Assembly: GCA_017394375.1 (NCBI GenBank)
Contig: JAFPYV010000013.1
Location: 1 to 64,000 of the forward strand
Length of the DNA: 64,000 nt
Reading direction: 5' to 3'
Origin: a bacterium
GTDB lineage: Bacteria > Bacillota_I > Bacilli_A > Mycoplasmatales > Mycoplasmoidaceae
The position numbers were made by a program, and so were the translations under genes. The notes beneath the pieces were generated by a model, which did no database searches, was not told the origin of the DNA, and saw nothing but the letters and a program-made list of their open reading frames with translations. This document shows, one piece after another, positions 1-64,000 of the stretch; the stretch's first letter is position 1; each line of letters opens with the position of its first letter.

Positions 1-36
1 CAAACAATTGCTTTAAAAATTTCTGAATACAAGTAA
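1..36 (+). CDS. possible 3' end of a gene entering from the left
   Basis: The first 12 codons read QTIALKISEYK followed by TAA, and a strong hairpin follows 36 bases later. This looks like the last few residues of a plus-strand protein. It is far too short to identify, and the reading could be chance. Confidence 0.3.
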   Translation, partial: QTIALKISEYK

Positions 37-71
37 TATTAATTCCTAAATTTTCCTATTAATTAAGAATA

Positions 72-119
72 AAAAAGCAAACAGTTAAGAAGTAAAATTT
101 TCTTAACTTGTTTTGCTTT
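72..119. terminator. bidirectional intrinsic terminator
   Basis: A long near-palindrome pairs AAAGCAAA and GTTAAGAA on the left with TCTTAAC and TTTTGCTTT on the right around a short AT loop. A-runs and T-runs lie on both sides. It can end transcription from a gene to the left and from the minus-strand gene whose stop codon is at 213. Confidence 0.75.
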
Positions 120-212
120 CTCATTAAAATAATTGAATCACTTTTTTAATTTTTGATATTATATTTTCAGTTGTCATTTATACGGCACCTACAAAAACGT
201 GAGTCTCTCATT

Positions 213-2120
213 TTATTTGATTTCTAGTTGACTAATTAATTCAGTTAATAATTGATGGTATGTTTGTAAGTCATGATAATCATCATCTAATTGATTATTA
301 TTAGATGCTGATCCTCTTAACGATTTAAGATAAGAACCATTTAATTTCTTAAATCGTTCAAATGAATTTAGTAATTCATCAGTTAATAAGTTATGCTCAA
401 TAATGTAATTAGTTAATTTAGTGAAACTAAATCTTACATGATTGCTATTAGTAATGAAAGGTCATATTTTGTCTTCTAATAATGATTTATTTTCACTTGC
501 TAATTGCTTAATTTTTAATTTTAAATCTTGCTTTAAATCTAAATGATGATCATTAATAAATGCTTGCAAGTTGGTTTGTAATTTAGCTAAACAAGTTAGT
601 TGAAATTCTGGTTGTAATAAATCAAGGTTTTTTTGTAATTCGTTAACTTGGTTAGTTGTTGGTTTGTGATTGGTTTGTAATTCATTCCAATTTTGAAATA
701 AACTAATTAATTTATTTTCTTGCTCACTATTTTTTAGATAAAAATGTAATTTAACGTAATCAAAATCAAAATGATTGATAATCAAAGTTTGTAATTTTGG
801 ACTATAAATTTGAATATTGCTTAATTCGTTAAGCAATAAATCAGAATTAGGGATTTGTTCTAAATAAAAATTAGCTCCTTGTTCGCCAGTGAGATTATAA
901 ACATCTTCAATCCAATAATTATTTTTTGCCATGGCAAAAATAAAATTATAAGGTGCTTGCTTGATCAATGATTGGTATTGTTTTCTCAATTCATGATTAG
1001 CAACAATTAAATTCACTATTAAATCCTTAATTAATTCATTCACAATGTTTTGATAAAGTTTACTAATGAAATCAACATCATTTAAGTTATCTTGAATAAG
1101 GTTGTTTAATTCTTCATTGATTAAATTATGTGAATAAAGTTCTTTAATGATTGCATGATGATTAGTATTATCACTAACTTGGTGTTGATAAATTACTAAT
1201 TCTTGTAAAGTTTCATTATTTAATAAATAAGTATGGAAATTAGTAGTTAATAACTTCGTGAAATCTAAATCAATTTCTTTTGCTACTAAATTAAAATTAA
1301 TTGGTAAATTATTAACTACATTTATTTCATCATTATTAACACTAATTTGGTTGCAAATTAGTTGCAGTAAATCTTGATAATAAGTATTGGTTAAATAATA
1401 ATCTTCATAAATCTTATTTTCAAGGGTCCCATTAGGGAAAATTTCAATATTATTACCATCAATACTTACTTTAAAATTACACCACGTTTTTTTATAAAAC
1501 AAATTTTTCCCAGTTTTAATGGCATCTTCATTATCAAATTTAATGCTAAATAGTTGTTTAGCATTATTAAGCATGTTATTAATTCATTCATGAATTTTGT
1601 TGCCATATACTTTGACATTACTGCTAATTTTTTCAAAAACACTACAAGCATTTTTCGATGTATATGCCACATCATCCATGTCATTCATTTGGTAATCTTG
1701 GTATTGATTAGGTAAGATTAAATTTTCTTGCAGGATTTTGCTATTATTAGTTGTTTGCTTTTTATTCCCATAAAATCCAACCTTTGCTTGCAAATATTGT
1801 AATGTTTTTTCATTGATGGTAATATTACCAATTAAGCAATTTAATTTGGCATCATAATTATCTTTATCATTGCTTAAAGTTTCATTAGCTAATAAGTCTT
1901 CATAAGCATTTAAAAAGAAAATAGCATACTCATCGTTGATATTATAGAAATTGCATAATGTATCATGTAAGGTTCACGTAGGGTGCTGTTGTTTATTACT
2001 TACAATTGCTAATACCACGTAAGCTTGTTTTTCTTCTAAGGGTTGAAATTCTTTTAAATTATAACTAACATCATATTTAGCATATGGAACTAATAATTGA
2101 ATTTTTACATCTTTGGTCAT
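213..2120 (-). CDS. hypothetical protein coupled to the SF1 helicase (635 aa)
   Basis: I do not recognise a family. Read with TGA as Trp the frame is open for 635 codons. It has no obvious signal peptide or membrane span and is rich in Asn, Leu and Ile. Residues about 400-540 and the C-terminal 60 look mostly helical. The start ATG at 2120 lies inside the last codons of the upstream helicase gene (16 nt overlap), so the two are probably translationally coupled and expressed as one unit. It ends at TAA 213-215 before the terminator near 72-119. The tight coupling suggests a partner or regulator of the helicase; this is inference from position only. Confidence 0.75.
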
Positions 2121-5100
2121 ACAATATCCTTGGTTGCTACTTTCTTATTTATAGTATGATATATTTGCTTTAAAAATTCATATTGGGCTTTCATCCCTTC
2201 ATTATTAGTAATTGTTTTTAAATCTAAATAGTGGTTAGCAAAACTACCAACAATAATTAGTTTTGCTTGGGCTCTACTAATGGCAACGTTATTGCGTTCA
2301 TTTACAAAATAGAATCGAACATCCCGTGGTTTTTGCTCAATGTCCGTTCCGTTTAACGTACCATATGATCTGACAAAATCTAAAATAATAATTTCTTTTT
2401 CACGCCCTTGAAAGTTATCAACTGTATCAATCTTAACTTCTTTTCATGATTCATTCCAGTTGCTAGTTTCAATCTTATTTTTAAGCATTAAATCAATTAA
2501 TTTTTTTTGGGATTTAGTCATGGTAATAACCCCAATTTGATTGGGATGCAAATTTGGATTATTAGTTAATAATTGGTAAATTAAATTAATAATTACCATG
2601 GCATTATAAGGATTGATGTGCGATGTATAAGCATTACTATCTCAATTAGTAGTATCAAAACTAATTTTGGATTTAATGTTGTATTTATTTAAAAAGAACG
2701 CTTGCGTATTTTCGTCTAAATAACTAGTGTCCATAATTATGCATGGGTCAGCTAAAGTTTGATTAATATTTTGCTTGCTTAATAAATTTAATGAATATTC
2801 ATTAAATATTTTGCATGGTTCAGGCATGCTTAATTTTTCATTATCATCATAAAAAGTATTAACAACATTCATAATGGAAGCACAAAAACGATGTTGTTCA
2901 GTTAGGAACTGATAAGGTACAGTTGCTAAATGATGTTCGTGCTTTAAAGTACTTACTTCTTTTTTAAAGAATGAAGTTTGGTATAAATCATTTAATCAAG
3001 TTTGTAATTGCGTTGCTTTTTGTTCATCATCTTCGCTATCAGGGTCATAAACTTTACCACCTCACCTAGTAAATTTGCGGTTAAAATCAGCATTTGCTAC
3101 TAATTGTTTACATTCATCAAGGTTATATTCACACATGGGTGGTAATTGCTTATAGTCACCAGCAAATACAACTTTTTTAGCTAATAAAATCCGCCCAATG
3201 ATTTCAGGAATCGTTGATTTACTAATTTCGTCAATGATAACTAAATCAATTGGCCAATCATAAAATAAATCACTATCATTTGCTTTGAGGATGCTAATAG
3301 TTGCTGAAGCTGCCATAGTAATACCAAAAACATTAATGAGTTTATTTTTATTAATAAAATCAATAAATTCGAGTTTATTAACTAAAATTGGTTCTTGCTT
3401 TTTTTCTTTTTCTTTTGTTTGCAAATGAAAGAAATTAAATGCTTTAGGAGCAACTTGTTTTGGCACTTGATCTAAATATTGGTGTTGAAATAAATCAATA
3501 TATTCATTGTGGTTGCAAATAGCTAAATAAGCATTTTTCAATTCAACTAAATCATTAAATATTTTATGTTGTTTAGTTGCCTTAGTTCATTTTTCAACTA
3601 AGACATCATATTGACTTAATCAAGATGAAGAACCAACTTTACTTTGTTGTTTGTTATTAATTAAATTAAAAAGTTCTTCGTCAAATTCTTCATGCTTATT
3701 AAATGCTTTAGCATAATCACTTGCCACTTTTTCAAAGCGGGTTAAATTCAATGATTGCTTAATGAATTGATTATTATTTTTTAAATAAGTTAATTCTTGA
3801 TTAGTAAAAAAAGCTGGCAAAGTATTATTATCTGCAATTCATTTATCAATCACTTTTAGATCTTTTAAATAACAGTGAGGATCTTTACAATAATTCATGC
3901 TTTTTTGCAAAAAACGTTGTCAAGATGAATCAACGTTATATTTATTTTGCATTTCTTTTTGCTTATCAGGAATATATTTAACTAGCATAAGTTTTGGATT
4001 TTGATCATTAGTATCATCTAACCGATCAAAAAAGTTATTAATGGCTTCATGCGATTGACTAGCCATTAAAATAGTTTTATGTTCAATCGCATACTGATTA
4101 GCAATTGCACAAATGGTTTGGGTTTTGCCAGTTCCTGGGGGACCTTGTAAATAAAAATAATCCTCAATGTTAATTGCTTTTTTAATGGCTTCTAGTTGTA
4201 ACTTATTTAGTTGAAAATTATTTTTAATAATAGGATTGATTTGATGATCAATTTTTACTTTTAAAGTTTGAGGGTTAATTATTTTTTGTAATAAAAATGG
4301 ATTTTTATAAGCTCCTTCTAAAAGAGCATATAAATAACTATTTAAGCGGTTAGTATTAACTGCTCCTCAAAAGTTAAATTCATCAAAGTAATAATTACTA
4401 AACAAAAAGCCATTAAAAAACGATTTAATGGAAGAATTAACCATAAATGGTTCAAAAACTTGGTGTTGTTCGTCTGCTAAGACAAAGCTAATTTTTTTAC
4501 AATCATAATTGTCATTTTTTAAGGTATTAATTAAAGAACTATATTTATCATTTGCTTGCTTATAAGTATTAATAATCATGCGATCTTGATTAATTTCTTG
4601 GTCAAGTTCTTGCATTCGAGTTTGATTAGTAGCTACTTGATTAGTTAATTGTTGCACAATTAAATTAAGTTGATGATGATTGTGAAACACAATTTGGTAT
4701 TTATTTTTTAAAGTACTTAATTCATTATTTGCATTATCTAATTGGTTATTTAATTCAAAAACTTGCGTAGCATTCGTGATGGTAGTTACTTCATTAAAAT
4801 TAGTTGGACGTAATTGATTATTAATTTCATTTACTTGATTTTGTTTAGCAACTACTTGCAAATTTAAATTAGTTAACAAACTCTTAATTTGACTTAATTC
4901 AGTTTGCTTTTGCCTTAAATTAGTTACTAATTCTTGCATGGAAGATTGAATGTTTTTTAATTGGGCTTGTTTATCTTTAAGTTCTTCACTTAATTGCAAT
5001 AAAGTTTTATTTTTAGCAATGCATTCCTGATTGATTTCTTTAATTAAATTATTTAATTGATTATCTTGTTTAAAATTAATGTACACATTATAGTAAACAT

Positions 5101-6004
5101 CAGGGATGTCAGATGGCTTTTTTAAAACTTGTTTTTTTATTAGATAATATTGCTTGCTACTTGAAACACTAAAACTAGCAATTGGATTAGTTTTAGGTTG
5201 TAAAATGTAGCAAGTGTATGATTTACCTAAAGTTAAATAAGTATCTTGCAACCAAAAGATACTATCTAATCCATTACAATCTTTCTTTTGGGTACTTTTA
5301 TTTTTATAGTATTCTTTAGCTGCTGCTAAAAATCTTTTTCAGTCATTAACGTGCAAATAAGCATCAAGATTTTTATTATCATCAGTAATTAATTGTTTTC
5401 AAGTCAGAATGGATTCAATTACTTCAGGATTATCAAGATATTTAAATTCCTTATTTAAATTTAAAGTGAATTGTTTTTTACTTAATGGTTCTTTTAAGTT
5501 AATTAATTCAATTCGTTTTAAATCAAGTGAAAGTTGGCACATTGCTTCATCATAAATAAACTGAAGGTTGCAAAAAAAGCAAATGGTATTATAGTCATTA
5601 ATAATAGCATTTGGTAATTGAAAAAGAAAGCAAACATTTGAAAGGGGTCTAGTAGTACTTTCTTTCTTTTCGTTACACCAATCATATAAATCCTTAATTG
5701 AATGAATTTTTTTGCTTTTTTCACTTCAATCTCCATTGGCAAGTCATACTAATTTAGTGGTGTCTAAAATAGCTATAGATTGCATGCAATTTTTAGTGTT
5801 ATTAGCAAGATCAAGTAAATACTTAACTTGTCCTTCGCAATCATCAACTAATTTAGGATCTAATTGTCTAAAAACATTATTTAATGATTGCGTAATCATT
5901 TCTTTAACTTTAATATTATGGTCAAGTTTACGATATAATTTTGCGTCATTTAAATCAGCTAACTCATCTTGATTAAAATTTAAATTTATTTTTAGTAATG
6001 CCAT
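2105..6004 (-). CDS. large superfamily 1B (UPF1/DNA2-like) helicase, 1299 aa
   Basis: A DNA or RNA helicase/ATPase. Motif I is GPPGTGKT (about residues 621-628), motif II is DEIS (about 925), and motif III is GDYKQLPP (about 949). Near the C-terminus come DNFQGREKE (about 1195) and NVAISRAQ (about 1240), typical of UPF1-like SF1B enzymes. Residues about 310-490 are a long heptad-like coiled coil. The N-terminal 300 residues are not recognised. The start at 6004 is preferred over ATG 6019 because GAGG lies 9 nt upstream. Mycoplasmas carry a comparable large SF1 ATPase (MG140 in M. genitalium). The TAA at 2105-2107 lies inside the next gene. The helicase assignment is firm; substrate and role are unknown. 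Confidence 0.88.
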
Positions 6005-6040
6005 GTTCATCATCCTCATTATTAATTATAAATTAACTAA

Positions 6041-6065
6041 AAAAGATGAGATTGCTCTCATCTTT
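6041..6065 (-). terminator. intrinsic terminator
   Basis: GATGAGA and TCTCATC pair around the loop ttgc. In the minus direction the stem is followed by a run of T. It lies downstream of the decayed gene at 6066-6345 and just upstream of the helicase start. Confidence 0.7.
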
Positions 6066-6345
6066 CCCGATTATATATCTAATGATTAAATTTATTGATT
6101 CTAAAACTTGTCCCATCATTTGCAATAGTAATGTTGCATATAACAAATTTGGAATGGATCCAGCCGTATTAATATATTCATGAATGCATTAATTTGACCA
6201 TCTTCCACTCCTTTTACAGTATGAACTTTGTCATTTGGGGTTCTAGAAATACTAGTCATCCCAATTTTTAAGTTTCTTTGATATTTTGCAGTTTGATTTT
6301 GTGCTCAAAAATATAAATTAGATGGTATTAAAATAGTATTAATAA
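6066..6345 (-). pseudogene. decayed membrane or lipoprotein-type gene fragment
   Basis: After an upstream stop near 6348 the minus strand encodes a protein-like stretch (WAQNQTAKYQ, TPNDKVHTVKGVEDGQINAF). The coding sense then jumps frame near 6180 and continues as GSIPNLLYATLLLQMMGQVL with a hydrophobic tail. No start codon with a ribosome site is present and one frame does not span both parts, so this looks like a truncated, frameshifted remnant. The parent family is not recognised. The terminator at 6041-6065 fits its former 3' end. Confidence 0.5.
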
Positions 6346-6652
6346 ATTAGTGATGTTTGTCCTAATAATTCAAAATTTTCATATTTATATTTTTTATGAT
6401 TCAAAATTATAACGCTGAATAATGATAAAACTTGGTTTTATAAATCATTGTAAGATATGCAAAAATAAATATATTAATTTATTCACTTTATAAATTTATG
6501 TATTACTTAAGTATCAAGATTATTCAATAATTAGGAAAATCTTAATAAAATGTAATTTTTCTATATAGAGTTAAATTTTCATTTCATTATTTATAATTAC
6601 TTTTACTAACAATAAAAAAATTTTTTGATAAATAAATATAGTGAATACACAA
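6346..6652. other. AT-rich intergenic region
   Basis: About 300 bases of very AT-rich sequence with stops in all frames. I see no RNA gene or repeat. The segment just before 6653 presumably holds the promoter of the small membrane protein gene, but no -10/-35 pair stands out. Confidence 0.5.
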
Positions 6653-7015
6653 ATGCCACCAGAACTGAAAGCATTATGTGTAATTGCTAGTTTCTTAATT
6701 GTCATTGCCATTGCAGTTTGAGCAATTAATATCAATAACTTCATTAATGATAAAAAAGCAGAAGATTCATTAGCAAAAGTTGTCAGAAATGATAACTATG
6801 ATATTAACTATGAAATCTATAAACTTGAAAATGAAATTGATGCTTCTAAAAAAGCATTAAACAAGGATATTGATAGTGATATCAAAGATATCATTTCGCA
6901 GAATTTAAAACAAAATATTGCCAAACTGCATGTTCTTAAAACACGAAAAGAAACCATGGAATCAGAAGTCAAAGGTTCTAAACCATCTAAGACTGCAGCA
7001 AGTGCAATTAAATAG
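6653..7015 (+). CDS. small single-span membrane protein with coiled coil (120 aa)
   Basis: The protein starts MPPELKALCVIASFLIV. It has one membrane span at about residues 6-27, ending in AVWAIN with the Trp coded by TGA. A charged, helical, coiled-coil-like stretch follows (about 35-100), then a Lys/Ser-rich tail. An upstream in-frame GTG at 6641 is an alternative start; neither has a clear Shine-Dalgarno. The family is not recognised. A hairpin at 7048-7072 follows the stop, and the IS30 element begins directly behind it. Likely a real gene, because TGA-Trp use and charge periodicity are protein-like. Confidence 0.65.
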
Positions 7016-7047
7016 CAATTACATATATTAATGAAAAATTATTTAAA

Positions 7048-7072
7048 AAGTGATCAATTAATTTGGTCACTT
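7048..7072. terminator. terminator stem interrupted by the IS element
   Basis: AAGTGATCAA pairs with TTGGTCACTT over 10 positions (one T-G wobble) around a 5-nt loop. The expected T-tract is not here but starts at 8201, immediately beyond the IS30 element. Removing 7073-8200 would restore a stem followed by TTTAATTTTATTTTT. On the minus strand the same stem is followed by TTTTTAAAT, so the ancestral site could serve both the plus gene ending at 7015 and grpE. Confidence 0.65.
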
Positions 7073-7097
7073 CCTAAAGTGAAATTTCAAGTGCAAC
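7073..7097 (+). repeat. IS30 left inverted repeat
   Basis: It aligns with the reverse complement of 8176-8200. The inner 12 bases TTCAAGTGCAAC (7086-7097) are identical and the outer 13 match at about half the positions, including the terminal CC. Confidence 0.75.
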
Positions 7098-7127
7098 GAC
7101 TCTAAAAGGAGTTATTGCACTTTTTTT
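7091..7127 (+). terminator. terminator hairpin at the left end of the IS
   Basis: GTGCAA-C-GACTC pairs with GAGTT-A-TTGCAC around a 6-nt loop, followed directly by seven T. Its first arm is part of the left inverted repeat. It should stop transcription entering the transposase gene from the chromosome. The transposase start is 30 bases further on. Confidence 0.75.
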
Positions 7128-7156
7128 GTACAAAAAAGTGTTAAAGTTAATTAACC

Positions 7157-8128
7157 ATGGAATACACACATTTAAGCATAAGTGAAAGAAATTTAATCCA
7201 ACATTTCTTCAATGATGAAAAATTATCAATCAGTGAAATTGCTAAAAAAATAAATCGCAGTAAATCAACAATTTCACGGGAATTAAAAAGAAATACTTTT
7301 GATCATTTTTACGATGCAGACATTGCTAGTAAGAAAGCGTTTTGTCGTCATCACAATAAATACTTTTTTCATAACTTAAAATATGAGGAATTTTCAAAGT
7401 TATTTTTGCGATATTACGACAAACGATATCATGGTGTAAATGCCACGTATCATAAGATCCAAGTTGAACATCCAAATATTACGATGCCTTCTCTTCGTCA
7501 AGTGTTCAATTTAATTAACAGCTGGAAATGGGTTATTAAACCTTGCAATCGATTGAGACATTTTAGGAAAAATGGACCAAAGCGAACAGTTGGCATTTTT
7601 TCTAAATTTAGGGATAAATTAGTTCTTCCAATCTGAACTCGCCCTAAATCCGTGGATTTAAGGCAAGAATATGGGGATTATGAGGTCGATTTAATCATTG
7701 GCCATAAAGCAACTGGGTATGATAATTTGCTAACGTTTAACGAACGCAAAAGTAGAAAGCTCTTTATTAAGCGAGTGAAAAGTAAGAATCCAATGAAAAT
7801 CAATTCCATCATTAAGAGCATCATTGATGAAAATCATCTTCATGTGAACACCATTACTGTTGACAATGGAATTGAATTTCAAAAGATTGGACTGCTAGCT
7901 TATTGAGTTAAATGTAAAGTGTATTTTTGTGAACCATATGCATCATATCAACGAGGCTCCAATGAAAACCTAAATGGGTTAGTCAGAAGGATGTACAAAA
8001 AGAAAACAAATTTTAATGAAATTACTGATGAAGATATTTACAACTTACAAGAAAAAATTAACAACATGCCACGTCAAATGTTTAATTGAAAATCAAGCAA
8101 TCAAATTTTTGATGAAATAAAAAAATAG
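7157..8128 (+). CDS. IS30-family transposase (323 aa)
   Basis: Catalyses cut-and-paste or circle-mediated transposition of the element. An N-terminal helix-turn-helix of the IS30 type (ISEIAKKINRSKSTISRELKR, about residues 22-42) is followed by a DDE domain. The catalytic residues are visible as D in YEVDLIIG (about 177), D in TVDNGIEF (about 236) and E in GSNENLNG (about 270). Two in-frame TGA codons (7634, 7904) are read as Trp. Length is normal for the family and no frameshift is present, so it is probably functional. The stop TAG lies within the stem of the downstream terminator. Confidence 0.92.
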
Positions 8129-8150
8129 GAGTAAAAATTCTCCTATTTCT
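8123..8150. terminator. terminator after the transposase gene
   Basis: AAATAGGAG pairs with CTCCTATTT over 9 bp around an 8-nt loop and contains the transposase stop codon. A-rich sequence on the left gives a T-run in the minus direction too, so it can also end grpE transcripts that now run into the IS. Confidence 0.75.
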
Positions 8151-8175
8151 TATATAATTTTCTCGAAATACAAGT

Positions 8176-8200
8176 GTTGCACTTGAACTTGCAATTCGGG
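8176..8200 (-). repeat. IS30 right inverted repeat
   Basis: The inner part GTTGCACTTGAA (8176-8187) is the exact complement of the left repeat core. The outer part ends in GGG at 8200. Confidence 0.75.
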
Positions 8201-8229
8201 TTTAATTTTATTTTTAAATTAAATTGTTT

Positions 8230-9018
8230 TTATTTTGCAACTATAACTTCTGCTACTTGAATAATCTTATCATTTAAAGCAAAACATGGACGTTCAACTT
8301 TAATTACCTGATTGTGATGATAACGATCACTTGGAATACAATCAATTGCTCGCATCATTCTTTCATCAAATTGATCTCCAGCATGAATTTTAATTTCGAT
8401 TACATTAACGTCTTTTAACAAACTAAAGAATTTATCATGAATTGATTGCATACCACGTTTATATTCGACAATCGCTGGATCTAAACCATCAATTTTAAAT
8501 TCTTGTTGAACTTTGCTAAATAAAGAAAGAATTTCCACTAATTTTTTAGCATAAGGTTCGATTGCATAATTTTCTTTTTCCTTATATTCGTTTTGCAATC
8601 GTTCTTTATCTTTTTGCAATTCAGCTTCATCCGATTTACGTCAATCATCAATCTTTTGTTGCATTCTTGCAATAATAACTTTTTTAGAATCCTCAAGTTG
8701 TTGATTGTATTTTTCTCGATCTAATGCAACTTGCGTTTGCAATGAATCATTATCAACTTTTAATTTTTCAATTTGTGTACCTAATAATTTTGCAGAATTT
8801 TTAGCATCATCTAATTGCCGTTTTAAATCAGCGATTATTGCTCAAGATTCTTCAATTGTTTTTGGTTGTGTTTCAACTTGTTTTTGATCTTTATTTTCAT
8901 TTGCAACATTTATTTGATTATTGTTAGGTTGTTGATTATTATTTGGTGTAGGTTCATTAGTATTTGAAGTATTTTTTACTTCATAATTTTCTGGTTGTTG
9001 TTGGTTATTATTATCCAT
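8230..9018 (-). CDS. grpE: GrpE, nucleotide exchange factor of DnaK (262 aa)
   Basis: Releases ADP from DnaK in the Hsp70 cycle. The N-terminal 50 residues are Asn/Gln-rich low complexity. A long coiled coil follows, then the GrpE beta domain (IDGLDPAIVEYKRGMQS and a tail resembling RPCFALNDKIIQVAEVIVA). The start at 9018 leaves 12 nt after the GGAGG at 9031-9035. ATG 9027, only 3 nt after it, is the alternative and would overlap dnaJ. It lies directly after dnaJ, an order different from the common hrcA-grpE-dnaK-dnaJ; dnaK is not in the window. It is presumably heat-regulated with dnaJ through the CIRCE site at 10280-10306. Confidence 0.88.
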
Positions 9019-9019
9019 T

Positions 9020-10243
9020 TTATTCATTGACCTCCTTGTTAACTTCAATGCTATATGCGGTTAATTCATCATTATTCAAATTGTGGGCATAAATTTTGCT
9101 TAATTCGCGCTTAACATCATCGCTATAGTGAGTTGGTGCAGAATAAATAATATCGACAATTAAATCATCACGTTCAGTTGGTTTTGAAGTTGATCCTCTT
9201 TTGGCTCTTTTTAATAATCCCAGATTTGGTAAGTGGATTTCACTACCATCAGCAGTACCAGCTTTAATTTCAATGTCTTTATTTCCTTGGGGAGTTAATA
9301 AATTAGTTGTTCCCCCTACAATTGCTAATAAAGGATCAATCATCAAGATTTCATGAAGCATCCCGTCTTTACGATAAAAGTATTTACTTGGCACAATTTT
9401 AAAGGTTACAGCTAAATCACCTTTTCGATTTTTAAAGGTACTACCTTCACCTTTTAAAATAAAAGTTTGACCGTTTTCAACGTCCGATGGAATATCAAAC
9501 GAAACACTCCGAACGTCGTCAATCACCAAGTTTCCATTACATTTTGGACACTTCTTCACAATTTCTTTACCTGTGCCTCCACATTGAGGACAAACAGATT
9601 GATTTTGCATACGTCCTAATGGGGTATTAACAATTTGCACCACAATACCTTTACCATCACACCGTGGACATTTAATAATTGCATCCTTATCGGAACTAGC
9701 TCCAGTACCATTACATGCATCACATTCTTTTTTACATGGAATGTTAATAGTACGGTTGCGATTTTTATAAATATCCATAATGGTGATAATTAAAGTAGTA
9801 TGTAAATTTAAATCAAGTTGACTACCAGCACTACGCCGACGAAAACTAGTTTGTTGTCTAGGATTTCCTCCCCCAAAGAAACTAAAGAATTCGCTACCAT
9901 CATCATCCCCACCAGTGGAAAATTGTACTTGTTGGGCTCCTCCTCCAAACATTTGGGAAAAGAAATCATTAAAGCCTTGGGCATTTGCACCACCAAATCC
10001 TTGTGGACCAGTACCATCAACTGCACTATGACCATATTGATCATATAATTGCCGTTTTTTATCATCACTTAAAACGCTGTATGCTTCATTAATTTCTTTA
10101 AATTTTGCCTCAGCATCTGGTGATTTATTAACATCAGGGTGATATTGCATGGCTAACTTTCGAAATGCTTTTTTAATTTCGTCAACCGTTGCGTTTCTGC
10201 TAACCCCTAATACTTCATAATAATCACGTTTTTGTTGTGCCAT
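9020..10243 (-). CDS. dnaJ: DnaJ, Hsp40 co-chaperone (407 aa)
   Basis: Delivers unfolded proteins to DnaK and stimulates its ATPase. A J domain (RDYYEVLGV to about residue 70, with HPD in YHPDVNKS) is followed by a Gly/Phe-rich linker. The zinc region comes next: [16 protein letters not shown] and CPQCGGTG are canonical, and the fourth repeat is weakened to CPKCNGNL. The C-terminal substrate domain is complete. The start at 10243 (MAQQKRDYY) has GGAGATT upstream and removes four extra residues of a longer reading. The TAA at 9020-9022 is 1 nt from the grpE ATG. Confidence 0.95.
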
Positions 10244-10279
10244 ATTAATCTCCAATATCTTAATAATTTTAGCATATTT

Positions 10280-10306
10280 TTAGCACTATAAACCTTTTAT
10301 TGCTAA
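10280..10306. promoter_or_regulatory. CIRCE operator (HrcA site) upstream of dnaJ
   Basis: TTAGCACTA-N9-TATTGCTAA matches the CIRCE consensus TTAGCACTC-N9-GAGTGCTAA at 15 of 18 arm positions with the exact 9-base spacer. It lies between divergent dnaJ (start 10243) and ruvA (start 10364). HrcA would repress dnaJ-grpE here. A second, better copy precedes clpB. Confidence 0.85.
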
Positions 10307-10363
10307 ATATTTAAATGGGAATTTTTTTATTTTTAACGATATTAGCAATAAAAGGAGAATTAC

Positions 10364-11056
10364 ATGGTTTACATTATAGGAAAAGTTACGTACATTAATA
10401 AAAATTATATTTATCTAGAAAGCAATTATGTGGGATTAAAGATCTTTGTGAAGCAAGATGAAAAAGCAGTCTTAAACAAAGTAATGAAATTTTACACCAC
10501 TGAAATTACAGTTGAAACTAGCAAAGGACAATCATTTAAACAACTATATGGTTTTTTAAATTTTACGGACTTTATTTTGTTTAATAAATTAATTACTTTA
10601 CCATCAATCGGTCCAAAAACTGCCATTAACATTCTAAGTAATAATAGTGAATTATTAATTAGTTGCATCATCAATAAAGATCTAATTGCATTAGAAAAAT
10701 TACCTGGTATTACTGAACGATGTGCGAAAATTATTATTAGCAATTTAGCAGAAGATTATTGCAATAAATCTGCAAATAAACAATCATTAAATTTAGAAGC
10801 AGAAATTAAGGAACCAGATGAAAGTAATCAAGTTAAAGTAACTAATGATTTTAATGAAACTAGTATTAACAATCAAAATCAAAGTGATGAAGAAAAATAC
10901 ATTGAAATCATTAGTTCACTGCGAGCTTTAGGTTACAGCAAGAGTGAAATTGAATACGGAATCAATAAACTTGATGAAACAAAATATAAAGAATTTGTCC
11001 CCGAAGATGTATTAGCAGATATTATTAAAAATATTACTAACCATAAAATGTCATAA
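10364..11056 (+). CDS. ruvA: RuvA, Holliday junction binding subunit (230 aa)
   Basis: Binds four-way junctions and positions the RuvB motors. The N-terminal OB-like part (IIGKVTYINKNYIYLE) is followed by helix-hairpin-helix signatures (LPSIGPKTAINILS, and LEKLPGITERCAKIII). An acidic linker leads to a small C-terminal domain (IISSLRALGYSKSEIE). It is somewhat longer than the usual 200 residues because of the linker. The start has AAGGAG 8 nt upstream. The stop TAA overlaps the ruvB ATG by one base (TAATG). Confidence 0.93.
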   Translation: MVYIIGKVTYINKNYIYLESNYVGLKIFVKQDEKAVLNKVMKFYTTEITVETSKGQSFKQLYGFLNFTDFILFNKLITLPSIGPKTAINILSNNSELLISCIINKDLIALEKLPGITERCAKIIISNLAEDYCNKSANKQSLNLEAEIKEPDESNQVKVTNDFNETSINNQNQSDEEKYIEIISSLRALGYSKSEIEYGINKLDETKYKEFVPEDVLADIIKNITNHKMS

Positions 11057-11994
11057 TGAATGAATTACGACCAAGTAATTTTAGGGAGTTTGTTGGACAA
11101 ACAAACTTGATAGAAATCTTGCAAGTATACTGCCAAGTATGTAAACAAGAGCACATTTGTTTTAAACACTGTCTATTTTATGGATTACCAGGAACTGGGA
11201 AAACTTCTTTAGCATACGTAATTGCAAATGAATTAAAAGTAAAAGTTCATTATCTAAACGCTAATAACTTGCATACACAAGCTGATTTATTATCATTTTT
11301 TAGTTTAATCAATGATAATGAAATTGTTTTTATTGATGAATTACATAGTTTGGATCCTAAAATTGTCGAATTTTTATATAGCATGATGGAAGATTATTTT
11401 ATTGATATTCCTATTGGCAAAGAATTCAATAAAAAAAGTACTCATTTAAAAATTCCAAGGTTTAGTTTAATAGCTGCAACTACTTCCATTGGCAGAATTC
11501 CTAAACCATTATTGGAACGTTTTCATTTGGTTTACAAATTGCAAGATTATACTGAAAATGAAATTAAAAAGATTATTAAGCAAGTAGGCAATTTAAATTT
11601 TAAAAAAGTTAATTTATTGACTGAAGAAGAAATCACTAGTTTAAGTGAACATTGTAAGAATAATCCCAGAATTGGGATTAATTTATTACATCAAGTAATT
11701 GATTTTAAGAAAATTAATCCTGCCATTAAAATTGAAGAAATCTGAAAGAAATTAAGAATCTTTTTATATGGGTTAACCATTAGTGATTTGGAATACTTGC
11801 AAACAATTAATAATTGCCAGCAGCAAGTATTAGGAATTAAAACTATTTGTCAAATAACTGGTTATGATTCATTCACAATTGAAAATTATATTGAACCATT
11901 TTTGTTTAAGTTAGAATTATTGACTAAAACTAGTAAAGGACGTGCATTAACAAAAAAAGGCAAAAGTCTACTTAATCAACTAAAATTAGTATAA
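11056..11994 (+). CDS. ruvB: RuvB, Holliday junction branch migration ATPase (312 aa)
   Basis: Hexameric AAA+ motor that drives branch migration with RuvA. Visible parts are the start RPSNFREFVGQ, Walker A YGLPGTGKTS (about 44-52), Walker B VFIDELHSL, sensor region SLIAATTSIGRIPKPLLERF, and a C-terminal winged helix ending in KGRALTKKGKSLLNQL. One in-frame TGA (Trp) sits before the winged helix. It overlaps ruvA by one base. Confidence 0.94.
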
Positions 11995-11996
11995 TC

Positions 11997-12464
11997 ATGA
12001 GTTTGGATGAATGAAGATTAATTAAGCGTCAACTAAAGCATGAATATTTAAGTTTGCCAATTAAAAAAACAAGTGTTGCTAGCTTAATTTCAATGGTGAC
12101 TATTGTTGGCATGATTAGCACGATTGGATTATTAACTGCATTAATTTGTTCAGCAATCTTACAACAACATGAACTTATCATTAGTACTGCAATCATTTTT
12201 TGTATTTGTCTTGCATTAACAATTGTTGTAATTGGCACGATTGAACGAAAAAACTTAATGACAATTTCCTTATACCTAGAAAAGAAAATTGATTGGCGTG
12301 CAGTGCACCAACTACTTGATTTAAAGTTGCTAAGTAAAATCATGCTATTAGTTTTTGGGTTTCAATTTAATAAATATATTTGAACTCAAATTTTTAGTTG
12401 ATTAATCTGAATTCTCATTCTGGTACTCATATTTATTGTTGGGTATTATATTCATTTAGTATAA
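11997..12464 (+). CDS. small polytopic membrane protein (155 aa)
   Basis: Begins 2 nt after ruvB, so it is probably in the same transcript. Three hydrophobic spans are seen: about residues 28-55 (SLISMVTIVGMISTIG), about 58-82 (IISTAIIFCICLALTIVV) and about 130-153 at the C-terminus (WLIWILILVLIFIVG). A basic cytoplasmic loop lies between the second and third. TGA codes Trp five times, mostly in or beside the membrane spans. The family is not recognised. A terminator follows. Confidence 0.75.
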
Positions 12465-12468
12465 AAAT

Positions 12469-12500
12469 AAAAGTAAGGAACTTAAAAAATCCTTACTTTT
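12469..12500. terminator. bidirectional terminator between convergent genes
   Basis: AAGTAAGGA pairs with TCCTTACTT (9 bp) around a 10-nt A-rich loop, flanked by T-runs on both strands. It separates the ruvAB operon from dinB, whose stop is at 12501. Confidence 0.8.
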
Positions 12501-13721
12501 TTAGTGATTAAATTGAGTTTTTTCTTTAACATGGTTAGTAAAATTATCATCCAGTTTCCCAACATTTTTAGATGCTTGGTTAATTAACGATTGGACTTGC
12601 ATTCTTCAATTATAATCTTGCTTATATTCATCGTTAAATTTATCTAAATCATTTAGTTTTAATTGTAAATCCTGGTCTTCATACTCAATTCGAGTTAAAC
12701 AAAAACCCAATGACCTAATTGCATAATTGGAATCCCCATAAGTTTTATCAAACAAAATAACAAATTGATTAAATAAGTCATGAGCAGTTTTAATATTAGT
12801 GCGGTATTGCAGTAAATTAGTATGAAAAGTATAATCTAACTCTTCAATTACACAACTAATTCGTTTACATGAGGCATTTACTTCTTGCATGTAAGTAGCT
12901 AAATTATCAGCAAACAAATGAATTAAATCCCGCAATTCTTTTCCATCAAATAAGGCATTAATGAAAGTTCGTTTAATAGAAAATGATTTAGGTAAATCAT
13001 GATAAAAATTAAAACCGTCATTCTTACCTTTAGCATTATTGACATAATCAATGTAATGTTTAGTTAAAATTTTTTGTAATTCTTGCGGACGAGGATAATT
13101 TGCAAGATCGCCAATCGTATTAATTCCGACTTTTTTTAATTTAAGGGCTAAATGGTTCCCCACCATGAACATTTTATTAATTGGTAATGGCCAAATATAT
13201 TTAGCCACATCTTCATCGTTCGCAATGCAAAATACCCCGTATGGTTTTTTCATATCACTAGCCATTTTGGCAATGAATTTTGTTTGCCCAATTCCAATCG
13301 AAGAAGATAAATGGAATGTTTGCATAATGTCGTCTTGAATTCTTTTGGCTAAATTTATAGCTCAAGTTTCTCATCCTTCTTCTTGATGATTCCACTTTAA
13401 TCAACATTCATCAACTGAATAAATAAAAATATTACGGTTGAATTTATATTTGATGTATTTAAAAACTTGTTTACTGATTTCTTCATATGCTTGGTGGTGA
13501 GCATTTACATAAATGGTATTTTTAGGAACTAATTTTTGAATTTGAAAAACTGGCATCCCAGCTTTCACCCCGTATGATCTAGCTAGATAATTAGCTGAAC
13601 AACATACTGATTTAGTACTTGTTCCTCCCACAATTAAAGGATGATTTTGATATTGGGGGTGCAATATTTCTTCAACACTAGCAAAAAAGGCATCAAAATC
13701 AAGGTGAAAATAAATTTCCAT
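12501..13721 (-). CDS. dinB: Y-family DNA polymerase IV (406 aa)
   Basis: Error-prone lesion bypass polymerase. The catalytic carboxylates are in FHLDFDAFFASVE (about residues 5-17) and YSVDECW (about 101-107). SSIGIGQTKFIAKMAS is the palm/fingers motif, and a helix-hairpin-helix thumb follows (VGINTIGDLANYP). The length is typical. The start ATG 13721 has no Shine-Dalgarno, and a CATAAT -10-like element lies only 10 nt upstream, so the mRNA may be nearly leaderless. Confidence 0.92.
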
Positions 13722-13783
13722 CTTCGATAAATTATGTTTAATTTAAGTTTGATTTTATAATTATTTACAAGTAGGTTTTAACA

Positions 13784-14026
13784 ATGCGACGCACAAGTAC
13801 AGCTAAGTGGAATAAACGAGTAATTATTGCAACTTTTTTTCTAATTTTCTTTGCCTTGGTAGGAATAATTTTATTAATTACTGGTTGTCTTGATTTTGCT
13901 GTCTTATCATATGGATTGCCTTGACAAGCAAAATTGTGTATCAGCTTAGGAGTAATCTTGTTAGTAGGATCCACAATTACCATTATAGTTCTTGCAATCT
14001 GAGCAAAAAAACGCGAGCATTATTAG
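13784..14026 (+). CDS. small two-span membrane protein (80 aa)
   Basis: MRRTSTAKWNKR gives a basic cytoplasmic start. Two hydrophobic spans follow (FFLIFFALVGIILLITG and ISLGVILLVGSTITIIVL) and then a basic tail ending REHY. TGA is used twice for Trp next to the membrane. TATAAT at 13756-13761 is a plausible -10. The opposite strand is also open here, but this frame has the protein-like hydrophobic pattern. The family is not recognised. Confidence 0.6.
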
Positions 14027-14030
14027 TAAC

Positions 14031-14945
14031 TTATTCAATATCACATTCGTTTAAATAAAATAGTTTTTCTAATTCTAATGCCACCCCATCTTGATCATTA
14101 GAAATGCGAGCAATGTATTTCGCAGCAAGTTTTGCACTTACATTAGCATTTTTCATCGCGAAACTATATCCTGCTTTTTGCAGCATTGTTACATCATTAT
14201 TTGAATCACCAAAGACAATGCAGTTTTCTAACTTAATTCCATAATAACTACTAAAAAATTTTAAGGCAGTTAGTTTTGAGGCAAAAACTGAACTAATTGA
14301 AACAACTATCCCCCGGTGATCATTTAGTTCCCAGTTATTAACTGATAAAGTCCCAGCAACATCTTTAATTCGGTTCGCAATTTCGTCTAAATCATGATCA
14401 TTTTTAAGCAAGAATAGTAATGAATACAAATCATCTTTAACGTCAGTGATTTTCCCATTGAAATTAATTTCACTGCTATAATTTCCATCTTTAGTTTGTC
14501 TAACTCCTAAAAATTGGAGTAATTCTTGATTACGCTTTAAATCATTCTTAGTGTTTTTATTATTGATAAAAATGCATTGGTTGTGGGTTTCCACAATTGC
14601 CAATTCAATTTTGTCAATAATTTTTTTTGACGAAAAAATATTATCTAAAATATTTTTATTAAAAGTGAAATTCAACGGAATAAATTTTGGATCTTTTGGA
14701 TTAGAAATGACTGAACCATCCAAGTTGCTCATTAAAGTATCAAGTCCCAATTGTTCATAGTACCTTAATGCCCCAGCGACGGTTCTACCTGTTGCAATGC
14801 AAAAAATATTACCCATTTCAATTAACGTTTTAATGGTATGAATTGTTCGCGAACTTAATTCGCTAGCACTATTTAATAGTGTACCATCTAAATCACAAAC
14901 TATTAGGTATTTATTTGCTTCTTGATTTGCCTTTTTAATATACAT
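14031..14945 (-). CDS. HAD-superfamily phosphatase, Cof type (304 aa)
   Basis: Predicted cytoplasmic sugar-phosphate or nucleotide phosphatase of the Cof/YidA group. Motif I is VCDLDGTLLNS (about 18-28), motif II is FCIATGRT, and motif IV is VFGDSNNDVTML (about 245-256) followed by SFAMKNA. A cap domain lies between motifs II and III. AAGGAAC stands 4 nt upstream of ATG 14945. The substrate cannot be told from sequence. The 3' end lies 4 nt from the convergent small membrane gene. Confidence 0.9.
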   Translation of the reverse strand: MYIKKANQEANKYLIVCDLDGTLLNSASELSSRTIHTIKTLIEMGNIFCIATGRTVAGALRYYEQLGLDTLMSNLDGSVISNPKDPKFIPLNFTFNKNILDNIFSSKKIIDKIELAIVETHNQCIFINNKNTKNDLKRNQELLQFLGVRQTKDGNYSSEINFNGKITDVKDDLYSLLFLLKNDHDLDEIANRIKDVAGTLSVNNWELNDHRGIVVSISSVFASKLTALKFFSSYYGIKLENCIVFGDSNNDVTMLQKAGYSFAMKNANVSAKLAAKYIARISNDQDGVALELEKLFYLNECDIE

Positions 14946-15045
14946 TTAAAGTTCCTTTTTTTGCTCCATTTAAACTAATAGTAATATAAATAACATTGTT
15001 TTAAATTGAATTAGTTAAATATCAAAGAAATATTATTAGTTTCTA

Positions 15046-15051
15046 TATAAT
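15046..15051 (+). promoter_or_regulatory. -10 element of the rpmG-pepP transcript
   Basis: TATAAT in an AT-rich stretch 55 nt before the rpmG ATG. No convincing -35 is seen, as is usual in mycoplasmas. Confidence 0.5.
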
Positions 15052-15105
15052 ATAATTATATTTATTCTATAATTTTAGACTAACTTTAAAGAATAGGACG
15101 ATAAA

Positions 15106-15267
15106 ATGAACGCAAAAAATAGTGTGCAATTACAATGCACGAAGTGCAAAAATATCAATTATTTAACAAATAAAAATGCTAAAAAGCATCCTGATAAATT
15201 AAGTTTAAATAAGTATTGCAATAATTGTCAAGCAAATACTGAACATAAAGAATTAAAGAAGAAATAA
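15106..15267 (+). CDS. rpmG: ribosomal protein L33, zinc-binding form (53 aa)
   Basis: Large-subunit protein. MNAKNSVQLQCTKCKNINYL and KYCNNCQANTEHKE show the two CxxC pairs of a zinc ribbon. AGGA lies 7 nt before the ATG. A second L33 gene with a different sequence is at 46643-46789. It is followed 2 nt later by pepP. Confidence 0.92.
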   Translation: MNAKNSVQLQCTKCKNINYLTNKNAKKHPDKLSLNKYCNNCQANTEHKELKKK

Positions 15268-15269
15268 TT

Positions 15270-16340
15270 ATGTTAAGCACCTTTGAAATTGTCAAACAAG
15301 ATGTTTGCAGTTTAGGAGCAGATGCTGCATTAATTGACAGCGAATATAATCGTTATTGATTTACGGGTTTTCACAGCACTGCAGGTTATGTATTAGTAAC
15401 TAAAGAAAAAGCATATCTTGTTATTGACGCAAGATACTATGAAGCAGCCAAAGTTAAAGTAACTAACTGCGAAGTATTATTATTAAAACGTTTTAGCGAT
15501 TTAGTTGACATTGTGCATGAACTAAAAATTAATAAGCTATTAATTGAAAGTGAATATTGCACTTACGAAGAATTTACCCGCTATCAATCTTATTTTGGTT
15601 GTCAAATTAGCGGAGTAATTTCTCGTCGGTGAAGAATTGTTAAGGATGAAAAAGCCTTAACTGCTCTAAAGAAAGCTGCTGAAATCGGAGCAGTGACAAT
15701 CAATTGAATTCGCACTCAACCAATTATTGGCAAAACAGAAAAAGAAGTGGCAAAAATGATTGCCATCCATATGCTAGAATTAGGTGCAACTGGTAATTCA
15801 TTTGACTTGATTGTAGCAACTGGTAAGAATGGAGCCATTCCGCACCATGCTCCTGATGACACAATATTGGAAGAAGGAAATTTAGTAACCGTAGACATTG
15901 GATGTATTTATGATTACTATTGCTCTGATATCACAAGAACTTTTGCTTTGGGTGATCATTTGAATGATCCAAAACTAAAACAAATTTATGATACAGTTTT
16001 TGAATCCCAACGGCTTGGAATTGAAGCTGTTAGAGCTGGAGTAACTGGGGAATATGTGGATGCTCAATCACGTGATTACATTGATAATCACAGTCCATTT
16101 AAAGGATATTTCACTCATTCAACTGGTCATGGTGTGGGATTAGAAGTACACGAACTTCCATATGTTTCTCCACACGCAACTGAAATCTTAAAAGCTAACG
16201 AAGTATGCACAGTTGAACCAGGTGTTTATATTCCAGGGGTTGGTGGAGTTCGAATTGAAGATACTTTGATTGTTACTGATAATAAACCAATCATTATCAC
16301 TGATAAAGCAACCAAGAATTTATTCAATAACGAAAAATAA
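15270..16340 (+). CDS. pepP: M24-family Xaa-Pro aminopeptidase (356 aa)
   Basis: Removes N-terminal residues preceding proline in the cytoplasm. A creatinase-like N-terminal domain (about 1-125) is followed by the pita-bread metallopeptidase. Metal ligands are visible: D in TVDIGC, D in DITRTF, H in STGHGVGLEVHE, E in CTVEPGVY and E in VRIEDT. The start ATG is 2 nt after the rpmG stop with the AAAGAAG of the rpmG tail as a possible weak ribosome site. Confidence 0.93.
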
Positions 16341-16360
16341 TTAAATTAATTAGTAAATAA

Positions 16361-16394
16361 AAAAATAATTGCATTTTACGGTGCAATTATTTTT
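16361..16394 (+). terminator. intrinsic terminator of rpmG-pepP
   Basis: AAAAATAATTGCA pairs with TGCAATTATTTTT, a perfect 13-bp stem with an 8-nt loop and trailing T. Confidence 0.85.
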
Positions 16395-16997
16395 TAATAA
16401 ATAACGATAAAAATCATATATCTAGATATATTTTTAATACCTACAAGGAATAAAAATATGTTATAGGTTTTTAAGAGAGGAGTTTAAGACTATTTAAAAT
16501 TCATGTCTTGTCTATGAATTTTCTTTATGATTAAAAAGAATATAAATATAAAAATAAAACTTATTTGTTTCTTAATTAGTTAAAAGAAATTAAGGGGGAA
16601 CCTCTGAGAATGAAAAAACTCAAAGATTTAATGAAAGGTTTTAAAACTAAGAACAGTAACTAAAATAGTAAAAATTATAATGCGATGAAACTAAAAACTA
16701 AATAAAGCGTTTTATAAATCAACTTAATTCAGCAACTTAAGCTAATTTAGAAAATGAAAAAAATATGAAAATTATCTTGCTTAATGCTCTTATTTAATGT
16801 CAAGTAAACCATTAAATAAAAACAGTTGAGGAGATAAGCAAATGAAACAAACAAAACTAAAAAACCTTAATAATTTGAGTAAGAATTATTAAGGAAAAAA
16901 CATTAATAAAAATCTTAAATAAACCTAATGAACTGCAAGGAGGAAAAATTAAAAAACTCCTTGCGACCATCTTAAGGATTAATATAAAAATGAAATT
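16395..16997. other. unexplained 600-base intergenic region with small hairpins and tiny ORFs
   Basis: No long frame. Visible items are a perfect 16-bp palindrome ATATATCTAGATATAT (16416-16431), a 7-bp stem AATTCAT/ATGAATT near 16496-16518, and two 16-17-codon ORFs: 16610-16663 (MKKLKDLMKG, KTKNSN) and 16842-16892 (MKQTKLKNLN, LSKNY). The second is preceded by GAGGAG. A perfect 8-bp stem GCAAGGAG/CTCCTTGC (16935-16964) hides an AGGAGG sequence. I cannot assign a known RNA family. Confidence 0.4.
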
Positions 16998-17385
16998 AGA
17001 TTATGTAGACTATAAGCCATGTTCTGTACCTTTTTAAAAGGCGTTGATCATTTATCTGTAATTGTTACATTACCCATTAACTTATTGTTATTATAAGTTA
17101 ACAATTCCCTTACCATAATTTAGGTTTCTTGCTTGTGGAGTTTACCAACGTTTCACTTTTTTTATTTCTAAAAAAACTCGTCTCTGTGGCACTTTATGAA
17201 TTTCATGCGTGGTAAACAGAGGATGTGTGTTTACTTTAGCACTTTATTCGTCGTCGTGACCTAATTAATCACGCTAGTCCTTGATTTCTTATAGACTACA
17301 CAATCATTTATAAGCGTTTCAGCTTATGCAAGCATGGACTTTCCTCTAAGGTTATGAACCTCAGCGATCAACCGTCTACGTAATT
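16998..17385 (-). ncRNA. rnpB: RNase P RNA
   Basis: Catalytic RNA that matures tRNA 5' ends. On the minus strand the conserved GAGGAAAGTCCATGC block (17336-17350) and the 3' block with ACAGAACATGGCTTATAG (17012-17029) are present. The terminal helix pairs GTAGAC (5' side, 17374-17379) with GTCTAC (3' side, 17005-17010). A TAAGAT -10-like element lies just upstream near 17386-17391. Ends are approximate. Confidence 0.93.
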
Positions 17386-17429
17386 ATCTTACATCATTTT
17401 TTATAAAAATGTATATTTTTATAATAAAA

Positions 17430-17461
17430 AAATATTCTCATTTTAACAAGTGAGAATATTT
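17430..17461 (-). terminator. terminator of the ATP synthase operon
   Basis: AAATATTCTCA pairs with TGAGAATATTT (11 bp), followed on the minus strand by a run of T. It lies 17 nt after the atpC stop and just upstream of rnpB. Confidence 0.8.
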
Positions 17462-17477
17462 CTTATATTTTATTGTT

Positions 17478-17930
17478 TTACGCTAAAGCCTTTTGGTTCT
17501 TAATATAGAAATTATCAATCGCAGTTAATTTATCTTTTTCGTTCTTTAAACTAACTTTTAAAGTATTCAATTTGTTTTGATTTTTCTCAGTTTTAATTTC
17601 TTTTTCAAGTTCGTTAATTTTATTAACAACATCTTGACGAATGACTTTATCATTAAATTCAAAGTAAGGAGTAAGAATCTTTAACTGTTCACCATCATTG
17701 TATAAAAAGCCTCCCGCTAAGACGGCAATTCTTTTCTTCCCACTTAAATCAGTAATTGCACATTGGCCAAGAGTAACTTCGGCCACCATTGGTAAGTGCT
17801 TACGCATGAATCCTTCAAAACCATCAACTTTGGTTTCAATGGTTGCAATGCGTACATAGTCACTGTATTTAATTCCATCCGTGGTAATGATTTTTAAGTA
17901 AAGGTTTTCTTTTGCTGTATCAACAGCCAT
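17478..17930 (-). CDS. atpC: ATP synthase epsilon subunit (150 aa)
   Basis: Central-stalk subunit that couples rotation and inhibits hydrolysis. The beta-barrel domain is seen (DYVRIATIETKVDGFEGFMRKHLPMVAEV and GKKRIAVLAGGFLYNDGEQLKIL). A C-terminal helical hairpin rich in Lys/Glu follows (about 100-145). Last gene of the operon, before the terminator at 17430-17461. Confidence 0.9.
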   Translation of the reverse strand: MAVDTAKENLYLKIITTDGIKYSDYVRIATIETKVDGFEGFMRKHLPMVAEVTLGQCAITDLSGKKRIAVLAGGFLYNDGEQLKILTPYFEFNDKVIRQDVVNKINELEKEIKTEKNQNKLNTLKVSLKNEKDKLTAIDNFYIKNQKALA

Positions 17931-17945
17931 GATTTAATCCTTTAA

Positions 17946-19615
<1,670 letters not shown>

Positions 19616-19616
<1 letters not shown>

Positions 19617-20470
19617 TATCGGTTACCTCCTCCCATCATTTCAATTAAGTCTTCAGTAATCTTAGCTTGCCGCATCTTGTTGAAATCAAGCAAGTATTTT
19701 TCAGACAAATCATTTGCGTTGTTGGTAGCAGTATCCATTGCGTTTCGTCGCGATGCAAATTCACACACCTTGGATTCAAGTAATGCTCCATACACAAATG
19801 TATATAAATATGAAGGAATTAATGCACTTACAAGTTCATTTTCATCTGGTAAGAATTCAACGCGCCCAAGATTTAACTTAGAAGAAATTTTCTTTACCAT
19901 TAATTCTTTATCAATTGGTAGTAATTGTACGGTATTAGCTTCAAAAGTCATGGCATTAATGAATTTTGTATAAGCAATTACTACTTTGCTTACTTTTCCA
20001 GCTTTGTAGTCATTTAATGCAACATCCGCAATTGCTTGGACTTCGTTTAAATTTAGTTGGTTATCAGCTAAATCAACTTGACTAATAATTTGTTGATCAC
20101 GACCATGGTTATGGTAATAACTAAATGCTTTTTTACCAATTAAGATTAATTTATCCTTAGCATTAAGCATTGAATTAATCATTTTGTTTACGTTGTTATT
20201 ATATGCTCCGCAAAGACCTAAGGAAGAATTAATAACAATGTACATGGTACCAGCATTTTTATCAACTGGATTCATAAACGTTAAATCTTCAACGCTATTT
20301 AAAATAGCTGAAACAATGGAATAAAATTCCTTGTAATAATCTTGAATCTTATTGAATTGATCTCTTGAGTGTTTTAGTTTAACGATGGAAACTAACTTCA
20401 TGGCAGCCGTAATTTTACTAGTTTTTTGTACTGACTGCATGCGCCGTTTAATTGATTGTAATGATTCCAT
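19616..20470 (-). CDS. atpG: ATP synthase gamma subunit (284 aa)
   Basis: Rotor shaft of F1. The N-terminal helix MESLQSIKRRMQSVQKTSKITAAMKLV and the C-terminal helix ALLESKVCEFASRRNAMDTATNNA are typical; SSLGLCGAYNNNVNK is the conserved central motif. Starts 1 nt after the atpA stop and overlaps atpD by one base. Confidence 0.95.
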
Positions 20471-20471
20471 C

Positions 20472-22031
20472 TTACATGCCTAATTCACGTACATCACCGT
20501 AATCACTAGCCTTATAATCTTTTAAACTGCTAATGAATTGGCGAGTATATTCTTTGAATTTTTCTTCAAACGCTTTTGTTAAAGCGTCATCAAATGCCTT
20601 CTTTTCTTCAAGTTGTTTACGCAAATCCGAAGTAGCAAAATAGTTAACTAAACCATTTTTATAATCAATTACTTTTTCTACTGGAATTCACTTGATGAAT
20701 TTCATTTTTACATTCAATAAAATAATTGCTTCATCAATTTGGGAATAAGGGTGGTTATTTGGTTGCCGTAGTACTTGCATAATCCGTTTACCTAATTCCA
20801 AAGTCCGTTTAGTTTCAGGATCTAGGTCACTACTAAATTGACTAAATGCTTCAAGTTCACGGTATTGGGCTAGTTGTAGTTTTAAACTACTTGCACCTTG
20901 TTTTACTGCTTTAATTTGAGCACTTCCCCCAACCCGAGAAACGCTAAATCCAGCATCAATTGCTGGACGTTGACCAGAGTTGAATAATTTAGTTTGAGTA
21001 AAAATTTGTCCATCCGTAATGGAAATAACATTGGTTGGAATATAAGCAGCAATATCACCCGCTTGAGTTTCAATAATTGGCAATGCAGTAATGCTCCCCC
21101 CACCATACTTCTTGTCTAACCGACATGCTCTTTCAAGCAATCGTGAGTGTAAGTAGAAGACATCACCAGGGTAAGCTTCCCGACCAGGTGGACGTCTTAA
21201 CAGTAATGAAATAGTGCGGTATGCAACCGCGTGCTTTGACAAGTCATCATAAATGATTAAAACATCCTTACCCTTACTTAATCAATATTCAGCAATGGTA
21301 ACCCCAGTATATGGTGCTAAGTATTTTAAGGCTGGTAAATCACTAGCACTAGCTGATACTACGCACGAATATTCCATTGCACCTGCATTCTTTAATTGTT
21401 CACAAACTTGCACAATAGAAGAATTTTTTTGTCCAATCGCAACATAAACACAATATACATCCTTACCTTTTTGGTTCAAGATGGTATCAATTGCGATCGA
21501 AGTTTTTCCGGTTTGTCTATCACCAATAATTAATTCCCGTTGGCCACGACCAATTGGAATCATGGCATCAATGGTTAAAATACCAGTGGCTAATGGAACA
21601 TCAACGCTCTTGCGAGTCATTACTCCTGGAGCGATTTTTTCAACTGGGCGGTATTCAGTAGCACTAATTGGACCTGCTCCATCAATTGGCATTCCAATTG
21701 CGTTTACCACTCTACCTAACATTGCATCACCAACTGCAGTTTCCATAACCCGTTTGGTGCGTTTTACGGTTTGGCCTTCGGTAATATCATTGTAAGGACC
21801 AAACAAAATAATTCCGACGAAATCAGCTTCCAGGTTCAAAATCATTCCGACTGTTCCGTTTTCGAAAATTACAAGTTCGTCTAGCATTGCATTATCAAGT
21901 CCGCTGGCATACGCAATTCCGTCACCGATACTAATTACTTTCCCATTTTCAGATGCTTGCACCTGCGTGGAAAAACTTTTAATTTGTTCTTTCAAAATTG
22001 ATGAGAACTGACTTAAATCAATTGCACCCAT
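20472..22031 (-). CDS. atpA: ATP synthase alpha subunit (519 aa)
   Basis: Non-catalytic nucleotide-binding F1 subunit. Walker A GDRQTGKT (170-177), the arginine-finger region [17 protein letters not shown], and [26 protein letters not shown] are visible. Two in-frame TGA codons are read as Trp. The length is normal, with no extension unlike atpD and atpF. Confidence 0.97.
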
Positions 22032-22069
22032 AATTTTAAATTTCCTTTTCTTAAATGTATGTCAATCAT

Positions 22070-22624
22070 TTATTTAGCAAATGATTGTAATTGTCGTAAT
22101 TTTTCGAAAATAGTGTTATCAATGACCTTCGAGTTAATTTCGACTTTAATTCCCCCAATGAGATTAGGATCAACTACGCATTGGGAACGTAGTTCCTTAA
22201 AGTTACTTGGTAATAATTGTGGATTGTTTTTAATGGCAGTAGTAATTTTTGTAACTTGTGCTGGTGTTAAAGCAAAAGCACTGTAAATTTTCAAACTAAC
22301 AATTCCAAGTTCTTCTTCTAATGCTCTTAGCAAAAAATTCAATGATTTATCAAAAAAATAAGCGACATTACCTTGCACCATAATTGCCAGTCAATTCACT
22401 GTTTTATCATAATTAAAACAGGATTTTAGTTTCATAATGTCATTAATTTTTTGGGCTTTTTCAATTCAGGGATTAACCAAAAAATCAACTAGGCAATGAT
22501 CATTTTCATTAAATTGTTTTAACCAAGAAACATCTTGATAAAGCAATGGAATTTGATGATCATCGTGAGCTAAACTAATCATGGCTGATGCTAACGCTTC
22601 GCTTACTTTTTTTTCGTTTACCAT
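22070..22624 (-). CDS. atpH: ATP synthase delta subunit (184 aa)
   Basis: Joins F1 to the peripheral stalk. Sequence similarity in this family is low; the call rests on the C-terminal pattern VVDPNLIGGIKVEINSKVIDNTI, the length, and the position between atpF and atpA. The N-terminal helical domain is seen to about residue 105. Confidence 0.9.
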
Positions 22625-22637
22625 AATAAACTACAAA

Positions 22638-24068
22638 TTATTTAGGTTCAGTGGAGTTGTTGGAATTATTGTGGTTGATATTGTTGATAAAGTCGTTAAC
22701 GAATTGTTCATTATCGTCATTGCTTAAGTTACGTTTTAATAATTCGCTAGCGATCATGATTGAATTGTTTGCTATTTCTTTATTAATTTGGCTTTGCATT
22801 TGTGCGTGAATCTTATCTGCTTCATCATGAGCACTTTTTAAGATGGTTGCCTTTTCTTCCTTGGCGTTCTTTTCAGCTTCTTCCATCTTTAAATTATAAG
22901 TACGAGTAACGTTTTCCATCATTTCGTTGGATTTTGCATACACAATGGCAGCTTGTTGAGTTACGTATTCTAACTTAATGTCAGCTTCCTTATTTAGACG
23001 TTCAGCATTGCTAATCTGACTAGCAATGTAATTTTCCCGTTTTTCAATGGCTGATTTAACTGGGCGCCAACCAAAATAGAATAAAAAGGCAAAAATCGTA
23101 ATCGAAGCAGCAATATGGCTTAAGAATGTTCAAGCGTTAGGGAATAATGATTGAATTACTAATGCTCCATCAACAGGGGGACTAGTGTTATATAAAATTT
23201 CTCCATTGGTAGCACCATTCACAACAAAACCAAAGATTCAAATGATAATACAAATAGCAGCAGCAAAGCAAATACCCGAAATTAAAAATCAAAAGAAGAG
23301 TGGAAGTTTCTTTTTATCCAATTTTTGAATACCCATTTTGTATTCAACACCTTTTACTTTTTGGTTTGGTCAAATTGGATAAACAATGGTATTAAGATCT
23401 TTATATTTAGTTAATTGATCAAAACTATAATCGGCGTAACGGCGTTCCATTTCGGTTTCTACTTCTGGTTTTACCCCGCCGATGGCAATCTTGAATGCAT
23501 AATCAGGAAGTTCGACGTGATGAACTTTTAGTAAAAATTCTTTCCCTAATTCGTCCCGTTCATTTTCAGTTAAGAAAATATATCCTTCACTATTCATGCT
23601 CTTACGGTCTAAAATCCCTTCTAGCACTTTAACTCCTTTTTGGAAGTCTTCATCACTAATGGGGGATTTCATATCCACACCAAGGTCATGTTTGGCTTTT
23701 TTCTTTTTCTTGGTGTTATTTAAAGGCATCGAAAAATAAACGTGTTCAATTTGTTGCTTACGTTCTTGCAAAGTAAGATCTTTACTGTTAGCAGCAAAGT
23801 CTTTGTTCATGTCTTTAAATTGTGGTTCATAATAACCAACTAATGTAATTGGTTTATCTAAAAGTTTGGAATGATACGTGGCAGCAACATTTCCGTCCAA
23901 GACTGCGTTAATATCTTCAGAAAGTTTTGCACTTAAAAAAATGTTACCATCCATTCCCACTTTATTTACGCTTAGTTCAGCATCAATGAGATCGGTTAAT
24001 GAATCAGGTAATTGCTTAGGATCATCAAGGTTGCTAATTTCAGCCTGCGGTTTATTTTTTCTTCGCAT
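22638..24068 (-). CDS. atpF: ATP synthase b subunit with a large duplicated N-terminal domain (476 aa)
   Basis: The C-terminal part is a normal b subunit: membrane span AWTFLSHIAASITIFAFLFY (about 312-331), then GWRPVKSAIEKRENYIASQI and a long coiled coil to about 450. The family usually has 160-210 residues. Here about 300 residues precede the normal span. They hold an extra span (about 255-283) and a soluble region of about 235 residues with two similar halves (about 25-115 and 140-231). The halves share GNIFLSAKL versus GYIFLTENE and LTLQERKQQIEHVYF versus LTKYKDLNTIVY. With two spans the soluble domain should face the cytoplasm. The start at 24068 has AAGGAACAGG upstream; no internal start with a ribosome site was found. 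In-frame TGA codons join the parts. Confidence 0.88.
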
Positions 24069-24092
24069 AACCTGTTCCTTCTTTTAGCAAAT

Positions 24093-24479
24093 CTAAAATG
24101 CACCAGTAACAAAGATTAACAGAATTGAAATAATCAAAGCATAAATTGCTGATGATTCGGCAATCGCAGCCCCAATTAACATCATCATCCGAATCTTTGA
24201 TTCCATTTTAGGGTTGCGGGCAAGTCCTTCAACTGCTTCCCCAGCAGTATAACCTTGACCAATCCCAACCCCAGTCGCACCTAACATGGCACATCCTGCA
24301 CCAATACCAGCACCAAATCCTGGCGTAAATAAACTAGAGGAAGTGGTTGCAGCAGTAGTAGCCATGGTTGAACTAGTTCCTACTAGGGCAGAGTGAATCG
24401 CACTGTGGGCATCTGCTACTTGCGAAACCTTATCTGGTAAATCAGATAAATTTGTTAATAAATCGATAAATGTTGTCAT
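24093..24479 (-). CDS. atpE: ATP synthase c subunit, second copy (128 aa)
   Basis: Proteolipid ring subunit. Helix 1 GVGIGQGYTAGEAVEG, polar loop ARNPKME, and helix 2 IGAAIAESSAIYALII carry the ion-binding Glu. Q in helix 1 together with E-S-x-x-x-Y in helix 2 is the ligand set of Na+-binding rings. A 55-residue N-terminal extension precedes the hairpin. GAAAGG lies 6 nt upstream. A paralogue lies immediately upstream in the operon. Confidence 0.9.
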   Translation of the reverse strand: MTTFIDLLTNLSDLPDKVSQVADAHSAIHSALVGTSSTMATTAATTSSSLFTPGFGAGIGAGCAMLGATGVGIGQGYTAGEAVEGLARNPKMESKIRMMMLIGAAIAESSAIYALIISILLIFVTGAF

Positions 24480-24528
24480 GTCTATATCCTTTCAATTTGG
24501 TATCAAAAATAATTACAAATCAAACGGT

Positions 24529-24897
24529 CTATAGAGATGGAGCAACGAAAATTAACAAAATCGCAATAATTAGAGCGTAAATTGCTGATGATTCGGCAAT
24601 CGCAGCCCCAATTAACATCATTGCCCGAATCCGGGAGTATTCATCAGGGTTTTTAGCAACTGCTAGTGCTGCTTTACCCCCAACGTAACCTTGACCAAAA
24701 CCTACCCCTAATGCTCCGGTCATCGCTAATCCGGCACCGATATAACATCCAGCCCGGGCTGCTGCTTGATCAGCAGGATTTTTAGTCGTGGCAGCCAACA
24801 CCATTGTTTGAGCGTGGGTATGTACAGCAGGCATTGAAGAAGCCATTGCTGATGCATGTTGGTGTAGTTCGTGTAACGCTGAAAAATCAAATATCAT
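24529..24897 (-). CDS. atpE: ATP synthase c subunit, first copy (122 aa)
   Basis: Second paralogue of the ring subunit, upstream of the other by 49 nt and with its own ribosome site (AAGGAA). Helix 1 GVGFGQGYVGGKAALAV, loop AKNPDEY, and helix 2 IGAAIAESSAIYALIIA show the same Q and E-S-x-x-x-Y pattern. The N-terminal extension of about 48 residues is His/Met-rich and unlike that of the other copy. A block of 44 nt over helix 2 is identical in both genes (24142-24185 and 24578-24621). Confidence 0.9.
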   Translation of the reverse strand: MIFDFSALHELHQHASAMASSMPAVHTHAQTMVLAATTKNPADQAAARAGCYIGAGLAMTGALGVGFGQGYVGGKAALAVAKNPDEYSRIRAMMLIGAAIAESSAIYALIIAILLIFVAPSL

Positions 24898-24914
24898 ACT
24901 AATAAAATTCCTTT

Positions 24915-25865
24915 TTAATTGTTTACGTTAATAACTTGTTCTTTCTTATTCTTCTTTGCTTCTTTTAATGCCCGTTTTCTTTCTAGACGTTCTTGCATTT
25001 CCACAGCTTCTTCACTGTTAGTACGCATTGCTCAGTAAGTTAAGTTTAGAATTACGAAAACGTATGCTTGAATAGGGTCAATAAATAAGTCAAATAGTAA
25101 GTGTGGTAATGGAGCTAAGATAAATCCACCCACAATAATTAGACCAGGACAGTTTAATGGGCCTTCAATATTTCCTGCTGGCCCCATTAACTGACCAATT
25201 AAGTACACAAAGGCAATAACAATAACGGAAGCAAAAATATTACCTCATAGCCGGAAAGTTAATGAAACAATTGGTGTGAATAATCCAATTACTTCCAATG
25301 GGTTAATCATGTAAGGAATGATCCGACCATGGATTTTCATCTTGAAGAAGAAGTGACGAAGGAATAGCCACCGTTGGTGCTTTATTCCTAAATAGAAGAT
25401 TCCGATTAAACAAATAATTCCGTTCGTAAGTGGTATGGTGTAGTTCTGTGCTAATTCAGCAAACCCAAATACACCTAAAATATCACCAAATCCAAAATAG
25501 AACAGCAAGAAAGCAAAATATGGAGCTAACTTCTTGTATTGGTCACTCATCGAACCAAACATTTCTATCGTCATTGTTTCAATTGCTTGGAAATATCATT
25601 CAAACAACAACACAATTCCGTGTGGTGCTTGGTTAGGTTTTAATTTCTTAACCTTGAGGTAACATACAAGAATCATAATGAACATAATTAGAGCTGTTAC
25701 TAGAATGGACAGAATGACACTTTGGTCAAAGACACTTTTGGCTCCGACCTGTGCTCATCCGGTAAGCGTTCCCATTGCGAGGGTTTTTTGATTAATTACA
25801 TTCGCCATCCCGGAGATATTCTGATTGACGGCAGTTGATGCCATCACACTCGGTATAATATGCAC
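24915..25865 (-). CDS. atpB: ATP synthase a subunit (316 aa)
   Basis: Membrane stator that forms the ion channels with the c ring. The essential Arg is in VSLTFRLWGN. PHLLFDLFIDPIQAYVFVILNLTYW is the conserved last helix pair. Five or six membrane spans and a basic C-terminal tail of about 30 residues are seen. The best start is GTG 25865 with AAGGAG 6 nt upstream; the first in-frame ATG is seven codons later. Confidence 0.92.
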
Positions 25866-25892
25866 AATCTCTCCTTATGGATTTATTAAAAA

Positions 25893-26399
25893 TTACAATC
25901 CAATATCCTTTTTATGTTTCCTTATAAAATATTCACGCGTTAATTTTACTATAAATAATAAAATTAAGAGCAAAAAAGTACTGCTTATTGCACAATAAAT
26001 ATTGAATCAGCCATTTAGTGATAATAATGAGACTCCGTAATTAACACTAACCCCCCACATAATTAAAAATGGAATGATGAAAACCACGTAAGACAAAATA
26101 TGTAAAGTTGTACTTAAGGCCATAAAGCCCCGGGGTTTAGTAGCATGTTCACCGTATTCTTTAGCTTTTTTTAGCAAGATGTCTGGTAAGGTAATTTGCA
26201 AATACAATCCAAACATGACAAATGGAACAGGAAAAATTCACCCGGTAAGATAACAAAAATGCCTGGTGATTCCGTAATAAATAATCGTTCCAATAAAACC
26301 AATTAAAATAAAAACACAATAAGTAACATAAACATCAAACAAAATATTTTGTTTGAATTTAAACTGGATTCTTCTTTTCCTTCTAGTGGGTACTTCCAT
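25893..26399 (-). CDS. AtpI-like four-span membrane protein (168 aa)
   Basis: Four hydrophobic spans and a basic start (MEVPTRRKRR). TGA is used for Trp. It occupies the place directly before atpB where AtpI or its mycoplasma counterpart (MG406-type) is found, a helper of c-ring assembly. Sequence support for AtpI itself is weak; the name rests on topology and position. It overlaps the preceding gene by 17 nt. Confidence 0.65.
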
Positions 26400-26742
26400 C
26401 TTTCAACGAAGTATAAATATTTTTAGCTTGTTTAGTAATCAAAGTAAGTTGATTATTGGATTGCATGGATCCAATGGCTTGGCAAAAACTTTTTAGTTCA
26501 TTTAAATTCACTAATTTTAAATTTCTAAGAATCAAGTTAAATGAACTATCACTTAATAGTTTGTATTCCACCACGTTATCTTTGCCCCCCACTAATTCAT
26601 AAAACTTAAAAATATCAATGGTTGGCAAAACAACGTTATTGTTTTGATTATTTTGGCTTAAAGCCTTTCTTTTTAAGCTTCCAAAAGTAATCACATTTAA
26701 AAACCTCGTTTTTGCACTTACTTTTTTGTTATTTTTATCCAT
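26383..26742 (-). CDS. EIIB-like protein lacking the phospho-cysteine (119 aa)
   Basis: Residues about 45-115 follow the fold pattern of glucose-type PTS EIIB domains: LVGGKDNVVEYK, a central strand, then LNELKSFCQAIGSMQ and a closing TLITKQAKNIYTSL. The usual CaTRLR phosphorylation motif is replaced by LLSDSSFNL, so it should not carry phosphate. The N-terminal 35 residues are basic. It lies between nadK and the atp genes in one apparent transcript. A regulatory or structural role is possible but unproven. Confidence 0.55.
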   Translation of the reverse strand: MDKNNKKVSAKTRFLNVITFGSLKRKALSQNNQNNNVVLPTIDIFKFYELVGGKDNVVEYKLLSDSSFNLILRNLKLVNLNELKSFCQAIGSMQSNNQLTLITKQAKNIYTSLKDGSTH

Positions 26743-26753
26743 GACTATCCTTT

Positions 26754-27575
26754 CTATTTTTGACTAATAAATTTATCAATCCGTTCCTGACAACTTTGAG
26801 GATCAATTGGTAAAAAAATGAAGCAATTGCTTGGTTGCAAAGTGAATTTGAAAACTTTAGTTTTATTTAATTCTTCTTGCGAAACTAATACTCCATCAAA
26901 TGCAATTTGATAACTTATGTTATTTGTCACATGTAAATACAAACTTTGTTGATAATCGAATAATAAATTATTGCGTAAATTATGATATTTATGATTATTA
27001 ATTGGTAAGATAAACGATAAGCACATTGCCGGCAAATAACTAAAATATACTACACTATCGTTAGACATGTTAATGGCTGTAGAGCCACTAGGAGTACTTA
27101 TAATAATCCCGCTTCCCTCATAATTTAAGAATAAATTATTTACATCATTGACCATTATTTTTGCTTTTAAGGTAAAGATTGTTTGAACAACAATGTCATT
27201 TAAAGCAAAATATTCATTAATCACATTTTGATGTTCGTCAAATAAAGTCATTTTAATGACGTAAGGATGAATAAAATTTTTGTCATTAAAAATGACATTA
27301 AATTTTTTAGGATTATTAATTAATTCTTTTGCATTTGCAAAAGTGTAAAATCCTAAAGTTCCCGAATTAATCCCAATTAGTTTTAGCCCAACTTGGTGGT
27401 ATTTATGAAATATTTTTAAGAAAGTACCATCGCCACCTAAAACAAAGGCATATGTAGGATTTATTTGATTTTCTTCTAAATGATTATCATGAAAAATTTC
27501 TTGTAATTTTTTCACGGTTTGTTCATTTTTTGGATCATCAATTCATCCTAGAAAAATATAGCTGTTTTTCTTCAT
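26754..27575 (-). CDS. nadK: NAD kinase (273 aa)
   Basis: Makes NADP from NAD and ATP or polyphosphate. FVLGGDGTFLKIFH (about 47-60) and GSTAINMSN are the nucleotide-binding signatures; INSGTLGFYT is the substrate loop. ATG 27575 is chosen because it completes the N-terminal strand (MKKNSYIFLGWID). No Shine-Dalgarno is present; a TATAAT on the minus strand at 27590-27595 implies a leader of only a few nucleotides. Confidence 0.9.
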
Positions 27576-27589
27576 TTTTTATATCAAAA

Positions 27590-27597
27590 ATTATAAT
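27590..27597. promoter_or_regulatory. shared bidirectional -10 element between nadK and lgt
   Basis: ATTATAAT reads TATAAT on the plus strand (27592-27597) and TATAAT on the minus strand (27595-27590). The two start codons are only 46 bp apart. It appears to serve both genes. Confidence 0.6.
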
Positions 27598-27621
27598 ATA
27601 AAATATTAGTTAAATTAACAT

Positions 27622-28875
27622 ATGATAAGTTTTGATATAACCGGAAGTTGCGTGCACTCCAACCCAGTGCAAACTGCTTTTTACATCGGAACGCTTGATG
27701 TTCACTGATATGCAATAACCTATTTATTAGGATTTTTAATTGCCATTATAATTGGGTGTTTCAAGATGCATTACTACTATAAAGTTGCGTATGAACCATT
27801 TTTTTGGTATGCAATCATGGCAATTCCTGGTGCAATTTTAGGTGCAAGAATTTGGTCATACATTATTGGGGATGCAAAATTTACCGGGGGAAACGCCCTG
27901 CATAACTTTATCCAGTTCTTTGGTGGTGATGGTGCTGGTGGAATTGCGGGTTTAGCGATTTTAGGAGGGGTTATTTTAGACGTTGTCATCGCTTTAATTT
28001 GGTTCCCTTTAATTTTACGAAGACCAAAATATACGGTTAGAGTAATTGATGATAATGGGATTGAAGGGATTAGACGCCCTAGCGTGTGAATTTATGCAGA
28101 TGCTATTGTCCCATTAATTGTGTTAGGACAAGCAATTGGTAGATGAGGTAATTTTACCAACCACGAAGTATTTGGTGATATCACAACTGCCCAAAATATT
28201 TCCTATTTAGCTTACATGATTCCTGGAGTATTTAATAACATGCTTATCATTCCTCAACAAGCTACTTATGTTAACCTTGTTGAAGTTGCTAACTTCTACC
28301 AACCATTCTTCTTATATGAATCGTTTGCTGACATTATGGTTTGAGCAAGTTTATTCTTCTTGTTAGAAAGATTTAAGTGAATAAAACGTGGTTCATTAGC
28401 ATGTGGATATTTCATTGGTTATGGAATTGTCCGTAGTTCAATGGAATTAAACCGGTATGGGTTAGATTTTGTTGATAAAATTAACATCCCATACGGAGAT
28501 AATGGTTATAGTTTAATGAAGTTTGGTTTTAACAAAGACTACATTACTGCATGTTGCTTTATTATTTTCGGAGTAATTGGTTTTGTCTTTGTCAATATTT
28601 ATGCATTTAAGATGCGTAAATATAAAGTATGGTCATTCATCTTGCAAAAAATTGAATATGTCTTTGTTTATAACTATTGAACATTAAAAATAAAGATTAA
28701 TCAACATCATGCTAATAAAGCCCGCGGTAATTCAAGCCATGGAAGTGTTTCTGCATGAAACACTAAAGGGCAAGAAATTAGCAAAAAATTAGTGGAATGC
28801 AAATCATTGTTAAACAAATTAAGTGCTTATGATCGTTCAAAGTCATTAAAGTATTATTATGCTGATTATGATTAA
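27622..28875 (+). CDS. lgt: prolipoprotein diacylglyceryl transferase (417 aa)
   Basis: Adds diacylglycerol to the lipobox cysteine of prolipoproteins in the membrane. The signature GQAIGRWGNFTNHEVFG (about 173-189) is present. HWYAITYLLGF holds the conserved first-span motif, and RRPSVWIYADAIVP follows. At least six spans. About 90 basic, hydrophilic residues extend past the usual end (after KYKVWSF). Ribosome site absent; short leader from the TATAAT at 27592. Confidence 0.94.
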
Positions 28876-28891
28876 ATAAGGAATAAATATC

Positions 28892-29863
28892 ATGTTGAAA
28901 AGTATTGATCCTAGTCAAAAAGATAAATTCTTTGATATCTTAATTATTGGTTCAGGTCCTGGTGGTCTTACTGCATCTATTTATGCTGCCAGAGCAGAAT
29001 TACGAGTTGCTTTTATTGAAGGCAATACGCCAGGAGGAAAAGTAACTACCACTTCTAAAATTGAAAACTATCCTGGTTTTAACCAAATCAATGGAGCTGA
29101 TTTAGCCTTAAACATGCTTAATCAAGCTACTAATTTAAAAGCTCAATATATCTATGGTTGAGTGACAAACATCATTAAAGATGAAGAAAATAACTTATTT
29201 TGTGTCACTACCAAAGAAGGCCAAACCTATTTTAGTAAGGTAGTAATTATTGCTACTGGAATGAAAGAACGCAAATTGGGTTTACCTAGAGAAAAAGAAT
29301 TTGAAGGCCACGGCATTAGTTATTGTGCAGTATGTGATGGAAGTTTATATGCTAACAAAGATGTGGCGGTAGACGGGGGAGGTAATAGTGCGGTTCAAGA
29401 GTCTTTATATTTATGTAAAATGGTTAAAACCCTTTATTTAATTCACCGCCGAGAACAATTCCGTGCTGATCAAATTATGGTTGATGAATTAAAACAAAAA
29501 CCAAATGTTAAAATTTACACTCCATATATTGTTACTGAATATTTAGGTGATAAACATTTAACAGGAATTAAGATAAAAAATGTTAATACAAGCGAAGAAA
29601 AAATCTTACCGGTAGAATGTTTGTTTCCATTTATTGGTTTTAATCCTGCTACGGAATTTATTACTAATTTCCCAATTCTTAATGACGCAAAACAAATCAT
29701 CACTAACGAACGTAAAGAAACAGTAGTTCCTGGTTTGTTTGCTGTTGGAGATGTTACTACCAATCCTTTTAGACAAATAACTACTGCTACCAGTGACGGT
29801 ACAACTGCTGCACTAGCTGCCATAGATTACATCAATAAAAATGCCAAAAACTGAAACTGATAA
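28892..29863 (+). CDS. trxB: thioredoxin reductase (323 aa)
   Basis: FAD/NADPH enzyme that reduces thioredoxin. FAD motif GSGPGG (20-25), redox pair CAVC (145-148), NADPH motif GGGNSA, and second FAD motif PGLFAVGDVTT are visible. The end reads NAKN-W-N-W then TAA, with two TGA codons in the last four. The gene overlaps whiA by 23 nt. AAGGA lies upstream of the start. Confidence 0.95.
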
Positions 29864-30752
29864 TTTCACAAAAAAAGTTAAATATGAATTAATCATGAAA
29901 AAATATAACCAAGATGAACAACAATTCATCATATTTGGTTATTTTTTTCAATCACCCCATTTAAATCGCTTGAACTTTCATTTAAAACTTAATCTTATAA
30001 ACAAGTTTATTGTGCAATTATTAATCTCATGTTTTAAAACAATGAAAGTTAATGTAACACCTAAACAAATTAATTTAAGTTTTAGCAAAGAAAACTTATT
30101 AAATAATTTTGTTCAATTCCAAATAAATAATCTAACAAACTTTAATAGGAAAAATAAATTTCCTTGGTGAGCTTTTTTAATTGGTTGATTTTTAAGTAAA
30201 GGAAGTGTAAGTGACCTTCAAACTAAGTCATACCATTTGGAATTAAAACTCAATGATTTAATTTACAAGCAAGATGTAAGTAAATTATTACATTTTTTAA
30301 AATGTAACTTTAAATTTCTTGCTCGGAATAATTACGCAATTTTTTATTTAAAGAAACCTGAAGAAATTTCTGATTTTTTAAAGTTATTAAAAGCTGAAGA
30401 AGCAGTATTAACCTTTGAAAATAATTGAGCAGCTAAACAAAGTTTACATTTAATGCAACGCTGAAATAACCTTGATTTATTAAACGCAGTAAAGACCCAA
30501 AAATCAATTGATAAACAAATAGCAGTAATTAAATATTTAAAGAAAGCGGGATTATTTAACCAATTAAAAGCAAAAGAACAAATGATTTGTAATTATCGGT
30601 TAAAATACAAAGATAATGCTTTAAATGGATTAGCAATCCAAATTTGTCACGATGAACATAATCCTTCATATACATCTAAAAGTGATTTAGCTTATTTATT
30701 TAATAAGTTAACAAAGATTGCAATCGTCTATAAACAACACCATGAAAAATAA
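29841..30752 (+). CDS. whiA: WhiA-type DNA-binding protein (303 aa)
   Basis: LAGLIDADG-derived regulator. The mycoplasma member directly follows trxB, as here. The FLSKGSVSD...SYHLEL motif, FLKLLKAEEAVLTFEN, and NNLDLLNAVKTQKSIDKQI (degenerate NR-N-AN-K pattern) match WhiA. The C-terminal helix-turn-helix is present but divergent. Start ATG 29841 lies inside trxB; the stop overlaps the next gene by 11 nt, so three genes are coupled. Confidence 0.85.
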
Positions 30753-33279
30753 TTGATTAAAGAAAATATTTTATTGTCTTGGGAATGATATTCCTTGGTA
30801 TGAGTTAACCAATGATAAAAGTAATGAAAAGAAACAAATTAAATTAGAAAATAAAATTCTTAATTTAATGACCTCTAAAAATTTTAAAATTACTGATTCA
30901 AATTATGTGCAAGAAACATCCAGTCCAGTATTTAATTTACCAACGTTTATGCAAATAAACTGACCGAATGGAACAGACGCAACATACTTTAAATCTTATG
31001 AAGTTTTAAAGTATTATGAAGACGTAGGAATGATTAAATTTAAATTAACCCTTGCACATGATACTAGTCAGGAATATTTAATCAAAGGATTTAATAACTG
31101 AAATGATATCTTAATGCATTGCGAAAGCGATATTGAAGCCAAATTTAAATCGCAACCCGTAATGGATTATTTAAAATCAAAAAATTTTACTTGTTTTTTA
31201 GGGCAAGTAAATGACGTACATTTAGAAACTTTAATTAGTTCATTATATGAAAACCACTTTATCAAAGATAAATCAATTAAGTTAAACACTGTTGGAATTG
31301 ATTACCAAAATAATTGTTATAGTTTGCAAATCAATTGACTAGTTGATCCTAAATATCATTACTTGCTAAAAATTGAAAGTGCATTTGTTACTTATTTAAA
31401 GGAACAAATCAATTTACTGACCACATTTGTTACCACTAATGAAACTTTAATTAATAACATTAAAAAAATTACTCTAAGTAAAATCAGTGATCAAAAATAT
31501 TTGAATAATTTCTGAAAAACTGGATTAGAAGAATACATTAAAGAAAATCATTTTGACAAACTTGAATTAAACATTAGGGATATCAATGAAACTAACTGTT
31601 CAATAATGATTGATTTCTATGACCCTACTATCAAGAATGATGTAACTAATGTGTACGTCGTTGATGATTTAGTAAATGCAAAAGAAACTCGAACAAAAAT
31701 CATTAAAATCTTACATACTTATGAATTTAATGAAAAAATTCTTGAATTATATAATCATCAACAATTAACCAATGAAAATACGGTTAATTTATTAAAAAAA
31801 TTTGGCTTTGATAATAATTTTCAATTAAATTGAAAAGAACACAACCAATTACCACAATTGCTAGTAGAAATTAGTTCAACTAGTTTGTCTCAGTGCAGTG
31901 CTACAGGCTTTATTTCGGTTCCTAGTTTATTTGCAAAATTTGCTAATAACTATATTAGTACAATGCAATTTAGTGAAATTTTGTTTGATGATCCAAGTTT
32001 CCAAAAAATATTAATTGATAATTATTTTGATTATGCAAAGTTAAATGCTGATTGTTTTAATGATGTCATGGCACAATACGATGCGGTTTGAAAACAACAA
32101 GTATTAGCACACCCATTTAAAATTTTAGCTACAGCTAATCAAGTTGATCCCATTATTTATATTAGTAATGTAAATGGAATTTTAAATTCCCATGAAATGT
32201 ACAGTACTAATAAGCAAACAACCTTAAGCATGAATAAGTATTTAGATTTATTAGCAACTGATGATGAATTTATCAAGATGCTATATCAACAAACGTATGA
32301 TGAATTAACTAATAGTGATTTTGACCAAAAGTTAAAAGTATTTGCTGATAATTTAGTGATTAAACATAATCAATTAAATTTTGAAAATAGTAACTATCAT
32401 TTACATCTTGATTATGTTGCACCATTTCAAGTATTTAACATTATTGTAAGTAATAACACCCACAATGAAGTTAATAAACATTTTACCAACAAATATGCTA
32501 ACAACTATTTAAGTTTAAATTCCTTAGTTGGCAACCCAAGTTTTTTTAACAAGTTAATTGAATTAGCCCAACCATGATTTGATAACAAAAATCAATTAAT
32601 TGATAATGAAGTTATTAATAATTTAATTAGCTCCTATTTAGAAGGAATTTACTTTACTAATATTAGTTATAATAAACAATTTGAAATAGATGAAAAAACA
32701 AATCAAGAAATAATTGTTTTTAAAATTTTCTTTAAAGTGCTATTCCCAACTATTTCATTTAGAATTCCTAAAATTACTAAGCAAGTTGATCTTGCCGCTT
32801 TATCGAATAATTTCAGTGCCCAAGTTGCTAACTATTTAGCAATTCAAACTGATTATCCAAATGAATATAAAATAAGTGATTTAATTACTAAATTAAAGCA
32901 ACCAGAATTTAACCAACTTGATAAAGAAGACGGAATAATTACAATTTCCCAATGGAATAATAATGAAGACCCAATGATTTTATACACCATTACAATTCAA
33001 AGTCTTAACATTGAAATTTCTGACTACACCTTTAATTTAGCAATGATAAAAGATGCATGAACTAAAATTAATCATTTTAATGAAGAATTAGTTAACAAAA
33101 TTAAACAAACTTTACCTCCTAATCAATTAGTTAAATTTCGTCAAAACCAATCTTTATTTTCTGAAGGTTTGAATCTTACGAGCAAACCAAGTTGATGAAA
33201 AAATGACCGTTTAGGTTTTAAACTAAACAATCATTCATTAAATATTTATTATGGAAATTTATTAATTCAAACTTTCTAG
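30742..33279 (+). CDS. hypothetical protein of 845 residues coupled to whiA
   Basis: No family recognised. No signal peptide or membrane span is seen; the composition is Asn/Leu/Ile-rich with many TGA-Trp codons. Several segments show a similar rhythm of a helix followed by N-x-L-N/H strands: near residues 175-200 (LNTVGIDYQNNCYSLQINW), 275-295 (LNIRDINETNCSIMIDFYDP) and 545-570 (LNFENSNYHLHLDYV). This suggests divergent repeats of about 100-270 residues. The ATG overlaps the whiA stop by 11 nt. The TAG overlaps the stop of the convergent membrane protein gene. Possibly a large cytoplasmic structural or DNA-associated protein; function unknown. Confidence 0.75.
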
Positions 33280-34481
33280 TGAATTTTTTGGTGTTTTAAA
33301 TGAGCTTTTTCACATGCTTGTGCAATTGCCCATCAACAACAAAAGAAAATATAGTACACAATAATGCATCCAATATAAATTCCAAATTGAGCACCTGAAC
33401 CAGGAGTACAACTATAAAGATTATATTTACTAGTATCAGGGTCAAAGTTGCTAGAATTAATTGCATCAAAGATGTGAACAATTGTTGCGTGATTTAATGT
33501 GCTTATAGTATACATATGCACATTTTTATTTAAATTAGTTAAAGAACCATAAACACTAAATACATTTTGGGGAAAATAAACAAGGCTATTAGCAGTAATA
33601 GTGCGTATTGCACCATAACCAATTCCCATGTTATGGTAAATTTGTGCTAATTGGGCAGTAGTAGGCATGTGGGCTAATACTAATTGGCCATTCTTTAATG
33701 AAACAAATGCTTCATGGTCAACTGTGAATCATTTGCTAATCATTGCATTAGCAAATTCAGTACGTTGGGTGCCAGATAAACTGTTTAACATTTGGTTAGA
33801 AACGCTAATTAAATTGTGCCCATGACCATTAAAAGTAATAAAACTGCTTACCCCTCCAACCACGTTGTTAGTTACTGGAACATTTAAATAATTAGAAGCT
33901 TGCACTTTATTTCAATACCGAACTGCAGCACTAATAAATGGCAAAGCAGTAAAATAAACCATTTGATATGCAATATAAATCATTCCTCAGCCCGTTACTT
34001 GAAATTTAGGAATTCCATGGGAGGTACGTCCTAAAATAAAACCAGTAAAAACAAAATCAACAATTGGACTGAACATATGATATCATACGGTACTAGTTCA
34101 ACTAGCAGGACTCATAAATTCAGCGTGAATAACATCTGATCTTAATAATAAACAATTAAATCCTAAAAAAACAAACAGGATGTAAGAATCAGCACAAATT
34201 AAAAAATAATTTTTATTAAAAATTTTTCGATTATGCAAGAATGCATATAATAGTAAAAATGTTCAAAAAATTAAATTTCCTTGAATAGTTAAATATTGAA
34301 GGGAATTAAATCAAATCCCATTGTGAATATTGTAAAGGGTGAAAATCACCACTGGGAAAGTTAAAAGACAGCAACAAAAAGCTAAAATTCGATCTCATTG
34401 CTTAAACGCTTGTCAGTATGGATGGTTTACAAAAGCAAACCGATTTTTTGGTTGCGTCTGATGATGAGTTAATATTTTCAT
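33276..34481 (-). CDS. polytopic membrane protein, possibly Pr6Pr-like (401 aa)
   Basis: Six or more hydrophobic spans. The pattern NSLQYLTIQGNLIFWTFLLL followed later by STVWYHMFSPIVDFVFTG resembles the Pr6Pr family found in mollicutes (FAR-17a/AIG1-like fold). Between the fifth and last span lies an outside loop of about 150 residues (about 225-370) with GHGHNLISVSNQML and NHATIVHIFDAI, not typical of the family. TGA is used for Trp many times. It shares its stop region with the convergent 845-residue gene (4 nt overlap). Confidence 0.7.
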
Positions 34482-34575
34482 TATTATTCTTATATTTTTT
34501 TAGTTATGAAATATTATAAATTCAATTTTTGTTTATAATAATATATATTCACTATTTTATAAAAGGCAAAAAATC

Positions 34576-35028
34576 ATGTCAAGAGATTATAGTACACGTG
34601 TAATATTAACTACGCTTTTCATAATCTTCTTCATTATTTGAGTTCCGTTAGTGGCATGTGGTGGTCAAGGCCTTGTAGATCAAGCTAACCAATGATTGTA
34701 TCAACAATCAGATAACCAATACATTTTATTAAATGTAGAAAGTAACTTAAATGGTTATTCATTAGTTAGTGCAAGTTATCTTGCAGCACATTGCCACGGT
34801 TGAATTTCAACGGTAACTTTATTAATTTGAACAAGATGTATGCAAGCGTCCTGAGCATTCCTTGGCTTTATGCTATTTCTTATGATCTTAATGCCTGCGT
34901 TAACTGCTCACAAACGCACCATCATTGATATGCAATGAATTAACATTAAGAACATTAACTACATTAAGGATAAAAATATTAATGTAGCAAAAGACACCGA
35001 CGCTGTTGGTGATAAATTAGATTTATAA
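34576..35028 (+). CDS. small membrane protein with lipobox-like N-terminus (150 aa)
   Basis: The first 30 residues look like a signal: basic start, then FIIFFIIWVPLVAC-GGQ, where LVAC fits a lipobox for Lgt and LspA. About 50 polar residues are followed by a second long hydrophobic stretch (about 88-115) and a polar tail. Six TGA-Trp codons. AAGG lies 9 nt before the ATG. It may be a lipoprotein with an extra anchor or a two-span protein. The family is not recognised. Confidence 0.65.
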
Positions 35029-35052
35029 AAAAATAAAAACTAATCGATTAGG

Positions 35053-35085
35053 AAAGAATGACAATTAAAAAGTCATTCTTTTTTA
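35053..35085 (+). terminator. intrinsic terminator
   Basis: AAAGAATGAC pairs with GTCATTCTTT (10 bp) and is followed by T-rich sequence, 24 nt after the preceding stop. Confidence 0.8.
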
Positions 35086-35164
35086 TTATCATTTTTCTTA
35101 TAAACTTTGGCTAATAGTTTTAATTAAAACCCATTGATTTAAAACAATTTAAAGAAAATAGGGA

Positions 35165-35197
35165 TAAAAAAAGAATTGGTTAATTCCAATTCTTTTA
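35165..35197 (-). terminator. terminator of rpmF
   Basis: AAAAGAATTGG pairs with CCAATTCTTTT (11 bp) around a 6-nt loop. On the minus strand a T-run follows. Confidence 0.75.
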
Positions 35198-35233
35198 CTT
35201 GTTGATATTTTAATTTATTAAATTAATAAATCA

Positions 35234-35410
35234 TTATTCCTTAGTAATAATTTGTTTACCTTCGTAATATCCACAGTAAGGACAAACTATATGTAAAGAA
35301 ATTAACTTATTGCAATGACCACATCTTGTAACGCTAGTTGCTTCAAGATGTTGGTGACTGCGTCTTTTATTCTTGCGGGTTTTACTTACACGACGTTGTT
35401 GTACTGCCAT
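35234..35410 (-). CDS. rpmF: ribosomal protein L32 (58 aa)
   Basis: MAVQQRRVSKTRKNKRRSH is the conserved start. RCGHCNK and CPYCGYYEGK form the zinc site. AAGGAGGG lies upstream of the ATG, one of the strongest ribosome sites in the window. It is transcribed alone between terminators. Confidence 0.95.
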   Translation of the reverse strand: MAVQQRRVSKTRKNKRRSHQHLEATSVTRCGHCNKLISLHIVCPYCGYYEGKQIITKE

Positions 35411-35501
35411 TTAAGTTCCCTCCTTATCTTTTAAATATATTATTATAAATTTAATAATGAATGATAAATTTCAATTAACTTATTAACTAAGTATGATTGA
35501 T

Positions 35502-36677
35502 TTATCAAATTCAGTTATGTCAAGCATCTTTTAAATATGGGAAAATTTCAAATAAGTGACTGTTTTGACATGAACTAAATAATTGGTATAGACCAAAGAA
35601 GATAATCACGATTAGTAGAGAATCAAGTCGATCAAGAATTCCTCCGTGTCCTGGTAATCAATTACTAAAATCTTTAATCTTAATACCACGTTTAAATCAA
35701 CTGAATAATAAATCACCACAAATAGCTAAAATACCAGTAGCAATTCCTAAAAAGAATAGTACTAAGTATACTACTCATTTATGAGCGTATGCGGTTTGTG
35801 ATACATCAGTCGCACCAAATAAGTTACCAGAGATGTTATTGTTAATGATGGTAACTCCATAATTGTTTACTTCTTTGTTACTATCTAGATAATAGAATGC
35901 CATGATGATTAACATAATCACAAAGCAAGCACATACTCCAGTAGCAGCTCCTTCTCATGTCTTGTTTGGACTAATCTTTTCACACATTTTGTGTTTACCG
36001 TATCAAGAACCACCGAAAAATGCAAATGTGTCGTTAAAGAATACGGGTACAAAAATGATAAAAATTGCAGATCAAGTGTGAAGAAGAATAATCATATTAA
36101 ACAATAAGAAAGCATAAACCACTAAAATGTAAACAATGTAATGGGTTGCTAATTGCATGCCAGTTAAGTTTCTTAGGTTAACAGCTTGACCAATATAAAG
36201 CAAGAAAGCACCAAACAATAAGCCCCCTAATTCACATCAACCAATATCATGGGTAATATCATACATGGTCATGTTGCTGTAGTGCATGTAATTACAATAG
36301 AAAATAATTATTGGTGCATATGCTACACACACGGATGTTACCATTCATAAGGCAAATGCTCATTGTTGTTTTCAGCCTTTATAGAACAAACGGTATAGTT
36401 CGTAAAGAGCGGCAAACATGATTAGCATTCCAATTGTAATAAATGTTCAGCCAAAACCACGTTGCACGTATCCATTGTAGTAATTAAAACCAAAGATATT
36501 AATACTACTTGCACCAAAGAAAAAGAACAAGCTTAACAAGCCAACTAAGATAATGGCCGTGGCAATTCGCTTAATTATATTAATGCGAAATTCCCGTTTT
36601 TTGTCCTCAACTAACTCTTCTTGGTGTTGATGCTTTAAATGTTTAAAATTAAAGCGTTGCCTATTTTTTAGAGGCAT
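35502..36677 (-). CDS. cdsA: CDP-diacylglycerol synthase (391 aa)
   Basis: Makes CDP-diacylglycerol for phospholipid synthesis in the membrane. The signatures SPNKTWEGAATG and KDFSNWLPGHGGILDRLDSL are intact; about eight spans. A basic N-terminal tail of about 35 residues precedes the first span. ATG 36677 is preferred over 36683 because GGGAGG is then 8 nt away. Overlaps the uppS end by 17 nt. The last codons use TGA three times before TAA. Confidence 0.94.
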
Positions 36678-37365
36678 TACCATATCCTCCCTTACGAATA
36701 TCGCGTGTTCTAAATTCGGCTAAATTTTTATAAAAAATATCTAAGGTATAATCAGGAAATTTAGTTGGTTCAAAAATAAATTCAGCATAAGCCATTTGGT
36801 AAAGTAAAAAATTGCTAATTCGTTGTTCACCACTTGTACGAATCATTAAATCAACTGCAGGCAAATTCTTAGTTAATAAATATGAACTAAATTCATCCAT
36901 GCTTACTTCATGATTTAATTTTTGAATTTGGTTGCATGCTTGAACAATGTCTTGCATTCCCCCATAATTAAAGACAAAGTTAATCACAATTCCAGTATGA
37001 TTTTTAGTTTGATTAACTAATGATTGCAAGTCATCAATAATATGCGATGGTAATTTATCTTGAAATCCAGTTCAAAAAAATTTAAGATTGCTATCAATAA
37101 ATTCTTGTCTGTGATATTTCACATAATCGTCCAAATACTTAAACAAGAATTCAATTTCTTTGGTATCTCGTTTTCAATTTTCTAATGAAAATAAATAAAA
37201 ACTTAACACCCCAATTTCAGAATTATTTTTCAATCCCGTAATTAATTCTTGTAACCGTTTTACTCCAGCTTGATGGCCAAAAGTCCGAGGCATATTTCGG
37301 GCTTTAGCTCATCGACCGTTGCCATCGACAATAAACGCGATATGTAATTTATGATTTAATTCCAT
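36661..37365 (-). CDS. uppS: undecaprenyl (polyprenyl) diphosphate synthase (234 aa)
   Basis: cis-Prenyltransferase. FIVDGNGRWAKARN (about 11-24), SFYLFSLENW, NFVFNYGG, and DLMIRTSGEQRISNFLLYQ are the conserved blocks. Mollicutes without a cell wall keep it, perhaps for lipid carriers. The substrate would come from the MEP genes represented here by ispF and ispG. The ATG shares one base with the frr stop. Confidence 0.94.
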
Positions 37366-37919
37366 TAAATAGTTAATAGTTCTTTTTCTTTTGCTTTAAA
37401 TAAACTATCAATTTGGTTATTTCAATCTTTAGTTAGATTGTCTAATTCTTTATCTAATTTGCGAATGACATCTTCACTAACTGATTCATCAGCATGAATT
37501 TTTTTGTGTTCTTTTTGGCGAATATCACGAATCTTGTTCTTCGCTTCTTCAACCTTCACCTTGATTTGCTTAACCGTTTGTTTACGCAATTCCATGGTTG
37601 GTTGAGGAACATTAATCATAATATAATCACCATTTACTACTGGGGTGTAGCCTAAATTAGCAGCATTAATCGCAGTAACAATTGCTTTAATTTGGGAAGC
37701 ATCATAAGGTTTAATGGTAATCTTACGAGGTTCAGGAGTCGTAATATTTGCTAGTTGATTTAGTGGAGTTTTAACTCCATAACTATCAACTTTTACTCCA
37801 TAAAAAACCGTTGGGTTTGCTCGACCAGTTCTGACTTTAGCAAATTCAGCATTTAATCAATCGCTTACTTTGGTTGCATCAGCATTAAATTCTTTTTTTA
37901 ATGAATTTTGATCCAACAT
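37365..37919 (-). CDS. frr: ribosome recycling factor (184 aa)
   Basis: Splits ribosomes after termination together with EF-G. KVRTGRANPTVF, KTPLNQLANITTPEPRKITIKPYD and the long helix ELRKQTVKQIKVKVEEAKNKIRDIR are typical, and the length is normal. AAGGATTAATT precedes the ATG. Confidence 0.95.
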
Positions 37920-37921
37920 AA

Positions 37922-38644
37922 TTAATCCTTTATTTGCGTATATTTTATCTTGTTGTTCAATACATCAATAATTGCATTGGGTTTGTTAATATCAAACACC
38001 CGAATTTCTAATTTCGCTTGTTGACATAAAGCAAAAGCCGTTAAGTCCATGACTTTGAGATTTTCGCTAATGGCATGATGATAAGATAGATGGTTGTAAA
38101 ACTTAGCATCTTGATAAATATTAGGATCTTTATTGTACACTCCATCAACCCCATTCTTACCCATTAGCAATAAGTCACAATGCAATTCGATTGCTCGCAA
38201 TGCTGCACCAGAGTCAGTGGAAAAATTAGGTTCACCAACTCCAGCAGTAAAGATTAAGATGAAATGGTTAATGTCCTCATTAATTTGTTCATAATTAATG
38301 CGATTAGTTAATCCTTCCACGGTAATTGCACTATATATTCTTGATGGTAATTGAACTTGTTGTAAAAATTGATGTAAGGTTAAACCATTAATAATGGTTG
38401 CCATCATTCCGATAAAATCTGCTCCTTGCTGATCAATATGATGGGTAACTCCATCTTTACCCCGAAAGATGTTGCCACCACCTACCACAATCCCAATTTG
38501 GTAATGTGCATCATAAAGTTGCTTTAATTGAGCAACTAATTGTTCAATAGCAATTGGGTTTAGGATTTTATCAGATAAACCACTATTAAATGATTCCCCA
38601 CTCAATTTCAATAAAATGCGGGGTTTAGGATTACTTTTGTCCAT
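37922..38644 (-). CDS. pyrH: UMP kinase (240 aa)
   Basis: Phosphorylates UMP in pyrimidine nucleotide supply. RILLKLSGESF, GIVVGGGNIFRG, FTAGVGEPNFSTDSGAALRA, and LMGKNGVDGVYNKDP are family motifs. The start lies 14 nt inside the tsf end. Confidence 0.95.
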   Translation of the reverse strand: MDKSNPKPRILLKLSGESFNSGLSDKILNPIAIEQLVAQLKQLYDAHYQIGIVVGGGNIFRGKDGVTHHIDQQGADFIGMMATIINGLTLHQFLQQVQLPSRIYSAITVEGLTNRINYEQINEDINHFILIFTAGVGEPNFSTDSGAALRAIELHCDLLLMGKNGVDGVYNKDPNIYQDAKFYNHLSYHHAISENLKVMDLTAFALCQQAKLEIRVFDINKPNAIIDVLNNKIKYTQIKD

Positions 38645-39533
38645 TGAATTTATTCATTTGTTCGGCTACTTCAGCAGCAAAGTCACTTTGTTTCTTTTGA
38701 ATGCCTTCACCAACTTCGTACCGGATAAATTTCAATGCTTCAAGATGATGATCTTTTAAGTATTGACCAACTTTAACTTCTTGGTTGGTTAATAATGGTT
38801 CGCTAACTAAACAAATTTCTTCTAATTCTTTGTTTAATCGACCTTCAGCAATCTTTTTTGCAATTGCTTCAGGCTTCTTTTCAGCAATTGTCTTATCAAG
38901 TAGAGTTTTATATTCTTGATCTAGTCAAGTTTTATCAACTCCATTTTTATCAATTGCAGTTGGGTTGTTAGCTACAATGTTCATCATGACATTTTTAACT
39001 ACTTCTGGTTCGTTTTGGCCTCTAAATGTTGCAATAGCAGCAACCCGCTTATTTGCGTGAGTATAACCAGCAACAAAATCAGTTCCTTCTGCTTCCATGA
39101 TTGCAAATCTGCGAACAGAAATCTTTTCACCTAATTTTGCAGTTAATTGAGTCAATTCTTCATTCACTGAAACATTAGTACCTGGGTATGGCAATGCTAA
39201 TAAAGCATCAATTCCTTCAGGCTTATTTTCTAGAATTAAATTTAATAAATTGTTTACGCAATTCAAGAAATTTTCATTCTTAGCAACAAAATCAGTTTGT
39301 GAATTAACTTCGATTAAAGCCATGCAATGGTCATTTTTACCATAAACCATTACTACTCCATCAGCAGCAATTGCACCTTGTTTCTTAGCAGCTTTAATCT
39401 TTCCTTTTTCCTTTAGTCATTTAATCGCAGCATCAAAATCATTTTGAGTAGCTAATAATGCATCTCTACAATCAGCAAAACCAGCAAATGTTGCATTGCG
39501 TAATTGAACAAGAATTTTCTTATCTACTTCCAT
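38631..39533 (-). CDS. tsf: elongation factor Ts (300 aa)
   Basis: Nucleotide exchange factor of EF-Tu. LVQLRNATFAGFADCRDAL is a divergent form of the N-terminal UBA-like motif (usually RE-TGAGMMDCKKAL, here R-ATFAGFADCRDAL). EVNSQTDFVAKNENF and QEYKTLLDK follow. It overlaps pyrH by 14 nt and follows rpsB by 6 nt. Confidence 0.94.
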
Positions 39534-39539
39534 GGTTTA

Positions 39540-40631
39540 TTATTCCTTTTTTGTATTTTTTGGTTCTTCAGTACGAACAGTAACAATTTCTTTTTCTTTA
39601 GTACCAGTTGCTTTATCTTCAACAACTGTCTTTTCAGTTTTTACTACTTCTTTGTTACCGTCTTTAGCTTTATCGGTATATTTAGTGTATGTTTTGTGAA
39701 CAACCATGTTGTTAAGATTGGTTGTTCGCTTTTGAACTTCTGGTAATACGATTTCACTATCTTCCTTACCAACAAACTTGGTAGGTTCACCTTTTGCTTC
39801 AGCAATTGCATCAGCTAAAATAGTAACCATTAGAGTTAAGGAACGTAAAGAAACGTTGTTACATGGAACAATGAAATCAATATCAGTTGGATCAGCATTG
39901 GTATTAGCTAATGCAACAACTGGAATTTTTTTCTTTTTAGCTTCCTTTACTGCATTTTGGTCAGCAACAGGGTCAATTACCACGATTGCTTGAGGTAAAG
40001 TGCTCATGTTTCTAATACCACCAACAAACTTATTTAACTTTTCAATTTCCCGTAACTTTTCAACTTGTTCTTTCTTGGTGTATTTATCAATTTCACCAAA
40101 TTTTTGTAGAGCAACAAGTTTATTTAGTTTCTTGATTGAATTACTAATAGTTGCAAAGTTGGTAAGTGTACCACCTAATCAACGTTGGTTAACATAACTG
40201 GAATCAACCCGTTTTGCTTCATCCCGAACCATGTCACGAATGATTTGGTTCTTTTTAGTACATACAAAAAGAACTGAACCACCATTTTTAACAATATGAG
40301 TTAAAAATTTGTAGGCTTGGTCTAGAAAAACAACAATCTTAGTTAGATCAATTACATAATTTGCATTATTGTTAAAATTGTTAGCATGTTTCTTGTAAAT
40401 AAAGGATTTCATCTTTGGATTTCACCGCTTGGTGGATAATCCAATTTGTACTCCAGCGTCTAATAAAACTGAAGCACTAACTAACTTCCGAATTTCTAAT
40501 CCGGGGGTTGTTGAATTTGCAGATTTTGCATCTGCTTCTGAACTAGTAGATGCACTATCTACTTTTGCAGCATCTTTGGAAGCTGGTTTTGCTTCCACTT
40601 TTGCTGATTCAACACTATTAATGTCTGTCAT
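39540..40631 (-). CDS. rpsB: ribosomal protein S2 with terminal extensions (363 aa)
   Basis: Small-subunit protein. Core signatures are LLDAGVQIGLSTKRWNPKM, FVCTKKNQIIRDMVRDEA, NQRWLGGTLTNF and VVIDPVADQNAV. The family usually has 230-260 residues. Here about 38 Ser/Ala/Lys-rich residues precede the core, and about 60 charged residues rich in Lys, Glu and Thr follow it. AGGAGAAAT precedes the ATG. First gene of the rpsB-tsf-pyrH-frr-uppS-cdsA run. Confidence 0.95.
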
Positions 40632-40690
40632 ATTTCTCCTGTTTTTATAACGTATCTAATTTATATACTTTATATATGATATAAAAAAAA

Positions 40691-40981
40691 TTAAAATCCG
40701 CTTTTATTTTGTAAATTTTTGTGCTTATTTTGCTTAATTATTGGTGAAAAAATAATAGCAAAACCTAAATAAGCAAGTAAACTAATTAAACAAAGCAAAT
40801 TATTACAAATAAATAAGATAAATGCTCAATTATCTCACCATTTATCATGGTGTGTTAATAAGGTACTTAAAGTATTAAGAAAACTAGCATCAAAAAGCAA
40901 AATTGACACCGTAATTAATAACGGAATTAAAAATAAAGCAAATAATACTCTTTTAATTATTTTTAATTTGGATATCTTCAT
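40691..40981 (-). CDS. small two-span membrane protein (96 aa)
   Basis: MKISKLKIIKR is a basic start. Spans follow at about 11-30 and 57-80, with a polar loop holding two TGA-Trp codons (DKWWDNWAF), and then a basic tail. The family is not recognised. It is divergent from the secretion-like genes with only 24 bp between start codons, so it may be part of that system. Confidence 0.6.
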
Positions 40982-41005
40982 GTTTCTTTCGATTTAATTA
41001 ATGTT

Positions 41006-41326
41006 ATGAAATTAAATAATTTATTACTAACGTTAATTCCCAACTTAAGTACAAACGAAGCAAATATGATTTGTACCATCATTAATACCATTTATGGAAT
41101 TTGCATTGGCTTAATGATTATTTCAGTTATTTACTATACGGGAATGTTATTTTGAAAAATTCATCATGCCCAAGGTGATGAAGAAATTAAATATCTTAAA
41201 AAAATGTACCTCAAACGCATAATAGCGTTTGGATGCTTCTTATTGTTGTTTGTAATTGTGGGAATTGTTCTTGGAGTTTTAGGACCATTAATTAAATCGG
41301 ATACAAATGCCATTGGAGCCAATTAA
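41006..41326 (+). CDS. two-span membrane protein, VirB2/TrbC-like by topology and position (106 aa)
   Basis: Spans at about 30-50 (GICIGLMIISVIYYTGM) and about 76-97 (FGCFLLLFVIVGIVLGV) are joined by a basic cytoplasmic loop of about 25 residues. The N-terminus carries a mildly hydrophobic stretch before the first span. It lies 1 nt before a VirB6-like gene and upstream of a VirB4-like ATPase, the usual place of the pilin-like or accessory small subunit. Sequence alone does not prove the assignment. Confidence 0.6.
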
Positions 41327-41327
41327 A

Positions 41328-43151
41328 ATGTTGTTAGCGTTATTAGCCAACAATTCTTTAATTTGGCATGTAGCAGGATACATAATCTACGAAATTATTT
41401 TTATTCCAATTTTGTACATTGTGCAATATTTATATTGAATCTTTGTCGCTATTATTACTAGTAATTGCGGATCGACTTTATTTGCCATCCAAATTACCAA
41501 TAGTGGCATTATCAATAACTTTACTACTTCTCCATTATTTCTTATTTATTTAAGTTGTTTCAGTATTAGTTTAATTTTGTTTTTATTTGTTTTACTTTAT
41601 AACATTATCAAAACATATTTAAATAACGAATTGCATCTTTACTTTAAACATACGTTTTATTGACTAATTATTACAATCATGCTTTATCCATTAATTCCAA
41701 TTGCTTTTTGCATCTTATTATTGCTAATTAATATTGCTTTTAATGCCTTAGGATTTAGCAATAATACTAGTTACATAACCGGTTCAACAATTGGCAATTA
41801 TGAGGCTAATTATGATTTATATAAAACTAAAATCTTGGCTAATTTAAATAATGAACAGGTGAACAAATTATTATTTTCGTTAAATCTAACAAAAATTAAT
41901 AGTAATAGTTATTATGCAACTAGTTTAATTGATAACATGAATTTATACCAAAATTTTGTTGTTAATAACCAAATTATTTTTAGCAAGATTAGTAATTTAC
42001 TTTATAACCTAAAAATCAATCAAGCGAATTTAAACGCTAGAAATCTGTTAAGTAATGATTTAGTAAAACTTAATAATCTAAACAGCTGGTTAATTAACAT
42101 CAACAATGACATTAAAAATCTTAATTTGAAATCATTAGTAAAACTTAAAAGTTTAATTGATCAACAACAAGACTATTTCAATGGAACATTAATTAACCAA
42201 TTGCTTGATAGTTTACCAAATTCATTAGTTAATTTGCTACCTCATTTAGGACACTTATATCAATTCAATTTAATTTGGGATTTAGAAAATATCACTGGTA
42301 ATAATTCAAAAATTATTGATTGGACTCCCAACTTTTGAAAATTAAATTGAAATGTAATTGTTGCGGTTATTTTTGCAATTGCTGTTTTAGTGGTGTTATT
42401 TTTATATGCAATTTTAACTATTCGGAAAATTGTTGAATTAATCATTCTATTTCTTATTAGTCCCATTGTATTTATTACAAATGTTGATGAAAAAAGTTAC
42501 TACTTTAAAAAATGATTACATGCAATTTTCATTAAATGTTTAGCCTTAATTTTAATTGCGTTAATTTTTCAAACTTGCATGGTACTATATCCAAAAATTG
42601 CTCAAGCAATTAATTTTAAACTAAATAAAGGCAACATTAATTGTCTGATTGCTGATGTAGTAGTAGGATTAGCCATTTTACTAGCGTGTTTTTTTAGCAT
42701 TAATACGATTCTTTCAATCTTTGATGCAAGAGAAGGATTAATGGAAATGTTTGCTGATTTATTTAGTTTACAAGCAATTGGTAGAAGCGTTCCATTCTTC
42801 AAAAGAATCTTTAATCACAAAAGTACAGGTTTTTTTGCAAATAAGGATCATAATCCTAATTACCCTGCTGACCAACCAAATGGAACAAAAGATGTAAGTA
42901 TGGAAGATATCTTATTTCAACGAGTGCCAATTCAAACTACGGGCTTAGAACACTTCTTAGCTAGCAATAAATTCCATCATTCACTAAATACTGCTAATAC
43001 GAAAATTCAATCAGTTTTATTTGGTAAACCAGGAAAATGGTTCGCAAAACATGAAAACAAATGAATTAATAATTTCTTAAATAAACACTTTAAGAAGTTT
43101 CATATGGAAGATCAAAAATGGAAAAAGGAACGAACCGAAGGTCCATTTTAA
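41328..43151 (+). CDS. VirB6/TrbL-like polytopic membrane protein (607 aa)
   Basis: About seven spans. Three lie within residues 15-142, then a soluble, probably outside loop of about 190 residues (about 143-333) with LNLTKINSNSYYATSL. Four lie within about 340-463, including VELIILFLISPIVFITNVDE and KKWLHAIFIKC. The latter match the conserved centre of VirB6/TrbL channel proteins (a hydrophobic span ending in SP, then a Trp-containing amphipathic step). A basic cytoplasmic tail of about 140 residues follows (ending KKERTEGPF). It overlaps the VirB4-like gene by 34 nt. Confidence 0.72.
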
Positions 43152-45487
43152 AACCTTTAGTTTTAACATACGAAGTAATTAATAAAAATTTAATTTTTAA
43201 TTTAACTTATTGGGAATTACTAATTTGCTTTCTATTATTGCTAACAATTGTGTGCTTAGATGCTTTTAGCAATTATGTGGTTTTGTTTAAGATTATTTTT
43301 AGTTGCATTTGGTTAAGTTATATCTTAAGTATTATTATCAAAATTCATCACCAAAACATTTATCAATATTTAATTAAAATCTTAATCTTTAATTATGAAA
43401 AAAATCAACATTTAAAAAAAGCAAAAAGTTTGAACATCCTTATTAACAATGAGAATGTAATTACTTACTTAAATAAAAAATATTTTGTGAAGCAGTTGAT
43501 TGCGACCAAGTTGTATAGCAATTTAAATGAGCAATGAGAGCAACTAAGCACCAACGCAAATATAAGTAATAATCTAATCATTTTAGCAATTAGCACCAAT
43601 GATTTAATGCAAGATTATTTAACGAAATTAGATGGTGTTCAAGTTAATGAAGGATTAACTAATTATTGAACTAATCATAAGACAGATGTTGATTTCATTA
43701 ATGATACAAGTAGTAAGAAACAATTTTTTGTACTTTTTCAACAAGAAACCGACTTAACTTGCTTAAATTCATTAAGTTGAATTAAGTTAAATGACCCAAC
43801 TAGTATCCAACTAAAATTAATTCAAACTAAATTTGATTTATGACAAAAAAGTAATAAATATGAAAGTAAATATTTTGTTCATGATAATTTATATTATTGC
43901 CTAATGAAATTAAATAATTTGAAGATTAATCAAACATTAGGCTGATTATGAGCATTATTAAATCTTAATCTTGATTGTGAATGTTTAGTTTTTATTAATA
44001 AATTAAAAAAAGAAACTGCGATTGAAAGATTAAATAAATTAAATCCTAGTCCTATTATCACGAACAAAAAACAAAAGGAAATTGGCAAAGACCAAAGCAA
44101 TTTAATTCATTTGTACAAAAATGAAATTGCTTTTGACCATGATGATTTAGTAGGATTTAGTTTTTATTATCTCTTGCATGCAACTGATAGCAAGCAACTA
44201 ACGAGATTAGCTAGTGAATTAAAAGCATGGTGCTTAAACATTAATATTCAGTTGGAATTAGTAAAATGGAATTATTTATCAATTCTAGATTGAATGAACA
44301 ACCAAGATAGTTTATTAATAACTAGCATTCATTTAAAAATTGGATTAATGACTATAACTTTAAATTATCATGATCCATCAGGGATTTACTTAGGAAATGA
44401 TAAAAATAATTTACCGTTTGTTTTTAATCAATTTAGTTACTTAAATGAATTAGGTATTGCAAGTAATGGGATTAGTTTGATTTTGGGAAAAAGTGGAGCA
44501 GGAAAAAGTATCCTATTAAAGAAAATAATCTATTTATCTTTAATTTTAATGCATCAACAAATCATTATTTTTGATGTTGAAGATGAGTATAAATTATTAA
44601 TTAGGTATTTTCCTAATTGTTTATTAATTAATAGCATTCCCTTAAGCATTGATCCATTTCAAATTAAATTTACTAATCAAGATGAAAAATTATTATTTTT
44701 ACAAACATTTTTCTTGCAATTTAATAGTAAACTTGATCTAATTAATGCTTTAATCGATTACTTTAACTTAAATACTCAACCAACTTTTTGAAAATTTTTA
44801 ACTTATTTGAAGCAAACTAGTCCGCTTAATTATGCTTACTTAAAATTCCTTGATACTGCAATTTATCAAAATTGATTTAATACTCAAATTGATTTAACAA
44901 ATTATCAATTAATCATCATTAACTTTAAACCAATTTTTGATAAAGAATTAATCACGAGCAACAATTTAATTAATGTGACATTAATTTTAATCTTTACTTA
45001 CATTAGCATGTATGTTTTTAGTAATCATTCAAAATTAATTCATTTAGTAATTGATGAAGCTCATAAATTTATTAATTTAAAAAACGAAGCAATTAACAAT
45101 ATTTGATATAGTTTTATTAAGAAAACTAGAAAATACCAAACGTGTTTAACATTTTGCACCCAAAATTTTAATGATTTATTTAACCATAATTTTGCAAACA
45201 AAATTTTAGGAAATATTCAATACTTATTCATTGGCCAAGTTAACGATATTGATTTAAATGATTTAGTAAATTACTTTAATCTAAATCAAAGTGAACAAGA
45301 AGAATTTAAACGCACTGTTTTATCTTTAAACAATAAAGAATTTTTATTTTGCAACAGTAAGCAGTCATTCAATATATTTACCAATTATATTGATCCAAAA
45401 ATTTTAAAGCAATATTATTTAACTAAAAATAATAATGAAGAAGTAACTTCTAACCAAAAAGAGAATGAAAAAAGTAAGACCGCTTAA
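43118..45487 (+). CDS. VirB4/TraE-type secretion ATPase with N-terminal PrgI-like membrane part (789 aa)
   Basis: Residues about 29-80 form a two-span segment (YWELLICFLLLLTIV, IIFSCIWLSYILSII) like PrgI, which in Gram-positive systems is a separate small protein before VirB4. The C-terminal half is a RecA-like motor: Walker A LILGKSGAGKS (about 457-464), FDVEDEYKLLIRYF after the first strand, Walker B HLVIDEAHKF (about 643-650), and KKTRKYQTCLTFCTQNFNDL with the sensor Gln. This is the pattern of VirB4 ATPases that power type IV secretion. Many TGA-Trp codons show long residence in this code. It ends in a terminator shared with nusG. Confidence 0.82.
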
Positions 45488-45495
45488 GTCTTACT
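45470..45495. terminator. bidirectional terminator
   Basis: AAAGTAAGAC pairs with GTCTTACTTT around a short loop that contains the stop codon of the VirB4-like gene. T-runs lie on both strands. Also serves nusG, whose stop is at 45517. Confidence 0.8.
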
Positions 45496-45516
45496 TTTAT
45501 TTTCATTATTAAATTA

Positions 45517-46320
45517 TTATTCTTTTTCTTCTTCAACAATCGCAATTGAATCAGGATCAACTTCTTTAGTTAATTCATTTTCCATAAATCGGTATTTAAT
45601 AAAGATTTTACCTTTTTGCTTATCAACTGATAAAACAGTAGCATCTGTATCTTGAAAAGCACCATCTAACATTTTTACATGTTGACCTACTTTGAATGGC
45701 AATTCAATTTCGGACTGAATTTGCACATTAGGATCAATTGAATTAGTTTCTTCATTAAGTTGCTCGTATCATTCATGAATCTTTGCGTCTTCAGTTTCGT
45801 CGTAAATCGAAGTTTTAGTTTCAATTGATTGAGTTTCTACTTCCATTGGCTTATTGCTTTCTAAAGTATCAGAAAGCACTAACAAGTCTTTATCAGAAAT
45901 TGGAATTGGTTTAGCCCCCTTCCCACTTGATCCAACAAAACCTGTGACATAGAAAGAGTTCCGAATTGCTAACCAAACTTTATCATTAAGATCCATTTTA
46001 ATGAAAATATAACCAGGAAATTTATTAACAATTTTGGTTTCTATTTTTTTATAAATACCAGGTTTATCAGTTACCCAGCGAATGTTTTTAGTGTTACGCA
46101 TGTGAGCAGGTGGAGGATTATTGTGATCATAAATGTGTTCAATAATTTTCTTCACCTTTACCACTTTAATGGCTTTGACAAATTGGTCTAGATCTAACGC
46201 TTTAATTTTAGAAATTAAATCTTGCACCACTGAATCTTCCCGACCACTATACGTAGTAGCAATATATCACAAATATTTATTATCAGGATCAGCCAAATCC
46301 ATTTTTTTATCGGTTTCCAT
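45517..46320 (-). CDS. nusG: transcription factor NusG with an internal insertion (267 aa)
   Basis: Binds RNA polymerase and links it to the ribosome. The NGN domain is seen (WYIATTYSGREDSVVQDLI, NKFPGYIFIKMDLNDKVWLAIRN, VTGFVGSSGKGAKPIPIS), then about 60 acidic residues (TLESNKP to about EEETN-like), then the KOW domain (FKVGQHVKMLDGAFQDTDATVLSVD). Typical NusG has about 180 residues. Last gene of the rpmG-secE-nusG group. Confidence 0.93.
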
Positions 46321-46323
46321 CGA

Positions 46324-46641
46324 TTAATTCCTACCTATACTACTTAATAATGTCCTGAACGCATTGGAGGTACTAGAACCGCTACTTGAAGAAGCAGTTT
46401 TAACCACATTGATGACGTGCGAAGCAATCATCACATCTTTCACAATATAAAAGATGAGCACTAATAAAGCTGTCATCACAAAGACAACAAAAAATCCTCA
46501 TAAAATGTGTTTAAAAGTTGGCCAAGTAATCCGTTTAAATTCTTTACTTACCCCAAAAAATGTTTTTTTGGTTTTAAATCAGGCCGATTCTTTTTTCTTA
46601 TTAGGATTCGAAGTAGAACTTGCTGATTGCTCTTTATTCAT
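46324..46641 (-). CDS. secE: SecE preprotein translocase subunit (105 aa)
   Basis: Single-span SecYEG subunit. EFKRITWPTFKHILWGFFVVFV is the conserved amphipathic helix and membrane span. An N-terminal polar tail of 17 residues is present, and a Ser-rich C-terminal tail of about 35 residues is unusual. It lies 3 nt before nusG. Confidence 0.92.
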
Positions 46642-46642
46642 T

Positions 46643-46789
46643 TTAGCGAGTTTCCTTATGCAAAGTAACTGCATTACATTTTTTGCAATATTTATTCAAA
46701 CTTAATGCAGTAGTACTTGCTTTATTTTTTTTAGTTGTATAATTTCTGGTTGCACATTGGGTGCAAACCAAAACTACTTTAATTTGCAT
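46643..46789 (-). CDS. rpmG: ribosomal protein L33, second copy (48 aa)
   Basis: MQIKVVLVCTQCATRNYTT and KYCKKCNAVTLHKETR show both CxxC pairs. It is in the conserved rpmG-secE-nusG order. The paralogue at 15106-15267 also binds zinc, so this is not the zinc-free alternative pair known from Bacillus. Confidence 0.92.
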   Translation of the reverse strand: MQIKVVLVCTQCATRNYTTKKNKASTTALSLNKYCKKCNAVTLHKETR

Positions 46790-46817
46790 AATAATTTAAT
46801 ATGATATATTAATCAAC

Positions 46818-47447
46818 CTATTTTTTATTTACTTTTAATCAGGTTTGAAATTGACTACGCATTCTACTAATTAAATAAGACCAGTGTTTGCTAACAGTTT
46901 TCTTACTTACTTTTAAAATGGTAGCAATATCATCAAGATTGTAGTATTTTAGTTTGTAATATAAGATTTTTTTATTGAGATTATTATTTTTAATATTGTG
47001 ATAGAATCATTGAATAAAGCGAATTTGTTCGTATTTATCTGTTTCAGTTAATTGCAAATCAGTTCAATTTTCTTCGCTATATTGATTATAAAAATCACAA
47101 ATAAAAGAATCTAATTCATTTTCATGAAAAGCAATTTTTAAAATTTTCTTCTTATTAGTATTGTATGCTCGATAAGCATCAATAATTTTTCCTTTGGCAA
47201 CAATATAAAAATGCTTTTCAAAAGGATATTGATTTTGAACTTTATGATAGGTTTTGTAAGCATTAATAAATGCTTGATCTAAAATCGCAGTTAAATCATC
47301 AATATCCATGATGTATTGAAGGTTGCGAAAATAGAAATATTTAATAATGGTGTTGCGCACTTTAGGAAAGTGCTTTTGATATAAATCTAAGATTGTATTT
47401 TCTTGATTTAATTCTTTAAAATTTCGTATTGTCTTGTTCCCGATCAT
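46818..47447 (-). CDS. SigH/MG428-type alternative sigma factor (209 aa)
   Basis: Region 2-like helices (DIDDLTAILDQAFINAYKTY and GKIIDAYRAYN) and a C-terminal region 4 helix-turn-helix (YYNLDDIATILKVSKKTVSKHWSYL) are visible. The order ligA-cysS-rlmB-(this)-rpmG-secE-nusG mirrors cysS-rlmB-sigH-rpmG-secE-nusG of Bacillus, so it is the positional match of SigH. In M. genitalium the related MG428 activates recombination genes. It overlaps rlmB by 32 nt. Confidence 0.8.
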
Positions 47448-48207
47448 TGTTAGTTAATTGGCTTCTTATATGAAACAGCAAAACTCCAGTCGAGACTGAA
47501 ACATTAAGCGAATCTACTTGATTAAACATGGGAATTTGAATAAGTTGATCGGCATTTTCTTTCACTAAACGACTAATTCCTTTGTGCTCATTTCCCACAA
47601 TCAAAACGCTATGTTTTGCATAGTCAACTTGGTCATAGCAAGCACATCCTACACCTAAGGCACTAGCATACACCCAATAGTGTAATTCATTTTGCAATTT
47701 CTTGATTGCATTTACTAAATTAACTACTGGTAATAATGGAATTTTATGAATAAAACCCATGCTAGTTTTTACGATGTAATCATTAATTTGAGCTTGGTGA
47801 TCTTTTTTAAAAATCACCGCATCTACGTCACAAGCATATGCCGTGCGTAAAATAGCTCCAAAGTTTTGCATATCAGTTATTTCATCTAATACTAATACAA
47901 TCGATAGTTTTTGTAAATCACCCGTTTTTTTAGTTAATTGATCCCAACTAATGATGTTTAAAAAACTATTAGTTGGTTTTAATTCAATGACGTATCCTTG
48001 ATGGTTAACATGATTATTAAATTTGGTAAAGTAATGATCATGTTCATGAATTCGAAAAGGGATTTGTAAAACATTTAATTGCTTAATTAATTCGTCATCT
48101 TTTTTTAAAAGATGAACGACTTTAATTAATCCTGGATTTTGATTAATTAATTCATAACAAGCATTTTTACCAATAATAACTTCATTAAAATTAGATTGAA
48201 TGTTCAT
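47416..48207 (-). CDS. rlmB: SpoU-family 23S rRNA 2'-O-methyltransferase (263 aa)
   Basis: AdoMet-dependent knotted methyltransferase. VLDEITDMQNFGAILRTAYACDVDAV (motif 1), LIVGNEHKGISRL (motif 2) and IPMFNQVDSLNVSVSTGVLLF (motif 3) are intact; in most members the last reads IPM-G-V-SLNVSVA. The N-terminal substrate-binding domain is present. It lies 6 nt after cysS. Confidence 0.92.
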   Translation of the reverse strand: MNIQSNFNEVIIGKNACYELINQNPGLIKVVHLLKKDDELIKQLNVLQIPFRIHEHDHYFTKFNNHVNHQGYVIELKPTNSFLNIISWDQLTKKTGDLQKLSIVLVLDEITDMQNFGAILRTAYACDVDAVIFKKDHQAQINDYIVKTSMGFIHKIPLLPVVNLVNAIKKLQNELHYWVYASALGVGCACYDQVDYAKHSVLIVGNEHKGISRLVKENADQLIQIPMFNQVDSLNVSVSTGVLLFHIRSQLTNNDREQDNTKF

Positions 48208-48213
48208 TGAAAA

Positions 48214-49524
48214 TTAAAGAATTTTATTATTCATTAATTGGGTTCTAATGTCATCAGCTGCTTGATAATCCTTATTGGAAACTAATTTATTTCATTCATC
48301 AAGTTTAGCCAAAATATCTTTGGTATGTTTATTTTTTAAGTTAATACCAAGAATTTGTAATGCTCCTAGTAAATAACGATAAATTACATCAAGATTATCT
48401 GCATTCTTTTCAGTCACTGCAGTACTTAAAGTTTTCAAATAACTTTGAATAATGGTTAAAGCATTAGCAAAATTTAAATCATCATTTAATGCATCCAAGA
48501 ATGTTTGTTCATATAATGGATCACCATTTGGTAAGTAGTGCTTTAATAAATAATAACGGGATTTAAAGGAGTTAATACCATTAACCAATTTATCGTATTG
48601 GTTTTTGACATCCTTCATGATTTCATCAGAATAATCAATTGGAGAAGCATAAGATTTTTGGTAAAAGAATCATTTTAGTTCATTTGGACTGTATTTAGCT
48701 AACGCGTCTTTAGCAAGCACTACATTTCCTAATGACTTAGACATTTTTTGACCATTGACAGTAAGGTGACCACAGTATTGGAAATTTTTAGCTAATGAGC
48801 AATTATTAACCCCATAATTTTGGGCATTTTCATTTTCGTGGTGGGGAAATTTAAGATCAATTCCACCTCCGTGAATAGTAATTTGATTACCAAGGTATTT
48901 ATTGCACATTACTACACATTCAGTGTGTCATCCTGGTCTTCCCTTTGATCATGGAGAATCTCAGTTTAAACCTTCATCAGTTTTCTTTCATAATGCAAAA
49001 TCAGCAGGACAACGTTTATTAGGTTCATTTTCAATGCGAACCCCAGTAATTAAATCATCAATTTTATTATGGGATAATTCCCCATAATTCTTGACTTTGC
49101 GTACATCAAAATAAACATCTCCATCAACTACATAAGCATACTTATTATCAACTAATTTTTGGATGAATTTAATCATGTCAGGCATTTCTTCGCTTACTTT
49201 ATGAATTTCAGGAATATGAACATTAAATCCTTCCATTAATTTAAAGTATTCTTGACCGTATTTTTTAGCTACATCCATTTCACTAATATGCATGTCTTTA
49301 GCACGTTGAATAATCTTATCATCAATGTCGGTTAAATTGTGCACATAATGAACGTTATAACCTTGTGCTTGCATTAAACGATATAAAACATCAAAGGTTA
49401 ATAAAGGACGCATGTTGCCAATGTGGGGATCATTATAAACTGTAGGTCCACACACATACATAGTGACATTTTTGTCATTTAATTCCTTTTTTTCATTGCT
49501 TTTGGCATCAAAAACCTTAATCAT
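48214..49524 (-). CDS. cysS: cysteinyl-tRNA synthetase (436 aa)
   Basis: Class I synthetase. YVCGPTVYNDPHIGNMRP holds the HIGN motif and a zinc Cys; KMSKSLGN is the second ATP motif. ADFALWKKTDEG and HTECVVMCNKYLG are family blocks. The start lies inside the ligA end (8 nt overlap) with AAGGAG upstream. Slightly shorter than the E. coli enzyme at the C-terminus. Confidence 0.95.
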
Positions 49525-51526
49525 TTTCTTTTAACTCCTTTTCTGAAATAATTTTAATCCCTCATTCTTTGGCTTTTGCTAACTTACTACTTGGATCCTT
49601 ACCTAATACCAAGTAATTAGTTGATTTAGTAATTGTGGATACAACTTTACCAAAATACTTTTGTTCAATCATTTTAATCAGTTCATCGCGTGGTTCATCA
49701 AACTTTCCAGTCACTGCAAAAGTCTTACCAAAGAAAGGAGAATTAGCATTTGCAGTAGCGTATGCAACTGGTTTTTTATAAGTAAAATTGACCCCTAAGT
49801 CCTTTAAGTTACTAATGAGGGCTAAATTATTATTATCTTTAAAATAATTATATATGCTCGATGCAACTTTATCCCCAATGTCCTTGATTTCCAATAATTC
49901 ATCCATGGAAGCATTAATGAGGTTATCAATGTTAGTAAAATGTTGTGCTAAAACTGTGGCAGTAGCAATTCCAACATACATGATTCCTAAGCCAGTTAAA
50001 ATATGTTCCAACGATAATTCTTTACTTTTGGTAATGTTATCCAAAATCTTGTTCAATGATTTGTGCTTAATATGTAAATCCAAATTAATAATTTCATCAT
50101 AATGATCTTTTAGGTGATAAAGATCAAGGATGTTAGTAAGGAAATTATGATCATAGAATTTATTAATAGTAGCATCACTTAATCCTTGGATATCCATACA
50201 TTCTTTACTGCAAAAATAAACTAATTGAGCAATGATTTTTCCCTTACAGTTGGGGTTAGGACAATATAAATCAACTTCTTCTTTTCCTCGTTTTACTAAC
50301 AAAGTATGACATACGGGGCAAACATTGGGTATTTCAAATTGTCTTACATCGTCGTGCCGCATACTAATAATTGGGTTAGAAATCTTTGGAATTACTTCAG
50401 CTGCTTTGTAAATATTAACATAATCATTTAATTGAATATCGCGATCTCTAATGTAATCAGCATTATGCAAGGTTGCATATTCAATTACACTACCGTTAAT
50501 TTTTACCGGCACTAATTTAGCAGTAAAACTAATTTTACCAGTACGACCTACATCCGTAATGATTTGAGTTAACTTTGTTTGAGCAATGGTTGGAGGATAT
50601 TTATAAGCAATCGCAAATTTTGGGAATTTACTAGTAGTACCTAATAATGGGTATAAAGAACGATCATTTAATTTAATTACTACTCCATCAACATCATAGT
50701 CTAGCAATCTCCGTTGCTTTTCAAACCAGTTGATGTATTCCATGATTCCAGCAATTCCGTGCACTTTTTTAATGACGTCTAAAGCAACAGGAAAATGATT
50801 TTTAGCTAAAAAATGAAGTGATTCTTCTTGGGTTTTAAATTTTTCATCTAAATATAATGGAATGAAATAAAACCAAGCACTTAAATGCCGTGATCTAGTT
50901 ACTTTAGGATCGAGATTTCGTAAAGCACCACTTGCAGTATTGCGCGTATTCATAAAGTTCATGTCTGCTTCATTTAATTGCAATAAGACGTGCTTAGGCA
51001 TGTACACTTCCCCTCTTGCTTCAAAGTTATTAAGATAAGGAATTGTTAGCGGGATTGTGTTAATGGTTTTAACATTGGCTGTTACATCTTCTCCTTCTTT
51101 CCCGTCTCCTCTAGTTAAAGCATATTGCAATTTTCCATCTTGATAAACACAAGAAATACTTAATCCATCAATTTTAGGTTCACAAATAAAGTCAAGTTCA
51201 GTTTCCTTAGTTTGTTTAATAATGTTTTGAACAAAACTAGTAATGTCATTTAAATTGTACGAGTTTTCAAGTGATAGCATTGGTTCATGGTGCAAGTGCT
51301 TAATAAATTTATCACTTGCTTGCCCACCAACACGAACCGTAGGAGAATTAGGATCAGCATATTCAGGATGTTCTAATTCAAGTTTTTCTAATTTTTTTAA
51401 AGTTTGGTCAAATGTATAATCATCAACCGTAGGTTGATTTAATACATAATATTCATAGTTTCACTTATGCAATTGCTGACGTAAGTGATCAATTTTTTGT
51501 TTTATTTCTTCGTCATTTGTTTTCAT
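49517..51526 (-). CDS. ligA: NAD-dependent DNA ligase (669 aa)
   Basis: Seals nicks in replication and repair. Adenylated Lys in CEPKIDG (118), EARGEVYMPK, four-Cys zinc site (CPVCHTLL and YCPNPNCKG), helix-hairpin-helix repeats, and a C-terminal BRCT domain (FGKTFAVTGKFDEPRDEL). Full length. The N-terminal Ia domain is completed through a TGA-Trp near residue 21. No Shine-Dalgarno before ATG 51526. Confidence 0.96.
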
Positions 51527-51591
51527 ATTTTCATTTTATTTTATGAAAAATAAGGAATAAACTAAAAAACAAAATTTGAAGGAGGTGATTT

Positions 51592-51639
51592 TTGTTAACG
51601 ATTAATTATTTTTCATTGGTTTTAAAAGCAAATAGATAA
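51592..51639 (+). CDS. possible 15-codon peptide behind a very strong ribosome site
   Basis: GGAGGTGAT (51581-51589), a full-length complement to the 16S rRNA 3' end, precedes a TTG with 6 nt between GGAGG and the TTG. The frame reads (M)LTINYFSLVLKANR and ends in TAA. A hairpin (51654-51679) follows 15 nt later. It lies on the plus strand upstream of divergent ligA and opposite the tRNA unit. Expression is not proven; the complement may be chance. Confidence 0.3.
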   Translation: MLTINYFSLVLKANR

Positions 51640-51647
51640 AAATAACT

Positions 51648-51679
51648 AATAAAAAAATAACCAGGTAACTGGTTATTTT
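51648..51679 (-). terminator. terminator of the tRNA-Gly gene
   Basis: AAAATAACCAG pairs with CTGGTTATTTT (11 bp, 4-nt loop). In the minus direction seven T follow. Confidence 0.8.
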
Positions 51680-51688
51680 CCTATTTCA

Positions 51689-51762
51689 TGGAGCAGATGA
51701 CGAGAATTGAACTCGCGTTGCAACCTTGGCAAGGTCGTGTTCTACCACTGAACTACATCTGC
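51689..51762 (-). tRNA. trnG: tRNA-Gly (anticodon GCC)
   Basis: The 74-nt gene folds into a cloverleaf: acceptor stem GCAGATG/CATCTGC, D arm GTTC-AGTGGTA-GAAC, anticodon stem CGACC/GGTTG with loop TTGCCAA, and T arm with GTTCAATTC. CCA is encoded. Confidence 0.97.
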
Positions 51763-51827
51763 ATGTGGTTAAGTAGATTTTAACATATTTTTTACAAAAT
51801 TACAATTTTTTGAAAATTAAAAGTTTA

Positions 51828-51860
51828 AAAAAAGAATTGAGCAAACACTCAATTCGTTTT
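51828..51860 (-). terminator. terminator of serS
   Basis: GAATTGA pairs with TCAATTC around an 8-nt loop; the minus strand continues with seven T. It lies about 25 nt after the serS stop. Confidence 0.75.
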
Positions 51861-51881
51861 TAATTATCATTAATGATAAAA

Positions 51882-53156
51882 CTAAATCTTTTTAATACCA
51901 CCCATGTATTTTTGTAATGGTTCAGGAATCAAAATTGAACCATCAGCTTGTTGATAATTTTCCAAAATAGCAGCAAATAAACGATCAATCGCAAGGGCAC
52001 TACCATTTAAAGTATGAGGATAATACATCTTACTATCAGCTCCTTTAACGCGCATTTTCATGCGGCGTGCTTGAAAGCTACCACAATTACTGCAACTAGA
52101 AATTTCTTTATAGTTGTTGTACGATGGCAACCATACTTCAAGATCATAAGTTTTGATGGCTCCAAAACCCATATCTCCACTACATAATAAAATTCTTCGA
52201 TATGGTAATTTTAAAGATTCAAGAATAAATTCAGCATCTTTAGTTAATGCTTCATGTTCTTCTTTACTATTTTCTGGTTTACAAATTTTTACCAATTCGG
52301 TTTTGTAAAATTGGTGTTGTCTAATTACCCCCCTCGTATCTCTTCCAGCACTGCCTGCTTCACTACGAAAGCACGCCGTATTTGCTGTATAGTGGTATGG
52401 CAAATCACTTTCTTTAAGAATTTCTTCTGCATGCATGTTAGTTAATTGCACTTCGGCAGTTGGAGATAAATATTTGTTTTCTACTGTTAATTGAAATAAA
52501 TCTTCTTGGAATTTTGGCAATTGGGAAGTATTGTATAACGCTTGTGCATCCACAATAACGGGAGGTAATACTTCAGTATAACCATGATTTAAATTGCAGT
52601 CAAGGGTGTATCATTGCAATGCACGAATTAGTCTAGCACCCAAACCAGTGTAAACAATAAAACGAGATCCACAAATGTATTGCGAAGCTTTTAAATCTAC
52701 CAAATGTTTTTCAACCATTAAATCCCAATGAGCTTTAGGAGTAAAGTCAAATTTAGTTGGTTCTAAAAAGTATTTTTGTGGAACATTTTCTTTTTCATCA
52801 ATACCAATGGGAACTTCAGGTGCAGGGACGTTTGGCAATCTCATTAATGCATCAGTTAATTTTTGACTTAAATCATCAAATTCAACTTGTTCTTTAGCAA
52901 TATCTTGTTTAACTTGTTGAACTTGGTTCTTTAAATCAGTTAAAGCTGGTTGATTGTTTGCTTTTACTAAGGCACCAAATTGGCTACTTAGTTTATTTAC
53001 TAAGGCATTGTTATTTTGGATATTGGTTTTTAAACTTCTTACTTTTTCATCCAGTTCTTTAATATCTAAAATTGTTTGAAGATTAATATGACGCTTAGAA
53101 CAATATGTTTCAAAAAATGCTGGATCATATTTACGAATGTAGTCAATATCAAACAT
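51882..53156 (-). CDS. serS: seryl-tRNA synthetase (424 aa)
   Basis: Class II synthetase. N-terminal two-helix tRNA-binding arm (about 25-105), then motif 2 [21 protein letters not shown] and motif 3 [37 protein letters not shown] is a conserved block. Joined through TGA-Trp near residue 183. Starts 17 nt after ftsH. Confidence 0.96.
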
Positions 53157-53172
53157 TATTCATTCTCCTTAA

Positions 53173-55482
53173 TTATTTAGGTTGATTATTTTCATCATTA
53201 CCCTTATTTTCATCATCTTCATGATGTTTGTTTTTATCATCTTGATGCTCATTAGATTGATTAGAAGTTGACAAAAATTCCTTCTTTTCTTCTTCAAACA
53301 GATAACGTTCATCGAGTTGATGCGTATCAACTAAGTAATGAATGCGAGCAATTACATCATCAGGTAGTTTTTTGTGTTCATGAATATAAAGAATTTGGGG
53401 TCGATTAATAGTTTCTAAAATAAGTAAACTTTCAACAATTAATTGCAATTCATGTTGATTTTCTCTAATTGTTTTTTTAGCAAATTCATAACGTTCTTGC
53501 AAAATGCTTTCAATTTTAGCATCAATTAATTGGGCACTTTTTTCACTGTATTCTACTCGATAAGGATTTTTTTCACCTTCGCTAGCAACATATTGCATTA
53601 AACCTAAATCAGTCATCCCTAGTTGAGTAACCATTGCTTTAGCAATATTAGTTGCTTTGTACAAATCATTGGATGCTCCGGTGGAAATACTGTCTAACCC
53701 GAAGTTTACTTCTTCCGATGCTCTTCCTCCTAAAGTTGACGCAATTAAACCAAGTAAGTCAGTTTTAGTTTGAATTTGCATTTCCTGCACTGATGGTGTT
53801 TGAATGGTATATCCTGCAGCTTTTCCACGAGGAATGATTGTAATTTTTTCAACGATATCAGATCCTTTAGTGTAAAGTCCAACTAGAGCATGTCCTCCTT
53901 CATGGAAAGCAATTTGTTTACGTTCTTCAAAAGTAGTTTTTTTAGTATGTTTAGCAGGACCAGCAACGACCCGATCAATTGCTTCATCCATATCTTCCAT
54001 GTTAATTACAACATTATTTTTACGCACTGCTAATAAAGCTGCTTCATTTAGGATGTTTTCTAATTGAGCTCCACTAAAACCAGGAGTACGTCGAGCAACA
54101 TCTTCTAAACTTACTTTGGATGACAAATTTTTATTACGGGCATGAATTTGTAAAATTTGTACACGTTCAGCAATGTCAGGCAAATTAATCGGAATTTGCC
54201 GATCAAACCGACCAGGCCGTAAAATTGCTTCATCAAGCATATCAAGACGATTAGTAGCAGCAATCACAATGACCCCTTTGTCAGTGGCAAAACCATCCAT
54301 TTCGGCTAGTAATTGGTCAACAGTTTGGTTAGCTAAATTTGAATCACCAATTCGGTTGTTAGAACGTTTGCCAGCTACTGCATCAATTTCATCAATGAAA
54401 ATGATGGCAGGTGCAACTTTCTTTGCTTTACTGAATAAATCACGAATTCTTTTTGCTCCAACACCTACTAACATATCTTCGAATGAAGATCCACTAGTTT
54501 GGAAAAATGGAACATTAGCTTCTCCCGCTACAGCTTTAGCTAATAAAGTCTTTCCAGTACCTGGAGGACCATACAAGATTACTCCTTTAGGAATTCTCGC
54601 CCCCATTGCAGCGTATTTTTTAGGTCGCTTTAAGAAGTCAACAATTTCTTCTAATTCGTATTTTTCTTCCCCAATTCCACCTACATCACTGAATTTAACG
54701 TTTGTTTTAGTTTGAGTAGCTTGGGATTTACCAATTGAAAATAAATCTCCTCCCATTAAACCAGCAGATCCCTTGCTAGAAATTCAGAATGTACCAATAA
54801 TAAGCAAGATAAATACTACCAGCATTAATGCTTCAAAGAAAACTCCTCAATTAAAACTGTAAGATGGGAACGACCAACTTGGAGATTTTAAATAAAGATA
54901 TTGCAATAAATTAGCATCACTATAGTTTTGATTTTTATTGAAATATTGAATTCATGATTGAGTAAGATTACCTGAACTAACGTCAGGAGGCAAATTAGCA
55001 AGATTAATTAAATCACCATTACCAACTTGAAAACCAGTTGGTCCATTGCTATTGTGATAAATAGAAAACATGAATTGCATTTTACCTAATGGACTGTTAG
55101 GTAAATAACATAAGTAGGTAGTTTTAGTACTAGTTTCGACTTGGGGTGAAATGATTGCATCTTCTAAATCAAGTTTACCAATTACTAAGTAATTATTTGC
55201 TGATGTTTGGAAAATAACATCATTTTGTAATTCAGTTAAATTAGTATTATTAATTTCTTGCTTAGTATCAGTAAGATATTGTTTGGTGGTTGGAGTTGCT
55301 TGCACCACGACGTCGGAAGTTTTAGGAATTAAGACCCCACATAAAATTGCAATAATGATAACAATGATGACCAAACCAAAAAGCACTTTTCAAAATAAAC
55401 CTTTGTGCTTGTTTTTAGTTAAATCATTTTTGTTATCATTACTGCTTGATGAATTGACTTTTTTTTCTTTCTTTTTTAACAT
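53173..55482 (-). CDS. ftsH: FtsH ATP-dependent membrane metalloprotease (769 aa)
   Basis: Degrades damaged membrane and regulatory proteins. Spans at about 32-54 and 210-235 enclose an extracytoplasmic domain of about 155 residues. AAA module with Walker A GPPGTGKT (305-312), Walker B IIFIDEIDAV, and second-region RPGRFDRQI. Zinc site HEGGH (527-531) and D in LDSISTGASNDL. A Glu/Asp/Asn-rich tail of about 50 residues ends the protein, which is longer than the usual 640-700. Confidence 0.96.
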
Positions 55483-55512
55483 TTAATCTTTCAATTTAAT
55501 TCAAAGAGAAAA

Positions 55513-56079
55513 TTATTTTTTATGGTATTTATCTTTTAAAACACCAACGCAATTTAAATTGCGATATTTGTTTTGGTAATCAAGACCATAACCAACAAGG
55601 AAAACGTTTTGCACGTCAAGACAAGTGTGAATCGTATAATTTTTAATGTAATCTAAACGGGTGTTTTTTTGGTTAAATAAGAACAAAAATTTAATTTCTT
55701 TTGGTTCATATTGCATGATTTCATCATAAACTAGCTTAGTAGTTAAACCAGTGCTAATAATGTCATCAATTACAAGCACTGATTTATTCTTAATTAGCTT
55801 TTTAGTGTTTTCAGCTAAATCAAGATTTAATTGAGGACTGTGAGCACGTTCTTCTTGCCCTTCAAAGGAAGCAAACCGCATAAAATCCGTAATTAATGAA
55901 AATTTTAATTGGGTCAAAATTTGGCCATAAAAAGCAATACAACCATCCAAAATACCAATGGTAACGATTGGTGAGCGACTACCTTTAAATTCAGCATTTG
56001 CTCACTTCGCCCCTTCTTTAATAGCATTCTTAATATCACTATTAGTGTAAATTACATCTTGTAAATACTTATTCTTCAT
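55513..56079 (-). CDS. hpt: hypoxanthine-guanine phosphoribosyltransferase (188 aa)
   Basis: Purine salvage enzyme. The PRPP loop SVLVIDDIISTGLTTKLV (about 113-130) is intact, and SPIVTIGILDGCIAFYGQIL is the N-terminal loop. FLVGYGLDYQNKYRNLNCVGVL is the typical HPRT end. Overlaps the ispF end by 11 nt. Confidence 0.93.
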
Positions 56080-56596
56080 TGTTTTCTTCTCCTGAATAAA
56101 TTAATAAAATTGTAACATAACATGACACTAATGAGGTAGTAGGGTCATTATGAAATAAATGATGTTCAGCCCTCGTTGCATGCATACTAATGTCACTTGT
56201 ATGCACTAAATGGCATAAATTTGCCATGATTTGTTTTTTAAGCGGCATTAACATCACTACGTCACTCTCAAATACAATCGAAAGATTGTTAATGATATAC
56301 CTCATGTCATGCATTTCTTTTAAAGCATAATCTAAAATTAGTTTGGAATTAATTCCCTTAATTTTAGTGTCTGTATCTTTAAAGTATGTGCCAATATCAT
56401 CCTTTCCAATCGCGTTTAAAATGCTGTTGGCAATTGCATGCAAAATAAGATCACCATCCGAATGAGCGTCTACATAATAAGGTAAATTAATTAAGGTTGC
56501 TCCCAAAATCAATGGTTTTGAATCCAACTTAACGTCATTATTTTTTAGTAAATAATGATGGTCAATTGCATTTCCAATACGATATTTAAGTTTCAT
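56069..56596 (-). CDS. ispF: 2-C-methyl-D-erythritol 2,4-cyclodiphosphate synthase (175 aa)
   Basis: MEP-pathway enzyme that forms the cyclic diphosphate which IspG then opens. Zinc ligands: D and H in GNAIDHHYL and H in DAHSDGDLILHAIANSIL. GKDDIGTYFKDTD is the conserved CMP-binding part. IspG is also in the window. The start codon lies 9 nt from a TAAAAT -10 element, implying a leaderless mRNA; no Shine-Dalgarno. Confidence 0.9.
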   Translation of the reverse strand: MKLKYRIGNAIDHHYLLKNNDVKLDSKPLILGATLINLPYYVDAHSDGDLILHAIANSILNAIGKDDIGTYFKDTDTKIKGINSKLILDYALKEMHDMRYIINNLSIVFESDVVMLMPLKKQIMANLCHLVHTSDISMHATRAEHHLFHNDPTTSLVSCYVTILLIYSGEENNEE

Positions 56597-56604
56597 AATG
56601 TTTT

Positions 56605-56617
56605 ATTTTAATAAAAT
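56605..56617. promoter_or_regulatory. mirror-image -10 elements between ispF and folD
   Basis: ATTTTA-A-TAAAAT is a perfect palindrome giving TAAAAT on both strands within a 32-bp gap between the two start codons. Transcription should begin within a few bases of each ATG. Confidence 0.5.
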
Positions 56618-56628
56618 AATTAATAAAT

Positions 56629-57489
56629 ATGAAAAGTAAAATAATTAATGGAAAAGAAATTGCAACCCAGATAAATGACCAAAGTATGCAATTATTGCAT
56701 AATCATTTGGGGTCAAGAAACCCTAAATTAATCATTTTTTATTTTGGTTACAATGCTAGCAGTGAAATTTACATTAAGTATAAATGCAAAAGTGCTTGTA
56801 AATTTAACATTGATGTAGAAGTCATCCACCAGCTAGATCTAAGTGAACAGGATATGATTAATTTGATTAAACAGGCAAATGCTAATCAAACTGTAGATGG
56901 AATTATGGTTCAATTACCCATTAATATCCCTAACATCAATGTTCAAAAAGTGCTAGATACCATTGATATTAATAAAGATGTTGATGGTTTAACCAGCTTA
57001 AATTTAGGCCAAGTATGAACTAGAAGCGATTACTTGTTTGCTTCATGCACAGCATTAGCGTGCATGCAAGTTTTCAAAACAATTAACTATGATTTTAAAG
57101 GTAAACAAGTATGTATTATTGGTAGTACTATTGTGTTAGGTAAACCATTAGCAGGAATGCTAAATCAATTACATGCCACAATCAGCTTATTAAACACCTC
57201 AACACCAAATTTAACAACTTATACCAAATTTGCTGATGTAATTGTAAGTGCCACAGGTATTAAACATTTATTAACAAAAGAAATGGTAAAAGATGATGTC
57301 ATTCTAATTGATGTTGGCAGTAATAAAGATGAAAACAACATCACCCATGGAGACTTTGATCAACATGAATTTATTGATGTTGCTAGAGTGATTTCCCCAA
57401 GTCCAGGGGGAATTGGCCCAATTACCATTAGCATGTTAATGCACAATGTAATTAAAGCCTATGTATATCATTTAGAAAGCAATAAATAA
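56629..57489 (+). CDS. folD: bifunctional methylene-THF dehydrogenase/cyclohydrolase (286 aa)
   Basis: Interconverts one-carbon folates. SSEIYIKYKCKSACK holds the catalytic Lys region, VDGIMVQLPI and DVDGLT the substrate site, GSTIVLGKPLAGML the NADP turn (usually GRS--VG-P), and SPSPGGIGPITISML the C-terminal signature. No ribosome site and almost no leader. alaS follows 17 nt later. Confidence 0.94.
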
Positions 57490-57506
57490 AAGGAGAATTA
57501 ATAATT

Positions 57507-60134
57507 ATGAAAAAATTAAGTGCAAAAGAATTAAGAGAAGCATGAATTAAATTCTTTGAAAAGAATAACCACCTTTATGTGGAAAGTAAATCCTTAATTC
57601 CTGACCATGATCCTTCCCTACTGTGAATTAACTCAGGAGTAGCTACTTTAAAGAAATATTTTTCTGGGGAATTAAATCCACCTGCTCCAAGATTAGTTAA
57701 CTTGCAAAAAGCAGTCAGAACTAATGATATTGAAAATGTTGGTAAAACTGCAAGACACCATACTTTCTTTGAAATGATGGGAAATTTTTCTATTGGAGAT
57801 TATTTTAAAGAAGATGCAATTAAATTTGCTTATGATTTTTTAATTAATAATTTGGAAATCCCAAAACAAAAACTATACATCACTGTTTATAAGGATGATG
57901 AATTAGCATACCAAACCTGATTAGAATGTGGTATTAATGCAAATCATATTTTTAAAGAAGGTAAAGATCGTAACTTCTGAGATGTTGGTAATGGTCCATG
58001 TGGTCCATGTACTGAAATTTATTATGACCGGGGTGAAAAATATGATTTTGATCATCTGGGAATCAAATTGTTAGAAGATGATATTGAAAATGACCGGTAT
58101 GTAGAAATTTGAAACATTGTCTTTAGTGAATTTAACAACAATGGTAAAAATGAATACAGTGAACTAAAACGCAAAAACATTGATACTGGAGCTGGATATG
58201 AAAGAGTATTAAGTGTATTGCAAGATGTACCAACTAACTTTGATACTGACTTATTCTTACCAATTATCAACGAAATAGAAAAATTCACTGATTTGCATTA
58301 TGACATGAATGCATTTTTTACCAAAGATCCAAAGCAACTAGAAATTAACCGGTGTTTTAAAGTGATTGCTGACCACATTAAGTCAAGTGTCTTTATGATT
58401 GCTGATGGTGCATTACCAAGCAATAAAGACCGTGGTTATATTTTACGTCGGTTAATTAGACGAGCAATTGCCGTAGGAGAAAAGTTAAACTTAAGAAGTG
58501 GTTGAATGCATGCAACTGTTGCCAAAATTATTGATATTATGAGAGAATTTTATCCTTACTTACATGCATTAAGCGATAAGATTCAATTAATTATTGCGAC
58601 TGAAGAAAAACAATTTACCAAGACACTAAAAGTTGGTTTACAACTATTTAATGAAGCATTAGCAAAAAATAACATTAATGCTCAAACTGTATTTAATCTA
58701 GTCCAAACATATGGTTTTCCTAGAGTGTTAGTTGATGAAATGTGTGCAGAAAACCATGTTGAATATAGTAGTGAAGAATACGCTAAATTATTTAAGAATC
58801 ACCAAGAAATTTCCAAAGGACAAGATGCCAGTTTAATTAAAGCATTAATGCAACAAAATAAGTACTTACTTGAACTAAAAGTACCAAGTGAATTTGACTA
58901 TGAATTATCCGAAATTAAAGACGCTAAAATTGTTGCATTGATGGATGATGATTTTAATCCGGTTGACCAAATTGCTGGTAGTGGATGAGTAGTGCTTGAT
59001 CACACCTGCATGTATGCTACAGGTGGGGGTCAATTACACGATGATGGTTGAATTAACGAATACGAAATTGATAACGTGGTAAGCGGACCTAATTTACAAC
59101 ACATTCATCACGTGGAATCTGCTTATTTAAAATTAGGTGATATTGTTGATGTTCGACATGATATCTTTACCAGAAATTTATTGCGTGCTAACCACAGTTC
59201 AGTGCACATTATTCAAGCAATGTTAATTCGCAATATTGATAAAGGTATTAGACAAGCTGGTGCTTTTAAATCAAAAGAAAAATTTAGTTTTGACTTCCGA
59301 TATGATAAACGCTTAACAAATGAAGAAGTTAAGATGATTGAAGAAAAAGCTAACGAAGTAGTAAGAGCAAGCATTCCAGTTGAAGTAATTCATACCAGTG
59401 AAGAAAAAGCACGGGAAATGGGTGCTATCATGGAATTTGGTTACATGTATGCAAAACAAAAAGTACTACGTTTAATTCGCATGGGCAATGTTAGTTTGGA
59501 ACTTTGTGGAGGTACGCATGTCCACAATACTGCTAACATTGAAATGATTAAAATTACTTCTTATTCTTCCCTAGGATCTGGTACTTGAAGAATTGAAGGA
59601 TATGCTAAGTGCTACAATGATGAATTGCATGCTAAGAACGAATTAAAGCAATTAATTGAACAATATCATGATGAATTTGCTAAGTGAACAAACCACCCCA
59701 TCAATTTTGAAGCTAATTTAAACATCCATGAACAAATTGCCTTAATTCAAAACTGTTTAAATGCATATACAACTGCTAAAGAAAAACAAGCTAAACAACA
59801 AGTATTAACTGATATTAGTACCCAAATTAAAAATAAACAAAAGTTAATTATTGTTAATAATTTGGAACCAAAAGCCATCATGCAAGCGTTACGTGCAAAC
59901 ACTAATGACATTGAAAGTTTAGTGTTAATTATTAATAAATTACCAACTGGATATGGTTATTTTGTCCAAGCAAATAAAAAGTATTTGCAAGACCATAAAC
60001 TTGATTTAACTCCAATTCTGGACAAAATTAGTAAACAAATTAATGGTAACTTTGGCGGTAAAGTTAGTTATTACCAAGGCGGTTCATCAATTAACTTTGA
60101 CGAAAAAGATTGAACTTCATTGTTAAATTTATAA
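57507..60134 (+). CDS. alaS: alanyl-tRNA synthetase (875 aa)
   Basis: Class II synthetase with editing domain. [17 protein letters not shown] and the motif 2 region [20 protein letters not shown] are at the N-terminus. The editing site HSSVHIIQA and CGGTHVHN holds the zinc ligands. A C-terminal oligomerisation part ends the protein. Many TGA-Trp codons. AGGAG lies 12 nt before the ATG, a long spacing. Confidence 0.96.
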
Positions 60135-60135
60135 A

Positions 60136-60570
60136 ATGCGAATTTTAGGGATTGATTATGGGACCAAAGTAACTGGTCTAGCAATTACGGACTATAATCG
60201 ATTAATTATTTCACCTTTAAGAAATATTAAAACTAGTTCAATGATAGAACTTGTTAAACAACTAAAAAAAATAGTTGATTATTATGGTACAGAACTTGAT
60301 ACGATTGTGTTAGGATATCCAACATTATTAAATGGAAATGCTAATCAAACAACATCAAATGTAAAAAATCTTTATGAGCTGTTACTTAAAACTTTCCCTA
60401 ATTTAAGGATTGAATTAGCAAATGAACAATACACTACTTATGTTGCTACTGAAGAACTTTATGAAGTTGGATTAAGCCACGAACAAGTAAAAAAATCAAA
60501 AGACCAAGTAAGTGCCTATTTAATTGTTCAATCGTACTTACAACAACAAAAGAAATCTAACCCCCAATAG
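60136..60570 (+). CDS. ruvX: RuvX/YqgF, pre-16S rRNA nuclease or Holliday junction resolvase-like protein (144 aa)
   Basis: RNase H-like fold. MRILGIDYGTKVTGLAITD starts the first acidic strand; IVLGYPTLLNGNANQTTSNV and LANEQYTTYVATEEL carry the other conserved positions, and KSKDQVSAYLIVQSYL holds the last Asp. It begins 1 nt after alaS. The stop lies in the terminator stem. Confidence 0.92.
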   Translation: MRILGIDYGTKVTGLAITDYNRLIISPLRNIKTSSMIELVKQLKKIVDYYGTELDTIVLGYPTLLNGNANQTTSNVKNLYELLLKTFPNLRIELANEQYTTYVATEELYEVGLSHEQVKKSKDQVSAYLIVQSYLQQQKKSNPQ

Positions 60571-60583
60571 ATTTCTTTTTTTA
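60551..60583 (+). terminator. terminator of the folD-alaS-ruvX transcript
   Basis: AGAAATCTA pairs with TAGATTTCT (9 bp, 8-nt loop), followed by seven T. The ruvX stop TAG is in the second arm. Confidence 0.85.
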
Positions 60584-60595
60584 TTAAATTTTAAA

Positions 60596-60622
60596 TTAGC
60601 ACTCTACTAATTTGATTGCTAA
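60596..60622. promoter_or_regulatory. CIRCE operator upstream of clpB
   Basis: TTAGCACTC-N9-GATTGCTAA matches the consensus at 17 of 18 arm positions with the exact spacer. Its right arm overlaps a TTGCTA -35-like element (60616-60621). HrcA bound here would block clpB transcription until heat stress. Confidence 0.93.
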
Positions 60623-60639
60623 AAATAACCAATTTAATA

Positions 60640-60645
60640 TATAAT
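60640..60645 (+). promoter_or_regulatory. -10 element of clpB
   Basis: TATAAT, 18 bp after the TTGCTA that overlaps the CIRCE right arm and 25 nt before the clpB ATG. Confidence 0.7.
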
Positions 60646-60670
60646 TAAAAAGACGAAGGGAGAAGAAAAG

Positions 60671-62941
60671 ATGAATTTTAGTTATGAACCAAGTCATGAC
60701 ACGAATATTCTTCAAAATTATGCCCGCAATCTTAACGAAGAAGTTAAGAAAGGAAAAATTGATCCCGTAATTGGTCGGGATGAAGAAATTCGTCGGATTA
60801 TCGAAATTATTTCACGTAAAAGTAAAAATAACCCAATTTTAATTGGGGAACCTGGAGTTGGTAAGACTGCAATTGTTGAAGGTTTAGCCATCCGTATTGT
60901 ACGGGGGGAAGTTCCTGAAGAATTAAAGAATAAAGAAATCTACGACTTATCAGTCCCAGCTTTAATTTCAGGAGCTAGTTACCAAGGACAATTTGAAAAA
61001 CGGGTTACTAGTTTAATTAAAGAAGTTAAAGATAATGGTAATGTAATTTTGTTTATTGACGAAATTCATGAATTAATTGGAACTGGTAAAAACTCTGCTG
61101 GTGGAATGGATGCAGCAAACATCCTAAAACCAATGATGGCCAGAGGAGAAATCAAATTAATTGGTGCTACTACTTTAAATGAATATCGCCAATACATTGA
61201 AAAAGATGCTGCGTTGGAACGTCGTTTAAGTAAAGTATACGTTAAGGAACCAAGTAAGACTGAAGCATTGACGATTTTACGGGGATTAAAAGAACGGTGA
61301 GAATTATTCCACGGAATTAAAATCCACGATAGTGCCCTAGTTGCTGCAGTTAACTTGTCTGAACGTTACATCAACGACCGTTACTTACCAGATAAAGCAA
61401 TTGACTTAATAGATGAAGCAGCAGCTAAGATTAAGACGCAAATGAATTCGATGCCTGAAGATCTTGATACTTTAAACCGGGAAATCATTCACCTTGAAAC
61501 TGAAAGTAGAGCTTTAAAGAATGAAACTGATGAAAAATCAATTAAACGGTTAGAAGAAATTGATGAAATCTTAAAGACAAAGAAAGCAACGCAAGAAAAG
61601 TTATTCAAAGAATGACAAAGTGAAAAAACAGCTTTGGAACATGCCAACCGGATTAAAAAGGAAATTCAAATTCGTAAGAACGAAGTTGAAGATCGGCAAG
61701 CCGAAGGAGAATTTGAATCAGCATCGAAGTTGTTATATGTCACAATTCCCGCTCTTGAAAAACAACTTGAAGAAGCTGAAAGCAAATTAAAAGCAAACGG
61801 GGAATCAATGTTGGTACAAGATGAAGTAACTGAAAACGATGTTGCTGCAGTAATTTCTAAATCAACTGGTATTCCATTAAGCAAATTACTTGAAAGTGAA
61901 AAAACGAAGTTATTAAATCTTGAATACGATATTGAAGCAAGAGTTAAGGGTCAAAACCATGCAGTTAAATTAGTAGCTGATGCTATTTTAAGAGGTAGAG
62001 CTGGTATTAATGATCCAAACCGTCCAATTGGCTCATTTATGTTCCTTGGACCAACGGGGGTTGGTAAAACTGAACTTGCTAAATCATTAGCATATTGTTT
62101 GTTTGATAGTGAAAAAGCCATGATTCGGATTGATATGTCTGAATATATGGAAAAGCATGAAGTATCGAAATTAATTGGTGCTCCTCCTGGCTATGTTGGT
62201 TATGAACAAGCCGGTTTGTTAACCGAAGCAGTTCGGAACAAGCCATATTCAGTTATCTTGCTAGATGAAATTGAAAAAGCACACGTTGATGTTTTAAATA
62301 TCTTCTTGCAAGTATTAGACGATGGTCAATTACGAGATGGTCAAGGTCGAACCATTAACTTTAAGAATACGGTTATCATTATGACCAGTAACTTAGGTAG
62401 TGAAGCAATCTTGAACGGTAATAAAGAACGAGCTGAAAAAGATATTAAATCCCATTTTACTCCTGAATTCTTAAACCGGATTGATGAAATTATTTTCTTC
62501 AACCCACTAACTGATAAGGTGGTTGATGAAATTATTGATAAATTATTATCCGATTTATCATTCCGTTTAACTGCTGAAGATTTTTACATTAAATTTGATA
62601 AACGGATTGGGGAAAACATTCATAAATATGGATACGAACCAATTTATGGAGCAAGGCCATTAAAACGTTATATTCAAAAAGAAATTGAAAACCCATTAGC
62701 TGACATGATTATTCGGGGGGACATCAAGAAGAACCATCACATCACCGTTGACTTTAATCCTGAAACTAACAAACTGGAAGTAACTAGTGATGAAAGCATG
62801 GAAGAAGATAAATTACCAGTGCCAAAACCTGGTAACAAATCAACCAATCCAAATCCAACTAAACAATCAACTGCTAGTGCTAGTGATAAAGCAAAAGGTC
62901 CAACTCCTAATTCAACATCCAAAGATAAAAAACCTAACTAA
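60671..62941 (+). CDS. clpB: ClpB disaggregase, mycoplasma short form (756 aa)
   Basis: Hsp100 that dissolves aggregates with DnaK, DnaJ and GrpE. NBD1 Walker A GEPGVGKT (59-66), middle coiled coil (about 255-375), and NBD2 Walker A GPTGVGKT (about 460-467) with [11 protein letters not shown]. The usual N-terminal substrate domain of about 145 residues is absent, as in other mycoplasmas. About 50 Pro/Ser/Thr/Lys-rich residues extend the C-terminus ([11 protein letters not shown] and similar). GAAGGGAGAAG precedes the ATG. A CIRCE site controls it. Confidence 0.95.
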
Positions 62942-62959
62942 CTTTTAGTGAAAAAATAA

Positions 62960-62997
62960 AAATTTGACTTACTTTCAAAGTAGGCCAAATTTTTTTA
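62960..62997. terminator. terminator between convergent clpB and ispG
   Basis: AAATTTG pairs with CAAATTT, and inside it ACTT with AAGT, with an imperfect middle; T-runs follow on both strands. Confidence 0.65.
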
Positions 62998-63010
62998 TGC
63001 ATAATTTTGC

Positions 63011-64000
63011 TTATTTTTTATTTGCTAAATAATTAGCGTATGCTTGATCAATTAATTTTTTAAGTTCGGGAACTAAATCTTTTTCGTCACAATTCTTATA
63101 AATTTTACCTTTAACAAAAATTAAACCTTTTCCAGCACCCCCAGCAATCCCAATGTCAGCTTCTTTTCCTTCACCAATTCCATTTACAACACACCCTAAA
63201 ATTGCAACTTTTAAAGGAAACTTCAAGTGTTTGGTGTAATCTTCAATTTCTTTTACAACTTCTCATAAGTTGTAATTTAATCTTCCACACGTAGGACACG
63301 AAATAACATTGACTTGGTTAATATCAACACCAGTTGCTAACAATAACGCTTTGGCAGTTTGCACTTCTTTTACTGGATCATCAGTTAATGAAATACGAAT
63401 GGTATCACCAATTCCTTTAATTAATAAACTTGATAACCCAACACAACTTTTAACAACCCCACTAATTAAAGTCCCAGCTTCTGTAACTCCTAAATGCAAT
63501 GGATAAGGAAACATTTTAGCTGCTTGTTCATAAAGTTTAATGGTTCATAATGGATTTGTTGCTTTTAAAGAAATGACAATATCATGAAAATCATATTTTT
63601 CAAATACTTTTACAGCCCGGTCGCATGCTTCTAGCATCCCTTTAATAGTTACTCCATGATATTTAGTAACTAAATCTAATGGAACTGAACCACTATTAAC
63701 TCCAATCCGAATTGCAATCTTTTTTTCTTTAGCTTTATCAATAATTTGCTTAAATTGCTTTTCATCAGTAATGTTACCCGGATTAATTCGAATTTTCGCA
63801 ATTCCCGTATCCATTACTTTTAAAGCAAATAAATAACTAAAGTGAATATCAGCAATAATTGGTAAGGGGGAAATTTTATTTAAGGTTTTTAAAGCTTGAA
63901 TATCTTGTTCATCAAATACCGCAACTCGCACTAATTCGCATCCAGCTTCAGCCAATTCATTAATTTGTTTTAAGGTTGCATCAATGTCATGAGTTTTAGT
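63011..64000 (-). CDS. ispG: 4-hydroxy-3-methylbut-2-enyl diphosphate synthase, 5' end outside the window
   Basis: Converts the IspF product in the MEP pathway with a [4Fe-4S] cluster. Present are TKTHDIDATLKQINE, AGCELVRVAV, IADIHFSYLFALKVM, INPGNI, and the cluster motifs SCPTCGRLNYNL and GCVVNGIGEGKEADIG (usually GCVVNGPGE). About 20 N-terminal codons are missing beyond 64000. Two in-frame TGA codons are read as Trp. Confidence 0.94.

What the first reader, a model, noticed from the sequence alone, without database searches (positions are those of the whole stretch)
40691..45487. Orphan type IV secretion-like core: VirB2-like, VirB6-like and PrgI-VirB4-like genes in a housekeeping region
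A VirB4-type ATPase with complete Walker motifs follows a polytopic VirB6/TrbL-like protein and a small two-span protein, all overlapping or 1 nt apart. No relaxase, coupling protein, integrase or direct repeats are seen, and the set sits between rpsB and nusG with base and codon use like its neighbours. The PrgI-like part is fused to the ATPase. This looks like a domesticated machine rather than a mobile element. It could export proteins, take up DNA, or act in surface adhesion.
Basis: partly seen in the sequence, partly recalled or inferred. Interest (0 to 1): 0.75.

Follow-up and report, generated by a model that had tools for sequence, protein, structure and literature searches.

The report
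Chromosomal DNA-transfer pump core in mollicute
A bacterium of the wall-less mycoplasma group keeps, among its everyday genes, a stripped-down three-gene core of a DNA-transfer machine otherwise known from mobile elements of mycoplasmas, and close relatives keep at least its two larger genes; it looks like a tamed machine, but what it moves is not known.

Summary
In a code-4 mollicute contig (LigA: nearest named kin Malacoplasma iowae, 45%), three genes in one direction between rpsB and nusG encode a two-span pilin-like protein, a polytopic VirB6/TrbL-like protein and a VirB4 ATPase. Their best NCBIfam matches are Mbov_0395, Mbov_0396 and Mbov_0397, channel genes of mycoplasma integrative conjugative elements (ICEs), in the order CDS15-16-17. 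All three score below the curated cut-offs, so this is a divergent branch. Five further VirB4 clusters (73-76% identical) and three VirB6 clusters (86-87%) show retention under strong constraint. No coupling protein, relaxase or integrase appeared among 54 of 117 window ORFs scanned, but the rest of the genome is not held, so 'orphan' is unproven genome-wide. The fused N-terminal spans are shared with the mycoplasma ICE ATPase and are not peculiar to this locus. Best reading: an ICE-type T4SS core, now vertically inherited, most likely used for DNA transfer or uptake. Precedents: archaeal Ced/Ted and the mostly relaxase-free chromosomal T4SS of Patescibacteria. Verdict: new variant of a known kind. 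Direction, substrate and synteny in relatives are untested.

The parts
41006..41326 (+). small two-span protein, VirB2/pilin-like (Mbov_0395-like, ICE CDS15 position)
   Evidence: 106 aa, two hydrophobic spans (19-44, 66-100) joined by a charged loop that is basic near the second span; NF045849 E 1.7e-4, 21.2 bits against cut-off 40
41328..43151 (+). polytopic VirB6/TrbL-like membrane protein (Mbov_0396-like, ICE CDS16 position) with a soluble insert of about 190 residues (146-335)
   Evidence: NF045889 E 1.4e-15, 57.6 bits against cut-off 70; NF045848 E 1.2e-14, 54.3 bits against cut-off 90; hydropathy; relatives at 86-87% and 45%
42348..42695 (+). TrbL/VirB6 profile match inside the VirB6-like gene
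   Evidence: PF04610 E 0.0014, 18.9 bits against cut-off 25.9, fragment scanned alone
43118..45487 (+). VirB4-type ATPase (Mbov_0397-like, ICE CDS17 position)
   Evidence: NF045975 E 2.5e-43, 147.9 bits against cut-off 590; TIGR00929 E 7.1e-13; AAA_10 E 6.6e-10, 39 bits, over its cut-off 27.5; solved VirB4 4ag5 E 4.9e-5
43175..43483 (+). N-terminal membrane part of the ATPase, shared with the mycoplasma ICE VirB4 profile
   Evidence: residues 20-122 to profile positions 13-121, E 3.4e-4; SCO6880 family E 0.004
44486..44509 (+). Walker A (GKSGAGKS)
   Evidence: the same in all seven aligned sequences apart from one A/T position
45044..45064 (+). Walker B (LVIDEAH)
   Evidence: the same in all seven aligned sequences
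45470..45498 (.). terminator-like hairpin with T-rich tails on both strands, closing the trio and the convergent nusG unit; a consensus match, function not shown
   Evidence: found on both strands; six terminator-like sites in the region against 1.0 (sd 1.1) in shuffles
40691..40981 (-). divergent 96-aa two-span protein, 24 bp from the trio; membership unproven
   Evidence: only weak AmaP-like match E 0.0075

Best explanation
The trio is the inner channel core of a type IV secretion system of the same stock as mycoplasma integrative conjugative elements, without the element's coupling protein and transposase at this place, and now kept on the chromosome as an ordinary inherited gene set. Shown: gene identities at superfamily level, gene order, intact motifs, strong sequence constraint across a small clade. 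Inferred: the VirB6-like protein forms the membrane pore, the VirB4 motor docks under it through its own N-terminal membrane spans (which would stand in for a separate VirB3/PrgI), and the small protein assembles into a lipid-bound pilus or pore collar. Inferred with less confidence: the machine moves DNA between cells or into the cell, as the similarly composed Ced/Ted sets do or are thought to do in archaea; with a single membrane and no wall (inferred from kinship, not tested) no VirB1 or VirB7-B10 parts would be needed.
For: Profile matches to three consecutive ICE genes in the same order; ICE sizes CDS15 95-121 aa, CDS16 357-400 aa, CDS17 927-937 aa in three ICEs (PMC6813540 passages); disrupting CDS15, CDS16 or CDS17 abrogated or strongly affected ICEA transfer (PMC6030558 passages). 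Retention: five other VirB4 clusters of 783-790 aa at 73-76% and three VirB6 clusters at 86-87%, plus one at 45%, against 65-70% for the three nearest full-length LigA clusters after the 95% one, so the two larger genes seem at least as constrained as a housekeeping gene. Within VirB4 (window against P0002-P0006) the motor blocks 641-720 are 97-98% and the first 40 residues 94% conserved. No mobile-element gene among 54 of 117 ORFs scanned except an IS30 transposase 33 kb away. Codon use within the range of neighbours. Ced/Ted composition VirB2+VirB6+VirB4 (PMC9905601 sections 6 and 11); Patescibacteria chromosomal T4SS, mostly without relaxase (PMC12102498 abstract and passages).
Against: All three proteins score below the curated cut-offs of the ICE families. 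The rest of the genome is not held, so a VirD4, a relaxase or a whole ICE could be present elsewhere. Synteny in relatives was not seen, and relatives of the small gene were not sought. Species of the VirB4, VirB6 and LigA clusters could not be matched one to one, so the rate comparison is loose. An imperfect inverted pair brackets the trio together with nusG-secE; ICEA is flanked by inverted repeats, but this pair lies within other genes and is no better than shuffles reach. No competence or recombination gene lies in the operon, and no sigma-H-like promoter was found upstream (23 matches in the window against 21 expected, none near 41006). AlphaFold models were too poor to use (mean pLDDT 47.7 and 31.5).
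Confidence: 0.55

Rival explanations
1. A surface pilus or protein exporter: the core assembles filaments for adhesion to host cells or other microbes, or exports proteins, with no DNA substrate.
For: VirB2, VirB6 and VirB4 without VirD4 fits a pilus builder (established knowledge of T4SS). In one Patescibacterium T4SS genes are reported essential for epibiotic growth while the distant coupling-protein gene was not (PMC12102498 passages). The VirB6-like protein carries a soluble insert of about 190 residues (146-335), 76-79% conserved in the four 40-residue blocks 161-320 among the window and three relatives, for which the 357-400-aa CDS16 proteins have little room; it could contact a partner.
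Against: Best matches by profile are DNA-transfer genes; no effector, adhesin or lipoprotein gene was recognised beside the trio.
Confidence: 0.25
2. A dispersed conjugation system: coupling protein, relaxase and transfer origin lie elsewhere in the genome or on a plasmid, and the chromosomal channel serves them in trans.
For: In Patescibacteria only 148 of 5,713 VirD4-type genes lie near virB4 (PMC12102498 passages). T4SS genes are plasmid-borne in Spiroplasma citri, S. kunkelii and one S. ixodetis strain, though not on plasmid-like scaffolds of two others (PMC8025503 passages).
Against: Housekeeping flanks and retention across several clusters are unusual for a plasmid helper; nothing recognised in the 64 kb window supports it.
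Confidence: 0.15
3. A decaying remnant of a mycoplasma ICE.
For: Two M. hominis isolates hold three ICE backbone genes at different loci, read as vestigial remnants (PMC6813540 passages).
Against: All three frames intact, motifs complete, and five other full-length VirB4 clusters at 73-76%: a remnant would not be expected to stay intact over such divergence.
Confidence: 0.05

Closest known systems
Channel module CDS15-CDS16-CDS17 (Mbov_0395-0397) of mycoplasma integrative conjugative elements (ICEA, ICEB, ICEHo)
   Same: Gene order, two-span small protein, polytopic VirB6-like protein, VirB4 ATPase with a matching N-terminal part.
   Different: No CDS5/VirD4 or CDS22 transposase recognised nearby, and no match to other ICE families among the ORFs scanned; VirB6-like protein larger (607 against 357-400 aa), VirB4 shorter (789 against 927-937 aa); all below curated family cut-offs; housekeeping flanks.
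Ced and Ted systems of Crenarchaeota
   Same: Chromosomal VirB2-like + VirB6-like + VirB4-like set without a known relaxase in a single-membrane cell (PMC9905601 sections 6 and 11).
   Different: Archaeal; no sequence comparison was made here; import in Saccharolobus also needs CedD, CedE and Ups pili (PMC11868833 passages); DNA import is shown for Ced and only inferred here.
Chromosomal T4SS of Patescibacteria
   Same: Monoderm-type VirB4 with VirB6 and VirB2-like proteins, relaxase mostly absent, reduced genomes (PMC12102498 abstract and passages).
   Different: Has TrsD and a separate VirB3/PrgI; no VirB3-VirB4 fusions found there; different lineage.
Clostridia MAG locus L001 (VirB4 of 918 aa)
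   Same: VirB4 homologue, 33% over query residues 418-540; the 553-aa gene just upstream matches the VirB6 alignment weakly (hhalign probability 55, E 1.2e-4).
   Different: A VirD4/TraG coupling-protein gene lies about 6 kb downstream; relaxase not tested there.

Membership tests
VirB4 / TraE T4SS ATPases | VirB4 profile match with Walker A and B | tested here: met
   TIGR00929 E 7.1e-13, NF045975 E 2.5e-43; motifs. NCBIfam scores are under the curated whole-protein cut-offs, so membership is at superfamily level
VirB6 / TrbL channel proteins | polytopic protein with TrbL/VirB6 or ICE CDS16 profile match | tested here: met
   NF045889 E 1.4e-15, PF04610 E 0.0014 on the C-terminal part; both under cut-off; spans by hydropathy
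VirB2 pilins | two hydrophobic helices with a basic loop and pilin profile match | tested here: inconclusive
   architecture fits; NF045849 'pilin-like' E 1.7e-4 under cut-off; no PDB pilin match. A review describes CDS13 and CDS15 products as VirB3-like instead (PMC12857230 passages)
Mycoplasma ICE (MICE) | VirD4 homologue CDS5 in the element | tested here: not met
   none among 54 of 117 window ORFs scanned, i.e. not at this locus; the rest of the genome is not held
Mycoplasma ICE (MICE) | DDE transposase CDS22 and flanking inverted repeats | tested here: not met
   only an IS30 transposase at 7157-8128, 33 kb away; one imperfect bracketing inverted pair of a quality that shuffles also reach
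Mycoplasma ICE (MICE) | CDS15-16-17 channel order | tested here: met
Ced/Ted-type domesticated DNA importer | chromosomal VirB2+VirB6+VirB4 without relaxase, inherited in a clade | tested here: inconclusive
   composition and retention of the two larger genes fit; relaxase absence tested in part of the window only; locus in relatives not seen
Ced/Ted-type domesticated DNA importer | import of DNA | not testable with these tools
   needs an experiment

The most novel reading that the evidence does not exclude
A whole clade of uncultured mollicutes has turned the channel of a mycoplasma ICE into a resident cellular DNA-exchange machine, a bacterial counterpart of the archaeal Ced/Ted importers that needs only three proteins because the cell has one membrane and no wall.
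Probability: 0.22. Interest if true: 0.85.

Novelty: new variant of a known kind. Interest (0 to 1): 0.55.

Why it matters
If true it would be among the smallest bacterial T4SS kept by vertical inheritance, and a further case beside archaea and Patescibacteria of a conjugation channel tamed by cells. Bacteria with one membrane and no wall offer the simplest setting in which to ask what a VirB2-VirB6-VirB4 core can do alone. It bears on how mycoplasmas exchange chromosomal DNA, where ICE-linked chromosomal transfer is called unconventional and still to be deciphered (PMC6030558 passages).

Tried and rejected
AlphaFold models of the VirB6-like and VirB4-like proteins were too poor (alignments of 6 and 7 sequences), so no fold search was run. 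A sigma-H type promoter, suggested by the sigma-factor-like gene at 46818-47447, was sought and not found near the trio. Mobile relatives were sought in viral contigs with two alignments (113 stretches matched a pattern each time, none confirmed) and in plasmids by tblastn (no match at E 1e-5). The genome-contig scan used two peptide patterns, one ending in Trp, which a TGA codon could hide, and of 167 pattern matches confirmed two, both Clostridia; so absence from named genomes is weak evidence. The protein searches scored only the 7993 to 8000 candidates sharing most words. A search of 398 genomes of the phylum of a Clostridia genome found one weak VirB6 match (E 2.4e-4); a LigA probe of the same 398 gave 42% at best in the listed matches, and no genome there is under 1.1 Mb, so that draw probably holds no close kin and says nothing about mollicutes. 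PDB searches gave 4ag5/4ag6 as the only convincing match for VirB4, nothing usable for VirB6 or the small protein (a receptor match at E 0.005 looks like hydrophobic chance). Rows left out before comparing identities: fragments P0070 (345 aa) and P0076 (381 aa), and P0001, P0066 and P0071 in the conservation blocks. Of the 59 more distant VirB4 rows, I aligned 15. Literature: searches (20 of 51 papers listed; 20 of 23; 15 of 227; 8 of 8) were aimed at such a set in mollicutes; titles and abstract starts listed no report of it. (12 of 22 listed) brought the Patescibacteria and Saccharolobus Ced papers. One further paper (PMC12175501) held none of the terms asked. Only open-licence papers were searched.
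Full report
What the sequence is. The large frames of the window read open with TGA as tryptophan. Its genes are those of a mollicute: an ATP synthase cluster with an MG406-like gene, rpsB-tsf-pyrH-frr-uppS-cdsA, nusG-secE, cysS, ligA, ftsH, alaS and others (pyrH by position within an amino-acid-kinase match). Among the 120 of 3547 LigA matches listed, the closest are unnamed clusters (95%, 70%, 69%, 65-66%, then 50-54%); the nearest named ones are Malacoplasma iowae (45%), Mycoplasmoidaceae MAGs (44%) and Ureaplasma (44%). So the host is an uncultured lineage near the Mycoplasmoidaceae. No whole genome is held for it. That it lacks a wall is inferred from kinship.

The trio. Three genes run in one direction from 41006 to 45487, starting 24 bp from a divergent 96-aa frame and ending in a hairpin that looks like a terminator on both strands. 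The first stop and second start are 1 nt apart; the second and third genes overlap by 34 nt. NCBIfam names all three after consecutive genes of the M. bovis ICE: pilin-like Mbov_0395 (E 1.7e-4), membrane protein Mbov_0396 (E 1.4e-15) and VirB4 ATPase Mbov_0397 (E 2.5e-43); none reaches its curated cut-off. Further support comes from Pfam AAA_10, TIGR00929 VirB4_CagE, TrbL/VirB6 on the C-terminal spans scanned alone (E 0.0014) and the solved VirB4 4ag5. Disrupting CDS15, CDS16 or CDS17 abrogated or strongly affected ICEA transfer (PMC6030558 passages). A review treats CDS17 as VirB4 and CDS16 as likely VirB6-like, though it calls CDS13 and CDS15 VirB3-like (PMC12857230 passages).

The 'fusion'. 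The first 77 residues of the ATPase hold its N-terminal hydrophobic spans. This part aligns with positions 13-121 of the mycoplasma ICE VirB4 profile (E 3.4e-4) and weakly with SCO6880 proteins (E 0.004), while Pfam gives no PrgI match. The spans therefore seem inherited with the family.

Retention. The protein search returned one cluster at 99% (taken as the same species) and five more VirB4 clusters of 783-790 aa at 73-76%; for VirB6, one at 98%, three at 86-87%, a fragment, and one at 45%. After a 95% cluster, the three nearest full-length LigA clusters are at 65-70%. Clusters could not be paired by species, so this is a loose comparison, but it suggests that these genes change no faster than a housekeeping enzyme. 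Conservation within VirB4 peaks in the motor (97-98% in residues 641-720) and at the first 40 residues (94%), the start of which overlaps the end of the VirB6 gene. The VirB6-like protein has a soluble insert of about 190 residues (146-335) between its span groups, 76-79% conserved in the four blocks 161-320 (numbering from the earlier ATG; window and three relatives), for which the 357-400-aa CDS16 proteins have little room. Relatives of the small gene were not sought.

What is missing. Of 117 frames of 70 aa or more I scanned 54 against Pfam, NCBIfam or both; among the unscanned, 20472-22031, 24093-24506 and 24529-24897 look like genes (ATP synthase region), and most others overlap scanned genes. 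None of the 54 was recognised as a coupling protein, relaxase, integrase or transglycosylase (the VirB4 itself shows a sub-threshold TraG-D_C match, E 0.065); an IS30 transposase lies at 7157-8128. Repeats: no direct pair around the trio; one imperfect inverted pair brackets trio, nusG and secE. A control found 3 such pairs in the region against a mean of 0.6 and at most 2 in 30 shuffles, but single pairs as good or better in 20 of the 30, so I give it little weight. Codon use and GC are within the range of the genes compared, with VirB4 near the low end of GC (0.232) and the small gene on the low side in codon fit (0.203). This supports residence but says nothing on the rest of the genome.

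How it may work. VirB2, VirB6 and VirB4 are the parts that Ced and Ted share (PMC9905601 sections 6 and 11). [quoted passage not shown] Since then a chromosomal, mostly relaxase-free T4SS with VirB4, VirB6 and VirB2-like proteins has been described across Patescibacteria, with import of DNA or other macromolecules suggested (PMC12102498 abstract and passages). In the present set the ATPase carries its own membrane spans, which could replace a separate VirB3 as anchor to the pore; [quoted passage not shown] I put DNA movement ahead of a pilus or protein exporter because the best profile matches are DNA-transfer genes, but direction and substrate are open.

A side lead. A sigma-factor-like gene sits 1.3 kb beyond the trio, in the order cysS-rlmB-sigma-secE-nusG (that this is the Bacillus order, and that an L33 gene lies between, are from recall and from reading a frame). 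In M. genitalium, sigma-20 and MG428 are described as regulators of recA, ruvA and ruvB (review PMC9262362 passages). A sigma-H type promoter search found nothing near the trio, so this stays a lead.

Verdict. A real, divergent and conserved T4SS core of mycoplasma-ICE type in a housekeeping place; most likely domesticated; function inferred. New variant of a known kind.

Noticed in passing
window 2105-6019 (-), with 213-2120 (-): A 1304-aa helicase matches the defence protein model MkoA (222 bits) in PADLOC and anti-phage helicases in NCBIfam below cut-off; the 635-aa gene overlapping its end has no match in Pfam, NCBIfam or PADLOC and might be its partner.
   Followed up: partly
window 46818-47447 (-): A sigma-70-like factor (TIGR02937 E 9e-11, 41.6 bits against cut-off 42.9) between rlmB and secE, 1.3 kb from the trio.
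   Followed up: partly
window 56069-56596 (-) and 63011-64000 (-): IspF (below cut-off) and IspG of the MEP isoprenoid pathway, and an undecaprenyl diphosphate synthase at 36661-37365, in a code-4 mollicute.
   Followed up: no
window 30718-33279 (+) and 33276-34481 (-): Two large frames (853 and 401 aa) with no Pfam or NCBIfam match; the 401-aa one has hydrophobic spans.
   Followed up: no
L001:692-19372: A Clostridia MAG locus carries a VirB4 of 918 aa at 8588-11344, a 553-aa gene upstream, a VirD4/TraG gene at 17324-19372 and a Cas9-like gene at 692-4072. Many VirB4 rows of similar length appeared (P0007-P0057); the 15 aligned are 77-99% identical to the first; their kinship to L001 was not tested.
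   Followed up: partly
window 40691-40981 (-): A 96-aa two-span protein diverges from the trio by 24 bp; weak AmaP-like match only; it may or may not belong.
   Followed up: partly
window 40929-40956 and 46702-46729: An imperfect inverted pair (28 nt, 82%) bracketing the trio with nusG and secE; single pairs of this quality also arise in shuffles.
   Followed up: yes
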